A stretch of DNA of 64,000 nt from Lunularia cruciata (Eukaryota > Streptophyta > Marchantiopsida > Lunulariales > Lunulariaceae): contig OX419756.1 of NCBI GenBank assembly GCA_948567375.1, positions 34,424,333 to 34,488,332 of the forward strand. The letters are read 5' to 3'. The translations under genes and the position numbers were made by a program. The notes beneath the pieces were generated by a model. It saw only the letters and a list, made by a program, of their open reading frames with translations. It made no database searches and was not told where the DNA came from. Positions 1-64,000 of the stretch are shown in pieces. The stretch's first letter is position 1. Each line of letters starts with the position of its first letter.

Positions 1-1683
1 TTTTCCTCCATGCTGGTGTCCACACCTAAAGCTCATTCTTATGAATTTTATTCCTAATAATCAAAAGATGGTGTATCTAAATATGAAGTATAGTTGGTAT
101 TAGTTATAGAGATTATAACCTAATGGTTTGATGGCTCAATTTTGAAGTACCCTTTGTGTCATTGGTCAATTTTTCAAGCAACTCTCAACCATGGCCTCCC
201 AAGTAGCAAATCATAGCTTGCATCCTTTAAAACTTAAAAAGCCATGAGATTTTTGAATTCTAATAACCAGTATTACCACCTTGTCCATCACACCCATTGG
301 TCAAACTTGTTGCTTGTTCGCCATGCTCACTACAAATTTTGAAGGTCTAGAGAGTATCATACCCAACTTCTTCATCAACTTCTTTAACATGGGATTCATT
401 GGAGATCCTCCATCAAGTGCATGCTTGGTATTGTGACCATTCACCTTCATATAAATCTTGGAGGCATACTCAAAAGCCTCCCATAGTGTTGGGTTTGAAT
501 CCACCACTCCCAAAGATATTGAAGCCTTTGCTTTCTTCTATTTCTTGCTCCTCCTAGAACTCAAACCACCCCTAAGGTCATTACTCAAGTTAGGATTCAA
601 AGCAATCAATTGACCCATCATCATGTTAGCATGATGACTATCAACATCCTCCAACAAATTGTAGCCCTATTGTTGTTTTGAGATTAGGAAATTATCTATC
701 CTCAACTTCTTCATTGAAGTTTTTGTTGATGTTGTTGAACTAGTAATGTAATTTATCCTTGTGAGCATTGGACTATCCTTTTTAGGAATGAATTGTTGAG
801 AATCTTGAATTCTTGAATATATCATATGGAAAATTGGCTCACTTCTTCTCTTGTGCCAAAAGCTCCAAGTTAAGCTTCTTGGACTTTGAGGATTCTTTCT
901 TCTCATACTTGCTCTGAACCATATCTATAGATGCTATCTTTTATCTCTATCTTGAATAGTAACTACTTGAGCTTCACCATCGCTCTCTCATTTCTCTATT
1001 TTCTCCCTCATAACCCCTTTCTCCATGGTAATTGGAATTTGGTCAATTCTTTCAAATGTCAACTCTACCTCCGAAATGAAAATGATTTTTATCATTGAAA
1101 TTGTTGGTTGGTTGGCCTCCTCTACATGTACAATTCCAATAACTCCTAGGTTCTCTCCCAAAAATTTGATCCCACCTCTCTCTTCTCTCATAGTTGTATT
1201 ACATTGATCTTGGGATCTTCAAGTTGCTTTATGAAACTTTAAGGAGGATCTTTTGGTGGAGGTGCAAGAACCAAATAAATGGCTAGTTGTGGTGCTATCC
1301 TTGGAACTAAAGGATGAAAAGCTCCATTATTCTTGTGGACTTCTAGAGGATGCAAACCTCTTTGATCACCAAACCACTCTCATTCTCTTTGAAACGCTCC
1401 TCCATATGAGCTGCAATCTTGATAACTCCTACCTTGGAAGAAGTTTTTTCATATCTCATCTTGGTTTGAATTTATGTTTCAACTATACCACAAAATTTTT
1501 GGTGAGCATGGCTCTTATCCCGATCATAGTAGTCTCCACATCATTCTCACTCTTCATCAACACTATGAGGAACTTGGACTCTAACTTCCTTGATCTTTTT
1601 GCGTAGACCTCCATATTTTCTCCATCTCCTTGCTTGAGGAAGATAACCTCACTCATGAATCTTTCATAACTCTCATCCAAAAA
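1..1683 (-). pseudogene. H1 Ty3-type gag-protease fragment, 3' part
   Basis: Minus-strand reading frames, broken by stops and frameshifts, resemble plant Ty3/gypsy gag followed by an aspartic protease. At 1483-1683 the frame reads like a gag core (FLDESYERFMSEVIFLKQGD). At about 301-513 it has the protease active-site pattern HALDGGS followed by a hydrophobic helix and RPSKFVVSMAN, as in retropepsin-like domains of plant Ty3 elements. The frame continues left to about position 180, and reverse transcriptase would lie outside the window. The gag part is interrupted by BL LTR copy A and resumes at 5406-5753. The LTR and primer-binding site of this element were not found. Family assignment below Ty3 is not possible. 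The DGGS motif is clear; the rest is inferred from frame similarity. Confidence 0.6.
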
Positions 1684-4600
1684 TGTGACAACCCAACAAG
1701 TATCACTTGAGCGATAATCAGCAAGTAATATTTTGTTCCCACAAAGATATGAGTCAAGAATGGTCAAATACAAAGTAAAATTTCATGATTAGTTATTCTT
1801 GATTTCATCTTTAATCTCTTGAGTAGAAACCACACTCAAAAGAGAGTAACAAGCACTGAATTTGTAGTCTCATCACAAATCACAACACCCATAATCACAA
1901 TTCATCAATTTGTTTCCACACCAACCTTGATTGTGATGATTCAGTTTTCCCAAAGAAGGCTACTTCACCATGAAATGACTTTGCCTAAAAGCACAACTTC
2001 CTTAATCAAAATTTCTTTGCGTCAATCCAACATTGTGATCACCCATGCAAAATATTACCAACATTACAATTTTTCACAGAATTGTCAAAGCATTGCCTCA
2101 AATTGCACTCTACTCAAGATCAAACACATAGAATGAACATCAACATTGCAGAATCCAGCATCCAATACCCACTTACTGCAATTTGAAATTCTCTAGACAC
2201 TCATAACCACACACATAGATTGAGACTTGGAATTGAACTGAAGCATTGAGCACTAAGTTACAACACTTCACCTTACTCAACTTTAGAATAACAATATTGC
2301 ATAACAACAACACTACAAATGCTTTTTTTAAATAGGCAAAGCACTCAACTACATCCTAGAAATCTCTAAACACAAATCATCTTCCTATTGCTTTGAACCT
2401 CTCCTTCAAATCTATACATCCAAAATGACATTGCACTTCTTCATATCTATTCTTTTAGATCTCAAAATTGTTAACTAATATGATCCAATGTATACTTCTA
2501 CTTTAGCTTCTACATCAAATGTAACTACAATCACTTCCTCTACTTTGGATTCATCTATTATTGCTACATCTTCTTCTATCTTTATCATGTCCTCCGTCTC
2601 AACTAAAATTGAAGTCTTTACTATGCTTGGTACCTTCTCCTCTTCTTCTTTGACTTCTTCTACTACTTCAGGTAACTCACCCAAAGAAACTTGCACTCCT
2701 ACTTCTTATACTTTGCATCGGATTCTATTCTCACATTACTACAAAGCTCATCTAAGTCTAACTTCACTAAATCTAGTTCAAGACAAAGATTGTCTCCTAT
2801 TTCTAACATTTGCCTATCTACTCTTTCTCTTAAGCAAATCAAAAATTTGTTCATATTTGTTTACTTTGCTTGTCTCTACCTTATCTCTTGCACTAGAAAC
2901 TTCAACTCATGCAATCTTGCTTATTTCATTCTCACTTTAGACTCACTACTCAAGATCACCTTCATCCTCCCAACAATCCTTCCTATTGGCTCTAATGTTC
3001 TCTTTTGAACTATCTTCTCCCTATTCCTCTTGGCTTCCAACTCATTTCAATACATGTTCAATTTTTCTTCAAACTTGGCTTTCAATGCTTCTTCCTCCTC
3101 CACATACTACAAAAGTTGGGCCTCCATACTGCTAAACATACCATGCAACCACTCCTCTTGATGTGTATTTGTTAATTCTTGCTGCCATGCATGATCCTTC
3201 TTTGCTGCCTTATAATGAACTGCTTCTGGGTGCACATCCTTCAACTACCCCTTTAGTCTTTCAAATGCCATCTTCTTCACTCTCAATTCTTCTTCTTGAT
3301 GTTCAATAGAGCTGCCATGCTTCTCATGACCATCTTGCAGATTCTCAAAACTTGACTTCCAAATTACTACATCAATCCAAAGTACTTTGGCTTCTTCTTC
3401 TTCTTGAGTCAACTTCTTCTTCAACTCCGAGACTTTTGCACTAAGATATTCCACTACATGCAACTCATTCTTCACCTCTGGATAGGCTTTCTTCATTTCT
3501 TTCTTCTTCTTATTTGACAACAACAACAATAGAAAAACAATGTTTGATAGATACGCTACTCCATGACACTCTTCCACATCATCATCTTGACGTTCTTTGA
3601 CTTTGGGTTGTGCTTCTTTGGCTAGAGCCTTGCCCCAAAGTCTTGATCTTTGTACCTTCAATGTGACTTTCTCCAAGCGTTCTTCTTCTTTGATTACTTG
3701 ACTTGGTCATGTAATTGCAGACTAAAAATTCCCCTTTGTTCTTGTGCCCTTTGGGAACACCAATCTTAGCTCTTCCTCCTACTCCTTTGGAATTTCTTCT
3801 TTGGGCAAGTCCAAGTACAAGCCATCTCCTCCTTCCATGTTTGATTTGGGCATGGAACTCCTTCTTCTCTTCTTTAGCATGTCCATCTGCCTACTTTTGG
3901 ACTTCAAGCTCCCCATCATTCTCACTCGACTCCTAACTCTGCATTGTGAGCTTCTCTTCTGCTTCTTCAAACTCTTCACCTTCACTTTTGGCCTAACCTT
4001 CAGACTCTAATCCCAATGATTGCTCCACCACCACTTTATGCCTCAGGTTTAGTCTCCTTGTCTTGCATGATTGAACTAGGGAAACTACATTTTCAAGTCA
4101 ATTGCTCTTTCTTGACGTAGGCTTTGTAATGATTACTCACTCATTTTTTTCTCTTCCCATCTTGGCAAAGTCCTCATCACCTTCTTTGATTTGCTTCATG
4201 TAGTATTGTTCATTGTAATCTACTTATTGATGTAGGTCCAGATAGAAATGTGATACCATCATCTTCTTCTCCTCCAAGTTGAGAAGATTCAACCCAAGGT
4301 ATAAGTGAGCCGGTAGAAAATGATGTGGTGGCATCTTTGTTCTCCAATTCCTAATCATTTATCTAGTTTGTAGATCTTCATCTACAAACTTTCACAATTC
4401 ACTCTCTCTCCTTCCAAAATTTGATAAAAGAAGACCGACTGTTACTTTGTGACATAAGAAGTATGCTTTTGGTTTAAATATCACCATGAGAGCCCTCACA
4501 CTACTTCTTCTTATTGGGTCGTTATAGATCTCTACCTTACACCTACTCTTTGTATGAGTAGCATTGAACAAAACCCTCACTTTTGTAGTTTCTTTTGATG

Positions 4601-5405
4601 CATCACACTTCCAATAGAAGGTCATGCCCAATGAATCCCTAGCCTCTCTCCTAGAACAAGTCTCCAATCCGACTTGGTCCAATGAGTAGGATTTCCTCTC
4701 TTCCCTTCAGCTTTAAGGCCATCCTCATAATTGCTAGCAATGATTTTTTCCATGCACCTTGGAAAACTTACATTCTTCTTCTAGGCCAGAATAGTGATCC
4801 CAAGACTTTGATTTTGCTGCAACATCTAGCCTTCAAATTGCAAGATTCCTCATTGCAAGTTAAGGAACCTACCTAATGCTCTTCATTGGCATCATGTGTT
4901 TTCTCACAAAGCACTCTAACTACTAGGCTCATAGGTATGACATCTTTATGATAACTCTTAAGAGGAATATGGTGTAGATTATGTATTGTAGAATCTGGTT
5001 GATGAAATCACAATTTTGTCCTTCTATGCTTCTTAGTCATTCTTTTTTCAATCTTCCCTTGCAACTCACAGATTTTGCATGATTTGATCTTGTCACTCTC
5101 AAGTTTAAACTCTTCCCAAAGTAACAATTTTCTTTGAATGGTAAGTTCTTGATTTGTAGGACCTAAAGGAAAGTCATTATGGGTTCTTTGGATTGGGTTG
5201 ATCACCCCAAATGCAAAGTAAACTTCCTTTGGGTCTACTACCATAAGTTTGATCTAAGTCTTTCTAACTCAGACACAAAGTCAACTTTTTTGGGTTTACT
5301 TTGATCACATGATTCTTGATCTCTTTCTTTTTAATTAAGCTTCAATTTAGCTTAACAATATACTGCTTCAAAAACTCATAAATAAATTAAAATGTGGGTA
5401 CCACA
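1684..5405 (-). mobile_element. BL solo LTR, copy A (3.7 kb)
   Basis: Reverse-orientation copy of the big LTR. Its 5' end on the minus strand is TGTGGTACCCACA (plus-strand position 5405) and its 3' end is GTTGTCACA (position 1684). The same two ends bound copies B, C and D. No second terminal repeat or pol lies next to it, so it is a solo LTR. It sits inside the gag frame of H1, which reads ENFLS before it and FLDESYE after it. The 5-bp flanks (TTTTT and CTTTC read on the minus strand) do not match cleanly, so the target duplication has decayed or been altered. It is CpG-poor and full of stops, so it is an old copy. Confidence 0.8.
2475..4900 (-). pseudogene. BL LTR-encoded protein, copy A (decayed)
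   Basis: Degenerate copy of the protein encoded in the U3 of the big LTR. The globular part lies at about 4900-4390 on the minus strand, where VSFPRCMEKIIASN and EGKRGNP, then WTKSDW, match copies B and C. The acidic and coiled-coil parts lie at 3985-3245 (Lys/Glu-rich, heptad-like) and the C-terminal part ends near 2475. At least five frameshifts or stops interrupt it. Its function is unknown and it cannot be made intact here. Its value is as a comparison copy for testing whether the frame was once under selection. Confidence 0.65.
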
Positions 5406-5753
5406 GAAAGAAAGTTCTCAATGAGTGTTATAGTCAAAATCTCCCCAAGCTCCTCTTGCCTATCTCTCCTCTCTTTTTTGGTGTTCTAACTCATTCCATA
5501 GAAGAGCTTCATCCTCAAAGAAATCCAGTAATAATGAGACCCCTCATTCTTCCTCTTCTCCTTGTCTCATGTGAAATCTCTCACAAAAGCCTTCATGTCC
5601 TTTCCATTCTTGCCAAAGAAAACTAGAATTTTCTCCATCTTAGCACTTCACTACCATTCCTATATATATATATATATAATATTTTATTTTTGTTTTTGGT
5701 ATTTTATTTTTGGTATTGTCTCTCATTCTATAACTAATAGAGTACAAACATAA
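5406..5753 (-). pseudogene. H1 gag fragment, 5' part
   Basis: Minus-strand frame containing MEKILVFFGKNGKDMKAFVR followed by a Tyr/Trp-containing segment, a composition and spacing seen in Ty3 gag N-termini. It leads directly into the left end of BL LTR A, and the frame resumes on the other side at 1683. This shows that A was inserted into a gag gene. Stops interrupt it. No upstream LTR or primer-binding site was recognised between 5754 and 7794. Confidence 0.45.
5661..5678. repeat. (TA)9 microsatellite
   Basis: Nine consecutive TA dinucleotides, followed by an A/T-rich stretch with a short direct repeat of TATTTTATTTTTG. Confidence 0.9.
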
Positions 5754-7794
5754 ATAACACCATTTCAAAGTAGTCAACCATAGGTAACATAAATTTAGTA
5801 AACAACAACAACCTAAACTATAGGTTTAGGTTGCTCTAGGATTTCCACTTCACAATCAAATCCCAAGTTGCATGTTAGTCAAACTTTCATGGATATACAA
5901 AAATAAGGATAGAAGTAGTTAGTGAATGGGAGATCAAAAACTCACTTAGTGCAAAATGCAATGCAACATATGTAAATATACCCGGTAACAAACATGTGGT
6001 TGATTTAGAGCATATGTAACTATAACCTTTAAGCAAAATAATAGCCACACTTACATCTTATAGCACATAACCAAGTAGCAAGCTTTGAATAAATAAAAAT
6101 AAAGCACCCTGATATATAGAGAATGAGAATCATTGAAAGAAACTTTATGAAAAAGAAAGCTTTTGTAAAAGTAACATAGAAACAATTAGAAAGCAACCCC
6201 TATATCCAAGATACATGCTATAAAGAAGCAAATATGGAGCACACTCGTAAGTAAAGGAATAGAACCAGCAAGAAGAATAGTAGATAGAGGCAAACAAGAG
6301 TTGAGAGTCAAGTGGAAGGTTGGAAATCTCAAGTTGAGGAAGATTTGAGACACAAAAATCAACTGTCATGGAAAATGAAGGTGTGAGGAGCAGGTATATG
6401 AAATTGTTCAAAGAAAAAGGGGAGATGAGCAGAGTAATGTAGGACAAGATAAAATATATTGCAGCAAGCACATTGGATGCTTGAGTCCTAAGATATAAAA
6501 ATTGTTGAGGGACACTCTTATGGATAGTTTATCTATCAATTGAAAGATTATATTTATCACTTATCTTGAGAACTATCTAATGAAGGTAATTTTCTCTTTA
6601 GCAATACTAAGAATTTCCCCAAAATCTTTCACCAAAGTCTCCAAAGTACTATTATGTTGTTATATTTATGCCATTTTGGAATTCCTTCCACTCCACAAAT
6701 CTCACACAACTCCTTGGTCCCAAATCTTCTCCCTTCTAATCTTGGTGAAGAAGGTCCCACATGCAATCCCAAACAAGTAGGCCTCTCCTTACCCCTAATC
6801 TCTTGCTCTCAAAGATCAATGGATATGAACTTGCCTTATGTCTTTTCTCTCCCTATAAAAAGCACTTATAATCATTGTTTCCTCCAATTAGGGTAGGTTT
6901 TTAGATCCTCTCAATACTTTCTTCAAATTCTATTCTAAACTCTCTTTTCTTCAAATCAATCCCTACAATCACCTCAAACCCTTGGTAAACCTTGCATAAT
7001 GGCAAATTTTATTCTTGATAGCACTTCATGCTCCCAAGATGAGTGTTAACATTCAAACATGCTTTTGGTTGTTGTCATACTCCTCATGCATGAGAACTTA
7101 ATTCCTTAAAATGACACATCTTCATAATCTTAGTCAATCTTCTCAACTAATAACTTCAAATCCTTTGTAATTTTGCACAAACAAGCTCCATTCTAGGGAG
7201 TCATTGCTTGCAAAATTTCACCCCTTTTCATTGAGCTATTTGGCCAAAGAACATCTCTATTTATCACATATCTCCATGGATTTGGTCTAGAACCACTCCC
7301 CTCACTTCATAGATTCATAACTTCCTATGCAAGAATGATCTCTTCCCAATACTTAGGCTAGAAGTTAGCATATCTTGCTCTTAATTTTCTTTAAAACTTT
7401 TAAAACAATATAATTTAAAATAAAGACATGGTAAACTTTGTACAAAATTCCAAAGAGCATGCAATTTGCAGGAGCAATTTAACCTTTCACTATCCAAAAA
7501 TTCTAGCTTAGTGTGTGTAATAATCTTAATAATTTGATGTCCCAATTGAAAGATAGCCCAAATTCTCATCTATGAAAATTTTAGATCTAGCTCTCACACT
7601 TGAGGTTTTGCTCAAAACATCATAATTTCCAAAATCTATTAACCTCTTCATACAATCTCTCCCATTCCTCTCATGTGTACAAGATGTACAATATCACCTC
7701 AAGAACATATAATGAACTCTAGGGTCAAAAAATGGGTTTAAGTCCAATTATATAATTTAAGGTTTCTCCTCTCCTAATGTTCTTTCCAAGTGAG
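5754..7794. other. A/T-rich stretch with no gene recognised
   Basis: Only short open frames lie here, including a 108-codon minus-strand frame at 6145-6471 that is hydrophobic but has no recognisable domain. I see no LTR ends, RT motifs, tRNA or long repeat. It probably includes the missing 5' region of H1 and unassigned spacer. Confidence 0.5.
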
Positions 7795-7929
7795 CTCTCA
7801 TAGCCTCTTTTATTTGATATACAATTGAACTTGAAATATTATTTTGCCTTCTAGAGAAGTAACTAAAAAATAAACCAAAATATGTGAACCAGCCTACCTC
7901 TCACTCAAGATGAACCTCTAATGGTTATT
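7795..7929 (+). repeat. 135-bp direct repeat, left copy, flanking BL LTR B
   Basis: Runs from CTCTCATAGCC to AATGGTTATT. The same 135 bp recur at 11599-11733, with three differences, all transitions. The copies abut both ends of LTR B. This is far longer than the 4-6-bp target duplication that an LTR-element integrase makes. Confidence 0.95.
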
Positions 7930-10900
7930 GTAATGGCATTTTTTGTTTTTTTAGGATAGGTAGTGTTTAAGAGACAAAGTAAGCACGGAAAAGTCAAATT
8001 GCGGACAAAGAAGAGGCGAAAGTAACTTTGGAGGAAAGCCAAAGAAGCTGACATCAGATTTGATGATGGAGGTACTCGGAAGAGGAGTACACCGGAAACA
8101 GGCCAAAGATCATCGTCTTTGGGTTGGAAAATGCAGGAACAATGAAGACCGTTTAACAACCTCTATACGTGGCAAGAAAGTACATTTCGAGAAACGGCGG
8201 GGGCAGAATAAGCATGTCTTGATAGTGACCGGGAGTGCACGCAGAAGAGAGAAATTCATAGACAAAATTGACCAAAGAATGACTGCGCAGGGGAAAGTTG
8301 AATTTGATGAGTAAATTTCCAATTCCTTTGAGTAGTCGTCCTGCAGTAATGCATGTCCGGAAGCCCGTCAAGAGTGAAATTTTCCGGGACCCTGAGGGAG
8401 TTAGTGTCTTGTCCAAGAGAGGAGCTGATCTTCCAACAGCGTAGAACGAGAGAACAAATCATGGCGAAGAAGGTGGCCAACGCACTGGTAGTGAGAGGTT
8501 TTGCAATTCAAAGAGTGGATGTAGTAGCTAGAATTAAAGTCTTGGTTAGACTTCGTATTACCTTTTTAGCATGGAACTGGAATTTAAGTTTCCCGAGAGT
8601 GATGGCAGAGATCATTGCCAGTAATTGTGAGGAGGGTCCCGAGGTAGAGGGGAAGAGAGGCAATCCGGCTCGATGGACTAAGTCGGATTGGAAATTAGTA
8701 TTGGGGAGAGAAGCAGAAGAGCCGACAGGGGTCACCTTCTATCGAAAGTGTGATGCTGCAGAGGAGACAACGGAGATTTGCAATTTGTTTTTTGCTCCAA
8801 GAACTACGAATGGTTACAAGGTGGAATCCTATCAGGACCCGATCCAAAGAAGTATTCTTGGGGGCAATGATGGCCATGTTCAAGCTGGAGCAAATGACTT
8901 ACGTAACCATGCAGCAGGCAGTCTTCTTCCATCAGATGTTTGCAGGAGTACCAATGAATTGGGCAAAGTGCTTCCATCACCAAACAAGGCAGATGGTGGT
9001 GAATTGGAGAACGGGCTTGCCACCGCATTATTTTGCACCGTTCGCGGCTCATTTCTACTTTGGGCTGAACTTGCTGTCCAAAGATGAGCATCATCATATG
9101 GTCTCGCACATGCATCCCAATTTGAGGCAAGAAGCAGACAAAGAGGAGCAACAATATATGCTTCATCTACAAGCAAACGATAAGTACTTTGCAAGGACGG
9201 GACAGTGGAAGATCAAAGATGTTGCTTGTCCAAAGACGAAGAAGCAAAGTAAACCCAAAGAAGCCAAATCATTGCCCATCCAATGCAAGACTTAGAGGCT
9301 GATGTTAAAGACTACTAACATCATAAGAAGGGCATCATTGGGATCGAAGTCGGATGAAGAAATTGAGTCGCAAGAAGAAGACTTGGAAGAAGATGAGCTC
9401 ACGTTGAAAAGTGAGGAGTCTAGGAGCGACAATGAGGGAGAACCAGAAGTCCAACAATCGGTGGTGGTAAGTGAAGTTGGTCAGGCGATGGTGGAGAATA
9501 TGTCAAGACCAGAGGAGGAGGCAGAGAATCTCACGGGGCCCAGCTCAAGAGGCGAAGATGAAGACAGTGCTGACGCGATGAAGATACAAAGATCACGACT
9601 TTGGATGAAGGAGCCAATGACAAAGGAGAAGGCTCCAAAAAAAGGTGGCAAAGAAGAAGTGGAACACTTCGTCGGAATATCATACTTAACAAGGATAGTT
9701 ACCCCATTGTTGGAGCTGCTATAGGAGAATCAAAGTGTAATTCCCCAAGATCAAAGGAAGGGGATGAACAAATTGCAGATGGTGAAGTATCTGGTGAGTA
9801 AGGTGAAGGAATTGCAGGAACAACAAGTCCGAAGAAGTGCAGAAATTGAAGATCTTTGGAGGGAGGAAGATGCAAGGAAGAAAATGTTGAACGTGCTACA
9901 GAAGTTGCGCAAAGAAGGAGAAAGAATTGCAAAAGCAAGCCGGAGAGTTGAAGGAGTAGGCAATGTGGCTCAGCAAGATGAAGGAGGAAGTGAGTGATGT
10001 GCGCATCAAAAATGTTCATCTGAAGGCGATGACCATCATGATGGAGCAAGAGTTGGACAGCTTGAAGAAGAGTGCCGCAGCAAAAGATCAAGCATGGCAG
10101 AGAGAATTGGCGTCCAGGCAAGAAGAAGAAGAGCGTTTGCGAGAACTTGTCAAGAGTGCAGAACAACAAAAGATGCAATATGTAGAGGAGAAGAAGATGC
10201 TTGCTGTAGACTACAAAGACAAGTTGAAGATGTATCAAGCAGAGTTGAAGGTAGAACGTTCTCAGGGATATGCATCAGAATCAGTAGGAGACCTTGCAGG
10301 GAAATTATAAGCACTCTTAAGCACGGAGGCTGAAGGAAGATTGGAAGAAGCTTGTTTGCATGAGTTGAAGTTACTTGTGCAGGAGACTCGGAAACAAAAA
10401 GCCAAAGACGTGGACATGAACACCTTGTTGATCCGATTGAGGGAACACGTAGATAGGAAGATGTTAGAAGTAAAAGACAATGTTAGTCTCAGATTAGATT
10501 TAGTCAATTCAGAGTTAGAGAAAATTTGGAATAGTGTGACAGTAGAGAGGAAGCCTGATGTCGTAGATGTAGGAGTACAAGTGTCATCGGACTTGAGGAT
10601 TGACACATTAGAGAAGAGTGGGTCGGAAAATAAGAGTGTAGATAGATTACCCGTGAACTCAATTGTAGATTGTAGTGAAGAAGTTGTAGAATTAGTGAAG
10701 AAATTATTAGAATCAGTCGTACCTGAAGAATGAGAAATAGTAGGAAGATCATTGGGTTTGGAAGCCAATGATGGGGTAGACATTGGATCAAGCTAAGTGT
10801 TGATTTTGAGATAGGAAAAGGCAGATATGAAACGATAAACTATAACTTGGGATCTATAAGTAGGAAAAGATGTTATGAAGAGGTGCCTAGGTAGGCAAGT

Positions 10901-11597
10901 CTGCCGTTTGCTTCAGTATTTAAGGGGAGCATTTGCAGTCTTATGTTATTCAGTATTCAACTTTCTGAAGATAGATAAAGCGAAGTGCTGTTCTCAATGC
11001 TCGTCGCTTAAGCTTAATTCCGATTGTCAATTTTGTGTTTGTATTTGTGAGTGTGTGGAGAATTCCAAAGAGCAAGTCAGTGTGTCTATGGATGTGGGAA
11101 TCTACAACCTTGATCTTCATTTTGTGTGTTTGATCCTGAGTGAAGTGCATCAGAGCAATGCTTTGACAGATCTGAGAGGAATTGTAGTGTTGGTAGTATT
11201 CTGCATTTGTGATTGCAGCATGAAGTTGATGTGAAGCAATTTTGATCGAGGAAGTTGTGCCTTTAGTGGAAGGGTGGAACACAATTCTGAGGCAAAATTG
11301 GTCTTCACAGTGAAGTGCCATCTTTGGGAGAATCTGAATCATCACAATCAAGAGTTGTTTGGACAGAATTTGCTATGTTGTGATTATGTGAGTGTGTATT
11401 TGTGACAAGTTGTCAAGATTGTGAGCTTGTTACTCTCTTCTGGGTGTAGTTTCTACTTGAGAGATTAAAGAGGAACTCAAGAAGAACTGCAATTGTGACG
11501 TTTGTCTTTGTATTTGACCAATTCTAGATAGTATCTCTGCGGGAACGAACTTTACTTACCCTATTACCGCAAAAGTGATATTTGCCAGGTTGTCACA
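7929..11597 (+). mobile_element. BL solo LTR, copy B (3.67 kb)
   Basis: Begins TGTAATGGCATTTTTTG, aligned to the TGTGGTGTCCACATTTTTTG start of copy C, and ends GGTTGTCACA. It stands alone, without pol on either side. It keeps more CpG than copies A, D and E, so it looks younger. Near its 3' end is the conserved promoter-like TATTTAAGGGG at about 10917, then a region shared with all copies up to the terminal CACA. It is bounded by the 135-bp direct repeat rather than a 5-bp duplication. Confidence 0.85.
8461..10733 (+). pseudogene. BL LTR-encoded protein, copy B
   Basis: Starts at the ATG at 8461, equivalent to 18089 in copy C. The N-terminal globular domain reads VDVVARIKVL, then ITFLAWNWNLSFP, GKRGNPARWTKSDW and NGYKVESYQDPIQRS. 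The frame then shifts near 8850 and continues with FHQMFAGVPMNWAKCFHHQ and PPHYFAPFAAHFYFGLNLL. An acidic, Glu-rich linker follows (9300-9720), then Lys/Glu coiled coils (9764-10310), then a C-terminal segment (10341-10733) with VQVSSDLRIDTLEKSGS. About four frame breaks separate the parts. Conserved segments match copies A, C and D. No Pfam family is recognised with confidence. A faint likeness to plant transposon-associated mobile domains is only an impression. Function unknown. Confidence 0.7.
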
Positions 11598-11598
11598 A

Positions 11599-11733
11599 CT
11601 CTCATAGCCTCTTTTATTTGATATACAATTGAACTTGAAATATTATTTTACCTTCTAGAGAAGTAACCAAAAAATAAACCAAAATATGTGAACTAGCCTA
11701 CCTCTCACTCAAGATGAACCTCTAATGGTTATT
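11599..11733 (+). repeat. 135-bp direct repeat, right copy
   Basis: Second copy of the repeat at 7795-7929, starting two bases after the terminal CACA of LTR B. It differs at three sites (G/A, T/C, C/T). Confidence 0.95.
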
Positions 11734-13007
11734 AAGGTAGCACACATTGGATTAAGAAGGCAAAAAACCAACTAGAATTCCAAGGCAAATTCAAGACTCA
11801 AGCCATTACTCATTAGAGATTTAAATGAGAGAGATATAGTTGCAAATGAAAGGATGATGAGTACTTCCTCACCCCTAGGTTTTATACTTACAAAAAATTG
11901 ACACACCAAAATTACTAATTATTAGAATAACTCAAGTTACTAAGGTAAAAGTCAAAATTCAAAAGAAATATCTAAGTACATGGGAATATCTCATGAGTAT
12001 GTGGTCTTAGCCTCACTTACAACTAATTCAAGGATTTATTCACATGGGTTATAATTGGATTTTAGAAAAATCCATACTACCAAGGCTTGTAGACCCAAGA
12101 GTTCTCATCTCTTTCCTCAAAGTATGAATATGAATAATACCAAGTCAATACACTAGAAGACAAAATAGTGATCTTCACTCTTTTCCCTTCCTCTAGAATA
12201 GGACCACCTTTATCTTAGCTAGGACTAATCCTATCTTATTATGACTAATGTAGAAGCTAGGCTAAATTCTATAAAGATAATATTTCTCAATTATTTGCAT
12301 TACCAAACTTGATATTGCTATTGAGCATACATGCACCAATGGGTGTTACACACTATCCTTTCTTACTTTCTCTTCTATCAACATGGTTCTTTTTTGAGGT
12401 AGTGTTAATTGACAATCTCCTTAGCATACGTGCCATATGAGTGTTAATCTCATTATCCTATGATAATGTAGAATGTGTATGTAAAATGTAGGCAAGATTA
12501 TTTTTTTTGCTAATGATTTTTTTGCTTTAATTGCTTATCATGGTGGTACTAAGAAGCTTTAGCATCGTGAATGGGTTAAGCATTCAAAGAAGAGCTCATG
12601 ATATCTATAAGTTATGGTTGATTTAGAGTAATCCAACTCTAGGTTCCTATATCATACTAAGCATAGCAATAGTAGTTGTAGGAAGTGGTTTATAGAGGCA
12701 TTGGTATGCACAAATAGTGGTATGTGCAAGAGAGAGAAGTATGTGCAGGATATCTTGTTTGCACAATGGGGAAAAACTAAAAGTGCATATAATTTGGAGA
12801 TGGTAAATGTAAATTCTAGCAATTTAATTAGATAGAAACCAATACTCACATATGGGCATGGGAATTTAATTCCAATGGCCACTTTCAGCCAAACAAATCT
12901 AGGTCCAACTCCCAAAACTTCTCCACCAAACTTATGATCCTAGTTTTGTCCAACCAACACCAATTAATGAAAGTCATGTTTTCTTTGATAATATTCAATC
13001 AACCAAG
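11734..13007. other. A/T-rich stretch with no gene recognised
   Basis: No long frame or repeat is recognised. If the primer-binding-site-like sequence at 13008 is real, this stretch would be the leader and gag side of a decayed minus-strand LTR element, but no gag motif could be read. Confidence 0.4.
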
Positions 13008-14029
13008 GCTCTGCTTCCAATGTCACCCATGTTATCCTCCTTGAATAGGGAGATATACTCTTCCATGGTGGCAGCCATAGAATCAAGAATCAAAAGAGAT
13101 AGGAAGCATTCAAACTCTATTTGGGGTTATGTAGATCCACCTATCTGGTGCTTATGTGCACTACATAGACCCCTTATGCATAGACTAGACACAAATATTT
13201 TATGCACCCTACTCTTCAGTATAGACCCTGATATAGCAGCCCTACAATATCAATTGCTTAATTTCTTTGTGATTTAAACTATGCAGACTCTAAACTCTCT
13301 TTCCATAAATCCTCTTAGGTGCTCCTCCAAAATGTTACTTATAAGCTTAATGAGCCTCTATTAAGATCTATGACCTTTTAACCTCTTCTTGATCCTACAC
13401 AAATAGTTGGGATGTTTCAAATGCAAGCAAAAACTTCATGATACTTCACACTATGCTTTGAACCCTAACTATGTTAATTTGTCATGTCCTCTTGTCTTGT
13501 GTTAAATATGTTGTTATTTGTCCTCAACAAAATTATTGTTGCAACCAAAACCACAACTCTTCTCTCCACCAAGCATTTTGCAAAACCTTGAAATTAATTC
13601 TACTCAAGTGTGTCATGTGCTCCACTTTATATATAGTGTTCAGATTTATTCATTCAGAGCTGGTTTAAATTGATATTTTATCTAATTTTTATGGATTTTG
13701 AGCCCTTACATATCCTTGTATATTTCTACAAATATTAGTATTTTGATTGGTTTATATTGATATTTCTTCCTTGGTTTTGTATTCCTATCCCCTACATGAA
13801 GAATAAAATTTTGCAAATATTGCTATCCAATTATGCAAATATTGATATCCAAGGTCCTTGATATTCATATTTTCTCCTTGGTTCTTGATTTCTAGCCTAT
13901 AAATGTCCTTATATTGTCATGAATATATTTCTAGTAGGCTTATTATATTGATAATGTCTTGTGGGTTTTTTAGCTCTTAAATATCCATATATATATTGAT
14001 ATTGGGACTTTTTTAGATTAAATATTTCT
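13008..14029 (-). mobile_element. Possible minus-strand LTR with primer-binding site
   Basis: Read on the minus strand, 13020-13008 is TTGGAAGCAGAGC, which matches 11 of 13 positions of the initiator-tRNA-Met primer-binding site TTGGTATCAGAGC. It directly follows GGTGACA, a plausible LTR end in CA. A TATA-like TATATAAAG on the minus strand lies near 13630. The far end of the putative LTR was not identified, and at about 14030 the plus-strand BL element begins abruptly. The A/T-rich part at 13680-14000 holds loose repeats of TATTGATATT and CTTGGTT. This is a weak call. Confidence 0.3.
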
Positions 14030-14080
14030 ATCTATCGTATTGAACAAGAAGATTTGGGATCTCCCGAGGTAGACGCGGAG

Positions 14081-14536
14081 ATTGCATGGTGCATGATCAC
14101 ATCGATACCCATTGACTCTGGGTCCGGGGTGAATGTCATGACCGAAGATACGGCAAATCGACTCGGGTATCATACGTTTGAACCAACACCCCAAGTTTTG
14201 TAGTTTGCCGACCAAACCAGGAGACGGCCCTTGGGCATGCTGTTGAACATTACCACGATCATTGGAGGGGTACCCTTCAAGTTGAATTACATCGTGTTGC
14301 AGCCAGTGACAAAAACTGGTTACCCTCTGTTGATCGGCAGATCCTGGTTGTATAGTGCCCAAGTTGTAGTGGATTGGCATCAACAGACGTTAAGATTCAA
14401 GGATATTTTGTCCGAAGATCAGAAGCTGGTGACTGTGAGTTGGACGAAGGTTCCCCATCTCAAGGAAACAAGTTTGTCAGAAGAGGAAGACAAATCCAAA
14501 GACTCATCATCTTTGTCTTCAGACGAATCCGAATAA
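14081..14536 (+). pseudogene. BL aspartic protease
   Basis: Retropepsin-type protease that would process the Gag-Pol polyprotein. The active site reads PIDSGSGVNVM, with the catalytic Asp codon at 14114-14116. The second conserved block is YPLLIGRSWLYSAQVVVDW. One in-frame TAG falls between the two blocks (near 14202). The C-terminus is Glu/Ser-rich. The sequence upstream of the active site is cut off near 14030. Confidence 0.8.
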
Positions 14537-14766
14537 GAAGTCCAAGTTAATTACTTGGAATGCTACAAGGTAGAGGTTGACGACAAAGATCCATATGACC
14601 TCACCTCGGGTGAACCTGACTGGGAGGAAGGGGGTTTGATGGCCGCTCGCCTTGGGATAAGCCGAGTAAGCCACGTTGAAGGAGTCATCAACCCCGATGA
14701 CTATCAAGAGGTGTTACTAATTGAAGGAAAAATTTTAAAATCTCAAAGACAGTTACTTCGGAGGAG

Positions 14767-15771
14767 TTGGCAGGATACACTGCCCTGTTTATAGAGTTCC
14801 AGGATGTATTTGCCTGGTCGATTGATCAAATGCCGGGTATTCCACAAGAATTCGGAGAACACCGGATTGATTTGGTTGAAGGTGCCGTTCCGGTTCGGCA
14901 GCGACAATACCGCCTGAACCCAAAGTACTCGCTTTTGGTGAAAGATGAAATTGATAAGTACTTAGGGGCCGGAATCATCTTCCCTGTCTTAAGCAGTGAA
15001 TGGGTCTCCCCCATTGTCATTGTCCCAAAGAAGAAAATAGGGAAGATCCGAGTGTGCCAAGACTTCCAAAAATTGAACGCAGTTACAAGGAAAGATCATC
15101 ATCCCTTGCCTTTTACCGATACAATTTTAGATCAAGTAACTATGTATCCTTGTTATAGTTTTCTCGATGGATTTTCAAGGTACAATCAAGTATCCATTCG
15201 AGAAGAAGACAAGGATAAAACTACATTCACGACTGACTGGGGCACTTTTGCTTACAATCAAATGCCCTTTGGGTTGTGTAATGCTCCCGCTACTTTCCAG
15301 CAGATGATGAATTTGATCTTCAAGGATTTCCTACGCAAATTTGTTGAAGTTTTTATTGATGAATTTTGTGTGTTTAGGCGAAGAGATGTACATATAGATT
15401 ACCTTCGCCAAACGTTTGAAAGGTGTCGTTTTGCCGGCTTGTCATTACACCCAGAGAAATGCTTCTTCGCCATGAAGGAGGGAATTCTTCTGGGGCATCG
15501 GGTGTCAAGCCAAGGTATTGAAGTCGATGTTGAGAAGGTTAAGATAATTGCAGCTTTGGAATCCCCGAAGAACATCCGGGAGCTGAGAGCCTTCTTGGGA
15601 CATGTCAGATATTACAGACGCTTCGTGTCAAACTATGCAGTGCTTGCTGCACCACTTACAAAGCTTCTGAAGAAATCCAAAGACTATCTGTGGGAAGCAC
15701 ATCAAGAAGAAGCTTTCCAGGTGTTGAAGAAGAAACTGGTTGAAGCACCAGTCATGAGGGCCCCGAATTAG
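14767..15771 (+). pseudogene. BL reverse transcriptase
   Basis: Single open frame of 334 codons covering almost the whole Ty3 reverse transcriptase. It shows GIIFPVLSSEWVSPIVIVPKK, GKIRVCQDFQKLN, CYSFLDGFSRYNQ, NQMPFGLCNAPATFQ, the catalytic box VEVFIDEFCVF and RAFLGHVRYYRRFV. The usual FxDD is FIDE at 15352-15363, so the second catalytic Asp is replaced by Glu. This probably reduces or abolishes activity in this copy. The frame ends in a stop before the RNase H, which follows in the same order. An upstream linker at 14555-14766 lies in another frame. Confidence 0.9.
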
Positions 15772-15775
15772 GACA

Positions 15776-16170
15776 TCCCTTTTCATGTGTATGTGGACAC
15801 TTCGTCCATGGTCATCGGGGTTGTCTTAAGTCAGAAGGACGAAAAGAAGAAGGACTACCCAATGTATTATGCCAGCCGACAACTTTCAGTTTTTGAAAAG
15901 AACTATTCAACAACTGAAAGAGAAGCACTCGGAATGGTGTATGCCTGCAAGAAATTTTGTCATTATTTGTTGGGGTATGAGTTTGTCTTCTATGTTGACC
16001 ATTATGCATTGCCACATCTGGTCAAGAAGGCAAATTTATCGGGACAAATTGCAAGATGGATCTTGTTATTACAAGAATTCACGTATACTGTACAAGTGAG
16101 GAAGGGAGCTTCGCCTTGCGGACTTCCTGTCCAGGTTAGAAACTCAAGACCAGGAGTGGGAAATTGATGA
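15776..16170 (+). pseudogene. BL RNase H
   Basis: RNase H domain that degrades the RNA template during reverse transcription. It reads HVYVDTSSMVIGVVLSQ, then TEREALGMVYACKKF, then VDHYALPHLVKK. The catalytic Asp, Glu and Asp are visible in VDTS, TERE and VDHY. It follows the RT stop by a few codons. The end is garbled by a frame change near 16120. Confidence 0.85.
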
Positions 16171-16189
16171 TCGGTTCCCTGACAAAGAG

Positions 16190-17526
16190 TTGTATCACTT
16201 ATCAACAATGAGAAGTACGAGGTATGTAGATGAATATAATTATCTGAATACTCTCCATTGTCTTGAGGGGATGGATCCGGAACAGTGGGCAGTCTTTCTC
16301 AGGAAAATGGGGCCGTACCAGCTTAAACACAACATTTTATTTAAGATGGGCGAAGACAAAGTACTTCGGCGATGCTTGGAGTCATACAAAGTAGGAGGAG
16401 TAATTGAATCTTTACACTCCGAGGCATTGGGAGGACACTGTGCTCTGAAGAATACTATAAAGAAAATTCTTTCGGCAGGGTATTGGTGGCCTACAATGTA
16501 CAAAGATGTACATGCTCATATCCGAAGCTGTGATGCGTGTCAGAGAATGGGGAAGCCGATGGCTACTTCTCAATGGCCTTTGAGACCAATTTTTCCTTTG
16601 GCTCCATTTGAGAAATGGGGGGTTGATTTTGTGGGTCCATTCAACCAGTGACCCGAGTCACAAGAAAGTGCTACCTTTTGGTTTGCACTGACTATGCTAC
16701 CAAGATGGTTGAAGCGGAAGCAACTTGCAGAGATGATGCTGAAACTGTGGTGGAATTTTTCTTTTGAAACATCATCTCCCGATATGGGTGTCCTCTGGAA
16801 TTGGTCAGTGACCAAGGAACACATTTTTTGAACTTGGTAATGGAGGCATTAACCAAGTATTTTCAGATTAAACATAGGAAGATGACTCCTTATAACCCAA
16901 AAGCAAATGGCTTAACGGAAAAAGCAAATGGGTTACTTTGTAAAATTTTGAATAAGGTGACTGTCAATTATGCCTATGACTGGGATACAAAATTACCAGC
17001 CGCGTTGTGGGCATATTGAACGACAGAGAAGATTACAACCAAACAAACCCCATACTTCTTGACATATGGCTTGCATCCCATACTGCCAATTGAATTTGAA
17101 GTTCCGACATATCGGGTTCTATGCAAAGAACAAATGTCGGAAGAGGAAAGTCAAGATCTTCGGATTCATCAACTGATGTGGTTAGAAGAGAAAAGAGATG
17201 ATGCAATGCAAACCACGAAAGACGTACAAGCACAGAGGAAAGTCAGGCATGATCAGAGAATCAAGCCTGTGACTATACGAGAAGGGGATTTGGTTTTGTT
17301 ATATGACAATTGCCAAATATTTTTTCCAGGCAAGTTGCATTTGAGATGGATGGGTCTCTATCGAGTTCTTCATCTTTACGAAAATGGATCCATGCAACTT
17401 GTCGATTTGGAAGGTAATCCTTTTGCCACTCGAGTAAACGGGTGGAGATTTTGGAGATATTGGACCATAGACTCGGAAGTTTCTAAGACACCCAAGGTCT
17501 ATGTTTGCGGGGACGCTCACATTTGA
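16190..17526 (+). pseudogene. BL integrase
   Basis: Ty3-type integrase. The HHCC zinc-binding part is HSEALGGHCALKN with CDACQRMGKP. The DDE core has WGVDFVGPF, then VSDQGTHFL, then ANGLTEKANG. The C-terminus ends with LHLRWMGLYRVLHL and VNGWRFWRYW, stopping at 17524-17526. Stops or frameshifts interrupt it at about 16650, 16767 and 17017. No chromodomain follows, which supports the Athila/Tat-like branch. The stop is directly followed by the polypurine tract. Confidence 0.85.
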
Positions 17527-17537
17527 GGGAGGGGGTA
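17525..17537 (+). promoter_or_regulatory. Polypurine tract of BL element
   Basis: GAGGGAGGGGGTA lies between the integrase stop and the TGTGG start of the 3' LTR. It is the expected primer site for plus-strand DNA synthesis and fixes the LTR start at 17538. Confidence 0.9.
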
Positions 17538-17649
17538 TGTGGTGTCCACATTTTTTGTTTTTTTCAAAATAAAGGAGAAGAAGTGTATAGAGAAGTTGGA
17601 TTGCACTTGTATGGCCAAAGAAGGCGAAGAAAATTGTCTTCGGGATGAA

Positions 17650-17673
17650 ACCCAAAGTAAAGTGACTTTGGGT
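17650..17673. repeat. Palindrome in BL U3
   Basis: ACCCAAAGT and ACTTTGGGT flank a 6-base spacer. Related half-sites occur in the same place in copies A, B and D, and a tandem expansion of the half-site occurs in copy E (43333-43420). It may be a protein-binding site in the LTR. Confidence 0.6.
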
Positions 17674-17923
17674 CATAAGGCGAAGTACTCAGAAATGTCG
17701 TGTCAGCATACAATACGAAGTAAATTGTCTTCAGGTCAGGGGGAGCTCAACCCGAGGCAAAGATAGTCTAACAACCTTTCGTCGGGGCGAGAAATTCAAG
17801 AAGGGGCCATTTCAAAACTGGCGGCTCATACGCGCGAAGGTTGATTGACAGTGACAGGTGCATGCAGGAGGTGTGATTTCTCGGTAGAAACTCAAAGCGA
17901 CGGAAGACAAAGAAGTGCAACTC

Positions 17924-17930
17924 TATAAAA
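17924..17930 (+). promoter_or_regulatory. TATA-like box upstream of the LTR-encoded frame
   Basis: TATAAAA in the context CTCTATAAAAATCG, 165 bp before the conserved ATG at 18089. The equivalent place in copy D has AACTATAAAGTC. It is separate from the TATTTAAG box at 20639, so the LTR may have two promoters, one of them for the internal gene. This is inferred from sequence only. Confidence 0.45.
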
Positions 17931-18088
17931 ATCGAAACTGCAATGACGAAATGTCGAGCAATTTTCCTTCGCCATTGAGAAGTCGTCTTGCAGGTGATTG
18001 GGGAAAGGGAAGTAGAGTTGTACTCGGGTTAGTGCGCAAGGGAGAAGTCACGAGAGAGAAATCGAGAGACAGTAAGAAAGCAAAAGAG

Positions 18089-19309
18089 ATGGGAGGAGGG
18101 AAGAAAAACTCTGAATTTGTAGTGAGAAATCATGCGATTCGGAGAATAGATGTAGTAGCGAGGATCAAAGTCTTGAGCCAACTTTGGATCACTTTTCTGG
18201 CATGGAACTGGAACGTAAGTTTTCCAGGATTCATGACAGAAATCATCGAGAGTAAGTGTCTCGATGGGCCCAAGGAAGAAGGGAAGAGAGGAAATCCGGC
18301 TCGCTGGACAGAGTCGGATTGGAGACTCGTACTCGGGAAGGAGGCGGGTTTGGAGCAAGGAGCCACGTTCTTGGGGAAAGGAGAGATAGCCCAAGAAACG
18401 CAGGAGGTGAGAGATGCCTTCTCGTTGAAGAGAACAAAGAATGGGTATAAAGTTGAGAGCTACAAAGACCCTGTGAGGAGAGGAATTGTGAGTGCACTAA
18501 TGGCCATCCTGAAGCCGGAGAGAACCACTTATGTGATGAAGCACCAAGCGGTGTTCTTTCACAAGTTATTTGCAGGAGAACCGATCAATTGGGCAAGGTG
18601 TTTTCATGAAAGAACGAGGCAGATGGTGTGGAATCTGCGGGATAAGTCACCTCCACACTACATCATACCATTTGCAGCACATTTCTACCTCGGGTTGAAT
18701 TTGCTCAATTTGGTGGAGCGCAATAGAATGGTGTCTCATTTCCATCCTGACTTGAGAAGAGAAGTCGACACGGAGGAGCAGCAATACATTCTCCAAATCC
18801 GGAGCACGGACGACTACTATGCAAAGACAGGGAAAAATGTGGAGGTCGTGGTAAGTACCCCGACAAAGAAGAGAACTCGGCAAGCAGAAGCCGAAGAAAA
18901 CAAGAAACCTTGGAAGATGCTGAAAAATAACCCGAGGCGAGGGATGGTGCTGATTGAGTCAGAAGATGAAGACTCAGAAGGAGAAGCCGAGCTCAAAACG
19001 GAGGACTGGGAACGTGAGGAGGAACCTAAGCTGACACTGCAGAGTGGAGATACTAGCAGTGACAGTGAAGACGGTGGAGAAATGACCTCGGCACCAGCGG
19101 CTGAAGAATACGAAGAAGAAGTGCAAGCTGAAGTAGAAGCCAAAGACAATGCGGCACTGGAAGACGAAGTACCAGTGCTAGAGGAGAAGAAGATCGCAGT
19201 ACAGCAAGGAGTTTGCTCAAGACATAAGGCAAAGTGTGAAGCGGGGCCGAGTAGAGTGAAGGAAGAGGTAGAAGAAAGCTCGGGTAGTGAGGCATCGATT
19301 CCAATATGA
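18089..19309 (+). CDS. BL LTR-encoded protein, N-terminal 406 codons
   Basis: Longest intact copy of the frame in the BL U3. The frame is open from further upstream, but I choose ATG 18089 because its counterparts at 8461 (B) and 27100 (D) are also ATG. Residues 1-250 form a globular, aromatic-rich domain: IDVVARIKVLSQLWITF, then AWNWNVSFP, GKRGNPARWTESDW, NGYKVESYKDPVRRG, VFFHKLFAGEPINWARCF and PHYIIPFAAHFYLGLNL. Residues 270-406 are acidic and low-complexity. There is no signal peptide and no zinc knuckle, so it is neither an obvious envelope nor an obvious nucleocapsid. The frame then breaks, and coiled coils follow in other frames to 20523. As it lies in U3, it would be carried at the 3' end of the genomic RNA. 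Function unknown. Confidence 0.7.
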   Translation: MGGGKKNSEFVVRNHAIRRIDVVARIKVLSQLWITFLAWNWNVSFPGFMTEIIESKCLDGPKEEGKRGNPARWTESDWRLVLGKEAGLEQGATFLGKGEIAQETQEVRDAFSLKRTKNGYKVESYKDPVRRGIVSALMAILKPERTTYVMKHQAVFFHKLFAGEPINWARCFHERTRQMVWNLRDKSPPHYIIPFAAHFYLGLNLLNLVERNRMVSHFHPDLRREVDTEEQQYILQIRSTDDYYAKTGKNVEVVVSTPTKKRTRQAEAEENKKPWKMLKNNPRRGMVLIESEDEDSEGEAELKTEDWEREEEPKLTLQSGDTSSDSEDGGEMTSAPAAEEYEEEVQAEVEAKDNAALEDEVPVLEEKKIAVQQGVCSRHKAKCEAGPSRVKEEVEESSGSEASIPI

Positions 19310-20523
19310 AGACTCCAGAGAAGAAGGCGAGTATCGGGAGAACACAAAGAGAGAAGAGAGACCACTCTGTGGGAGGAAGAAGTTGCCAATAATGGAGTAG
19401 ATTACCTGCAAGAAGTAGTGTGCCCGCTGTTGGTGAAGTTGGAACAGAAGAAGAAGGAGATGCAATCTACTTGTCCAGAGGTAAAGACTATTTTGCAGGT
19501 CTTATCAAGATTAGAAGAAGAGAACTCGGAGTTGAAGAAGAGTGTAACCCGAGGTGAGGAAGAGAGAGAAGTAATGCGAGCGGAAGTAGTAGAGAGAAGT
19601 CAGGTAATCAAAGACCTGAAGAGAGAAGTGAGTTATCGAGAGGATCTTGCAAGGAAGAGTGACATCGCAAGGGAGAGACAGGTAGCGGAGCACAAAATCT
19701 TGAAGCAGCAGTTTGCTAATTCAAGAGTAGAGCTTATCCATGCTATGGTGAGGGTAGCATCAAAGGACCAAGAGCTTGATTGAGTGATGGAGAGTATGGA
19801 GGAGAAGAAGCAGCTCTGGCAAAGAGAGTTGTCTGTGCGGTATAGAGAAGAAGAGAGATTACGAGAGTTACTTCATAATCAGGAAGAGAAAATCGTACAG
19901 AAGGAGAAAGAGAAGGAGGCGGTGAAGGCCGAGTTCAAAGAAGAGTTGACGATGTACAGAGAGGAATGGCTTGCAGATTGGGAACAAGACAAAAGACAAG
20001 ATTGGAGCCATTGAAGGAGATAGTCCTCAGAGTGAATGCAATGTTAAGTACAGAAGCCAACGTTTGAATTGAAGAAGCACGACTGCACAAGTTGAAGTTG
20101 TTGGTGTAGGAGACAAGGCAAAGACAAGCAAAGGACACTGATTTGAATGCCTTGTTGATTAGTCTTAGAACTCGCGTAGACAGAAAGATTTTAGAGGTAG
20201 AGGATAACATTTCAATTAGATTAGACTTAGTGAAAATAGAGTTAGAAAAGCTTCGGCAGGATGTTAAGGCAAAACCCAAAGTAGATAACATAGGAATCCA
20301 AATGTCTTCGGAGTTGCCCTTTGAGACATTAGAGAAGAGTGGGTCGAAGGATGAAGGGTTAGATAGATTACCCACTAGTGCAATTTCAGATCAGGAAAGA
20401 GAATTACTGGATCTGGTAGAAGATGTAGGAGATATGAAACCCGAGGAAAGAGTAGTAGGAAGTAAGATTACTTCGGGTTTGGGTTTGAAAGCCAAGGAAG
20501 AAGTAGACATCGGATCGGATTAG
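19310..20523 (+). pseudogene. BL LTR-encoded protein, coiled-coil C-terminal part
   Basis: Three successive open stretches (19418-19783, 19784-20014, 20143-20523) continue the protein after the stop at 19307. The first two are Glu/Lys/Arg/Gln-rich with heptad-like leucine spacing, so they are predicted coiled coils. The last carries LLISLRTRVDRKILEVEDN and ELPFETLEKSGSKDEGLDRL, conserved in copies B and D. A full ancestral product would be roughly 750-810 residues. Confidence 0.65.
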
Positions 20524-20637
20524 TAACCGATTTGAGATTTGAAGGGGCAGATATGAAGAGGTGCATTTTCATTTCGGATCTGCAGGTTAGAACAGTTGTT
20601 GTAGAACAATATAGTTGTTAGAACTGTCGATTTGTTC

Positions 20638-20732
20638 ACTATTTAAGAGTGGCATTTGCAGGAAATTGTTGTTCAGTGCTCATTATTTTTGAGAATAGAT
20701 AAAGCGAAGTGCTGTAAAGCAGTGCTTGTCGC
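20638..20732 (+). promoter_or_regulatory. LTR promoter box and R-region hairpin
   Basis: CTATTTAAGAG at about 20638 is conserved in copies B, D and E at the same distance from the LTR end. About 65 bp downstream, 20704-20732 folds as GCGAAGTGCTG, loop TAAAG, CAGTGCTTGTCGC with wobble pairs. A related hairpin is seen in copy B. The likely role is the start of the genomic RNA. Confidence 0.5.
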
Positions 20733-21317
20733 TTGAGCTTGATTTCGAGTATCAATTTTGCAATTGTGTTTGTGAGTGTTTGGAGAAATTCAAAGTGCAA
20801 GTCAGTGTGTTTGTTGGATGTTGGATTCCACAGCCTTGATCTTCATTCTGTGTGTTTGATCCTGAGTGAAGTGCAATCAAAGCAATGCCTTGACAGATCT
20901 GAGAGGAATTGTAGTGTTGGTAGTATTATGCATTTGTGAGTGCAGTGCGAAGTCGATGTGAAGCAATTTCGATCGAGGAAGTTGTGCCTTCAGTGGAGGG
21001 GTAGAACACGATTCTGAGGCAAAGTCGTTTTGCAGTGAAGTGCCATTTTTGGGAGAGCCTAAATCATCACAATCAAGATTGTTTGGAAAGATTTGATGGA
21101 TTTGTGATTAAGGAGTGTGAATTTGTGACAAGACTGCAAATCAGTGCTTGTTACTCTCTTTTGGGTGTGGTTTCTACCTGAGAGATTAAAGACGCAACCA
21201 AGAAGGACTACATGTTACTGTTTGACTTTGTATTTGGATATTTCTGACTCGTATCTCTGCGCGAACAAACTTTACTTACCCAATTACTGCAAAAGTGATA
21301 TTTGCCGAGTTGTCACA

Positions 21318-21861
21318 GCTTGAAAATGTGATTCTCACTCTTTGGTTTCAAATTTGGAAGCCTTTGTGTGACAACCTAATGTTGATAAAATAATAGTATA
21401 GATGGTAAGAAAGAGTTGTTCATTCAAGGATATGAGTGAAAAATAATTGAAAATGACATAAAAGTGTCACTATGATGACTATTGAATATTTCTTGTTTAA
21501 CCTCTTGGGCAAAGTTGCTTTGCATAAGAGTATAACATCACCAACCTTGGTAGATTATCAAAATACGACTTGTTGAGTATGAAGCTTACTGGAGTTCAAG
21601 TTCAAAAGGCTCCAAGAGGTAATGGTTAATTTGGAATGAAGGTCCCTTTGCCATAAAGTTGATCTCCTTATACATTTTCCTATTTGACCAATGGAGAAAT
21701 CCAATGGTTACAAGGGACTAGAAATCTCTTAATTACATCTTATGCATTCAACGCTAATCACATCCTACTCTAAACCTAATCATAAAGCAAAAGTAGGCCA
21801 TAGTTATTACCACCTTGGTGCATTGTTGTCCACCTAGGTTGACTAATACAAGGCTTTTGCA
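21318..21861. other. Spacer with no gene recognised
   Basis: Sequence between the BL 3' LTR and the DM derivative. No frame, repeat or motif was recognised. Confidence 0.5.
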
Positions 21862-22740
21862 TGTTGTGCATATATACATTGTTATACAACATACATTGCT
21901 ATCAACATTTTACACTATAGAAGGACAATTCATCCAAAAGTCATACATAAACTCTAAAGTACCATAATAATCAGTTCAATACATACTCAAATCACACTCA
22001 ATTGGATTAAAACTCAATTCTCAACTCAATAATCTACTAACAATGGACATTGATTACAATCAAGCCACAATCACTCTTATTAAGAGATTCCAACTGATGC
22101 TTGCTGGCCTCTGTACACCATAGCCAAGAACTCAAAGGCTCAACATTAATAAATTTAACTCTCTGGAGTTGCACTTCAAAGGTATACCCCTCTATTAGAC
22201 ATAGATCTCTATCCTGAATGGTGCCACTAACGGCCCATTTGACAATGTGAATAGTGCAAGTGATGGTGGATCTTATGGTGTGATCAATAGCCCTAACACA
22301 AAATCTGCTCATCTTTAAGTTGTCTTTGAGCAACTACTATTATAATTCTAATTGCCAAGACTATCACTATAGTGTCTAAGTAACTAGCTTCAGCATTGGA
22401 TATGTTATTACAACTATCATTCTTATCTGCATTGCTACACAACATACAACAATATCAACATCATACAAAAGTCATATATAAACTCTAAAGTACCATAATC
22501 ACTCCCTTAGTTGGTAGTTAGGTCCCTCTAACTCTAAGTAGCCATCTCATTGAGACTTGAGATATGGGCTTATATCAAGTGCCACTCCATGTAAACAAAT
22601 TGCATTCTATAGCAAAAATCTCCTTAAAAATCTCCAAAGAACTCCATTGTGATGATGTACCCCAAACTCCAATTGTAACCACCAAGAACCTCCCACTAAT
22701 ATACCCCTAATTATGATAATTACACTAGCGGGGAAGGGCA
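21862..22740 (-). mobile_element. DM family, internally deleted copy with 3' LTR
   Basis: Minus-strand order: about 180 bp of DM leader (22740-22560, matching 40560-40760 of copy 1), then the conserved tail TTAGAGGGACCTAAC, then the compound LTR. The LTR consists of an outer repeat (about 22416-22501), a core (21974-22415, matching 49912-50320 and 55419-55799) and a second copy of the outer repeat (21862-21973). No gag, pol, methyltransferase or PHD segment is left, so the leader is joined to the 3' tail. This is the structure of a large internal deletion. Confidence 0.65.
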
Positions 22741-23145
22741 ACTTGTAACCTGCCATTGCAACATGTACTCTCATGATCTATAAACCATCACTTCCCTCTT
22801 CACAATAGAGAAACATAGGTAGTTTGACTATTCATCATTCCAACCTCATTAACAAGAGCACACTAGAGTACCAATGCTCTAAATATTGAGGCACCTCATA
22901 CAAATATGGTGCATAAATGGGAAGAAAAGAATGAAAGTGGTCTAATTATAAGAATTTGAAACAATAACCTTCTATCTAACACATCAAACCGGATTGATTG
23001 TGCCACCATTGGCATGATATAATAGGATTTTCTATCTACTCTTATGTTGCCAAGATCACCAAGGATGGGATTAAACATCATCTCCTAGCCAAAGCCACAT
23101 GAGTATATGTATCAATTTACAAATCATTGTGATAATAAGTGAGGA

Positions 23146-23202
23146 TGGACCAATTGGCTAGAGCACCAATCTAATAAGCAAAAATCTAGGGTTCAAACAT
23201 TA
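23146..23202 (+). repeat. tRNA-like sequence, possible SINE head or tRNA pseudogene
   Basis: TGGACCAATTGGCTAGAGC resembles an A box and D-arm of a tRNA. CTAATAA resembles an anticodon loop with AAT. GGTTCAAAC at 23190-23198 is a B box. The A-to-B spacing of about 44 bases fits a tRNA. The acceptor stem does not pair, so it is not a working tRNA. Whether it is a SINE head is unclear because no A-tail or target duplication was seen. Confidence 0.4.
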
Positions 23203-23280
23203 TTGCACACAATCCTAAAAGGTGGGTAGATTTTTCCTAACAAGTACCAAAAACTCAACTAAACTGGCTAGCCTTTCTAG

Positions 23281-23692
23281 CACTATAAAAGGCCAAAGAG
23301 AGAAATAGGAGAATGGAAGCTCACATTGGGACACTTGAATGACGGAAAACTCCAAATGCATAGTATGAGCTTTGGCTCTTGTATTTATAGGGAACATACA
23401 AGGCCCTTGAGAAGCTTCTCAAGAGGCTTCCTTGAGCCACTTTCTTGGAGTGCAAGCCAAGTTAGTTGGGAAGCTTCTCAAGAAGCTTCCTTCTAGAAGT
23501 CGCTTACTTGGCATGCAAGCTAAGCTAGTTGGAAGCTCCTAGAAGCTTCCTTATCAAAATAACTTACTTGGGGTGCAAAGCTAAGCTAGTTGGGAAGCTT
23601 CCTAGATACTTCTAGAATATTCTAGGCTAATTTGTCTAATTTTCTACTTTGCTAGCCCTACTAACATTGTTGCTAAACTCCATATTGTTACA
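23281..23692 (-). repeat. CV1 3' LTR
   Basis: Minus-strand start TGTAACAATATGG at 23692, preceded by the polypurine tract GGTGGAGGAATA (23693-23704). It contains TATAAATA near 23381-23390 and several GAAGCTTC/TTCTAGAA modules. The inner edge is diverged from the 5' LTR, so the boundary at 23281 is approximate. Confidence 0.8.
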
Positions 23693-23739
23693 TATTCCTC
23701 CACCGCTAGTTGGTGACGTCCTTGTTGCCAATGAAGCTT

Positions 23740-24195
23740 TGAACTCTTGGATGGCCAATTTTGCATTCTAGAGATGAGAAAGAGGTTCCCATGTGGCATC
23801 ATGAAGGGGATACCCTTTCCAAAGGACCTTGTACTCTGTATGTTGTTGACAGCCTTGTTAGATATGGCAATGCGTAAGGATATGATCAACTTTGTACTCC
23901 TCATGATCATTGATAGGGACAAGAGGAGGGAGAGGTTGGACTCAAGAGGAAAAGAAGAGGGGTTAGGAACAAAGGGTTTCAACTTGGAAACATGAAAGAT
24001 AAGATAGATGCGCCAATGACAATGCAAGGCAAGTCGATAAACAACAAGAGAGACAATTTGGGTGATATCAAAGGGTCCTATCCAATTAGGGACAAGTTTA
24101 CAAACTTGGGTATCAAGTGGGAAAGGTAGGTTATTGGATGAGAGCATGACCTTATCACCAACTTGAAAGTTGAGATCGCGGTGATGGTGATCCAC
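23740..24195 (-). pseudogene. CV1 integrase C-terminus and chromodomain
   Basis: The frame starts with LNFQVGDKVMLSSNNLPFP and VPNWIGPFDIT, the GPY/F-like module of integrase, and IYLIFHVSKLKPFVP. A frameshift follows, and then a chromodomain reads EYKVLWKGYPLHDATWEPL, with the conserved aromatic residues and the Trp-Glu-Pro signature. The chromodomain is thought to guide integration through histone marks in this group. One stop follows, before KLAI and the polypurine tract. Confidence 0.8.
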
Positions 24196-24376
24196 ATATT
24201 ATTTTTGTTGATTTTGAGCAACAAGGAGATGAGATTTGGCTTGTTGGAGGGATTAAAAGATGGTGGTCAAGAAGGTGGAAGTATGAGGGACATGAGACAA
24301 GGGAGGAGAAAGAGGGGAATCTGGAACAAGTGGGTCTTGGCCAAAATTGAAAGAAAGGAAAGAATCCGGTGCTTGC

Positions 24377-25206
24377 CTATTTAGAATTGTTGTATGTAAA
24401 CTCTACAACTGCAAGATATTCATCCCAATTGGTATAGTGAATGTTGACAAAGACACAAAGCATATCTTCCACGGTGCAATTTGCACATTCAATTTGTCCA
24501 TCAATTTGAGGATGATAGATTATGGACAAAGCAAGCTTGGTGCCAAGTATCTTGAAGAGTGCTTGCCAAAACTTTCTAGTGAAGCAAGGATCACGGTCAA
24601 AGATGAGTACATGCGGGATCCCATGATGCTTGAATATATTTTTGAAGTAGAGTTGCACCAAGGTTGGAGCATCCACAATATCAACTGTTGGTGCCAAATG
24701 GATATGCTTACTAAGCTTATCCACAAACACCACAATTGTTGTGTGACCTTGCTTTGTCTAGGGTCAGAAGGAGATGAGATCTAAGCTGACATGTTCCAAA
24801 CAAGTAGTTGGAATGGAGAGTGCTTGAAGCGTCCAGTTGGCTTTTGGTTACTGGTCTTGTTGCGTTGACAACTCTTACACGATCATACAAACTCTTGAAC
24901 ATCTTGTGCCATGTTGGGCCACCACCATTGGCATTGGAGGGTACCCAAGGTCTTGTCCACACCCATGTGACCAGCTATTGGTAAATCATGGGCTTCTTGA
25001 AGGCGCACAAGTCGGAGATCACCTTTGGCTAGAACATAGATCCGGTCCTCATGGAATAGGAGACCTTCCTTGAAGGAGAAGATGTTGTACTCCTTGTCAC
25101 ATGTTGTTAGACAACCATGTACCATTTGGAATAAGGGATCTTGTTGTAGAGCTGACGAAAACTTGTTATGGACCTTGGAGTCAATTGACACCGTCGTAAT
25201 TGCCAC
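24377..25206 (-). pseudogene. CV1 integrase core
   Basis: Minus-strand frames contain the zinc-binding part HDLPIAGHMGVDKTL and the KSCQRNK end, then the catalytic core MVFVDKLSKHIHLAPT, HGIPHVLIFDRDPCFTRKFW and HPQIDGQIE. The second Asp and the Glu of the DDE triad are visible. At least two frameshifts separate the zinc part from the core. Confidence 0.8.
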
Positions 25207-25239
25207 CGTGATGAGAAGGAAGAGACTTCAAATCAGTTC

Positions 25240-26507
25240 ATTGTGATAGAGCATCAGGGATGACATGGAATTGACCTGGTTTGTACTCAAGTTTGATGTC
25301 AAACAATTGGAGTTGCTCCTCCCATCAATGATGTCGACTCTTCATGTGTTCCAAGTGTAAGGTTTGCAACAATGGTTTGTGATCAGTTTACATGATCACT
25401 TGTTTCCCCAAGAGATAATGCCTCCACACCTTGGTGGCATATACCATTGCAAGTTGTTCTTAATCTCAAGCAGAGTAATTTCTTTCAACTATATTAGTTA
25501 GCAAGACACAAAGGCAATAGGATGTAGTCCATATGGGAATTCTTATTGCAACACGACCCCAATTGCAAAGTTAGAAGCATCAAAATCAACCACACAAGGT
25601 AGTTGAGGATCATATGGTTGAAAAATGGGTCTTGAAGACACCATATATTTCAACTTCTGGAATGCTTCTTCATGCTTGGTGGTCCATTGGGAGCTCAAGT
25701 TCTTCCACAAAAGGTCAGTCAATGGTGCAATCACATGAGCTTAATAGTGGATGACCTGTCAATAAAAATAGACCAATCCATTAAATGCGCATACTTCTAT
25801 AGCGTCCTTTGGAGTAGGCCAATTAGTAATGGCCTTGATTTTCTCCTCTTCCATCTTGATCCCCTCCGATGAGATCTTGTGATCCAAAAAGGTAACCTCC
25901 TTGTGCCAAAAGGTATAGTTTGACTTCTTGCAATAACATTTCCATTGTCGTAGTTGTCTTAAGACTTCTTGCACATGATTAATATGTTCTACCTCTATCT
26001 TGCTACAGATTAAGATATTGTCCAAGAACACCACCACGTATTGATCCAATAGTCCATCCAACACCCAATGCATCTGATCCATGAAGACTACTGGAGCATT
26101 AGTGAGCCCAAAGGTAGAACTCTCCACTCAAAATGCCCATACCTTGTGCAAAAGGCAATCTTTTGCACATCCTTCCTATCAATGGGGATTTTCCAATAGC
26201 AATTGCAAAGATCTAACTTGGAAAAGTATCATGCTCCACTCAATTGATCATTAATCCAAGGCAAGGGATATGCATTCTTCCCTATTTGCTTATTGAGCCC
26301 ATGGTAATCAATATAGAAATGAAGTCCTCCATCCTTCTTTGAAATGAATAGTACCGGTGCTCCTCAAGGAGAGGTACTATATTGTATGAAGTCCTTCTCC
26401 AACAACTCCATAAGTGTTGTTTTCAACTCTTCCAACTCCTTTGGTGAGAGCCAATAGATTGGTCTACTCACTAGAGTACTCCCTAGCAATAATTCAATTT
26501 GGCATAT
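25240..26507 (-). pseudogene. CV1 reverse transcriptase and RNase H
   Basis: RT segments on the minus strand: SRPIYWLSPKELEELK (near 26460), a decayed DGG...[10 protein letters not shown] segment, LTNAPVVFMDQMHWVLDGLL and the active-site box VVVFLDNILICSK. The usual FLDD is FLDN, so the second Asp is replaced by Asn. RNase H appears as PCVVDFDASNFAIGVVLQ at about 25543-25600. The N-terminal start of RT lies on the far side of LTR D at 30748-30892, so the RT gene is split by that insertion. Confidence 0.8.
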
Positions 26508-28493
26508 TGTGGTACCCATATTTTTAGTTTTTTTAAAAAGTTTTTTTTCTATTTTGAAGAAGTTTACAAACAAAGTTGTATTGAACCCCAAATAGCATTG
26601 GAAGGAGAAGAAATGTGTCTTTGTGTTGTAACCCAAAGAAAAGTGACTTTGTGTCAAATACAAAGTACTTTGATCAGATCTGTCAAAGTTGAACCCAAAG
26701 TAAGGAGAATTCACCTTGGGATGATCAACCCAATGCAAAGACAACATAACAGATTTCCTTCAGGTTGGAAATTCAAGAACAGTACCGCACACATAAATGG
26801 CTAATGAACAAGCGGGAGAAATTGACAATCACATGAGAAGTGCATGCAAAAGGTGTGATTTCCTAATAGACAATCTTTCAAAGAATGATTGAGAAACATT
26901 GAACTATAAAGTCAGGTTTTAAATCAAGAATGAGACAAATGACAAGTAAATTTCCTTTGCCTTTGCGGAGTCAACCAAAGGGGACCAAGGTAGAGGAGTG
27001 GTAGTGAGTGAAATTGTGAAGAATTCAAAGGACTTGAGAGTTGCACGTCCAAGAGAAGGGAGAATTGTCTTGCAAAAGCACATCACAAAGGAGAGTAGAA
27101 TGAGGGGAATCAGGAAGTACTCTACATTGGAAATGAGAATCCCAATGATTAGGAGTTAGATGTGATGGCTTGCATCAAAGTTCTTAGTAAAATGTGCATT
27201 ACTTTCCTTGCATGGAATTGGAACCTGAGTTTTCCAAATTTCATGGTAGAGATCACGACCAATAAATATGTAGATGGGCCGGTGACAGTGGAGAAGAGAG
27301 GCAATCCAGCTCAATGGACATAGTCAGATTGGAAGTTGGTGTTTGGAAGAGAGAGTGGAGCATGGAGCAACATTCTTGGGGAAGGGAGAAGTAGCAGAAG
27401 AAACCCAAGAGATCAGAGATTCTTTCACCTTGAAGCACACAAAGAATGGGTACAAGGTATTGAGACCCAGTGCAAAGAAGCATCATAGGCACAATGATGG
27501 CTCTGTTCAAATCCAAGCGCACCACCGATGTGACGAAGCAACAGGTGGTGTTCTTCCACAAGATGTTTGCAAGAGAACCAATCAATTGGGCAAAGTGTTT
27601 GTATCAACAAACCAAGTAGATGGTGCTGAATTGGAGGACAGTGACACCACCACATTACTTTGTGCCTTTTGCATCACACTTATACCTTGGGCTGAACCTG
27701 TTAAGAAGCAAGGAGAAGAAGAAGATCATCTTGCATTTCCATCCTGATCTATGACAAGAAGCCAATGACGAGGAGCAACAGTATATTTGGCAATTAAGAA
27801 GTAATGACAATCATTATGCAAGAACAGTACAGGATCGGAAGATGCCCCTGCCAAGCAAGAAGAAGAGAAATAGAATTGAGGTGGAGAGCCAGCTAGTGCA
27901 GCTCCAAAAATTGAGAAGAATCGGGCAAAGAAAAGAGAAGCAAGTCCAATTGGTCATGCCTGCAAAGGAAGTCAAGTCAGAAGAAGAAGAGTCCGCGTCA
28001 AAAATATTGGAGGAAGAAGAGGTGGAGTTGAACCTACAAAGCAAAGAATCCAATGAAGATAGCAAGGGTGAACCCAAGGTACAGCAAGATCAAGAGAAGG
28101 AGATGTCTCTGCAAGAAGAAATTGAGCGGCAGGATGCAAAAGAAGAAATAATGGCCGAGTTAGCAATTGAGGCAGAAGAAGGATTGGTGGTAGAGACAAG
28201 GTACTACACACCAAAAGGAAAAGGTGTGCAGGTGGCCTGTCGGATCATCAATTTGGTTGATGAGGAGAGTTCAACGGACAAGGAGTCATTGATAATACGA
28301 AGATCCTGACTTTGTATTAAGACCTTGGGTTTGGAAGAAAGGCATCCAATTGCTGCAATCACTAAAGAGAAGGTAGTAGAAGAAGCCAGATGTGAGGAAG
28401 TAGAGTATCTTTGGGATGTGGTATGTCTTCTATTATTGCAGATAGAGAAGGAGAAGAAGGAGATGCAACACAGATATCCCAACGTATAGATAG

Positions 28494-28916
28494 TGTAACA
28501 ATATGGAGTTTAGCAACAAAGTTAGTCAAGCTCACAAAGTAGCACATAAGACAAATTAGCCTAGAATACTCCAAAAGTATCTAGGACTTCTTGGGAAGCT
28601 TCCTAGCTAGCTTAGCTTGCACCTCAAGTAAGTAGCTTCTAGAAGGAAGCTTCTAGAAGCTTCCAACTAGCTTAGCTTGCACGCCAAGTAGGTGGCTTCT
28701 AGAAGGAAGCTTCTTGAGAAGCTTCCTAGTTAACTTGGCTTGCACTCTAAGAAAGCGGCTTGAGGAAGCTTCTTGAGAAGCTTCTCAAGGGCCTTTTATG
28801 CTACCTATAAATACCAAAGCCAAAGCTCATGCTAGGCATTTGGAGTTTTCTCTCATTTGAGTGTCCCAATGTGAGTTCCATTCTACTATTTCTCTCCTCG
28901 GATTTAGTCTTTTACA
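28494..28916 (+). mobile_element. CV1-family solo LTR nested in copy D
   Basis: Starts TGTAACAATATGGAG and ends AGTCTTTTACA, matching the CV1 LTRs in the opposite orientation. Flanks GATAG (28489-28493) and GATAA (28917-28921) are a 5-bp target duplication with one change. TATAAATA is at 28806-28813. Upstream it holds about three tandem modules of roughly 75 bp with GAAGCTTC and TTCTAGAA palindromes. Confidence 0.92.
28635..28786 (+). promoter_or_regulatory. Heat-shock-element array in CV1 LTR
   Basis: gGAAgcTTCtaGAAgcTTCc at 28645-28664 is a perfect four-unit heat shock element (alternating nGAAn and nTTCn). Further gapped arrays follow at about 28700-28725 and 28764-28785, and TTCtaGAA lies at 28637-28644. 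The array ends about 20 bp before TATAAATA. The same perfect 20-mer is in the CV1 5' LTR at 32926-32945. Confidence 0.7.
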
Positions 28917-30747
28917 GATAATGTTGCATGTGCTAGAGAGATTAGAATCTGAGAATCTAAAGTTGAAGGAGTATGATCCAAGGAGAGGAGGAACAAGAAA
29001 CACTACAAATCAATGCAGTGTTGCAAAAGAAAATCAACAACAATCTACAAGAGAAGTTTGAGAAGCAGGGGAGAGAGTTGGTGGTAAAAGTGAAGGAGAA
29101 TACGCAAGAAAGACTTTGGGTGGAGAAGTAACAAGCTGAAGTGAAAGCGGAGCAAGAGAAGAGCAAAGACATGATGGAAGCTAAGAAAGAAGAGTTTGAC
29201 GTATTCCAAAAAAAGGTAGAAAAGAAGACAACAGCTTGGCAGTGGGAATTTGCTAAGGAAGATCAAGAAGAAGGAAGGCTAAGAGATCTGGTGCAGATGT
29301 TAGAGGTGAAGATGGACCAATATGTGAAGGAATTGGAGGATCATACAATTGACTATGAGGAGGAGTTGAAACTCAACAAAGTTGTGATGGAGGAAGAACA
29401 ACAAAGGAGGCAATTGGAGGATTCACTTGAAGGAGCAATCGTGGAATTGAAGGTGAAGTTAACCACGAAAGCCAAGGTGAGAATGGAAGAATTGCGGTTA
29501 CATGAATTACAATTTCTAGTGCAAGAGACTTGCAGTAAGAATGCCAAGAACAAGGATTTGAATGCCTTGTTGATCAGTCTTGGAACTTGGGTTGATAGGA
29601 AGATGATAGATGTAGAGAATAACATTTCTATAGGACTCGGGTTGATTAAGTTAGAGCTAGAAAGTCTTCAAAATATTGTGTATATCAGACCCAAAGTAAG
29701 AGAGGCAGGAGTGCAAGTGTCTTCAGATTTGACACTTGACACTTTAGAGAAGAGTGAGTCAGGAGATAAAGAGTTAGATAGATTACCCATGAGTGCAATT
29801 GTAATTCAAAGTGAGAAAGTGATAGAGACAACAAAGGAATTAGTAGAATTAGATAGACTCAGAGTACAAGAGATGAAGGGGTATTCTTTGGGTTTGGAAG
29901 CCAAAGTAGAGGTAGACATTAAAGTAGATTCAGACAATTTTTGGGATAGGAAGAGGCAGATATGAAGCAATGCATTGTTATTTTGGATCTACAGGTTGTT
30001 AGAGGTGGTCAGGAAGCAGTTTAGGGAGTTAGATAACTTTCAAAGAATTTGCCTATTTAAAAGAGGCATTTTTAGTGTGATGTTGAGTAGTATTCATTTT
30101 CCTAAGAATAGATAAAGCAAAGTGTTGTGAAGCAATGCTCATTAAGCTCAAGCAACACTTGAGCTTAATTTTGAGTATCAACTGTGTGTGTGTGTGCTTG
30201 TGAGTGTTGAGAGAATTCTAAAGTGCAAGTCAATGTGCTTGTTGGGATTTTAGATTCCACAGTGTTGATCTTCATTCTATGTGTTTGATCTTGAGTGAAG
30301 TGCAATTAGAGCAATGTCTTGATAGATTTGAAAGGAATTCTAGTGTTGGTAGTATTTTGCATTTGTGAGTGCAACACTGAGTTGATGTGAAGCAATTTTG
30401 ATTGAGGAAGTTGTGCCTTTAGTGGAAGGGTGGAACACAATTCTAAGGCAAAGTCATTTTGCAGTGAAGTGTTATTTTTGGAAGAGATTGAAACATCACA
30501 ATCAAGATTGTTTGGAAAGTTTTAATGGACTTGTGATTAAGGAATGTTACTTTGTGACAAGACTACAAGTCAGTGCTTGTTACTCTCTTCTAAGTGTGGT
30601 TTCTACCTGAGATATTAAAAATGCAACCAAGAAGAATTGAGATTGTTATTGTTTGCTTTGTATTTGACCAATCCTAAATTGTATCTCTCCGATAATGAAC
30701 TTTACTTACTCAATTATCATAAGAGTGATATTTTCCGAGTTGTCACA

Positions 30748-30892
30748 CATACCACGACCAAAGGGTAATCCCTTTGGCAGATCATCCAGATAAACATCCG
30801 CAAACTCTTGAACTATTTGATCAACCATTGCTTGATGAGGCTCTTGGCCCTCCTTAGATTGTCGTTGTGCAGTCTGCTTGATCCACACTACA
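30748..30892 (-). pseudogene. CV1 pol, segment upstream of LTR D
   Basis: Minus-strand frame with MVDQIVQEFADVYLDDLPKG, the typical chromovirus sequence just before RT. It breaks at the insertion point of LTR D and resumes at 26507. Confidence 0.8.
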
Positions 30893-31081
30893 AAAATGGA
30901 CTTATCTTCCTCCAAAGCTTGCTCTATGGCTCCTTCACCAACAAACTTCCCATCTAGGGACTCATCTTTCTTCAAAGCTTGCTCCATGGCTACTTTCTTG
31001 GCAAACTTCCCATCTTGGGACTCATCTTCCTTTAAGGTTTTCTCTTTTGCTACCTTCTTGACAAACTTCCCATTCTAGGAT
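30893..31081 (-). repeat. Three tandem 60-bp coding repeats between CV1 PR and RT
   Basis: On the minus strand the frame reads three copies of a 20-residue unit: NGKFVKKVAKEKTLKEDE, SQDGKFAKKVAMEQALKKDE and SLDGKFVGEGAIEQALEEDK. They are charged and probably helical. They lie between the protease and RT, where chromoviruses usually have a short linker. Confidence 0.75.
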
Positions 31082-31170
31082 TGACTATTCTTAGATGTCT
31101 TACTCAGAGGTGCCAGACAACCTAATTAGAAATTCTTACCTTGGTGTTGTACTTGAATTTGTCATTCGTT

Positions 31171-31446
31171 CTAACCAAATTGAACCTTATGATGTTCAAG
31201 CCAAAGTAGTCTTAGAATAATATCATAGTGCAGAGGTGCCACTACAAACCTCATACACTCCAAATAGTCATCTCCAATCTTGAAGGTAATAGGATGCAAG
31301 GTACGGAATGCAAAACCCTTTCTACTATCCGCCATCATCAATCTACTTCCAATTACTAGCTTGATTGGTATACCCAATTCTTTTTCTACTTGCATAAACA
31401 TGCAATTCTTTGAAATTCTAGAATCAACCAAAATCCTACATCCCAA
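31171..31446 (-). pseudogene. CV1 aspartic protease
   Basis: The minus-strand frame reads ILVDSRISKNCMFMQVEKEL, then MADSRKG and ECMRFVVAPLHYDIILRLLW. The usual active-site DSGAS is DSRIS, so the Gly is replaced by Arg. The closing GMPWL-type block is altered too. This copy is therefore inactive. Confidence 0.8.
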
Positions 31447-31599
31447 TTAGATATCATACCTTGCAAGTGAAGCAAACTTGCATAGGTTGAGCCTTCAATT
31501 CCTTTAGAACTAATCAAGCTCCCAATAGGCTGCTCAAAATCTTCTATTAGGTTTCCTTGTTTCCTTGATCATTCCGCTCTACAAACTCCATTTGAGCAA

Positions 31600-32340
31600 C
31601 TTATCAAGGTCACCCATTCTTAAGTGGACATTCAACAATGTGATGTACAACCTGACAACAATAATGACAACCACCATTATGTTGCAATCTTTCTCTATCC
31701 GCTATACCAAGTAGTCTCTGTTGGATAGCAGTAATCTCCATTGGCATCGGTTCCTCCACCCGTGCATAGTGTAATGGTAGGCTTTGTGTAGGTTGAGGTC
31801 AAGACCAAGTTGTTGCAACCAAGGAATCAAAGCGCTCAACCAATTGCATGGCTTCTTCCACATTTTGTGGTTCCTGCATGGTCACTTCCAATTTGGTTTG
31901 TGACTTCAAGCCCCTCACAAATTGATCCAAAACTTCACCTTCTTGTATATCTGGAATCTGCATGGTGATATTCTGAAATTGCATTATGTAGCTCATTACA
32001 GAGCCAATCTACTTCCACTCCACCAATTTATCTTGTGCGGCTTGGTGACATTTATAGTTTGAAATCAACCGAGTATTACCTTCTTGAATTCTGCCCATGT
32101 TAAGATTGGTGCAACAATTTGTTGTTTAGCTCGCTCCACTCAGAATTGCCACCAAAGTTTTGCCACGCCATCCAATTGGCTAGAAGCCAAGAGAATCTCT
32201 TTCCATTCATCTTGAAGATTGGTAGCTTCAAAGTAACATTTGTAGTCAAACACAAAATTCTCCACTATGCCCAAAAGATTCTTACCTTCAAACACCTTGG
32301 GTTTTGGACATTGGATTTAATCTTGTCTATCTCAAATTAG
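31600..32340 (-). pseudogene. CV1 gag with zinc knuckle
   Basis: Minus strand: the gag core includes IQEGEVLDQFVRGLKSQTK and a following MQEPQNVEEAMQLVERFDS. A CX2CX4HX4C zinc knuckle, CHYCCQVVHHIVEC, lies at about 31620-31665. Upstream, the N-terminal part towards 32340 is badly broken. This is the usual order for a chromovirus Gag. Confidence 0.75.
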
Positions 32341-32717
32341 TGCTTTCTCTATGTGCCCTTGTCATTGTTGGGCTCATTCATCCAACAATTGAGTAAGGTG
32401 CAAGATTTTTTGTTGCATAGTAATGATAACATTTGATATTGCTACTATGGCTACTACTCTATCTCTCTACTCTATCTCTCTACTAATAACTCCTAATTTA
32501 TCTAATTTATTAACACATAGATGCAACACATCCACCGTTCTCCATAAGTTACAACCAGAAGTATCAAGGGTTTCTCATACAAGGTGATAATATATAGAAA
32601 ATCTTGTCCAAAGTGCAAGGTGATGAATTGTGTGAACCAATGCTTGGGTAGTTCTTGGACACAAAAATCCCAATGGTTTGGTGGAAGTGGATTTGGTGGC
32701 CATCCATCCCATTTCTT

Positions 32718-32729
32718 GCTCTGATACCA
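32718..32729 (-). promoter_or_regulatory. CV1 primer-binding site (initiator tRNA-Met)
   Basis: On the minus strand TGGTATCAGAGC, one base after the 5' LTR end CTTCTACA. This is the classical complement of the initiator tRNA-Met 3' end and fixes the LTR boundary at 32731. Confidence 0.93.
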
Positions 32730-32730
32730 A

Positions 32731-33098
32731 TGTAGAAGACCAAGACCGAGGAGAGAAATAAGAGAATGGAAGCTCACATTGGGACACTTGAATGAGGGAA
32801 AACTCCAAATGCCTAGCATGAGCTTTGGCTCTTGTATTTATAGGGAGCATACAAGGCCCTTGAGAAGCTTCTCAAGAAAGCTTCCTTCTAGAAGTTGTTT
32901 ACTTGGTGTGCAAGCTAAGCTAGTTGGAAGCTTCTAGAAGCTTCCTTCTAGAAGTTACCTACTTGGAGTGCAAGCTAAGCTTACCAAGAAGCTCCCCAAG
33001 AAGATTTCTAGATACTTTTGGAATATTCTAGGCTAATTTGTCTTATTTGCTACTTTGTTAGCACTACTAAAATCATTGCTAAACTCCATATTGTTACA
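32731..33098 (-). repeat. CV1 5' LTR (368 bp)
   Basis: Minus strand: starts TGTAACAATATGG at 33098 and ends GTCTTCTACA at 32731. TATAAATA is at 32842-32835. A perfect heat shock element lies at 32926-32945 and extra TTCTAGAAG modules follow. Confidence 0.9.
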
Positions 33099-33598
33099 AT
33101 GGATTTAAATGTACCAAATCCTCACCCTTTCAACACGCAAATAGAAATCAGTTATGTAGTTAGACCAAAAGGGATGTTTAGGGATTTTGTAGTCCAGAAT
33201 TTTGGTGAGGAATATTATCAATGAGTGATAGCTTCTAAGGGCCTAATGGTAGTCCATATAGTTTGTGCTCCAACCCAAGTGATCATTCTAACCATCTATT
33301 GAAGTAGCAAATAGCAATTGAACATTGGCCATGTGTAGGAATCATGGATCCGCAATTGTAGGAGTTGATGCAAGGAATGTAGGGGATGTTGAAACAAGTT
33401 TAGGTGTATAATGGATGGAGAAAGAAAGTAGTGAAAACTAGTCAATGGAAGATCTTTAGGGATAAAGGAAGATCACAAAGGCAAGAGTTGCCTCTGTATG
33501 TCATAAGGAATACATCTATTGGTAAGACAGATAGATGTTTCATGGGTCTAATAAGAGAAGTCTAGAGTGCCTAACTCAATAAAAAAATTACTGAGAAA

Positions 33599-34900
33599 TT
33601 GAAAGATGTGGTCAATGAGTTCCATGATATCATTCCGGATGAATTACCCGTAGGGTTACCATTAAAACGGAGAGTAGATCATAAATTGAGATATTTCTTG
33701 GGAAGACACCTCCTTGTAAGGCCCCATATTGACTACCACCTCATGAGTTGGAAGAGTGTAAGGCTCAAATCAAGGATATGTTGCAAAAGGGGTTTATCTA
33801 ACCCAATGTATCACCATATGGGGCTCTTGTATTGTTTGTGAAGAAGAACGACAAAACAATACATAGGTGCATTGACTACCAAGGATTGAATCAACAAACG
33901 GTGAAGAAAAAATATCCATTACCTTGCATGGATAACTTGTTTGATCAATTAAATAGAGCAAGGCACTTCAACAAACTTGATTTTGGAGCGGTTACAACCA
34001 AATCAGAATTGCAAAAGAAGACATATACAATATTTCCTTTTGAAGAAGGTATGGTCACTTTGAGTACTTGGTGATGCAGTCTGGCCTCACCAATGCTCCA
34101 ACCACTTTCATGAGTTTGATGAATGATATATTTTGTCTGTACTTGGATAAATTTGTTATCATTTTTGATCTCGCACAAGCAACATCTACGAGAAGTCCTC
34201 CACATTCTATGACAGAATTAATTGTTTGCCAAAATCTCAAAATGAAAGTTTGAAAAATGTAAAGTAGACTACTTAGGGCATAGAGTTAGTGCAAAAGGTG
34301 TCCAAGTATTAAAAAATAAAATAGAAGTCAAGAGTGCTCTAAAAGATCAGACTCAACTCAAGAGTTTCTTAGGATTGATGGGGTTTTATCACTGATTTGT
34401 CAAGGACTTCTCCAAGATTACAAAACCTCTAATAGGTAAGGAGTAAGGAGACAAAGTGGGTAAGGAGACAAAGTAGATATGGGGAAACGTGCAAGAATTG
34501 AACTTTCAAGAGCTAAAAGATGCATTATTACATGACCAATCTTGAAATGGAATGACAAAAAATGTCCAGTCACAATATGGCTATAGATGCATCAATTGTA
34601 GCAATAAGAGAAGTCCTACAACAAGAATGGAAGGATGGATGGCACTTAATTGCATATTTCTCTTGTATTTTTTTATGGAATACAACTATCACACCACCAA
34701 ACAAGAAGAGTTGGCCATTGTCCTTGCAACCAAGCATTGGAAGCACTATTTGGGTGAGAAGGCATTTTGTGGTAAAGATGGACCACAAACCTCTAGTCTA
34801 CCTCAAGACACAAAATGGTCTTTCTTGTTGATAGATTTGGTGGATAGAGTGGATAAAACAATTCAACATGACAATTAGATATGTGGAAGGCAAGAAAAAA
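33599..34900 (+). pseudogene. CV2 reverse transcriptase and RNase H
   Basis: Reads VVNEFHDIIPDELPVGLPLK, then [36 protein letters not shown], a broken active site after LDKFVIIF (the YxDD is lost to a frameshift near 34168), YLGHRVSAKGVQVL and LKSFLGLMGFYH. RNase H follows with MAIDASIVAIREVLQQEW and a VVKMDHKPLVYL segment. Confidence 0.8.
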
Positions 34901-35085
34901 CTTGCAAATGAACTCACCCAAATGCCAATGGCAAAAAATTGGTGATGGAAGTCAAGATGAACCCTAAATTTTGGCCCATGATTCTTGCTGCTACAAAAAC
35001 AAATCCATAAATTGTATGTGCTCAATCATCCAAAGGCATCACCAACACCCAAGGACTTACCTTCCGTGATGCTAGGTTATGGATA

Positions 35086-36402
35086 TTGGATGACATGGAT
35101 CTAAGAACCACCATCCTAGCGGAATGTAATGATTCTGCCATTGTAGGTCACATTGGGGTGGACAAGACCTTGGATGTGGTTAAATGCCATTACTATTGGC
35201 CCAAGATGAGCAATGATGTGATGAAATATGTTTGGAGTGGCCTACTTTTTCAACAAAATAAGGCTTCTAATCAAGCTCCCATAGGAATCCTCCAACCTCT
35301 CCCCACTCCTACATAAAATTGGGAATAGGTAAGCATGGATCTGGTTTTTGAATTGCCCAAGACCACCTCTGGTTTGACTCCATCATAGTCTTTGTCTACC
35401 AACTCAAAAAAATGATTCATGTGCATCCTACTACCAAGGATGTGACTGCCCCGCAACTAGCACAATTGTACTTAGATGCAGCCTTTTCCCATCATGGTTT
35501 GCCTTGAGTGCTCATCATAGATAGAGGCACTTAATTCACTGGTTTGTTTTGGAGAACTCTTTGGTTTCTTCAAAACCAAATTGGCCATGTCCACAATTTA
35601 CCATCATGGACTGATGGACAAACAAAGAGGGAAAATTGTACTATTGAGGACATGCCTCAAAGCTTTACTTTGGATGAGCAAGAGAGGTGGGACACCTTAC
35701 TCCCATTGGTAGCATTTGCTTACAACAATTCAATGAATGCCTCTACACAAGTCACACCATTCTTTCTCATGTATGGAGAGCATCCTTTCACACCTTCAAG
35801 CTTGATGAAAGTCAGTTCAATGGCTACAAAGGTTGACATTGTCAATACTTTTGTTTCTAGAATCCAATAGGGTGTGGAGAACTCCAAGCATAGGTTGTAG
35901 ATCACTCAAAATTGGCAAAAGCAGTATGCAAATGCACACCTCCAACACATGGAGTTCAATGTAGGAGATCAAGTTTGGCTGTCAACTACCAACCTCAAGT
36001 TAGTTGGTCCTCATAATCTCAGACCCCATTTCATTGGACCTTTCTCCATCCTTCGTTGCATCGGTGCAGTGGCTTATCACCTTGAGGTATTACCACATAT
36101 GAAGACCCACCTAGTGTTTCATGTTTCTTTATTATTCTGATATGCTCCCCAACCATCCCACTTCTCTTCCATCCAAGAATTTTGACCTTGTCTAACACTT
36201 GTTGATGAGGCAGTATGAAGTCAAATGCATTTTCAAAAAATGTGTCCATGGTACTTGCCATCCACGTGTGGAATATCTGGTCCATGGGAAAGGAAACCCA
36301 CTATATGAGGCCACATGGAAGTCAATAGCCAACTTGACCAATGCATTAATGTTAGTTCAATCTTTTGAGCAACAACTTTGCAATGAGGACATTGCATCTT
36401 AA
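35086..36402 (+). pseudogene. CV2 integrase and chromodomain
   Basis: The zinc-binding part is IVGHIGVDKTLDVVKCHYYW. Core segments are WTDGQTKRENC and LLPLVAFAYNNSMNASTQV. The C-terminus is FNVGDQVWLSTTNLKL and HFIGPFSILRCIGAVAYHL. A chromodomain follows at 36199-36402, reading VEYLVHGKGNPLYEATWKSI. It ends before the polypurine tract AAAAGGAACGAGG. Confidence 0.82.
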
Positions 36403-36415
36403 AAGGAACGAGGTT

Positions 36416-37019
36416 TGTAATACAAGTAGCTAGACATATTACCTGGAGGTGAAAATTGGCATGGTAACATCTAGAAGGATGTTGTGTACAATGGGCTAGA
36501 AGATCAAATAGAGGTGTCACCAAAAGAGTACTTCTACTAATAGGGCAGAAGTTGAAAATAGCTTGAAAACTTTAGAGTGAATTTTGGAGGCCTAAACAAA
36601 TGAAATAGGCCTAAAAAATGGAAAGATTCCCCTCCTCCTTTCGGAAAAAAAGGCTTGACTTCTCCTTGATATGATTTGTCTCATCAAACTTTCCAACAAT
36701 ACCTCACACATGTGATTTTGAGCTCCCTTCAAGAAGATTCCCTTAAGATTCTATAAAGATCCTCTTTAGGGAATTTTGATAAACTAGATAGGACAAGGAT
36801 TGACATGTCACCCATCCAAACAACTAATCCAAGGATGGAGCTTGCTGAAAAGTCACCAATCCATGTATCTGATCTCAGGGTGGAGCTTCAGTTGAGGAGA
36901 TCCTATGCTATATAATAAAGAGAAGGTGTTCCTTTGGGACATCGGATTATTGAGTGTGAAACTTGTATTTTCTCTCTTGTATCTCTCTTGGAGAGTTCTC
37001 TTGTCCTTGGAATATTACA
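36416..37019 (+). repeat. CV2 3' LTR (604 bp)
   Basis: Starts TGTAATA and ends TATTACA, a perfect 7-bp terminal inverted repeat, directly after the polypurine tract. A TATA-like CTATATAATAAAG lies near 36910. No 5' LTR is available for comparison. Confidence 0.8.
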
Positions 37020-39319
37020 AGTAACTATATAAAAGAGCTCAAGTGTAGGTTATTGTGTGTGTTACTTTGGTTATTTTTACATGTAGGGCTTTGGCTGGTA
37101 TTTCTCCTTGACTTTGGGCCCTATTAACTTACGCTAATAACCTGGTTGCTCTATCCACACTTTTATGTGATTTTGACTCTTGCTTTTTCCTTTAGGGTAT
37201 TCCATTTGGCCTTTGGGTTATTTTCTTTGTAAAAGAAGAATCTTTTAGAATAGCTAGACAAGGTAATTACCTTGTGTTGAAACCTTCTTGTGAGAAAACA
37301 AAGAATGTAAGTTCTAATTGAGTCTAATGTGATGTTGATGAAACTTCACAATAAAGGTTTCAATTGTAGACTTTTCACTATTCATAAAAATCTATAAATT
37401 ATTTTGTCTATAGGGTGCATAAGATGCATGGGTACTTAGAGGTTTTACTTAGAGGTTTTACTTATAGGTTATGATTTTGGTGATTCATAGCTCTATGAGG
37501 GGTTATGGAGATACCTATAACTCTTTATTAACCCGTAAACCTTAATTAGGAACATAGCTATACCCTTTAGAAGACAAATGTCACATATTGGAGCTCTTCA
37601 AATAAATTCTCATTTCCTATAGTGACATCATTTTCCCAATTTGACAAAGTGAAGAGAAGAGTTGATTAAAGTTATTTGTGTCAAACTATTCTCACTTTCA
37701 TCAATATTTTTCCATGTTTAATTGTCCAAATCAAATCCACAATTTCATTAATAGTCCTTCCATCTTCAACTTGTTAAATCAAATCCCCAAATCTATGCCA
37801 CATATTAGTACCTTTTTTACACACTAGTTAAGGAGATAAAAACATGTATGCATAAGCAGCTTTCAAAGGTAGAATATGAAGGATATTACACCAAATAGGA
37901 ATTGTACAAATGGAGAATAGATGAGTGGAGTTATGGATGGAAGAATAGAGTAATGATGAAATTTACATTGAGGACAATGAATTAATGATGAAGTTGTGGG
38001 ATTTTGTACACTCCCACAAATATTTTGATAGAGAGGAATCAAATTTATCATAATACAGAAATTTTTATCAATTCTTTAGAGGTCTTGATCCCCTTGTCTA
38101 AACAACTAGTACATATGGACATTGAGTCTTTTCATACTTTACTCAAGTTCACACATATAAGTTCATTAGAGAGCATGATGTCTTTAAGGTGAGAATCAAG
38201 AAAGGTCCATACCCTTGTGAGGATACAACTAGTGGTAGCACTTAGAAAAGTTTTAGCATCATGAAAATGAGCTTGTGCTACAAGAGACATGAATTTGTGT
38301 GGTACTATCTTTGAATCTACTAAAATTTTTACAAAGAAAGTCATGACTAAAGACATATCTATTCTCAAGAAAGAAATGGCCTAGCTTGACAACAAAGAAA
38401 AATTAGGAATTTCAAGCATCTTTGCAGTGAAGGGTTTTCACTAGCGTGTAATATTTATGGATGAGACAATAATCACTTTAGCAAATAGGCCAAAGGTGGA
38501 TGGAGAAACTTATTTTTGTAGGAAGGGTTTTTATGTGCTAGTGATATGTAATGATATATTGAGGATTATTAATTTTAGTGAAGGTAAGGGTCCTTGAAGC
38601 CAAGAAAGTGAGGGTCTTCAAAGACTTCTAGTATTTTTGATTTTGTGAGTTCCAAGTTTCTCCACGTGTGTGAAGGTTTTTGCTAATTTATTTGAGTTCA
38701 AGTTTTCCATATGTTCAACAAGGTACTCTAGGAGTTCAAATTTTTTTGTATGCTCATTTGTGTAGTGTTTGCTCATTTTTATGAGTTCAAACCTCTCCAT
38801 GTGCTTAACCATATGTTTGCTCATTTTGCAAGGATGCTTGGCTTTTTTCACAACATGATATGCATAAAAAGGTCACCATTATGGGATGGCATGAATCATT
38901 GAGAGGTGAATAGTTCTTTGTAATACCTATACCTGCTAGGAGATTTGGGCTATATTTCCATTTGGTACCTTCAATCAAACAACCACACATTAAGGAGCAT
39001 ATAAAATTTAATAAATGTGTTGTTAGAGCAGGTGTTTCAATGAACATTGCATAGGTATTCCCTTTGAGAGTTAAAAATACAATTGAAAAACTAGAATATG
39101 AATCTATATTTGCTAAATTGGATTAGCATATGCATCATTTTGCATGATGCATTGATTGATAATTTAGACATATGGGTTGAAGAGGACAACAAGCACATAA
39201 ATGAGTTGGATGGAGAACAAGATATAGTTAACCCACTAAGATTTTACCCTCATTTGAGAGAAGAGACTAGAGTAACAATTTTACAAATGTATATTGGTTA
39301 CAACCACCAAACCAATTGG
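37020..39319. other. Unassigned A/T-rich stretch
   Basis: Spacer between CV2 and DM copy 1. A 78-codon minus-strand frame at 38132-38368 has no recognisable domain. A local tandem repeat is listed separately. Nothing else was recognised. Confidence 0.45.
38646..38826 (-). repeat. Four imperfect ~48-bp tandem repeats
   Basis: Units begin GAGTTCAA or GAGTTCCAA on the plus strand. On the minus strand the frame reads four charged units such as KMSKHMVKHMERFELI, KMSKHYTNEHTKKFELL and EYLVEHMENLNSN. They sit in an open stretch of 77 codons with no known domain. Confidence 0.6.
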
Positions 39320-39790
39320 GTTGTCATAACATTTGTAGAGTCAAAGCTAGATTGCTTGGACATTAGAGTAGGAGTGCTAGTAGTCAAAGGTATATGCAAT
39401 TACTCATAGACTACTTGTTGACGGTCAGATTTCATGTTCATGGTACTAATCACATGATGGGACCTACTATCACTTGCACCATTCATACTCTTGGTTGTAT
39501 TATAAGGAGGAATGTTAGGGTTGGAGACATAGGTCAAAATCAGAGGTATACCTTCAAAGTGTAGCTCTAGAGACCTCACTTCTTTGATGTTGAGCCTTTG
39601 AGTTCTTGGCTATGGTAGAAAAAGAACTAATGAGCATCACTTAGAGTCTCCTAGCTAGATTGGGTGTGGCTTGAATATAATTAGTGCCGAGTTGTTGGCA
39701 GATTGTTGAGTGAATGATCAAAGTACTAATCTGATTTGAGTTGATTCAAGTTGATGAAAAACTTATTACATTAGAGAAGTGAGAGTTAGG
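39320..39790 (+). repeat. DM copy 1 5' LTR remnant (core part)
   Basis: Matches the core of the compound LTR at 49912-50400. Shared pieces include TCATAGACTACTTGTT, GGTTGGAGACATAGGTCAAA and CTGATTTGAGTTGATT. The outer 110-bp repeats are not recognisable at either side. Confidence 0.65.
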
Positions 39791-39799
39791 AGGAAATTG

Positions 39800-40929
39800 G
39801 TTGTGGTGTAGGAATTGAGGGTGTTGGTGGTATCTCCAAGCTTGGTTGATATTTGGTACCTTGATTGCGGTTCAGATTTTCCTAAGAGTGATCATGTACA
39901 AAAATGTTGGCCAAATTTTGATGAGAATGGAGTCAATTTCACGCGATTGGCCAATTGCTTAGGAGGTGAAAGTATGGCCAATTTGGTGCAAGTTGAGCTT
40001 GAAATGCAAAATTGAAGGTGGAGTTGGGAACCCATACCCACAAATTAGAGATTTGGAGATTCCCATCTTTCTAATTTGGCTTGAGTAGAGATTTAGTGGA
40101 GAATTTGGTGGTCATCCAACTACACCAGATTTTATGTTGAATTTGGTGGAGGATTTATGTCAAATTTTGGCCAAAGGAAGTTTGATCCCCTTCTCAATGA
40201 TCCTTTTAGCTTAGGAAATAGATACATACTCCTATTATGTCAAATGTTAAATTGTGGTAGAGTCTATCTTATGTTAGTTTAAGAGATGAAGGGTTTTGTT
40301 TAGCCTTCTTGTGATTGGACTCTGTCTATTCTCTACTTCTTGTTTGTGCACTATGTTTGTGAGGTGCCCTAACTTTAGAGCACTGGTGCTTTGGTGTGCT
40401 CTTGATAGTGAGGTTACTTGATGACTAGTGAGACTACATGTGTTTCTATTTTGATGATGCAAAAAGTGACGGCTTGCAGACCTGAGAGTGCATGTTATGA
40501 TGACAGATTACAAGTCACTCTTTTCCATAGTGTAGTTGTTCCAATATTAGAGCTACATTAGTGGGTGATGTTCAGTTGGTGTTGGCACTTAGTGGGGTAC
40601 TTGCGGTAGTTACGATTGCAGTTTGAGTTACTTGGTCATGATGGAGTTCTTTGGGGGTTCTCAAGGAGATATCATGGTAGTATGCAATGGGTACACCCAA
40701 AGTGGCACTTGGTATCAACATGTATCTCAAGTCCTAGTGAGTGAGGAGACTCCAAGTTGGAGTTTGATATAGGGGCTAATTCAATTGAGAGTGCACTCGG
40801 TGTGTTTGCACCATTATTGTGGGACATGGATGAGATATATTGGACCTCCAAAGGCCCTTGATATTACTTTGGTATAATGGGTACCATTGAGTTGGATGAA
40901 TTTATCTAAGAGTTTGATAGTTAGTGTGA
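39800..40929 (+). other. DM leader
   Basis: Untranslated-looking leader between the LTR remnant and gag. 40560-40760 is shared with the deleted copy at 22560-22740. No domain was read. Confidence 0.5.
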
Positions 40930-42004
40930 TTTGTAATAGATACGTAACCCAACTTTGTTCACACCCTTCATGGCATGGAAAAGGTTATTTGAGCACTTAG
41001 AGGGTCTATCAATAGACAAATATCATAAGTTCAAGAGAGCTTGCTTGGAGGACATTGAGCTATGGAGATAGTATTGGTCTCCAAACTACATCTCTATCAT
41101 TTTAGGTTCAATTTCTAGGGGTATACTATAGCACCTCCAAGTTCTAGTACTACTAGTGTTGGTGGATCTATTGGAGATGGTGGTACTACAAGCAAAGGTA
41201 CCACTATAGGAAGTGATGTAGTACCAAGGTTTAACCCCATGGTAGAAATCTTCAAATGGTTGAGGTAGAAGCACCAAGGAGTGCGGATTGACAAGCTAAG
41301 GAGCTTGTAGGAGTTCCAATGGAAAGCTTAAGAAAGCTTATGCAAGGCATACACTCGCATGAGATAGCTGATCAATTTACTCAAGGAATTACTAAGACCT
41401 AAGCAGTCCAATTTTTCTATGGGATCTTAGACATGGAATTACAACATAGAGTACGTGATGTTACATTATTATAGGCTACTTCACCTACTTTGGCAATAAT
41501 CTTTGGTTTGGCTTAGCACATTAAGCTCAACATGGTGGAGGAGAGAGTGGTAACATTTGGACTTGGTGGAGAGACCTCATCCATAGTTGTCACTTCTTGT
41601 TGAGTACAATAGAGTGCACTATGCCATGTTGGCTTTTGAGAGCAGAGTGGACAGCCCAAATCTTATGAAGGAGATGGAAGGCTTACTGAATCTAGATCCT
41701 TACCTTCATGTTGAGGTCAACAATAGCTAGTGAGTGGTGGTATGGCTTGTTGGACTTGTGGTAGACTTCACCATAAGAGAGATTGCACTTAGGGTGGCAA
41801 ACTTGATACCTCTAGGGCATCATAGCCAATATAAAGAGTGTGACCATTACCATAGATTTGGTCACATTAGTGATTGGTGCTTTGTCCTTCATCCAAAGTT
41901 ACGGAGTGGTAGGGTTGCTATGGCAAGTGTAGAGAAGCTCTAGGTCATGGAGGACAAGGTGGTAGAGGATCTACACTTGATAAGGGTGCAATACCTATCC
42001 TTAC
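40930..42004 (+). pseudogene. DM gag with zinc knuckle, copy 1
   Basis: The gag-like frame reads FMAWKRLFEHLEGLSIDKYH near 40970, then a helical segment, and near 41730-41860 a zinc-knuckle region: CWTCGRLHHKRDC and, in the next unit, CDHYHRFGHISDWC. The second knuckle has lost one Cys to Tyr. The frame runs to GAIPILT, where BL LTR E begins. Confidence 0.7.
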
Positions 42005-43850
42005 TTTGAAAACCCAACAAATATCACTTTTGCGGTAATCAGGTAAGTAAAGTTCATTCACATGGAGATACAAGTCAAAATTGGTCAAATACAAAGCAAA
42101 GTAACAATGTAGTTCTTCTTGATTGCATCTTTAATCTCTCATGTAGCAACTACACCCAAAAGAGAATAAAAAGCACTGATTACAATCTCATCATCCATAA
42201 TCACAAATCTTTCAAATCTTTCCAAATAAACTTGATTGTGATGATTCAATCCCAAAAATGGCTAATTCACTACAAAACAACTTTGCCTCAAAATTGTGTT
42301 CCACCCCTCCACTAAAGGCACAACTTCCTTTATCAAAATTGCTTCACATCAACTAAGCAATGCACTCACAAATGCAGAATACTATCAACACTACAATTCC
42401 TCTTAGATTTGTCAAGGCATTGCTTTGATTGCACTTCACTCAAGATCAAACACACAAAATCAAGATCAAGGTTGTAGAATTCAACTTCCAACACTAACTA
42501 ACTTGGACTTTGAATTTCTCCCAACACTCATAGACACAAAAACATATAATCAATACTTGGAATTAAGCTCAAGCGACAAGCACTAATGCACAACACTTCA
42601 CTTTATCTATTCTCAAGATTATGAGCATTGAATAACATAAGACCGTGAATGCCTCTTTTAAATAGGCAGAGCACTTGATTGTTATCTAACTTCCTAAACT
42701 GATTCCTAACAACTCTACTAACCTACAAATCCAAAATGATAGACCACCTCTACCTCTTCTTATCTCAAAATTTGTCCTAATCCAATCCGATGTCTACTTC
42801 CACTTTGGCTTCCAATTGCAATGATCTTCCTATCACTTCTTTGTCTTTGGGTCTACCTAATTCTCCTCCTAACTCCTAAATTCTATTTCTACTATTACTT
42901 CACTACAAACTCAATTGCATTGGTGGGTAACTTATCTAAATCTTTATCTCTTGACCCACTCTTCTCTAATGTATCCAAAGACACATGCTGTTTGATCTTG
43001 CAATTTGGGTTCATTCAATATAGCTATTTTCTCTTCTAATATTACTTTGTTTATCTCCCAACCCACTCTTCTCTAATGTCTCAGGTAACTAATCCAAAGA
43101 CACCTGTTGTCTAATATTGCAATGTGGGTTCATTCACTATAGCTATTTTCTCTTTTAATTCTATCTTATCTTCAATTAGGACTGACATTGAAGTCAAGTG
43201 CATCCTAACTACCTCTTCTTTCTTTGTCTTAACTACTTCAAATGCTTCAAATATCTCACCCAAAGACTCATACATCTGATGTTTGACTACCTTGGATTGG
43301 GTCACCTTTGTCTTGAGGAGAAGTATCTAAACCCAAAATCGTGTAAACCCAAAGTCATATAAGTCCAAAGTTGTATAGACCCAAAGTCACATAGACCCAA
43401 AGCAATGTGGAACCAAAGAACCTCAACCCACAGTCACTTAACTACTCCATACATCTACTACAAAAACTTCAAATGCTTGTAACTTCTGCTATAAACCTCC
43501 AAACTTTGCAATTTTGATGGCAACAAAAAGCCTTGAATGAGATGCTTCCAATGAGATATAGCACACATGATTAAGACATGTTGTCATTGGAAATATGGTC
43601 CCCATAGTAATCTTGACTTGTAACCTCCATTTAGCTGCAAAGAAACCCTCCTTTAATCCAATCCTCCTTTAGGTCTGCCCTCCTTTGGGTCTGATCCAAT
43701 GAGTCCTTCTTTCTCTTACATGAAGTCAACTTTCTTAGCCAGATCAAAACACATGTTTCTCCTTGTTTCTTCTCCATTTGGATTCAATTTGGTTTCAACA
43801 ATGCACTTCTTCGTCAAAACTTTTCAAAAATGAAAAATGTGGGTACCACA
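42005..43850 (-). mobile_element. BL LTR copy E, internally deleted
   Basis: Minus-strand LTR with start TGTGGTACCCACA (43850) and a decayed end (42005). Only the two end regions survive, because the central coding part is missing. The TATTTAAAAGAG promoter box and R region (42650-42660) match copies B-D. 43333-43420 has about five tandem units of ACCCAAAGTCACATAG. A short coding remnant lies at 43111-43305. It separates DM gag from PR. The flanks CTTAC and ATATA do not match. Confidence 0.8.
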
Positions 43851-44339
43851 ATATAGTGATGGTTACATGGATTGAGTAGTTGGAGCAAAGATTGGCTAGC
43901 ATGGCCATTTCTCAAAGGAGATCAGATTTAGGTGTTGAGGCTTCCACCTCTTACGTTGGTGATAGAGATGTCTTGGACTTCATGTGTAGAGCAACATAGG
44001 TAGATTTATCTACCGTAGTGACTAAGAGTGTAGAACATGCTCCAAAGCCTAAAGGAGCATCAATGGAGTTGGATCCATAGAGAGGAGAGGTTGGTAGATA
44101 GGTCAAGCTTCCTCAATCTTTCACACTCTTTGAGGCACTACAAAGTGTCTATGGCTCCTAGACACCCATATGCAGGTGTGGTAGGTGATGATGGGGTGCA
44201 TGATATACTACTTGCTAGTCAACCACTTGCTACTACACCAATTGAGTCTAGCTTGATGTTGGAGGCGTGCAGTTGATTATGCACTTTCTTTTATTGTCAA
44301 CAAGTGACATGTTTACATTGGGAGTTTATCTAGCTCTAG

Positions 44340-44990
44340 TGTTCTGATTGGCTGCCACACTTTGTGAGAGTACAGATGATGTGGTTCTTGCTTCTAAAGC
44401 AAAGGTGGTTGATAGTGGAGCTGACTTGAGTGAGGAGCATGGGATCCGCTCAAAGACCTATAGGTTATGGCAAGTAGCAACAACTAGATTGGGGGAGTTA
44501 CCAACTAGACCTACCTTTGAGCAAGTGCGGTTCACACCTGGACTTGTCCTATTGGATAACTAGAGGGGGATTTTCTATTTTCTATTTTTTGGGACTTTTA
44601 AGGAAGGTCTATATACCACAAAGGGTCTTATTAGACTCTAGTGCGTAGCTCCTTATGTTGGGGAAGGCTATAATTATAAGTTTGGAGCTACAAAAGACCA
44701 ATGTGAAGATGTATCCATTTCAAATCCTGATATCTTTAGGCCAAGGTTCTACACAATCCACCACATGAGGAGAGCTTGTTATCTAGATGCAATCAAGTCA
44801 TCCAATTGATAGTTCTATGGTGAGAGCTCAAGTCATTGTGATAGAAGTTGAGTCATATGTTGTGTTGATTGGTGGAGCAATATTATACCCCATGGGTTTT
44901 AATATTGATTATTGGGAGGAGACAACCTCCTATAGACCAGGTTGGCAGTCAAGTGAGGGATGAGTATGTTGCCTACCAGTACACTTTAGT
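44340..44990 (+). pseudogene. DM aspartic protease, copy 1
   Basis: Aligned with 61267-60713. The frame at 44348-44563 reads LGELPTRPTFEQVRFTPGLV. After frame changes come the equivalents of the active-site and GGAMLY blocks (GGA near 44870, then TATACCCCATGGGTTTT). The active site itself has decayed (copy 2 DSGAQ is disrupted near 44636). Confidence 0.65.
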
Positions 44991-45344
44991 ACTAGCAATC
45001 TTAGCTCACTATAGTAAGGACCACGGCCTCAATTCCAGCTTTTAGTGGTTTTCTACTTGGCTTGGTAACTTATTGAGGGGAATGTGCATGGAAAGGATAC
45101 TCTAGTACCAAAAGTAACCACTCAGATTTGGAGTACAAGTGAGATCAATCCATCCACCTTGGATGTTCCATTATGGAGTTGAAAGGAGGCATTGAAGTAG
45201 CATGCAGATCAATTGGTGCAACAAGCTTGGAGTAGAGCCCTTGTACCACCAAGGGACCAGTGTGAAGATGAGCCTCTAAAGTCTATCATGTTGGCATCTT
45301 TGGATACCACACTCATTGCTTGGCAATATCTTATAGAAGGAGTA

Positions 45345-46275
45345 TGTTTTTTGGAGTTGTTTGGTGGGATTAGCACTAGAATACCATAAGTATTATAGGT
45401 AAGTATCCAATTACAAGGTATTTTTATGTGAGGAGAGATTAGACTACTAGGCAAGTCTCTCATGTGGCATACTTGGGTTATCTATATCCTAAGTTATTAC
45501 CAATGTTAGTAGTCAAGAGTTATTACAAGATCCTACTAGCAGAAATTTCTTTGTTGGGAGTATAGGATCTAAAGAGACATGGTCCTATTCATCTAGTGAT
45601 TTTTGGAAGGCCATGTCAAGGATATACACATGCTCACCAAGTTCAAGGTCTTTAGGATCTCCATTTTGTTTTGGGAGATATTATGTATACTAAAATATCT
45701 CCAAGTTCATGAGTCTATTTTTCCAACCCACATATTGGAGAACATCCCTTTGATGTACCTGGGTGATTCTCATACCTGGATGGTGGAAAGTACACATCAA
45801 GTCCATTCTTAGATGGGACCTACTGTGTTGTTGGATGTAGCCAAAGTGGGATCACATGCTCATCATTTTTTTCTTTGGTGGACAAACTTCTTACCCAAAG
45901 AGGTTCTACATTTTGCTTATGATAGGATTCAACAATAGACCACCTCACTATTGATGACAGACATCTTGGATGTTGGGCGTTAGTCTTAAATGGTGGTAGT
46001 GGCTGATGGGTAACCTATGGTAATGGTGAAGCTTTTTGGACAGGCTACAGTTACTTTACCCACACTTATGAGTTTCCCAAGCTCTCATACTTTTTGAGAG
46101 AGAGAACCTAGAATTTTTTGGGACTCTTAGTTACAGCAATTAGTGGAGCCCAACACCGATGAGAAAGAGTGGTTGATGAGTTTTTGCATCGGTATTACTG
46201 CTATTATAATATTATTAGAGGTACCAAAGCATCAAGTGTTAGGTTAGGTTATGTACCTTAACTATTTGACCTAGA
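45345..46275 (+). pseudogene. DM C5-cytosine DNA methyltransferase, copy 1
   Basis: Second copy of the methyltransferase domain, between PR and RT. Motif I reads GVCFLELFGGIST. Motif IV reads LVIFGRPCQGYTHA, with the Pro-Cys-Gln codons at 45611-45619 and Trp changed to Arg just before. Motif VI reads HILENIPLM. Motif VIII reads DVAKVGSHAHHFFLWWTNF. Motif IX reads NTDEKEWLMSF, and motif X appears as HQVLG followed by MYLNYL. Stops and frameshifts are many, so it is inactive. It keeps the motif IX-X segment that copy 2 has lost in part. The domain is C5-MTase by motif order; substrate specificity cannot be read. Confidence 0.82.
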
Positions 46276-48000
46276 TTATGAGCCTTGGCTTGGTAGAGCA
46301 ACATAGGATGCGCTTGATAGGCATCACCAATGAGACATTTGTGAGCTTTATGCCTTTCAAATCAATTTAGGCACATGTTGGGAACAATGGACCGCGTGAG
46401 CAAGGTAGTCTTGGGACACAACTAGTAGTTACTAATGAGAGAGGTCTACTTGGTATCCATCTAGGTGAGTGTTTTCCACTTGAGTTACACCGTTGGTCTA
46501 CTTGGAATGCAACTAGAGGACGTATGGAGCTTGCAGCCAGATCAGAGAGAATTTTCTACACTAAAGTTGGGACCTCTAGTGGGTGGAGGCATGACATTAC
46601 TGCTCCCAAGGGCCTAGTGTAGCAGCCAATCAGTACATCTTCCACTCTTGCATTAGTTACAAAGAATAATTGAGAGCTAGAAGGACTTGGTATTTGGATT
46701 GAATTGACTAGCAATACACCAGTTTTTTTATGTCCTTACAAATATAGTAACATGGAGACAATATTGATTTAGAGCCAGAGTAGAGATCTTTTTGAGGCTA
46801 GGTTGGTAGAGATTTTACATGGAGAGTATACATCTACTACAATGATGGCAACCAAGCAGGACAACTATACAAACATGCGGATATGTGGAGATTTTTGTCC
46901 TATCAACTAATAGATTAGGGCTGATGGGTATGCCATGCCTACATCAAAGGAGATCTTTGATGCAATTGGGCATGCAAAGGTCTTTGGTACTTTGGATTTT
47001 CAAGCAAGATATCATCAATTGCCAATCAAGGGGAGGATAAGTCCAAGATAGCCTTTTAGGCTATTGATCCTCATAACAAAGCTATATTATATTAGTGGAG
47101 GTTCTTACCATTTGGGTTAAAGAATGCTCCTACCAAGTTCTAGAGTGTCATGGACCAGCAAGATTAGATTTTACTTGATGCTATATTGATGACATTTTGG
47201 TCTACAGCATTATTGTGGAGGAGCATGAGAGGTATTTTCTGGAGGTGTTTGAGAGATTGAGATCTCATGGACTCAAATTACATCCTAAGAAGTGTAGGTT
47301 ATTCCATGAGCATGTTGAGTATTTAGGTCACCCTATCTACCCTAGAGGACTTGGTTTTTAGACCAAGGTGAAATCTATTGCACATATTCCTTGGCCTATG
47401 GATGTGAGCAAAGTGCAAGCATTCCTTGGGTTGGTGAACTTATATTGCTGCTATGTTAGAGGATTTAGTGCCATTGCCAAGGCCTTGATAAAGCTAACCA
47501 AGCTTACAAAGAGTAGTGTTGGGGAGATGAGCACAAGTGAGCTTCTATAGAGCTCAAGGAGAGGTTAACATCTGCTCCTATTCTTAAAAGACCAATCAAA
47601 GGATGACCATTTTATGTTCACACTTATTGGAGTACATTGGGGCTTGGAGTAGTGCTCACCCAACATGATAATGAAGGGAAGGAGGTTGTGGTGGCTTATG
47701 CTAGTTGCTCCAACAATTTAGCAAAGGTGAAGTATAGTTCATATGATGGAGAGTGATTAGTAGCAGTATGGATAGTAACACATTTCTGATGTTACCTATT
47801 TGGTAACCCCTCCACTCTCATCATTAATCACCAACTATTGAAGTGGTTGATGGAGTTTGACAAGCTTTCAATGTAGCTTGCACAATGGGCTCTAATTTTA
47901 CAAGAGTATGATTTCATGATTATTCATAAACTTGGAATGGAAACCATGATGTAGATGGGTTGAGTAGAAACCCATGTCCTAGCTTGTAGGATCAGACCGG
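46276..48000 (+). pseudogene. DM linker, reverse transcriptase and RNase H, copy 1
   Basis: After a linker matching copy 2 (LVEQHRMRLIGIT), RT pieces read RICGDFCPIN, KEIFDAIGHAKVFGTLDF and HPKKCRLFHEHVEYLGHPIY-like fragments in several frames. SIAHIPWPMDVSKVQAFLGL and FSAIAKALIKLTKLT lie near 47368-47550. RNase H follows to about 48000. The active-site YIDD region near 47180 reads DDIL in a broken frame. Confidence 0.75.
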
Positions 48001-49110
48001 AGCACAATAACATGGTAAGATAGATGAAAAGATGGTGCGAAGTTGGCATGCATTTACCTTTTTATGTTTATTCTTTAAGACTTTGGTGGTATTTCTCTTA
48101 GCACATACCAAAGGAGTTATTGAGGTCATAGATCTAGAGGGTAGATAGTGGCATAGTTTAGCAAGACATTCATGATGATGTCTTAGAGATGGATTATCTT
48201 TGCATTGGTGTTGTAGGTGGCACAGTTGGGGCCAAGGAGAGAGACCGTGTTCTTTAGCAAGCCATGCGGTTTTGATTGGAGTGCATACACCTTCTTTGTG
48301 TATGGGAGGATAGTAGAGTGCAAGTGGTACCACTTCCATTCCAAAGACCACAATTGGTCCATCATGCTCATGAGGAGCTAGGAAATTTTGCAGTAAAGCA
48401 TACTTATAGCTTACTGCATAATCATTATTAGTAGTGTGATATATAGCAATGTATAGCAACTTGTTGCAAGGTGCCAAATGTGTGGTTTGTGACCAAGTTA
48501 GAACATCATTCAATGCTCCTATGCCATAGTTACACCCATTACTTATCATAGGATAGGATTATTGTTGAAGTTTGGACTTTGTTGGACCTTTACCATTGAT
48601 AGGAAGATATCATTGATATGTTTTGGTTATAGTAGAGCACTTCTTCAAATGGATTGAGTTGGTGGTACTTCCTAACAAGTCTAGTGAAGGGACAACTTGT
48701 TCATCCTTGGATCGGGTTCTCATTCATTTTGGTGCATTAGCTAGGGTTTTGACTGATCAAGGTATAGAGTTCTTGGGAGAGTTTCAAGTCTTGTGTGACA
48801 AGACTCTGATTAATCATTGTACTACCTCCCAAGATCACCCTAAGGCAGATGGCTTAGTAGAGAGAGTGGTTCAAACAATGAAGAGAGGATTGCAAAAGTA
48901 TGGTTTGCAGAGAGGCCACTTGGGACATCAAGATCTCTAATTACCTTGGTTGGCCATGGACTATCAGTTCAGCCGGCAAGCCTCCTTCTTTCCTTAATTT
49001 CTACTCTATGGATGAGATCAAAATTTACCTACAGCCATTTGTCAAGATGCTATAGTAGTTTTGGACTTGGATGATCTAGATGTATGAGTGAGCACATGTT
49101 CTCAATGGGT
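48001..49110 (+). pseudogene. DM integrase, copy 1
   Basis: Integrase with H...H and C..C parts near 48360-48500 and a clear core at 48623-48940: MVIVEHFFKWIELVVLPNKS, ARVLTDQGIEFLGEF and HPKADGLVERVVQTMKRGL. The second Asp and the Glu of the DDE triad are visible. The frame ends before LGHQDL, and the matching copy 2 continues to DLDEPN. Confidence 0.8.
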
Positions 49111-49339
49111 AGAGATCTTTTGGAAAGTGATGTCATTGGCCATTGAGAACTTGGAAATTTCCAATAATTTCCAATTTTTCACTATACTAATATTTGAGAA
49201 GGAAGCTATAGACTTGGAAATTTCCAATTTGTCACTATGCTACTATTTGAGGAGGAGGCTATAGATCCTTGATATGTTGATTTCATCTAGGTGACTATGT
49301 GTATCTACAATAGATAACACCAATGACATTGATGTTACT

Positions 49340-49680
49340 ACATGCCGCATTATCTTGAGAGTGCATGAGATTTTGCCTTCTTGAGCCCTTGTCTTGGAAG
49401 GACGTGATGGCATTTTTTGGAAGGATCATGTGGGCAATTGTGCACCATGCCACCTCCCAAAAATTGATGGTACTATGGACCCAAGCTTGGCACTTGTACT
49501 TGTAGGCTTGTGGTGTATGTTATGAGGCTCCTTTGGTGGAGTTGTCATTATGTTAGTGTGTGATAGCTATTTGAGAGATATCATATGGCATGTTTGACTC
49601 CTCTCCTCATGGTGGTCCCTCATGGATAATGGTTATGTCCTAGGTGTACTTGACCTATAGCTAGTTCACCCATTTATGTG
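49340..49680 (+). pseudogene. DM PHD finger and preceding domain, copy 1
   Basis: Reads GRDGIFWKDHVGNCAPCHLP and DGTMDPSLALV, then a decayed PHD finger at 49514-49647. The first Cys is present, the second is a stop, LVCDSY has lost one Cys, WHV keeps the His, and WLCPRC keeps the last two Cys. The same architecture is intact in copy 2, so the PHD belongs to the family and not to one copy. Confidence 0.78.
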
Positions 49681-49817
49681 GTATAGATTGCAGACATGTG
49701 ACTAACGATGGGGCTTGATAGCACCCGGCTTCCTGATCTTTGCACACCATAAGGAATACCATATACTTGGAGTATATAGTTATCTAGAGTTAGAGGGACC
49801 TAACCGTCAACTAGGAG

Positions 49818-50516
49818 TGCAATTATAGCATTTTAAAGTCCATATATGACTTATGTGTGAGTTGTGCTTCTATAGTGCATGATGTTGTGAGCAATGTATA
49901 TATGCACAACACTTATCACAACATTTGTGGTGTCAAAGCTAGATTGTTCAAACATTGAAGTAATATTGTTGGTAGTTAGAGGTATTTTGGCAATTACTCA
50001 TAGACTACTTGTTAACAAAAAATATCATGTCTAGGGTATTGATCACATGGTGGGACTCACCGTCACTTGCTCTATTCAAACCATTGGTTGTGCCATTAGC
50101 AAGACCATTAGGGTTGGAGACCTAGGTCAAAATAAGAGGTATGCCTCCAAAGTTCAACTCCAAAGAGCTCACTTCTCAGATGTTGAGACTTTGAGTTCCT
50201 AATTATGGTGGATAGAAAGCTAGTGAGCATGACTTGGAGTCTCTTAGCTAGAGTGTGTGTGGCTTGATTGTAATCAATGCCTAGTTGTTGGTAGATTTTT
50301 GAATGAATTATCAAGTACTGATCTGATTTGAGTTGATTTGAGTTGATGAAGGATTGATTATTCTAGAGGAGCAATAACCAAGAAGAGGAGGCAATAACTT
50401 TCTCCTCTTGATTGTGGCATTTTAGAGTTCATGTAGACTTATGTGTCAATTGTGCTTTTAAAGTGTAGGATGTTGACAATGATATGTATTGTGTAGCAAT
50501 GTATATATGAACAATA
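49818..50516 (+). repeat. DM copy 1 compound 3' LTR
   Basis: Preceded by the conserved tail AGAGGGACCTAACC. It consists of an outer repeat (49818-49911), a core (49912-50408) and a second outer repeat (50409-50516, starting TGATTGTGGCAT). The outer repeats are about 65-70 percent alike by eye. The same three-part layout occurs at 21862-22501 and 55310-55900. Confidence 0.72.
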
Positions 50517-52389
50517 AGCTTTCAATCCACAATCACAATAATAAAGATGATATGCAAAAGTGTTCAAATGACTTTTCAATTCATACATTTTTCAACTAAG
50601 ACCACTTGTTGTTGGTGGTGTGGATCTAGAAAGATTTCAAATCTATGGGTATCTCTTTGTAGAAATATTTTAAATATGTGGTGTCATTGTCTTTTATCAA
50701 AAAAATTCAATTCTAAAATTGCCAAATTCACAAGGTCTTATAAATTAACTTGTAATGTTCACAAGTCAGTTTGGAAGGTCATAATTCATTCTCAAGAAAG
50801 CTTATAATACTGCCTTTCAATTTTGAATTCATATTTCAATTTTGAGTGAAAGTACAATTTGACTCACTTAAAGGCAAGAGCAAAAGATAAGCACATTTGC
50901 AAGAGAAGCAGTAGTTTCAAGTGATAAAATGAAGTAGCTTGCACATTAAAGTTCAATTTTAAATAAAAAAATTAAAAAAGAAGTGAAAAGTCACCAGCAA
51001 TGCACTAGTGATGGAGATATAGGGTCAAAACTAGTTTGATCAAGTTAGTGAAACTTTAACTACGTTCCTATAAGCTGCTTTGATCCTATTGCATTGAATC
51101 TATTGATCAAATTTCAAATTTCAATAATTCCATTCAACATTTCTTCTCCTCCTCAAAGTTAATGATCAATATCAAGTAGCTATGCTTGCTTCTTGAATGA
51201 TGGTAGACCTTGAGCCTCCAAACAAACCCTGTCCCTTTTGAACAAAACCCTTATCATGCACTCAAAAATAGCCCAACCTCCAAGTTAACCCCATCCTTTA
51301 AGAATGAAGCTTACAAACTACCAAAACTCCCATCCCCTTAAAAAATCCCATGTTTCCTTTCAAACAAACCCAATTCCTTTCCAAAAATACCTATATCACT
51401 TTTAAACGATTACCTAACCATTTCAAGAATTGTCTTCCTAACAAACCCAATCCTCTTCCAAACTATATGCATCCACTTTAGAACCTAAAAACCTCCTTCC
51501 AAATGATCCCTTGAGCAATTCTTGTGATGAATCTTAAACATATTTCAAAACATCTTGGCCTTACTTGTGCAAATCAACAAACTCAAAGCAATTATGAAAA
51601 ATCAGAGGAGACAAAGATATAATCTAGCAATATATCAGACTACTCCATACAAAAATAAGACTTTTATATTATGATTGTGTGGGTTACATAAAGAAATCTT
51701 AATCTTACATTAAATAGCAGAATGCTAATTGCACATTAGAGAGCAGATTAACTATCATTTGAATCAAACCTACAAGAGATGTAATCAAGGGACATAATCT
51801 ATAATAAACTTTGTAACTATTTTAAATGAACTTTGTAACAAGACAAGATGTTAATAAATGAATGCACCAAAAATTGTTGTACAGGGTATGCCGTCAAATT
51901 TGCATTCATTTATAAAATTCAGGTGTAACAGAATAGATGTTTAGGAATGCCGTAATGAAATAAATGATTGTCAGAAGAAGTGATGTGGTTTCTTGAGAGT
52001 GTAGACACATGGTTTGGTGGGTGGATTTTGGAGTGAGATATTTGAAATTTGTTTGTGAATCAAAAACGTTCTTCTCAACTATTCAAAATCTCAACTCAAA
52101 TTTGGCACCCCGGGTGCAAATCCGTCAGTCAACTAAAATGGCAGTTTTGTAGTTTGCATTGGTGTGGTGGTTCATTTCCATAGATTAGTGCCGCATAGAA
52201 TAGCTTAAGTTATATAAAATGATTTGTTCCACCTTGTGGCAACCAAAAATTGATTGGGATTTGAGAGATTTTACTCCAAAAGGGCAGTGATAATATAGCA
52301 ATGGGAGATTAGGTACCTTGTTATAGTGGAGGAAGCTCACTTTTGGATGCAAATCCAAGATGTATAGACTCAAGTTTGGATTTGCAGCA
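50517..52389. other. Unassigned A/T-rich stretch
   Basis: No repeat, motif or convincing frame was recognised. Only short frames occur (86 codons at 50547). Confidence 0.45.
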
Positions 52390-53640
52390 ACCTGAACAAT
52401 CATTAAGGACATTTGGAGAATTTTTGAGGATGGCTCCTTTTGTGCCTTGCAAAGCAAAGTGGATGAAAGGATCCGCATGACAACGCACCATTATGGCCAA
52501 ATATTGGATTATATGGAGGACCCCAAGCATTTTGCACAGATTTATGGTAGGAATCACCAAAAGCCTATTCAGAAATCCACCGCCTTTAGTTTTGTAGCTA
52601 CAATTTTTATAGGAGAAGTGCAAGGATTTCCTAGTTCTATAATAGGTGATAAGCTTTACAAGAAATGGTTGAGGTACATGAAACAATACAAAGAAAACTA
52701 GGGGTTGAAGAACAAGGCTAGGAGAGAGGGTCTCACCAAGAAGGAATATGGCAAAGGGTGGAGAACTATAGAAGATGATTGAATGGAATGTGGCCATGTT
52801 TTGCTAGAATGGAAGCCATGTTTAGGAATAGAGCAAACATTAGTCCACCTCTTATGGTAAGTTTGGGAGATTTAAATCCCAATTTGAGTGAGGTTGGCTC
52901 AAAGGAAGTCCATGAGGTGTAGAAGAGGGCTCTCAATTCCCATCTCCTCTAGAGGAGGTGCTCATGGAGTCGTGACCCCAATTTGTCCCAAACATCCAAG
53001 GGGTGGATATGTATTAACATGTTTTTACATGGATAATAGAATACATTCACCCAAGGAGGAATCACCACTTCTGGTGCCCTTAGAGGACCCACCTTTTGTT
53101 ACACCACCTCCACTAATTTCTACTAAAGGAGATGGGTCTGAGTGCACTTTCTTGGACCAAGAAGGAGAACGTGACCCAAAAGGAGAAAAGGTGAAATTTC
53201 AGCAAGTAAGATATCCAAGATGTCTCCTAGTATGCCATTGTCTCATGATTTAGCAAAAATCACCATGTTGCAAGTAGATACTATAGAATCATAGGAGAGG
53301 TTATGACAAGCTGAACTAGAAGCCACCAACATGAGGAAAAGAGGAAGAACTTATGAAAATGGAAGTTGAACGCATAAGATTAGACAAAGAAGTTGAAAGT
53401 TGAAATTGAGAAGAAATTGAGTGCTCAGAAAAGGAAAGCTAGGGCATACAAAGAAAGGTTCAAGGAGAAAATTTTAGAGTCAAAGTGCACTCATGAAGTC
53501 AAAATGAGTTTCCTTCAAGCAGGAAAAATCTCTTGAGGAAATAAGCATGTATGTCAAAGTGCTAACTCAATTTCCACATGAAGATCATCCTTCTACTTTG
53601 GAAGGAAAAAACACTACTTCAAATTCATCATACTCTATTG
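52390..53640 (+). pseudogene. Unidentified decayed coding-like stretch
   Basis: A patchwork of plus-strand frames. 52447-52701 is an 84-codon frame. 52888-53253 is a 121-codon frame, Pro/Ser/Gly-rich, ending in LLVCHCLMI. After it, a broken frame is Lys/Glu-rich, with MEVERIRLDKEVE and AQKRKARAYKERFKEK, which looks like a coiled coil. No known domain was recognised. It could be a gag or an LTR-encoded gene of another family. Confidence 0.35.
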
Positions 53641-53769
53641 ATAGCAAATATCATGTCACAATGTAACCCAACTAAATGTGTAATAAAGATGGGTTTTCTC
53701 AAAATGTTATTGTTTGAAATGTAAAGCATGAGTTCTGAAATGTTAAATGAGTTTTTTGAAAAGACAATA

Positions 53770-54085
53770 GTTGTTGGAGCCTGTTGCCACTCATTGCTGC
53801 CAATTGCCACTAATTGGCGCTAATCAAAGCTCATCCTTGGTGCCCCATGCCACCTAGTGCCTGAGTGGGTTTTGAGTGATGCATGATAGCATCTATTGTT
53901 GCCCCAAGATGTGGATCAACTATAACTCATAGGTACCCATTGCCGCAAGATGCTACCTAGAGCCACTTGGTGCCGCAATTGGCACAAGGTGGGATTTTGG
54001 CAACGCGCTATAGCACCTATTGCTGGGATGCTGCTTAGAGCCACACAATAGCACTTGACTTCTATGGGAGGTGCTCATAGGCACT
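53770..54085. repeat. Degenerate repeat cluster rich in TTGCCAC/TTGGTGCC
   Basis: Repeated short motifs such as TTGCCACT, TTGGTGCC, GATGCTACCTAGAGCCAC and GATGCTGCTTAGAGCCACA occur at irregular spacing. It looks like a decayed minisatellite. Confidence 0.5.
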
Positions 54086-55309
54086 TGCTGACACCCAATC
54101 AAACATAAAACAAGTGACACATAACACAATAATGATCATTGAGAGTTTGACAAGCAAATTGAGAGAAAATGTGATAAAAGGAGAGCCAATAAAGCATGTA
54201 ACTATGCTATAAGAGAAGGAGGTGAAGAAGAAGAGGGAGATGAAACTCAGTCTATAAGAATTGTAAGAACTACTATAGAACTATAAGAACTATATACTAT
54301 AAGAACTCAGTCTACCAGATGTCCACTCCTCTTCTGCCTAAATAACAATAGGCCTATCATCATGGACAAATGTATCCAAAGCACTCATCAAAGAGCTGGA
54401 TGAGCAAATGTATGAAGTTCTTTCTACCTTGTAAGGACAGAAGTGGGTAGGATGGATAGCACTATGTGGACGGTTCCAATAATAAGAGAGTGCAAAACTG
54501 TCTAGGATAAGAAGATCACAAAGTGGTAAACCTAATGAGGTGATATGCTCATATGATCTTACATAAGTCCTCTAAACTCATCATCTCATTGGACATCTAC
54601 AAAAAAAAAGATGCCATGAGGCAAGATTTGGTGTGAACTCCCTCCAAGAGTTCTGACCACTACCACATGCTCCAAAGAAATTACTCCACTCCATCCGGAG
54701 TAAGATTTATCCACAAGATAACCTCAAAGCATAGCAAACAAAACTAAATGAAATGGCAAATCCCAAGACATGCGACCCACTTTATAGACCTTGATTAAGT
54801 GTGAGAGAACCAACCATGCCTAGTAGTCCCCATCTCCTATACATAGAAACTAGAGCTACCACAAACTCAATATGATGCCAAACAAGTAATATCCACAACA
54901 ATAATCTTCTTCCACATGAAGCTTGGGAAGAGAATACATGGAATATATTCTCTTGATAGATGAAGCCTCTCTCTTAACTCAATCTCTTGAGTTTGCGCAC
55001 TTCCTGATCATGCAAAGGTCTAAGTCTCTTGAGTCCCAACACCATGTGGTAACATATGGGTGGTATCTACCATAATGGTGGCATCAGTTTGGGTCTACAT
55101 TTCATGGCAGGTATAGATCTGGCAAGCAATAGTACATAGTTTCAATCCAAGATAAACCACAAGAGCCCTTACTTGAGCTATATTACTCTCACTCTCCTCT
55201 ACCTAAACATATGCACTTTCACACCTCTCCATAGTAGATGCTACCTCTTGTGCTTGATTATGTAACTTGACCCTATAACCTTCAGCCATGGCACCTAGGA
55301 TATCCAAGT
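54086..55309. other. Unassigned stretch
   Basis: No gene recognised. Short tandem CTATAAGAACT copies lie near 54270-54310 and a poly-A run at 54600-54609. Confidence 0.45.
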
Positions 55310-55900
55310 TGTTGTGCGTATAGACATCGCTACACAACATACATCGCTGTCAACATCATACACTATAGAAACACAACTCACACATAAGTCATACATAGAC
55401 TCTAAAGTGCCACAATCTGCCAACAACTGGGCACTGATGACAGTCAAGCCACACCCACTCAAGCATAGAGAATCCAGGTGATGCTTGCCGGCCTCAGTCC
55501 ACCATAGCTAGGAACTCGAAGGCTCAACATCAGAGAAGTGAGCTCTCTAGAGCTCACTTTGAAACTATACCCCCTGGACTCAAGCTAGCTCTGAAACCTT
55601 AATGGTCCCATTGACGGCACACTTGATGGTGCGAATGGTGCAAAGTGACAGTGGGCCCCACCGTGAAGTCAGTACCCCAAACACAAAATCTAACCGTCGG
55701 AAAGTAGTCTTTGAGAAACGGCTAAAATAACTCTAACTACTATCACTGGAACTCCAGTGTACGAGCATCTAGATGCGGCACTACAAATGGCGTGACAACT
55801 ATTGTGCGTATATACATCGCTACACAACATACAGTGTTGTCAACATCATACACTATAGAAGCACAACTCACACATAAGTCATACATAGACTCTAAAGTGC
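55310..55900 (-). repeat. DM copy 2 compound 3' LTR
   Basis: Outer repeats at 55310-55418 and 55800-55900 share CATCATACACTATAGAA and TAAGTCATACATAGACTC. The core 55419-55799 lies between. On the minus strand the outer repeat runs from GATTGTGGCAC to GCACAACA. A 17-bp duplication (TGGCGGTTAGGTCCC) lies at the junction with the tail, at about 55901-55938. Confidence 0.75.
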
Positions 55901-56083
55901 TGGCGGTTAGGTCCCCCCTAGCTGGCGGTTAGGTCCCTCTAACTCCAGATAGCCATCTACTCTAAGTATATGGTATACCCTCTAATGGGCAAAGATCAGG
56001 AGGCCGGGTGCTATGGAGCCCCATCGTTAGTCGCCTGTCTGCAATCTATACCATATAAAGAATGAACTAGCTATAGGCCAAGT

Positions 56084-56377
56084 ACATCTAGGACATAACC
56101 ACTGTCCTTAAGAAACCACCGTGAGGGGAGGAGTCATACATGCCATATGCCATCCTCTTGAACAGCTATCACACACTAACAAAGTAGCAGCTCCACTAGA
56201 AGAGCCACATAACATACACCTCAAGCCTGCACGTATAAGTGCCAAGCTTGGGTCCATAGTACCATCAATGTTTGGGAGGTGGCATGGCGCACAATTGCAC
56301 AAATGATCCTTCCAAACAACACCATCACGTCCTCCTAACACAAGGACTCCAGATGGCAAGACCTCGCGTACTCTCAA
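56084..56377 (-). pseudogene. DM PHD finger with upstream domain, copy 2
   Basis: The minus-strand frame reads GRDGVVWKDHLCNCAPCHLP, DGTMDPSLALIRAGL and then a PHD finger at 56218-56084. The eight ligands are in the order C4HC3: CMLC, CDSC, H in WHMAC, that Cys, and WLCPRC. The spacing is C-2-C-11-C-2-C-4-H-2-C-14-C-2-C, typical of PHD fingers, which read histone H3 tails. One stop (TAA at about 56108) falls between MTPPLTVVS and GQWLCPRC. It lies downstream of the integrase. Whether it is fused to the integrase or made separately is unclear. Confidence 0.85.
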
Positions 56378-56575
56378 GATAGTGCGGCCTGTAGAAACAT
56401 CAAGTGTTGTCGGTGCTGTCTGCTATAGATATACATAGTCGCTTGGATGAAATCAACGGATCAAGGGTCTATAACCTTCTCCTCAAATGGTAGCATAGCG
56501 TAAAGTATCTCTATGCTGAGCAATTGCCAAGTTCTCAAAGGCCATCGGCATCACTCTTCAAAAGATCTCTGCCCG

Positions 56576-57600
56576 CTAAGAACATGCGCTCATCCATATA
56601 TTGGGTTCATCCAAGTCCAAAACTATAGTAGCATCTCGACAAATGGCTGCAGGTAAATCTAGATCTCGTCCATAGAGTAGAAAGTATGGAGAGAAGGATG
56701 CTAAGGAGGCTTTCCGGCTGAACCAATAGCCCATGGCCAACCAAGGTAACTGGAGATCCCAATCTCCCAAGTGGCCTCTCTGCAAACCATACTTTCGTAA
56801 TCCTCTCTTCACCGTCTGAACCACTCTCTCTGCTAAGCCATCTGCCTCAGGGTGATCTCGAGATGTAGTATGATGATCAATCAAAGCCTTGTTACACAAG
56901 ACCTGAAACTCCCCCAAGAACTTTGTACCCTGATCAGTCAAAACCTCAGCTAGTGCACCAAAATGACTAAGAACTCAATCCAGGAACGAGTAAGCTGTCC
57001 CTTCACTAGACTTGTTAGGAAGTGCCACCAACTCAATCCACTTGGAGAAGTGCTCCACCATCACCAAAACATACCAATGATGTCTCACAGTCAGCGATAA
57101 AGGTCCGGCAAAGTCCAAACTCCAACGGTAACCCAATCCCATGATAGGTAATGGGTGTAATTGTGGCGTAGGAGCATTGAATGATGCTCTAACTTGGTCA
57201 CAAACCACACATCTGGCAACAAACTGCTGTACCTTGGTCTGCATACCGTGCCACCAATAATGACTTTGGAGTAAGCTATAGGTATGCTTTACTCCAAAAT
57301 GTCCTAGCTCCTCATGAGCATGACAGACCAACTGTGGTCTCTGTGATGGAAGTTGTACTACTTGCACTCTACCATCCTCCCATACACGCAAAAGGTGTCT
57401 ACCTTCCAATCTGAAGCGTCTGGCTTGCTGAAGAACACGGTCTCTCTCCTTGGACCCAACTGTGCCACCCACAACACTAGTGCAAAGATAGTCCATCATT
57501 AAGACATCATCATGAATGTCTCGCTGAATTGTACCAATATCTTCACTCTCTAGATTTGTGACCTCAATAACCCCTCTTGTATGTGCTGAGAGAGATACCA
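56576..57600 (-). pseudogene. DM integrase, copy 2
   Basis: Zinc-binding part: HAHEELGHFGVKHTYS and ARCVVCDQVR. Core: WSLDFAGPLS (first Asp), VLTDQGTKFLGEF (second Asp), HPEADGLAERVVQ (Glu). The C-terminal part is LPWLAMGYWFSRKASLASF and PYFLLYGRDLDLPAA. The two open stretches (57850-56975 and 56941-56576) are in the same frame and separated by a stop from a CGN-type codon, because copy 1 keeps Arg there (LDRVL). The SPYFLLYGR block differs from the usual Athila/Tat and chromovirus integrases. Confidence 0.88.
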
Positions 57601-58080
57601 CCAAAGCCTCTACAAATATACACAGAAAGGCCGATGCATGCCAACCTGGCACCATCTCCTCATTTGTCCCACCATGCCAACGTGCTCCGGTCTGATCCTG
57701 CTGGCTGGGACATGGGTTTCTACTCAACCCATCTGCATTACGGTTCACCACTCCAGGTCTGTGAACAACCGTGAAATCATACTCCTGTAAAATCAGAGCC
57801 CATCGTGCAAGCTTCCTTGAAAGCTTGTCGGACTCCATCAACCACTTCAACGGCTGATGATCAGTGATGAGAGTGAAGGGGTTACCAAATAGGTAACATC
57901 AGAAATGTGCTACTGCCCAAACTGCTGCCAAGCACTCTCCCTCATATGAACTTTGCCTCCACTGAATTGTTGGAGCAACTAGCATAGGCCACCACAAACT
58001 CCTTCTCCTCATCATCATGTTGGGTGAGCACCGCTCCAAGCCCCAACATTCTCCAATCAGTGTGAACCTGAAATGGTCAT
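57601..58080 (-). pseudogene. DM RNase H, copy 2
   Basis: The upstream part, after the RT connection domain, reads GLGAVLTQHDDEEKEFVVAY. The terminal part is MKWLMESDKLSRKLARWALI and then VVHRPGVVNRNADGLSRNPC, the usual end of a Ty3 RNase H. Frames change near 57950. It is followed by a roughly 100-residue spacer before the integrase. Confidence 0.8.
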
Positions 58081-59060
58081 CCCCTGATCGGTCTCCTCAA
58101 AATAGGAGCAGATGTCAACCTCTCTTTGAGCTCTACAAAAGCTCTCTCTTGCTCATCTCCCCAACACCATTCATGTGTAAGCTTGGTCAGCTTTGTCAAG
58201 GCCTTGGCAATGGCACTAAATCCTCTAACATAGCGGCGATAGAAGTTTTCCAACCCAAGGAATGCTCGCACTCTACTCACATCCGTAGGCCAAGGAATAC
58301 GTGCAATAGCCTCCACCTTGGTCTGCTAAACACCAAGTCCTCCGGGGTAGATAGTGTGACCCAAATACTCAACCTGCTCGTGGAAGAATCTACACTTCCC
58401 AGGATGTAGTTTGAGTCCATGAGATCTCAACCTCTCAAACACCTCCAACAACTGTCTCTCATGCTCCTCCACAGTAGTGCTATAAACCAAAATGTCATCA
58501 ATATAGCACCGAGCAAAATCCAATCCAGCTAGGATCCTATCCATGACCCTCTAGAACTCAGTAGGAGCGTTCTTTAGCCCAAATGGTAAGAACCTCCACT
58601 GATATAACACATCCTTGCAGTGAGAATCAATAGCCCAAAATGCTGTCTTGGACTTATCCTCCTCCCTGATCGTCAACTGATGATATCCCGCTCGAAGATC
58701 CAAAGTACTGAAGACCTTTACATGCCCAATCGCATCAAAAATCTCCTCCGGTGTAGGCATGGCATACCAATCAGCCCTAGTCTATTGGTTGATAGGACGG
58801 TAATCTCCACACATCCGCCTATCTATATAGTTGCCATGCATATCTTTCTTGGCTGGCATCACTGTCGCTGATGCATACTCTCCATGTGAAATCTCTACCA
58901 AACCAGCCTCAAAAAGGTCACTACTCCGGCTTTGAATCAATGTCCTCTCCATATCACTATATTGATAAGGACGTTAGAAAATTGGTGTGTCGCTAGTCAG
59001 CTCAATCCGTATACCAGGTCCCTTTAGAGCACCCTAATCCTTCATACTGAAGGTAAAAAA
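58081..59060 (-). pseudogene. DM reverse transcriptase, copy 2
   Basis: Segments in order: LVEISHGEYASATVMPAKKD, RRMCGDYRPINQ, MPTPEEIFDAIGHVKVFSTL, RFLPFGLKNAPTEF, then the active site ARCYIDDILVYS (YIDD at 58505-58494, intact), KLHPGKCRFFHEQVEYLGHT, ARIPWPTDVSRVRAFLGLEN and LTKLTKLTHEWCW. A few single stops interrupt it (58551 region and others). It is the best RT in the window for placing the family in a tree. Confidence 0.9.
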
Positions 59061-59540
59061 ACTCGTGTGACTCCTCAAGAACCTCCAAACCCTCCGTCTT
59101 ACCTCTCCAGTAAGCTTGGGTCCAAGATCTGGCTCCCAAGTATCCTTTATAACTGTAGTAGGAGTGGAAGACGTACTGACTCACTGCTACACTGGGCCCT
59201 TGGGAGCGATAGTGTCATGCTCCTGACCACTAGAGGTCCCAACCTCTGTGTGAAAAACTCCCTCCACTCTGGCTGCAAGCCCCACACGTCCTCTAGCTGC
59301 ATCCCATGTGGACCAAGGGTGTAATCCAAGTAGCACACGCTCACCTGGATGGACTCCAAGTAGACCACTCTCCCTAGTAGCTATTGGATGTGTCCCAAGA
59401 ATACCATATCCACTCGGTCCATCACCCCTAGCATGTGCCTGAATTGTCTTGATAGGCACAGGGCTCACAAGTGTCCAAGTGGTGATGCCTATCAAGCGCA
59501 TCCTACGCTGCTCTGCCAAGCCAAGGCTCACAATGCAGGT
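59061..59540 (-). other. DM linker between methyltransferase and RT
   Basis: Open minus-strand stretch with GLAEQRRMRLIGITTWTLVS and GERVLLGLHPWSTWDA. No domain was recognised. It is shared with copy 1 (LVEQHRMRLIGIT). It could be a target-recognition or structural extension. Confidence 0.55.
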
Positions 59541-60410
59541 CAAACAGTTCAAGTCCATAGCATGACCCATCGTCCACTCTCTCTCATCAGCATTGGGCTC
59601 CACCAACTGTTGTAATTGTGAGTCCCAAACAAGTCCAGGTCCTCCCTCTTGAAAAGCATGAGAGCTTGGTAAACTCATGAGTGTGGGAAATGCAGCTCTA
59701 GGCTATCCAACTAGGTTCACCACTGCCATAGGTGACCTATCAGCCACTACCACTGTCTGAGACTGACGCCCAACATCCAAGATATCATCAACAAGGATGT
59801 GGTCAAGTCGATGAATCCCATCATAAGCGCGCTATAGAACCTCTTTGGGTAAGAGGTTTGTCCACCAAAGACAAAGACGATGAGCTCGTGATCCCACTCT
59901 GGCTGCATCTAACAATACAGCAGGTCCTATCCAAGAATGGACCTGATGTGTACTCGCCATCACCCTATTGTGAGAATCACCCATCAAAGGAATGTTCTCC
60001 AAAAGGTAAGTTGGAGAAACAGACTGATGAACCTGGAGATGTCGTAATATCTATAACATCTCCCAAAACACACCAGAATGAGGATCCTGAAGACCCAATC
60101 CTCTGCCAGCATGTGTATATCCCTGACACGGCCATCCAAAAATCACCAAGTGAATAGGCCCTTGTCTCTCTAGGTCATGCACCCCCAGTAAGGAAATGTC
60201 TCATGGTAGGGCCTTCTGGTAACCTCTGACTGCTGACATCGGTAATAACTCCGGATACCAATAGGCCAAGTGTGCCACATGATGTAGAGAGACTCGCCTA
60301 GCAGTCTCATCTCTCTCTACATACAAGTACCTCTATACTCGGATACTCGCCTGTAACACCGCAGCTAGTCCGGTGATGATCCCACCAAACAACTCCAATA
60401 GGCATATCCC
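59541..60410 (-). pseudogene. DM C5-cytosine DNA methyltransferase, copy 2
   Basis: DNA (cytosine-5) methyltransferase domain encoded between protease and RT. Motif I: LLELFGGIITGLAAVLQA (AdoMet site). Motif II: YLYVERDETARRV. Motif IV: IHLVIFGWPCQGYTHAGRG, with the catalytic Pro-Cys-Gln codons at 60131-60123. Motif VI: YLLENIPLMGDS. Motif VIII: DAARVGSRAHRLCLWWTNL. Motif IX: ADEREWTMG. Motif X: HAMDLNCL, with about 40 residues lost between IX and X relative to copy 1. The domain is about 290 residues, short for a DNMT, with a small target-recognition region. The stops are few: TAG in motif II, a TGA and two TAG. The role is inferred: methylating element DNA. Confidence 0.88.
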
Positions 60411-60712
60411 CTCTACTGGATATTGCCAAGCTATGAATGTGGTATCCAGAGGTGTCAAAGCAATTGCCTATGGAGGCTCATCCTCACACTCATCTCCTGA
60501 TGGTATGAAGGCTCCACTCCAAGCTTGCTGCACCAACTGATTTGCATGTTGTTGCAATGCCTCCTTTGAACTCCACAATGGAACATCAAAGGTGGATGGA
60601 ACAATCCCACTCATACTCCAAAGCCGAGTGATCTCTTATGGTATTGGAGTATCCTTTGCATGGGCGTTCCCCTCCAACAAGTCACTAGGCCAAGTAACTG
60701 CACCAGTGAAAG
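60411..60712 (-). other. DM linker between protease and methyltransferase
   Basis: The minus-strand frame contains LWSMSGIVPSTFDVPLWSSK, QHANQLVQQAWSGAFIP, an acidic GDECEDEPP and TTFIAWQYPVEG, running in frame into methyltransferase motif I. It is matched in copy 1 (LDTTLIAWQYLIEG). Confidence 0.6.
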
Positions 60713-61267
60713 CTAAAACTGATGCTGCCATGGTCCCAAACTATAGTGAGCAAAGACTACCACTACTGAAGCGTACTGGTAGGCGACAACCTGTCCCTCA
60801 CTAGACTGCCAACCAGGTCTATAAGAGGTTGTCTCCTCCCAATAGTCAATGCTGAAACCCATGGAGTATAACATTGCTCCCCCAACTAGCACATCATATG
60901 ACTCAGCTATTGTCGCAATAGCCTGAGCTCTCACCACTAAGCTATCAATCAGATGACCAGGCTGAACGTGGACAACAAGCTCTCCACGTGTGATGTACTG
61001 TATCAAACCACCACCTAGAGATGTCTGGATCTGAAATGGACACCTCTCCACATCGGTCTTTTGTAACTCTAGACTGACAATTGTAGCCTTCCCCAACATA
61101 AGGGGCTGCGCACCAGAGTCTAACAAGACTCTCCGTGGTGTATAGACCTTACCTGAAGGTCCCACCAAACAAAAAATCTCCCTCTGGTTATCCAATAGGA
61201 CAACACCAAGTGTGAACCGTGCTCTCTCAAAGGCCGGTCTAGCTGGCAACTCCTCCTGTCTAGCCAC
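60713..61267 (-). pseudogene. DM aspartic protease, copy 2
   Basis: 184-codon open frame with FCLVGPSGKVYTPRR, the active-site block VLLDSGAQPLMLGKA (Asp codon at about 61120), CPFQIQTSLGGGLIQYI and the closing block SYDVLVGGAMLYSMGFSIDY. It is intact over the whole domain and is the best protease in the window. Confidence 0.85.
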
Positions 61268-61357
61268 TGTTGCTTGCCATAAATCACTGGTTGCTGAACG
61301 GATCCCATGCTCCTAAACCAAGTCAACTCCACTACCAACCGCCTCTGCTCCAACTGC

Positions 61358-61720
61358 TCAATCGAGTAGCCATAGCTGTGTCAGAAGTAAGGGTAGGTAC
61401 TGCACCCCTACTAGGTGTAGATCCTCTACCACCTTGTCCTCCATGAATTGGAATTCCCCTACTACCTGCCATAGCAGCCCTACCACTCCGTAACTCCGGG
61501 TGTAGGTCAAAACACCGGTCACTAGTATGACCAAATCTGTGGCAGTGCTCACATTGCCTCTGTGTTGGCTATGATGCACCAGAGATATCAGGTCCGCTGC
61601 CGTGAGTACACTCTCTCCAATGGTGAGGTCCACCACAACTCCAACAAGCAACACCACCACTCACTGGCTGCTGCAAACCCAAAAATGAGGGTAAGGGTCT
61701 AACTCCACTTGGCAGCCGGT
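61358..61720 (-). pseudogene. DM gag C-terminus with two zinc knuckles, copy 2
   Basis: The minus-strand frame reads CWSCGGPHHWREC and then CEHCHRFGHTSDRC, two CCHC-type zinc knuckles as in nucleocapsids. They are followed by LHPELRSGRAAMAG and a Gly-rich tail. Alignment with copy 1 continues to about 61710 and then stops, where unrelated (LINE) sequence begins, so the N-terminal gag is missing. Confidence 0.8.
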
Positions 61721-63433
61721 GGTTCTGTTTTTTGTTTACTTAGCTTTTTCGAGAGTGTGAGAGAGAAGAGATTTCTCGAAAGTTTGGCATGTCATTTCTC
61801 AACACCTACCAGTCCAAACCTTACAATCTTGTTCTTGTTAGAAGCGCCTTGCCAAGGGCTTTCTACGACCACCAAGGCTGTAACATTTTGAGGTTTGTAT
61901 CGAAAGTTATGGCCAATTGAATTGTCTGACAAATGATCCATATTTGAGAGTATATTTCTTCCTCTTTATGAGTCCAAATGTAATGATTTTTGATGCAGTG
62001 GATGCGCATTGACCAGCTCTTTCAATTGATATCAAGCACGTTCAAATATCACATCTCAGCAGGAAGTTACAAGGATTCAAATTCTGTCTTCTTTGGCAGA
62101 TTTTAGGGTTTGGACTGAAATTCGAATGACTGTATCTCTACCAATACTTCTGCAAATGGAGTGACTAGGCATTCAATAGAAGCTTCATGATGAGAGCTTT
62201 CATTCAAGGCAAAGCTTGTGCAGTTTGGAGCAGTACACAAAGAGTTCTACAATTTTGAATCCTGAGGAAGCGGTGAGGAGTTTATGTGATTGTGCAAACA
62301 TTTGGAGGGGTATTTCTCTGCAGTCACAAGTGGAAATCCAATGATGATTGTTGCATCAGAATCTGTGCCTTACAAGCTCTCTTTCAAGGCCAAGCTCGCA
62401 GCATATGGAGGTATGAGCAAGCAATGGTGACAATTCTAATTCTCATCTATTCTTCATGAAGGGTTTTTGATTTTGGAGTTTCTTTGGAAGACACTCAGAT
62501 GTTTGTATCTTTTCCAATACTTGAGCAAATGGAGCTATTGGGGTTTCATTAGAAGCACCATTCCAAGAGCTTTGTTTCAAGCTAAATTGTGTGGAGTTTG
62601 GAGCAGTATACAAGGAGTTGTGGATTTTTGAATTCTCTGGAAGTTTTGAGAACTCCATGTGATAGGTCAAAAATTTGGAGAGGTGTTGCTCTGTGGTCAC
62701 AAGTGCAAATCCAGTGATTATTGATGCATCAGAACCTATGACTTACAGGCTCTGTTTCAAGCAAAAGCTCGAAGCATATGGAAGTCTGAGCAAACAGTGG
62801 TGACAATTCTGATTCTGTCACAACTCTCGAATCTTGGTGTTTGGAGTACTAGCTTTGGAGGGCCAATTCTCTTCACTAACATACCCAATGCAGGTGATTC
62901 TTATATCATAAGAACCACACAGTCATAAGCTTTATATTGAATCTTTAGTTTGGAGAATTTGAGTATCCAAGGCAAATGATATGACCAATTGATTCACCCT
63001 AATACTGCCAAATACTTTGAGTTAAGATCTACTACTTTGTGTGTAGATTCAAGCTATTGTATCTTTGTACTCAATGATCCAAATGAAGTGATCTTTGTGT
63101 CATTAGAATCAACTCACTTAGACCTTTATATTGGAAATTGATTGCTTAAGTTTAGAGGACACATTATCAGCTCTAGGTACCTCAAATTTCGCAGCCTTTG
63201 GTAGCTCTAAGCATTGCAAATTTGGAAGGTAGTGTCTTTGTGCTTACATATTCAAATGAGGTGATTTTTATCTCATTAGAACCAGTTTCTCAAGGCCCTT
63301 ACTTCAACACCTACCTAGTAGTGCTCTGACTTGTAAAATAGAAGCAATGTCTACTTGAAAATCTAGAAGTTTTGGTGTTGAAAGTAAAACTTCTAGATTG
63401 ATTGTGAGTGATTAGTGATTAGCGATTGGCACA
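61720..63433 (+). repeat. LINE 5' region with ~370-bp degenerate tandem units
   Basis: Upstream of LINE ORF1. Two clear units (about 62100-62470 and 62471-62830, period 372) share CCAATACTT, CAAATGGAG, GTTTGGAGCAGTA and ATGTGAT motifs and the ending GTGGTGACAATTCT. A third, more diverged unit with TCATTAGAA follows to about 63300. The layout is like promoter monomers of some mammalian L1 elements. The junction at about 61720 is where DM homology ends. Confidence 0.6.
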
Positions 63434-64000
63434 ATGGAGTCCCAGATGGTGAAAGATATTGCTGATATAGCCTTGAAGTAACAACAATTAGCTGAAATGT
63501 ATAGAAAATCTAATGATTTCCACAAAGAGCTTAGAAGCTTCTTTGCACCTATGTCCCAATGCATGAGTACTCTCATGACTGATATGGAAATTGTAAAGGT
63601 TGAGATCAGTAGTGTAAAAGAGTCTTTGAACCTAGTCAACCAAGAGATTCAAGACCTAAAGAAGAATACTATCTCGCTGTTAACATCAACCAAGAGGATG
63701 GTTGATGCTACCGAGAAAGTTGCTTCCTTGGGAACACAAGCCAATGACATTGCTACACAAAGCGGAGGGCTCCAACAGATTGTGGACACATTAGAAGTGA
63801 AGATGAGGTCATATGCTGAAGCTACTAAGGTGGCTCAAATCTCTTACTTGCAAGAGCATGAGGTTGAGAAGGAGAACCAACAAGTCAGATTGAAGAACTT
63901 GAGGATTTCTGGTTTGCCAGAGATTGACAAGGAAGACACCAAGGCCATAATGTGTGAGTTTATTACTGATTCTTTGAGAGTCCATGATCCTCAGATTTTG
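63434..64000 (+). CDS. LINE ORF1 (L1-type), partial, runs off the window
   Basis: Frame from ATG 63434: MESQMVKDIADIALK, then an in-frame TAA (63479-63481), then open to the window end. An alternative ATG is at 63497. The protein has a long coiled coil (about residues 40-150, Lys/Leu/Glu-rich), then ENQQVRLKNLRISGLPEID and TKAIMCEFITDSLRVHD, which fits the RNA-recognition part of L1 ORF1 proteins. It would bind the LINE RNA. RT and endonuclease (ORF2) lie beyond the window. The early stop may be a true loss or the protein may start at 63497. Confidence 0.72.

Follow-up and report, generated by a model that had tools for sequence, protein, structure and literature searches.

The element copy in the Lunularia cruciata window

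The window, i.e., the whole stretch of 64,000 nucleotides analysed here, carries on its minus strand what is almost certainly a 5'-truncated copy of a Ty3 retrotransposon with a built-in C5-cytosine methyltransferase (DNMT) domain of the DNMT3 type (Table 1). Everything upstream of the gag CCHC region is missing from this target copy, the A1 repeat included, and residues 513–687 of ORF1 were lost internally, between the parts coding for the protease and the zinc knuckle. The remains of ORF2 are 92% identical to the ORF2 protein P0002 over residues 1–413 and 89% over 408–1037 (tblastn), with Pfam matches to integrase and RNase H at 56975–57898. The DNMT lies between the protease region (ORF1 residues 688–890, 61348–60725) and the reverse transcriptase (RT; ORF2, from 59186 downwards), the position proposed by the initial annotation; the latter had spoken of frames in the plural, whereas the domain is in a single frame and one tblastn alignment spans 60797–59190.

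Table 1. Features of the window, with positions counted from its first letter
Feature	Position	Strand	Basis
Target Ty3-DNMT copy, 5' truncated	55310..61713	-	blastn to copy L012, 3 collinear blocks, 91-95%; tblastn of ORF1 and ORF2
B2 repeat, element's 3' end	55310..55415	-	95% to B, 106 bases
A2 repeat, 387 of 452 bases	55414..55800	-	93% to A over 387 bases
B1 repeat	55804..55900	-	95% to B
ORF2, decayed: RT, RNase H, integrase, PHD finger	56081..59186	-	tblastn of ORF2 protein P0002
UAG codon between ORF1 and ORF2, then CAG	59187..59189	-	UAG CAG in 21/21 aligned junctions
DNMT3-like C5-cytosine methyltransferase domain, broken	59511..60413	-	limits from residues 1000-1321 of ORF1 protein P0001
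Aspartic protease region	60725..61348	-	tblastn of ORF1 688-890; ORF1 protease profile maps to 715-859
gag zinc-knuckle region, partial	61356..61712	-	tblastn of ORF1 390-512; ORF1 zinc-knuckle profile 409-467
Second, older family member, same architecture	39322..50507	+	repeat comparison; tblastn of ORF1 and ORF2
A1 of second member	39322..39744	+	
ORF1 of second member	40578..46619	+	
Decayed DNMT domain of second member	45216..46367	+	tblastn 50% over 398 columns, E 7e-103; stops present
ORF2 of second member	46632..49650	+	
B1 of second member	49828..49899	+	
A2 of second member	49916..50342	+	
B2 of second member	50412..50507	+	
Third terminal A-B fragment of the family	21862..22387	-	B 82%, A 71%
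Distant Ty3-type pol region	14725..17526	+	
Distant Ty3-type pol region	26501..24703	-	
Distant Ty3-type pol region	33706..35858	+	
Long open frame, 473 aa	17888..19309	+	
Long open frame, 245 aa	8350..9087	+	
Long open frame, 277 aa	29132..29965	+	

With X at its stops, the target DNMT stretch matches PF00145 with an E value of 5.8e-6 (26.4 bits, cut-off 22), as expected of the C5-methyltransferase that had been claimed, and it is 84% identical to the DNMT of copy L010 over 386 columns (tblastn). Seven methyltransferase motifs had been reported in order. Motif I (ELFGG, 60395–60381), motif IV with its Pro-Cys-Gln codons exactly where they had been placed (60131–60123), motif VI (ENI, 59999–59991), motif VIII (AHRLC, 59885–59871) and motif X (AMDLN, 59561–59547) indeed follow one another on the minus strand, but motif IX is deleted and motif VIII altered: the tblastn span falls short by 63 bases (21 codons), no residues remain between "MG" and "AMDLN", and Cys stands in place of the second motif VIII Arg (AHRLCLWW versus AHRLRLWW in P0001). 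Five stops fall inside 60410–59541, at 60335, 60203, 60053, 59834 and 59705. A full set of intact C5-methyltransferase motifs is therefore lacking in the target copy, and inspection of these lesions indicates that it is probably dead. The "best copy" of the initial annotation is the better of the two DNMT copies found in the window, but it is not intact.

The window also holds three more distant Ty3-type pol regions, 24–34% identical to ORF2, beside which the tblastn matches listed include no match to ORF1, and three long open frames without a Pfam match at E 0.01.

The family across the genome

A PF00145 profile search of the 566 Mb genome gave a score to 123 of 2161 candidates; judging by the matched range, most of these look like the DNMT element family and a few are host genes, and most sit in open frames of at least 150 aa. 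Twenty PF00145 loci were fetched, and the element DNMT is present in 18. The copy counts leave out L026, which is the place of L003 and, by its sequence, a host CMT/DNMT1-like exon; L025 is likewise left out, having no match to the element DNMT. Uninterrupted frames occur elsewhere in the genome: ORF1 is open for 1428 aa in two fetched loci and ORF2 for 1037 aa in two. In the copies read, the DNMT stands just upstream of the same UAG, so that it is part of the element and not an unlinked insertion absent from other members. With ORF2 as the query, 44 of 66,091 candidates received a score, each at 97–100% identity; these figures count candidates and not copies.

P0001, the ORF1 protein, matches PF00145 at 30.5 bits (cut-off 22), and gag in it reaches 12.3 bits only (Pfam cut-off 24.1). 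Pfam calls no protease in P0001; the zinc knuckle and the protease of ORF1 were placed by profiles built from ORF1 itself, and Pfam finds an aspartyl protease at the corresponding region in the relatives P0015 and P0067. P0002 has Pfam matches to RVT_1, RNase H, integrase (PF00665, E 1e-12), an H2C2 zinc finger and a PHD finger (PF00628, E 2e-10). The order of gag and protease, then RT, RNase H and integrase, is the Ty3/Gypsy (Metaviridae) layout. By Pfam, neither an ADD nor a PWWP domain is present in ORF1.

ORF1 and ORF2 share a frame and are separated by UAG CAG at every junction aligned (19 fetched loci and the two copies in the window, of which one is 18% diverged), although these junctions are not independent because the copies are related. 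The following codon fits YYA in 19 of the 21, the exceptions being L021 (CTT) and the target copy (TGA). UAG CAR YYA is the readthrough context of the tobacco mosaic virus (TMV) type (PMC2754532), and RT, RNase H, integrase and PHD finger are very likely made only by readthrough of this UAG. The domain upstream of the conserved leaky-type UAG would thus be produced at the level of Gag. In most metagenomic relatives carrying both domains the DNMT is on the pol side, so its dose would differ between the branches.

The methyltransferase domain

The DNMT is a real, conserved, retrotransposon-borne domain of the DNMT3 type. Residues C96, E139, N140, R179, R181 and G304 are invariant in an alignment of 12 diverse members, and the motifs run from I to X with the catalytic Cys (IV), Glu-Asn (VI), RxR (VIII) and IX–X in sequence. 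DNMT3 chains give the best matches in both sequence and fold, and the motif order is not rearranged, so the domain is not a DRM. The modelled domain folds like DNMT3A/3B, its nearest structures, several of which are bound to CpG DNA. Chance motifs are ruled out by the PF00145 matches, the tblastn family alignment and the DNMT3 fold.

Eleven aligned relatives are 30–75% identical to the element DNMT, while the host's own DNMT3 is 27–30% identical over 113–181 residues. The DNMT is under purifying selection in the sampled copies. Mean pairwise dN/dS is 0.35 for the DNMT (18 of 19 loci usable), compared with 0.25 for RT (18), 0.30 for RNase H (18), 0.34 for the protease (17), 0.54 for the integrase (18), 0.21 for gag (15) and 0.42 for the C-terminus with the PHD finger (18), suggesting a similar level of constraint on the DNMT and on the core enzymes of the element. 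These 19 loci comprise 18 of the 20 fetched plus L007, and the values are biased downward because most of these fetched loci had been selected for their long frames. Within the DNMT, dN/dS is 0.33 for changes common to at least two copies and 0.50 for single-copy changes. Shared stops number 8 in the DNMT, which is also the longest region counted, and 0–4 in the other regions.

Element ends and repeats

The element is bounded by split direct repeats, A1...B1-A2-B2, a layout known from PAT/DIRS elements. At the 5' end, A (452 bp) stands alone in the 15 loci that hold a 5' A, some of them partial, with B beside it in none; at the 3' end, B-A-B was found in 16 of the 17 ends read, one of the 16 belonging to a neighbouring copy in L027. 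The seventeenth is the end of L027's own element, with a shortened A2 and B2 and without B1, and the ends of L010 and L022 are cut off by the limits of the fetched stretch. The element therefore does not have two full-length LTRs, one per end. Its termini, TGTC...GACA, are TG...CA ends as in integrase-type insertion, and Pfam finds an integrase and no tyrosine recombinase in P0001 or P0002. Six of seven copies read at both ends have a 4-bp target duplication (GAGG, CATA, TCTT, AACC, AGGA, ACCG), and the seventh, L013, has none. A1-to-A2 divergence within copies is K2P 0.007–0.036 in 11 of 13, 0.069 in L023 and 0.110 in L013, some pairs being partial; most sampled insertions are young by that measure. 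A tRNA primer-binding site of the TGG type was not seen by eye after A1 in L012 (ATTA, then CATCAGAGAAGTG).

The B1/A2 junction of L012 reads GACA-NN-TGTC, like joined element ends. In full (GACAGCTGTC), it is a palindrome-like joint of the element's two own ends, as if a circle had been opened internally. For an element with an integrase, such a joint points to an unusual step at the cDNA or circle stage.

The PHD finger

The nearest solved relatives of the PHD finger include those of CHD4, KMT2D/C, KDM5, DPF3, AIRE, BAZ2 and UHRF1, and several such fingers bind unmodified H3K4 or H3R2. Chromoviruses carry a chromodomain at the C-terminus of the integrase. Since the PHD finger occupies this position, a role in steering integration is a fair inference, and by sequence resemblance the probable target is chromatin whose H3K4 is unmodified.

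Relatives and the proposed capture history

Protein searches for relatives gave 44, 24 and 153 proteins, the best 120 of the 153 being examined. The matches listed include the liverworts Marchantia polymorpha, M. paleacea, Calypogeia fissa and Riccia sorocarpa and the mosses Sphagnum fallax, S. troendelagicum and S. tenellum, and further relatives come from metagenomes; none of those listed is named as a protein of Klebsormidium nitens. The initial annotation had taken the genome for a seed-plant-like one. This is not supported: all relatives with a host name belong to liverworts or Sphagnum, and a seed-plant host was rejected. A scan of viral contigs with P0015 gave 12 pattern matches, with no relative among them.

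Some of the relatives deserve separate mention. Mp_8g17980, Mp_4g09160 and BDL97_09G086500 are retroelement-like proteins annotated as genes in Marchantia or Sphagnum, and the first is apparently named DNA (cytosine-5)-methyltransferase in UniRef. Gene annotation may thus be affected, as several Marchantia and Sphagnum models, some of them called DNA (cytosine-5)-methyltransferase, look like transposon genes. In the metagenomic relatives P0025 (1680–1991) and P0042 (2150–2487), the PHD finger is followed by a long C-terminal extension. It contains Rossmann-like stretches (such as "VVTAPP" and "ITSPHF"), recalls amino-methyltransferases by eye and has no Pfam match in P0025.

Thirty-seven sequence rows have a usable RT-RNase H and DNMT, shorter rows having been dropped and the row for the Lunularia genome pairing ORF1 of L010 with ORF2 of L012. 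The DNMT stands before RT in 5 and after RNase H in 32; 27 of these 32 include a PHD finger, and the remaining 5 stop short of its position. The two arrangements separate in the midpoint-rooted RT tree (labels 98 and 100; re-rooting may shift them by one node), and this grouping recurs, weakly supported (26 and 71), in the DNMT tree, where a long branch to the host DNMT3 serves as the root. The two trees share many inner clades and disagree at several nodes of poor support. Most simply, the DNMT would have been captured once, inherited over a long time with the rest of the element and relocated; alternatively, exchange or two captures of related enzymes may have occurred.

More broadly, we tentatively suggest, rating the whole scenario somewhat below an even chance, that an ancient split-repeat Ty3-like lineage captured a DNMT3 once and has retained it from then on; the lineage occurs in liverworts, peat mosses and many, probably algal, environmental hosts and would probably include the Klebsormidium element. 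Its DNMT would have moved between the gag-protease side, ahead of a leaky UAG, and the gap between RNase H and integrase, usually with a PHD finger; such a transposon would be self-methylating and supply both writer and reader itself. This single-capture reading is weakened by P0046, whose placement conflicts: the RT tree joins it to P0043 (100), and the DNMT tree puts it on the liverwort side (99). If the reading is true, the "independent" charophyte capture would be one branch of the lineage.

Possible roles of the element methyltransferase

Plants silence transposons by cytosine methylation, and it is paradoxical that a repeated transposon makes and keeps its own DNMT3-type enzyme. We consider it likely that a Ty3 lineage captured a DNMT3-type C5-methyltransferase and kept it as a working part, the target being a dead copy. 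The DNMT would be made at the Gag level, with RT, RNase H, integrase and PHD finger following by readthrough only, and the protease would release it inside the particle. There it could methylate the freshly made double-stranded cDNA of its own element. Copies would then already be methylated on entering the genome, which might conceal them from the host or dampen their own expression. Such cDNA self-methylation may be the selected role of the DNMT, a proposal that we place only just short of probable. Because close relatives are found in Marchantia polymorpha, a tractable model plant, the question of the role is directly testable.

The enzyme might instead act in trans, entering the nucleus after release at Gag level and methylating host chromatin or rival elements, which would change the epigenome to the element's benefit. 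The DNMT position upstream of the UAG and the PHD finger in the same element agree with this, as does the coincidence of DNMT elements with an unusual methylome in Symbiodinium (PMC5890265). Nevertheless, we regard trans action as unlikely, since K. nitens has a land-plant-like methylome despite its Ty3-DNMT3 (PMC5890265), and an effect that benefits all elements would be hard to select in one family. Less likely still is a role away from DNA, in which the domain binds or methylates element RNA or a tRNA primer or is a structural part of Gag: De Mendoza et al. raised RNA methylation for the LINE version (PMC5890265), and the unusual repeats together with the lack of a TGG-type primer-binding site by eye could mean that priming is special, but the nearest folds of the model are DNMT3A/3B, several bound to CpG DNA, and the C5-methyltransferase motifs are conserved among diverse relatives.

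Host exons are also transduced by other retroelements, and the copy in the window is broken, as would be expected had a single element recently picked up a functionless fragment of a host DNMT gene. This explanation is highly improbable and was rejected: the DNMT is present in the other copies read and, with the divergence given above, in liverworts, Sphagnum and metagenomes, its identity to the host DNMT3 is low and short, and its dN/dS is well under 1.

Comparison with known systems

The kind of element described here, a transposon bearing a DNMT3, has been known since 2018 from an alga, and the parallel that had been drawn to charophyte and dinoflagellate retrotransposons is found in the text of that paper (PMC5890265). 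As far as our searches can tell, the novel features within the literature searched are the occurrence in bryophytes, a DNMT placed ahead of a leaky-type UAG on the gag side, its pairing with a PHD finger and the breadth of the environmental clade. No report of DNMT retrotransposons in bryophytes was found among open-access titles and abstract openings, and the available text of PMC6453930, PMC10952607, PMC5784723, PMC9985172 and PMC12344493 does not mention them. Of these sources, one counts five DNMTs in M. polymorpha, i.e., MET, two CMT and two DRM (PMC5784723), and another describes Ty3/Gypsy bursts and a 580 Mb assembly for Lunularia cruciata (PMC9985172). A third, citing the 2018 paper, speaks, for streptophytes and dinoflagellates, of DNMT3 in "LTR Copia and DIRS" elements (PMC12344493), where the 2018 text says Gypsy.

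The closest known system is KnitGypsy-Dnmt3 of Klebsormidium nitens, which combines Ty3/Gypsy pol domains with a DNMT3-type domain under purifying selection; its legend describes repeats arranged as in DIRS with Gypsy domains (PMC5890265). Compared by the published text and legend, the Lunularia element shares the Gypsy domains, the un-rearranged DNMT3 domain and the DIRS-like repeats. However, the K. nitens DNMT lies in the Pol polyprotein ORF and is described as an independent acquisition with fewer copies than in Symbiodinium (PMC5890265), whereas the Lunularia DNMT is in the gag-protease ORF upstream of the UAG, the pol ends in a PHD finger ("PHD" does not occur in the main text of PMC5890265 as available), and the named hosts of the Lunularia-type family are liverworts and Sphagnum. 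KnitGypsy-Dnmt3 had no activity in yeast, a result called inconclusive by its authors, and SymbioDIRS-Dnmt3 methylates CG there; the same text leaves the purpose of a transposon-borne DNMT open (PMC5890265). SymbioDIRS-Dnmt3 and SymbioLINE-Dnmt are likewise DNMTs encoded by retrotransposons, but of the DIRS and LINE types and not Ty3, and no relationship was seen between the Symbiodinium elements and the Gypsy element (PMC5890265).

The modelled element domain resembles DNMT3A/DNMT3B and plant DNMT3 in fold, in motif order from I to X and in its PCQ or PCN/EN/RxR chemistry, and the host's own DNMT3 exons read PCQ, as the element DNMT does. In contrast to DNMT3A/DNMT3B, to which its identity is about 19–26% in structure alignments, it is embedded with gag-protease and has no ADD or PWWP match by Pfam in ORF1. 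Like Ty3 chromoviruses, the element has a chromatin-reader-type domain at the integrase C-terminus, but a PHD finger replaces the chromodomain, and the DNMT and split repeats are additional. With DIRS/PAT elements it shares the split direct repeats, and it differs from those elements by a DDE-type integrase (rve) in place of the tyrosine recombinase, by TG...CA ends and by 4-bp target duplications.
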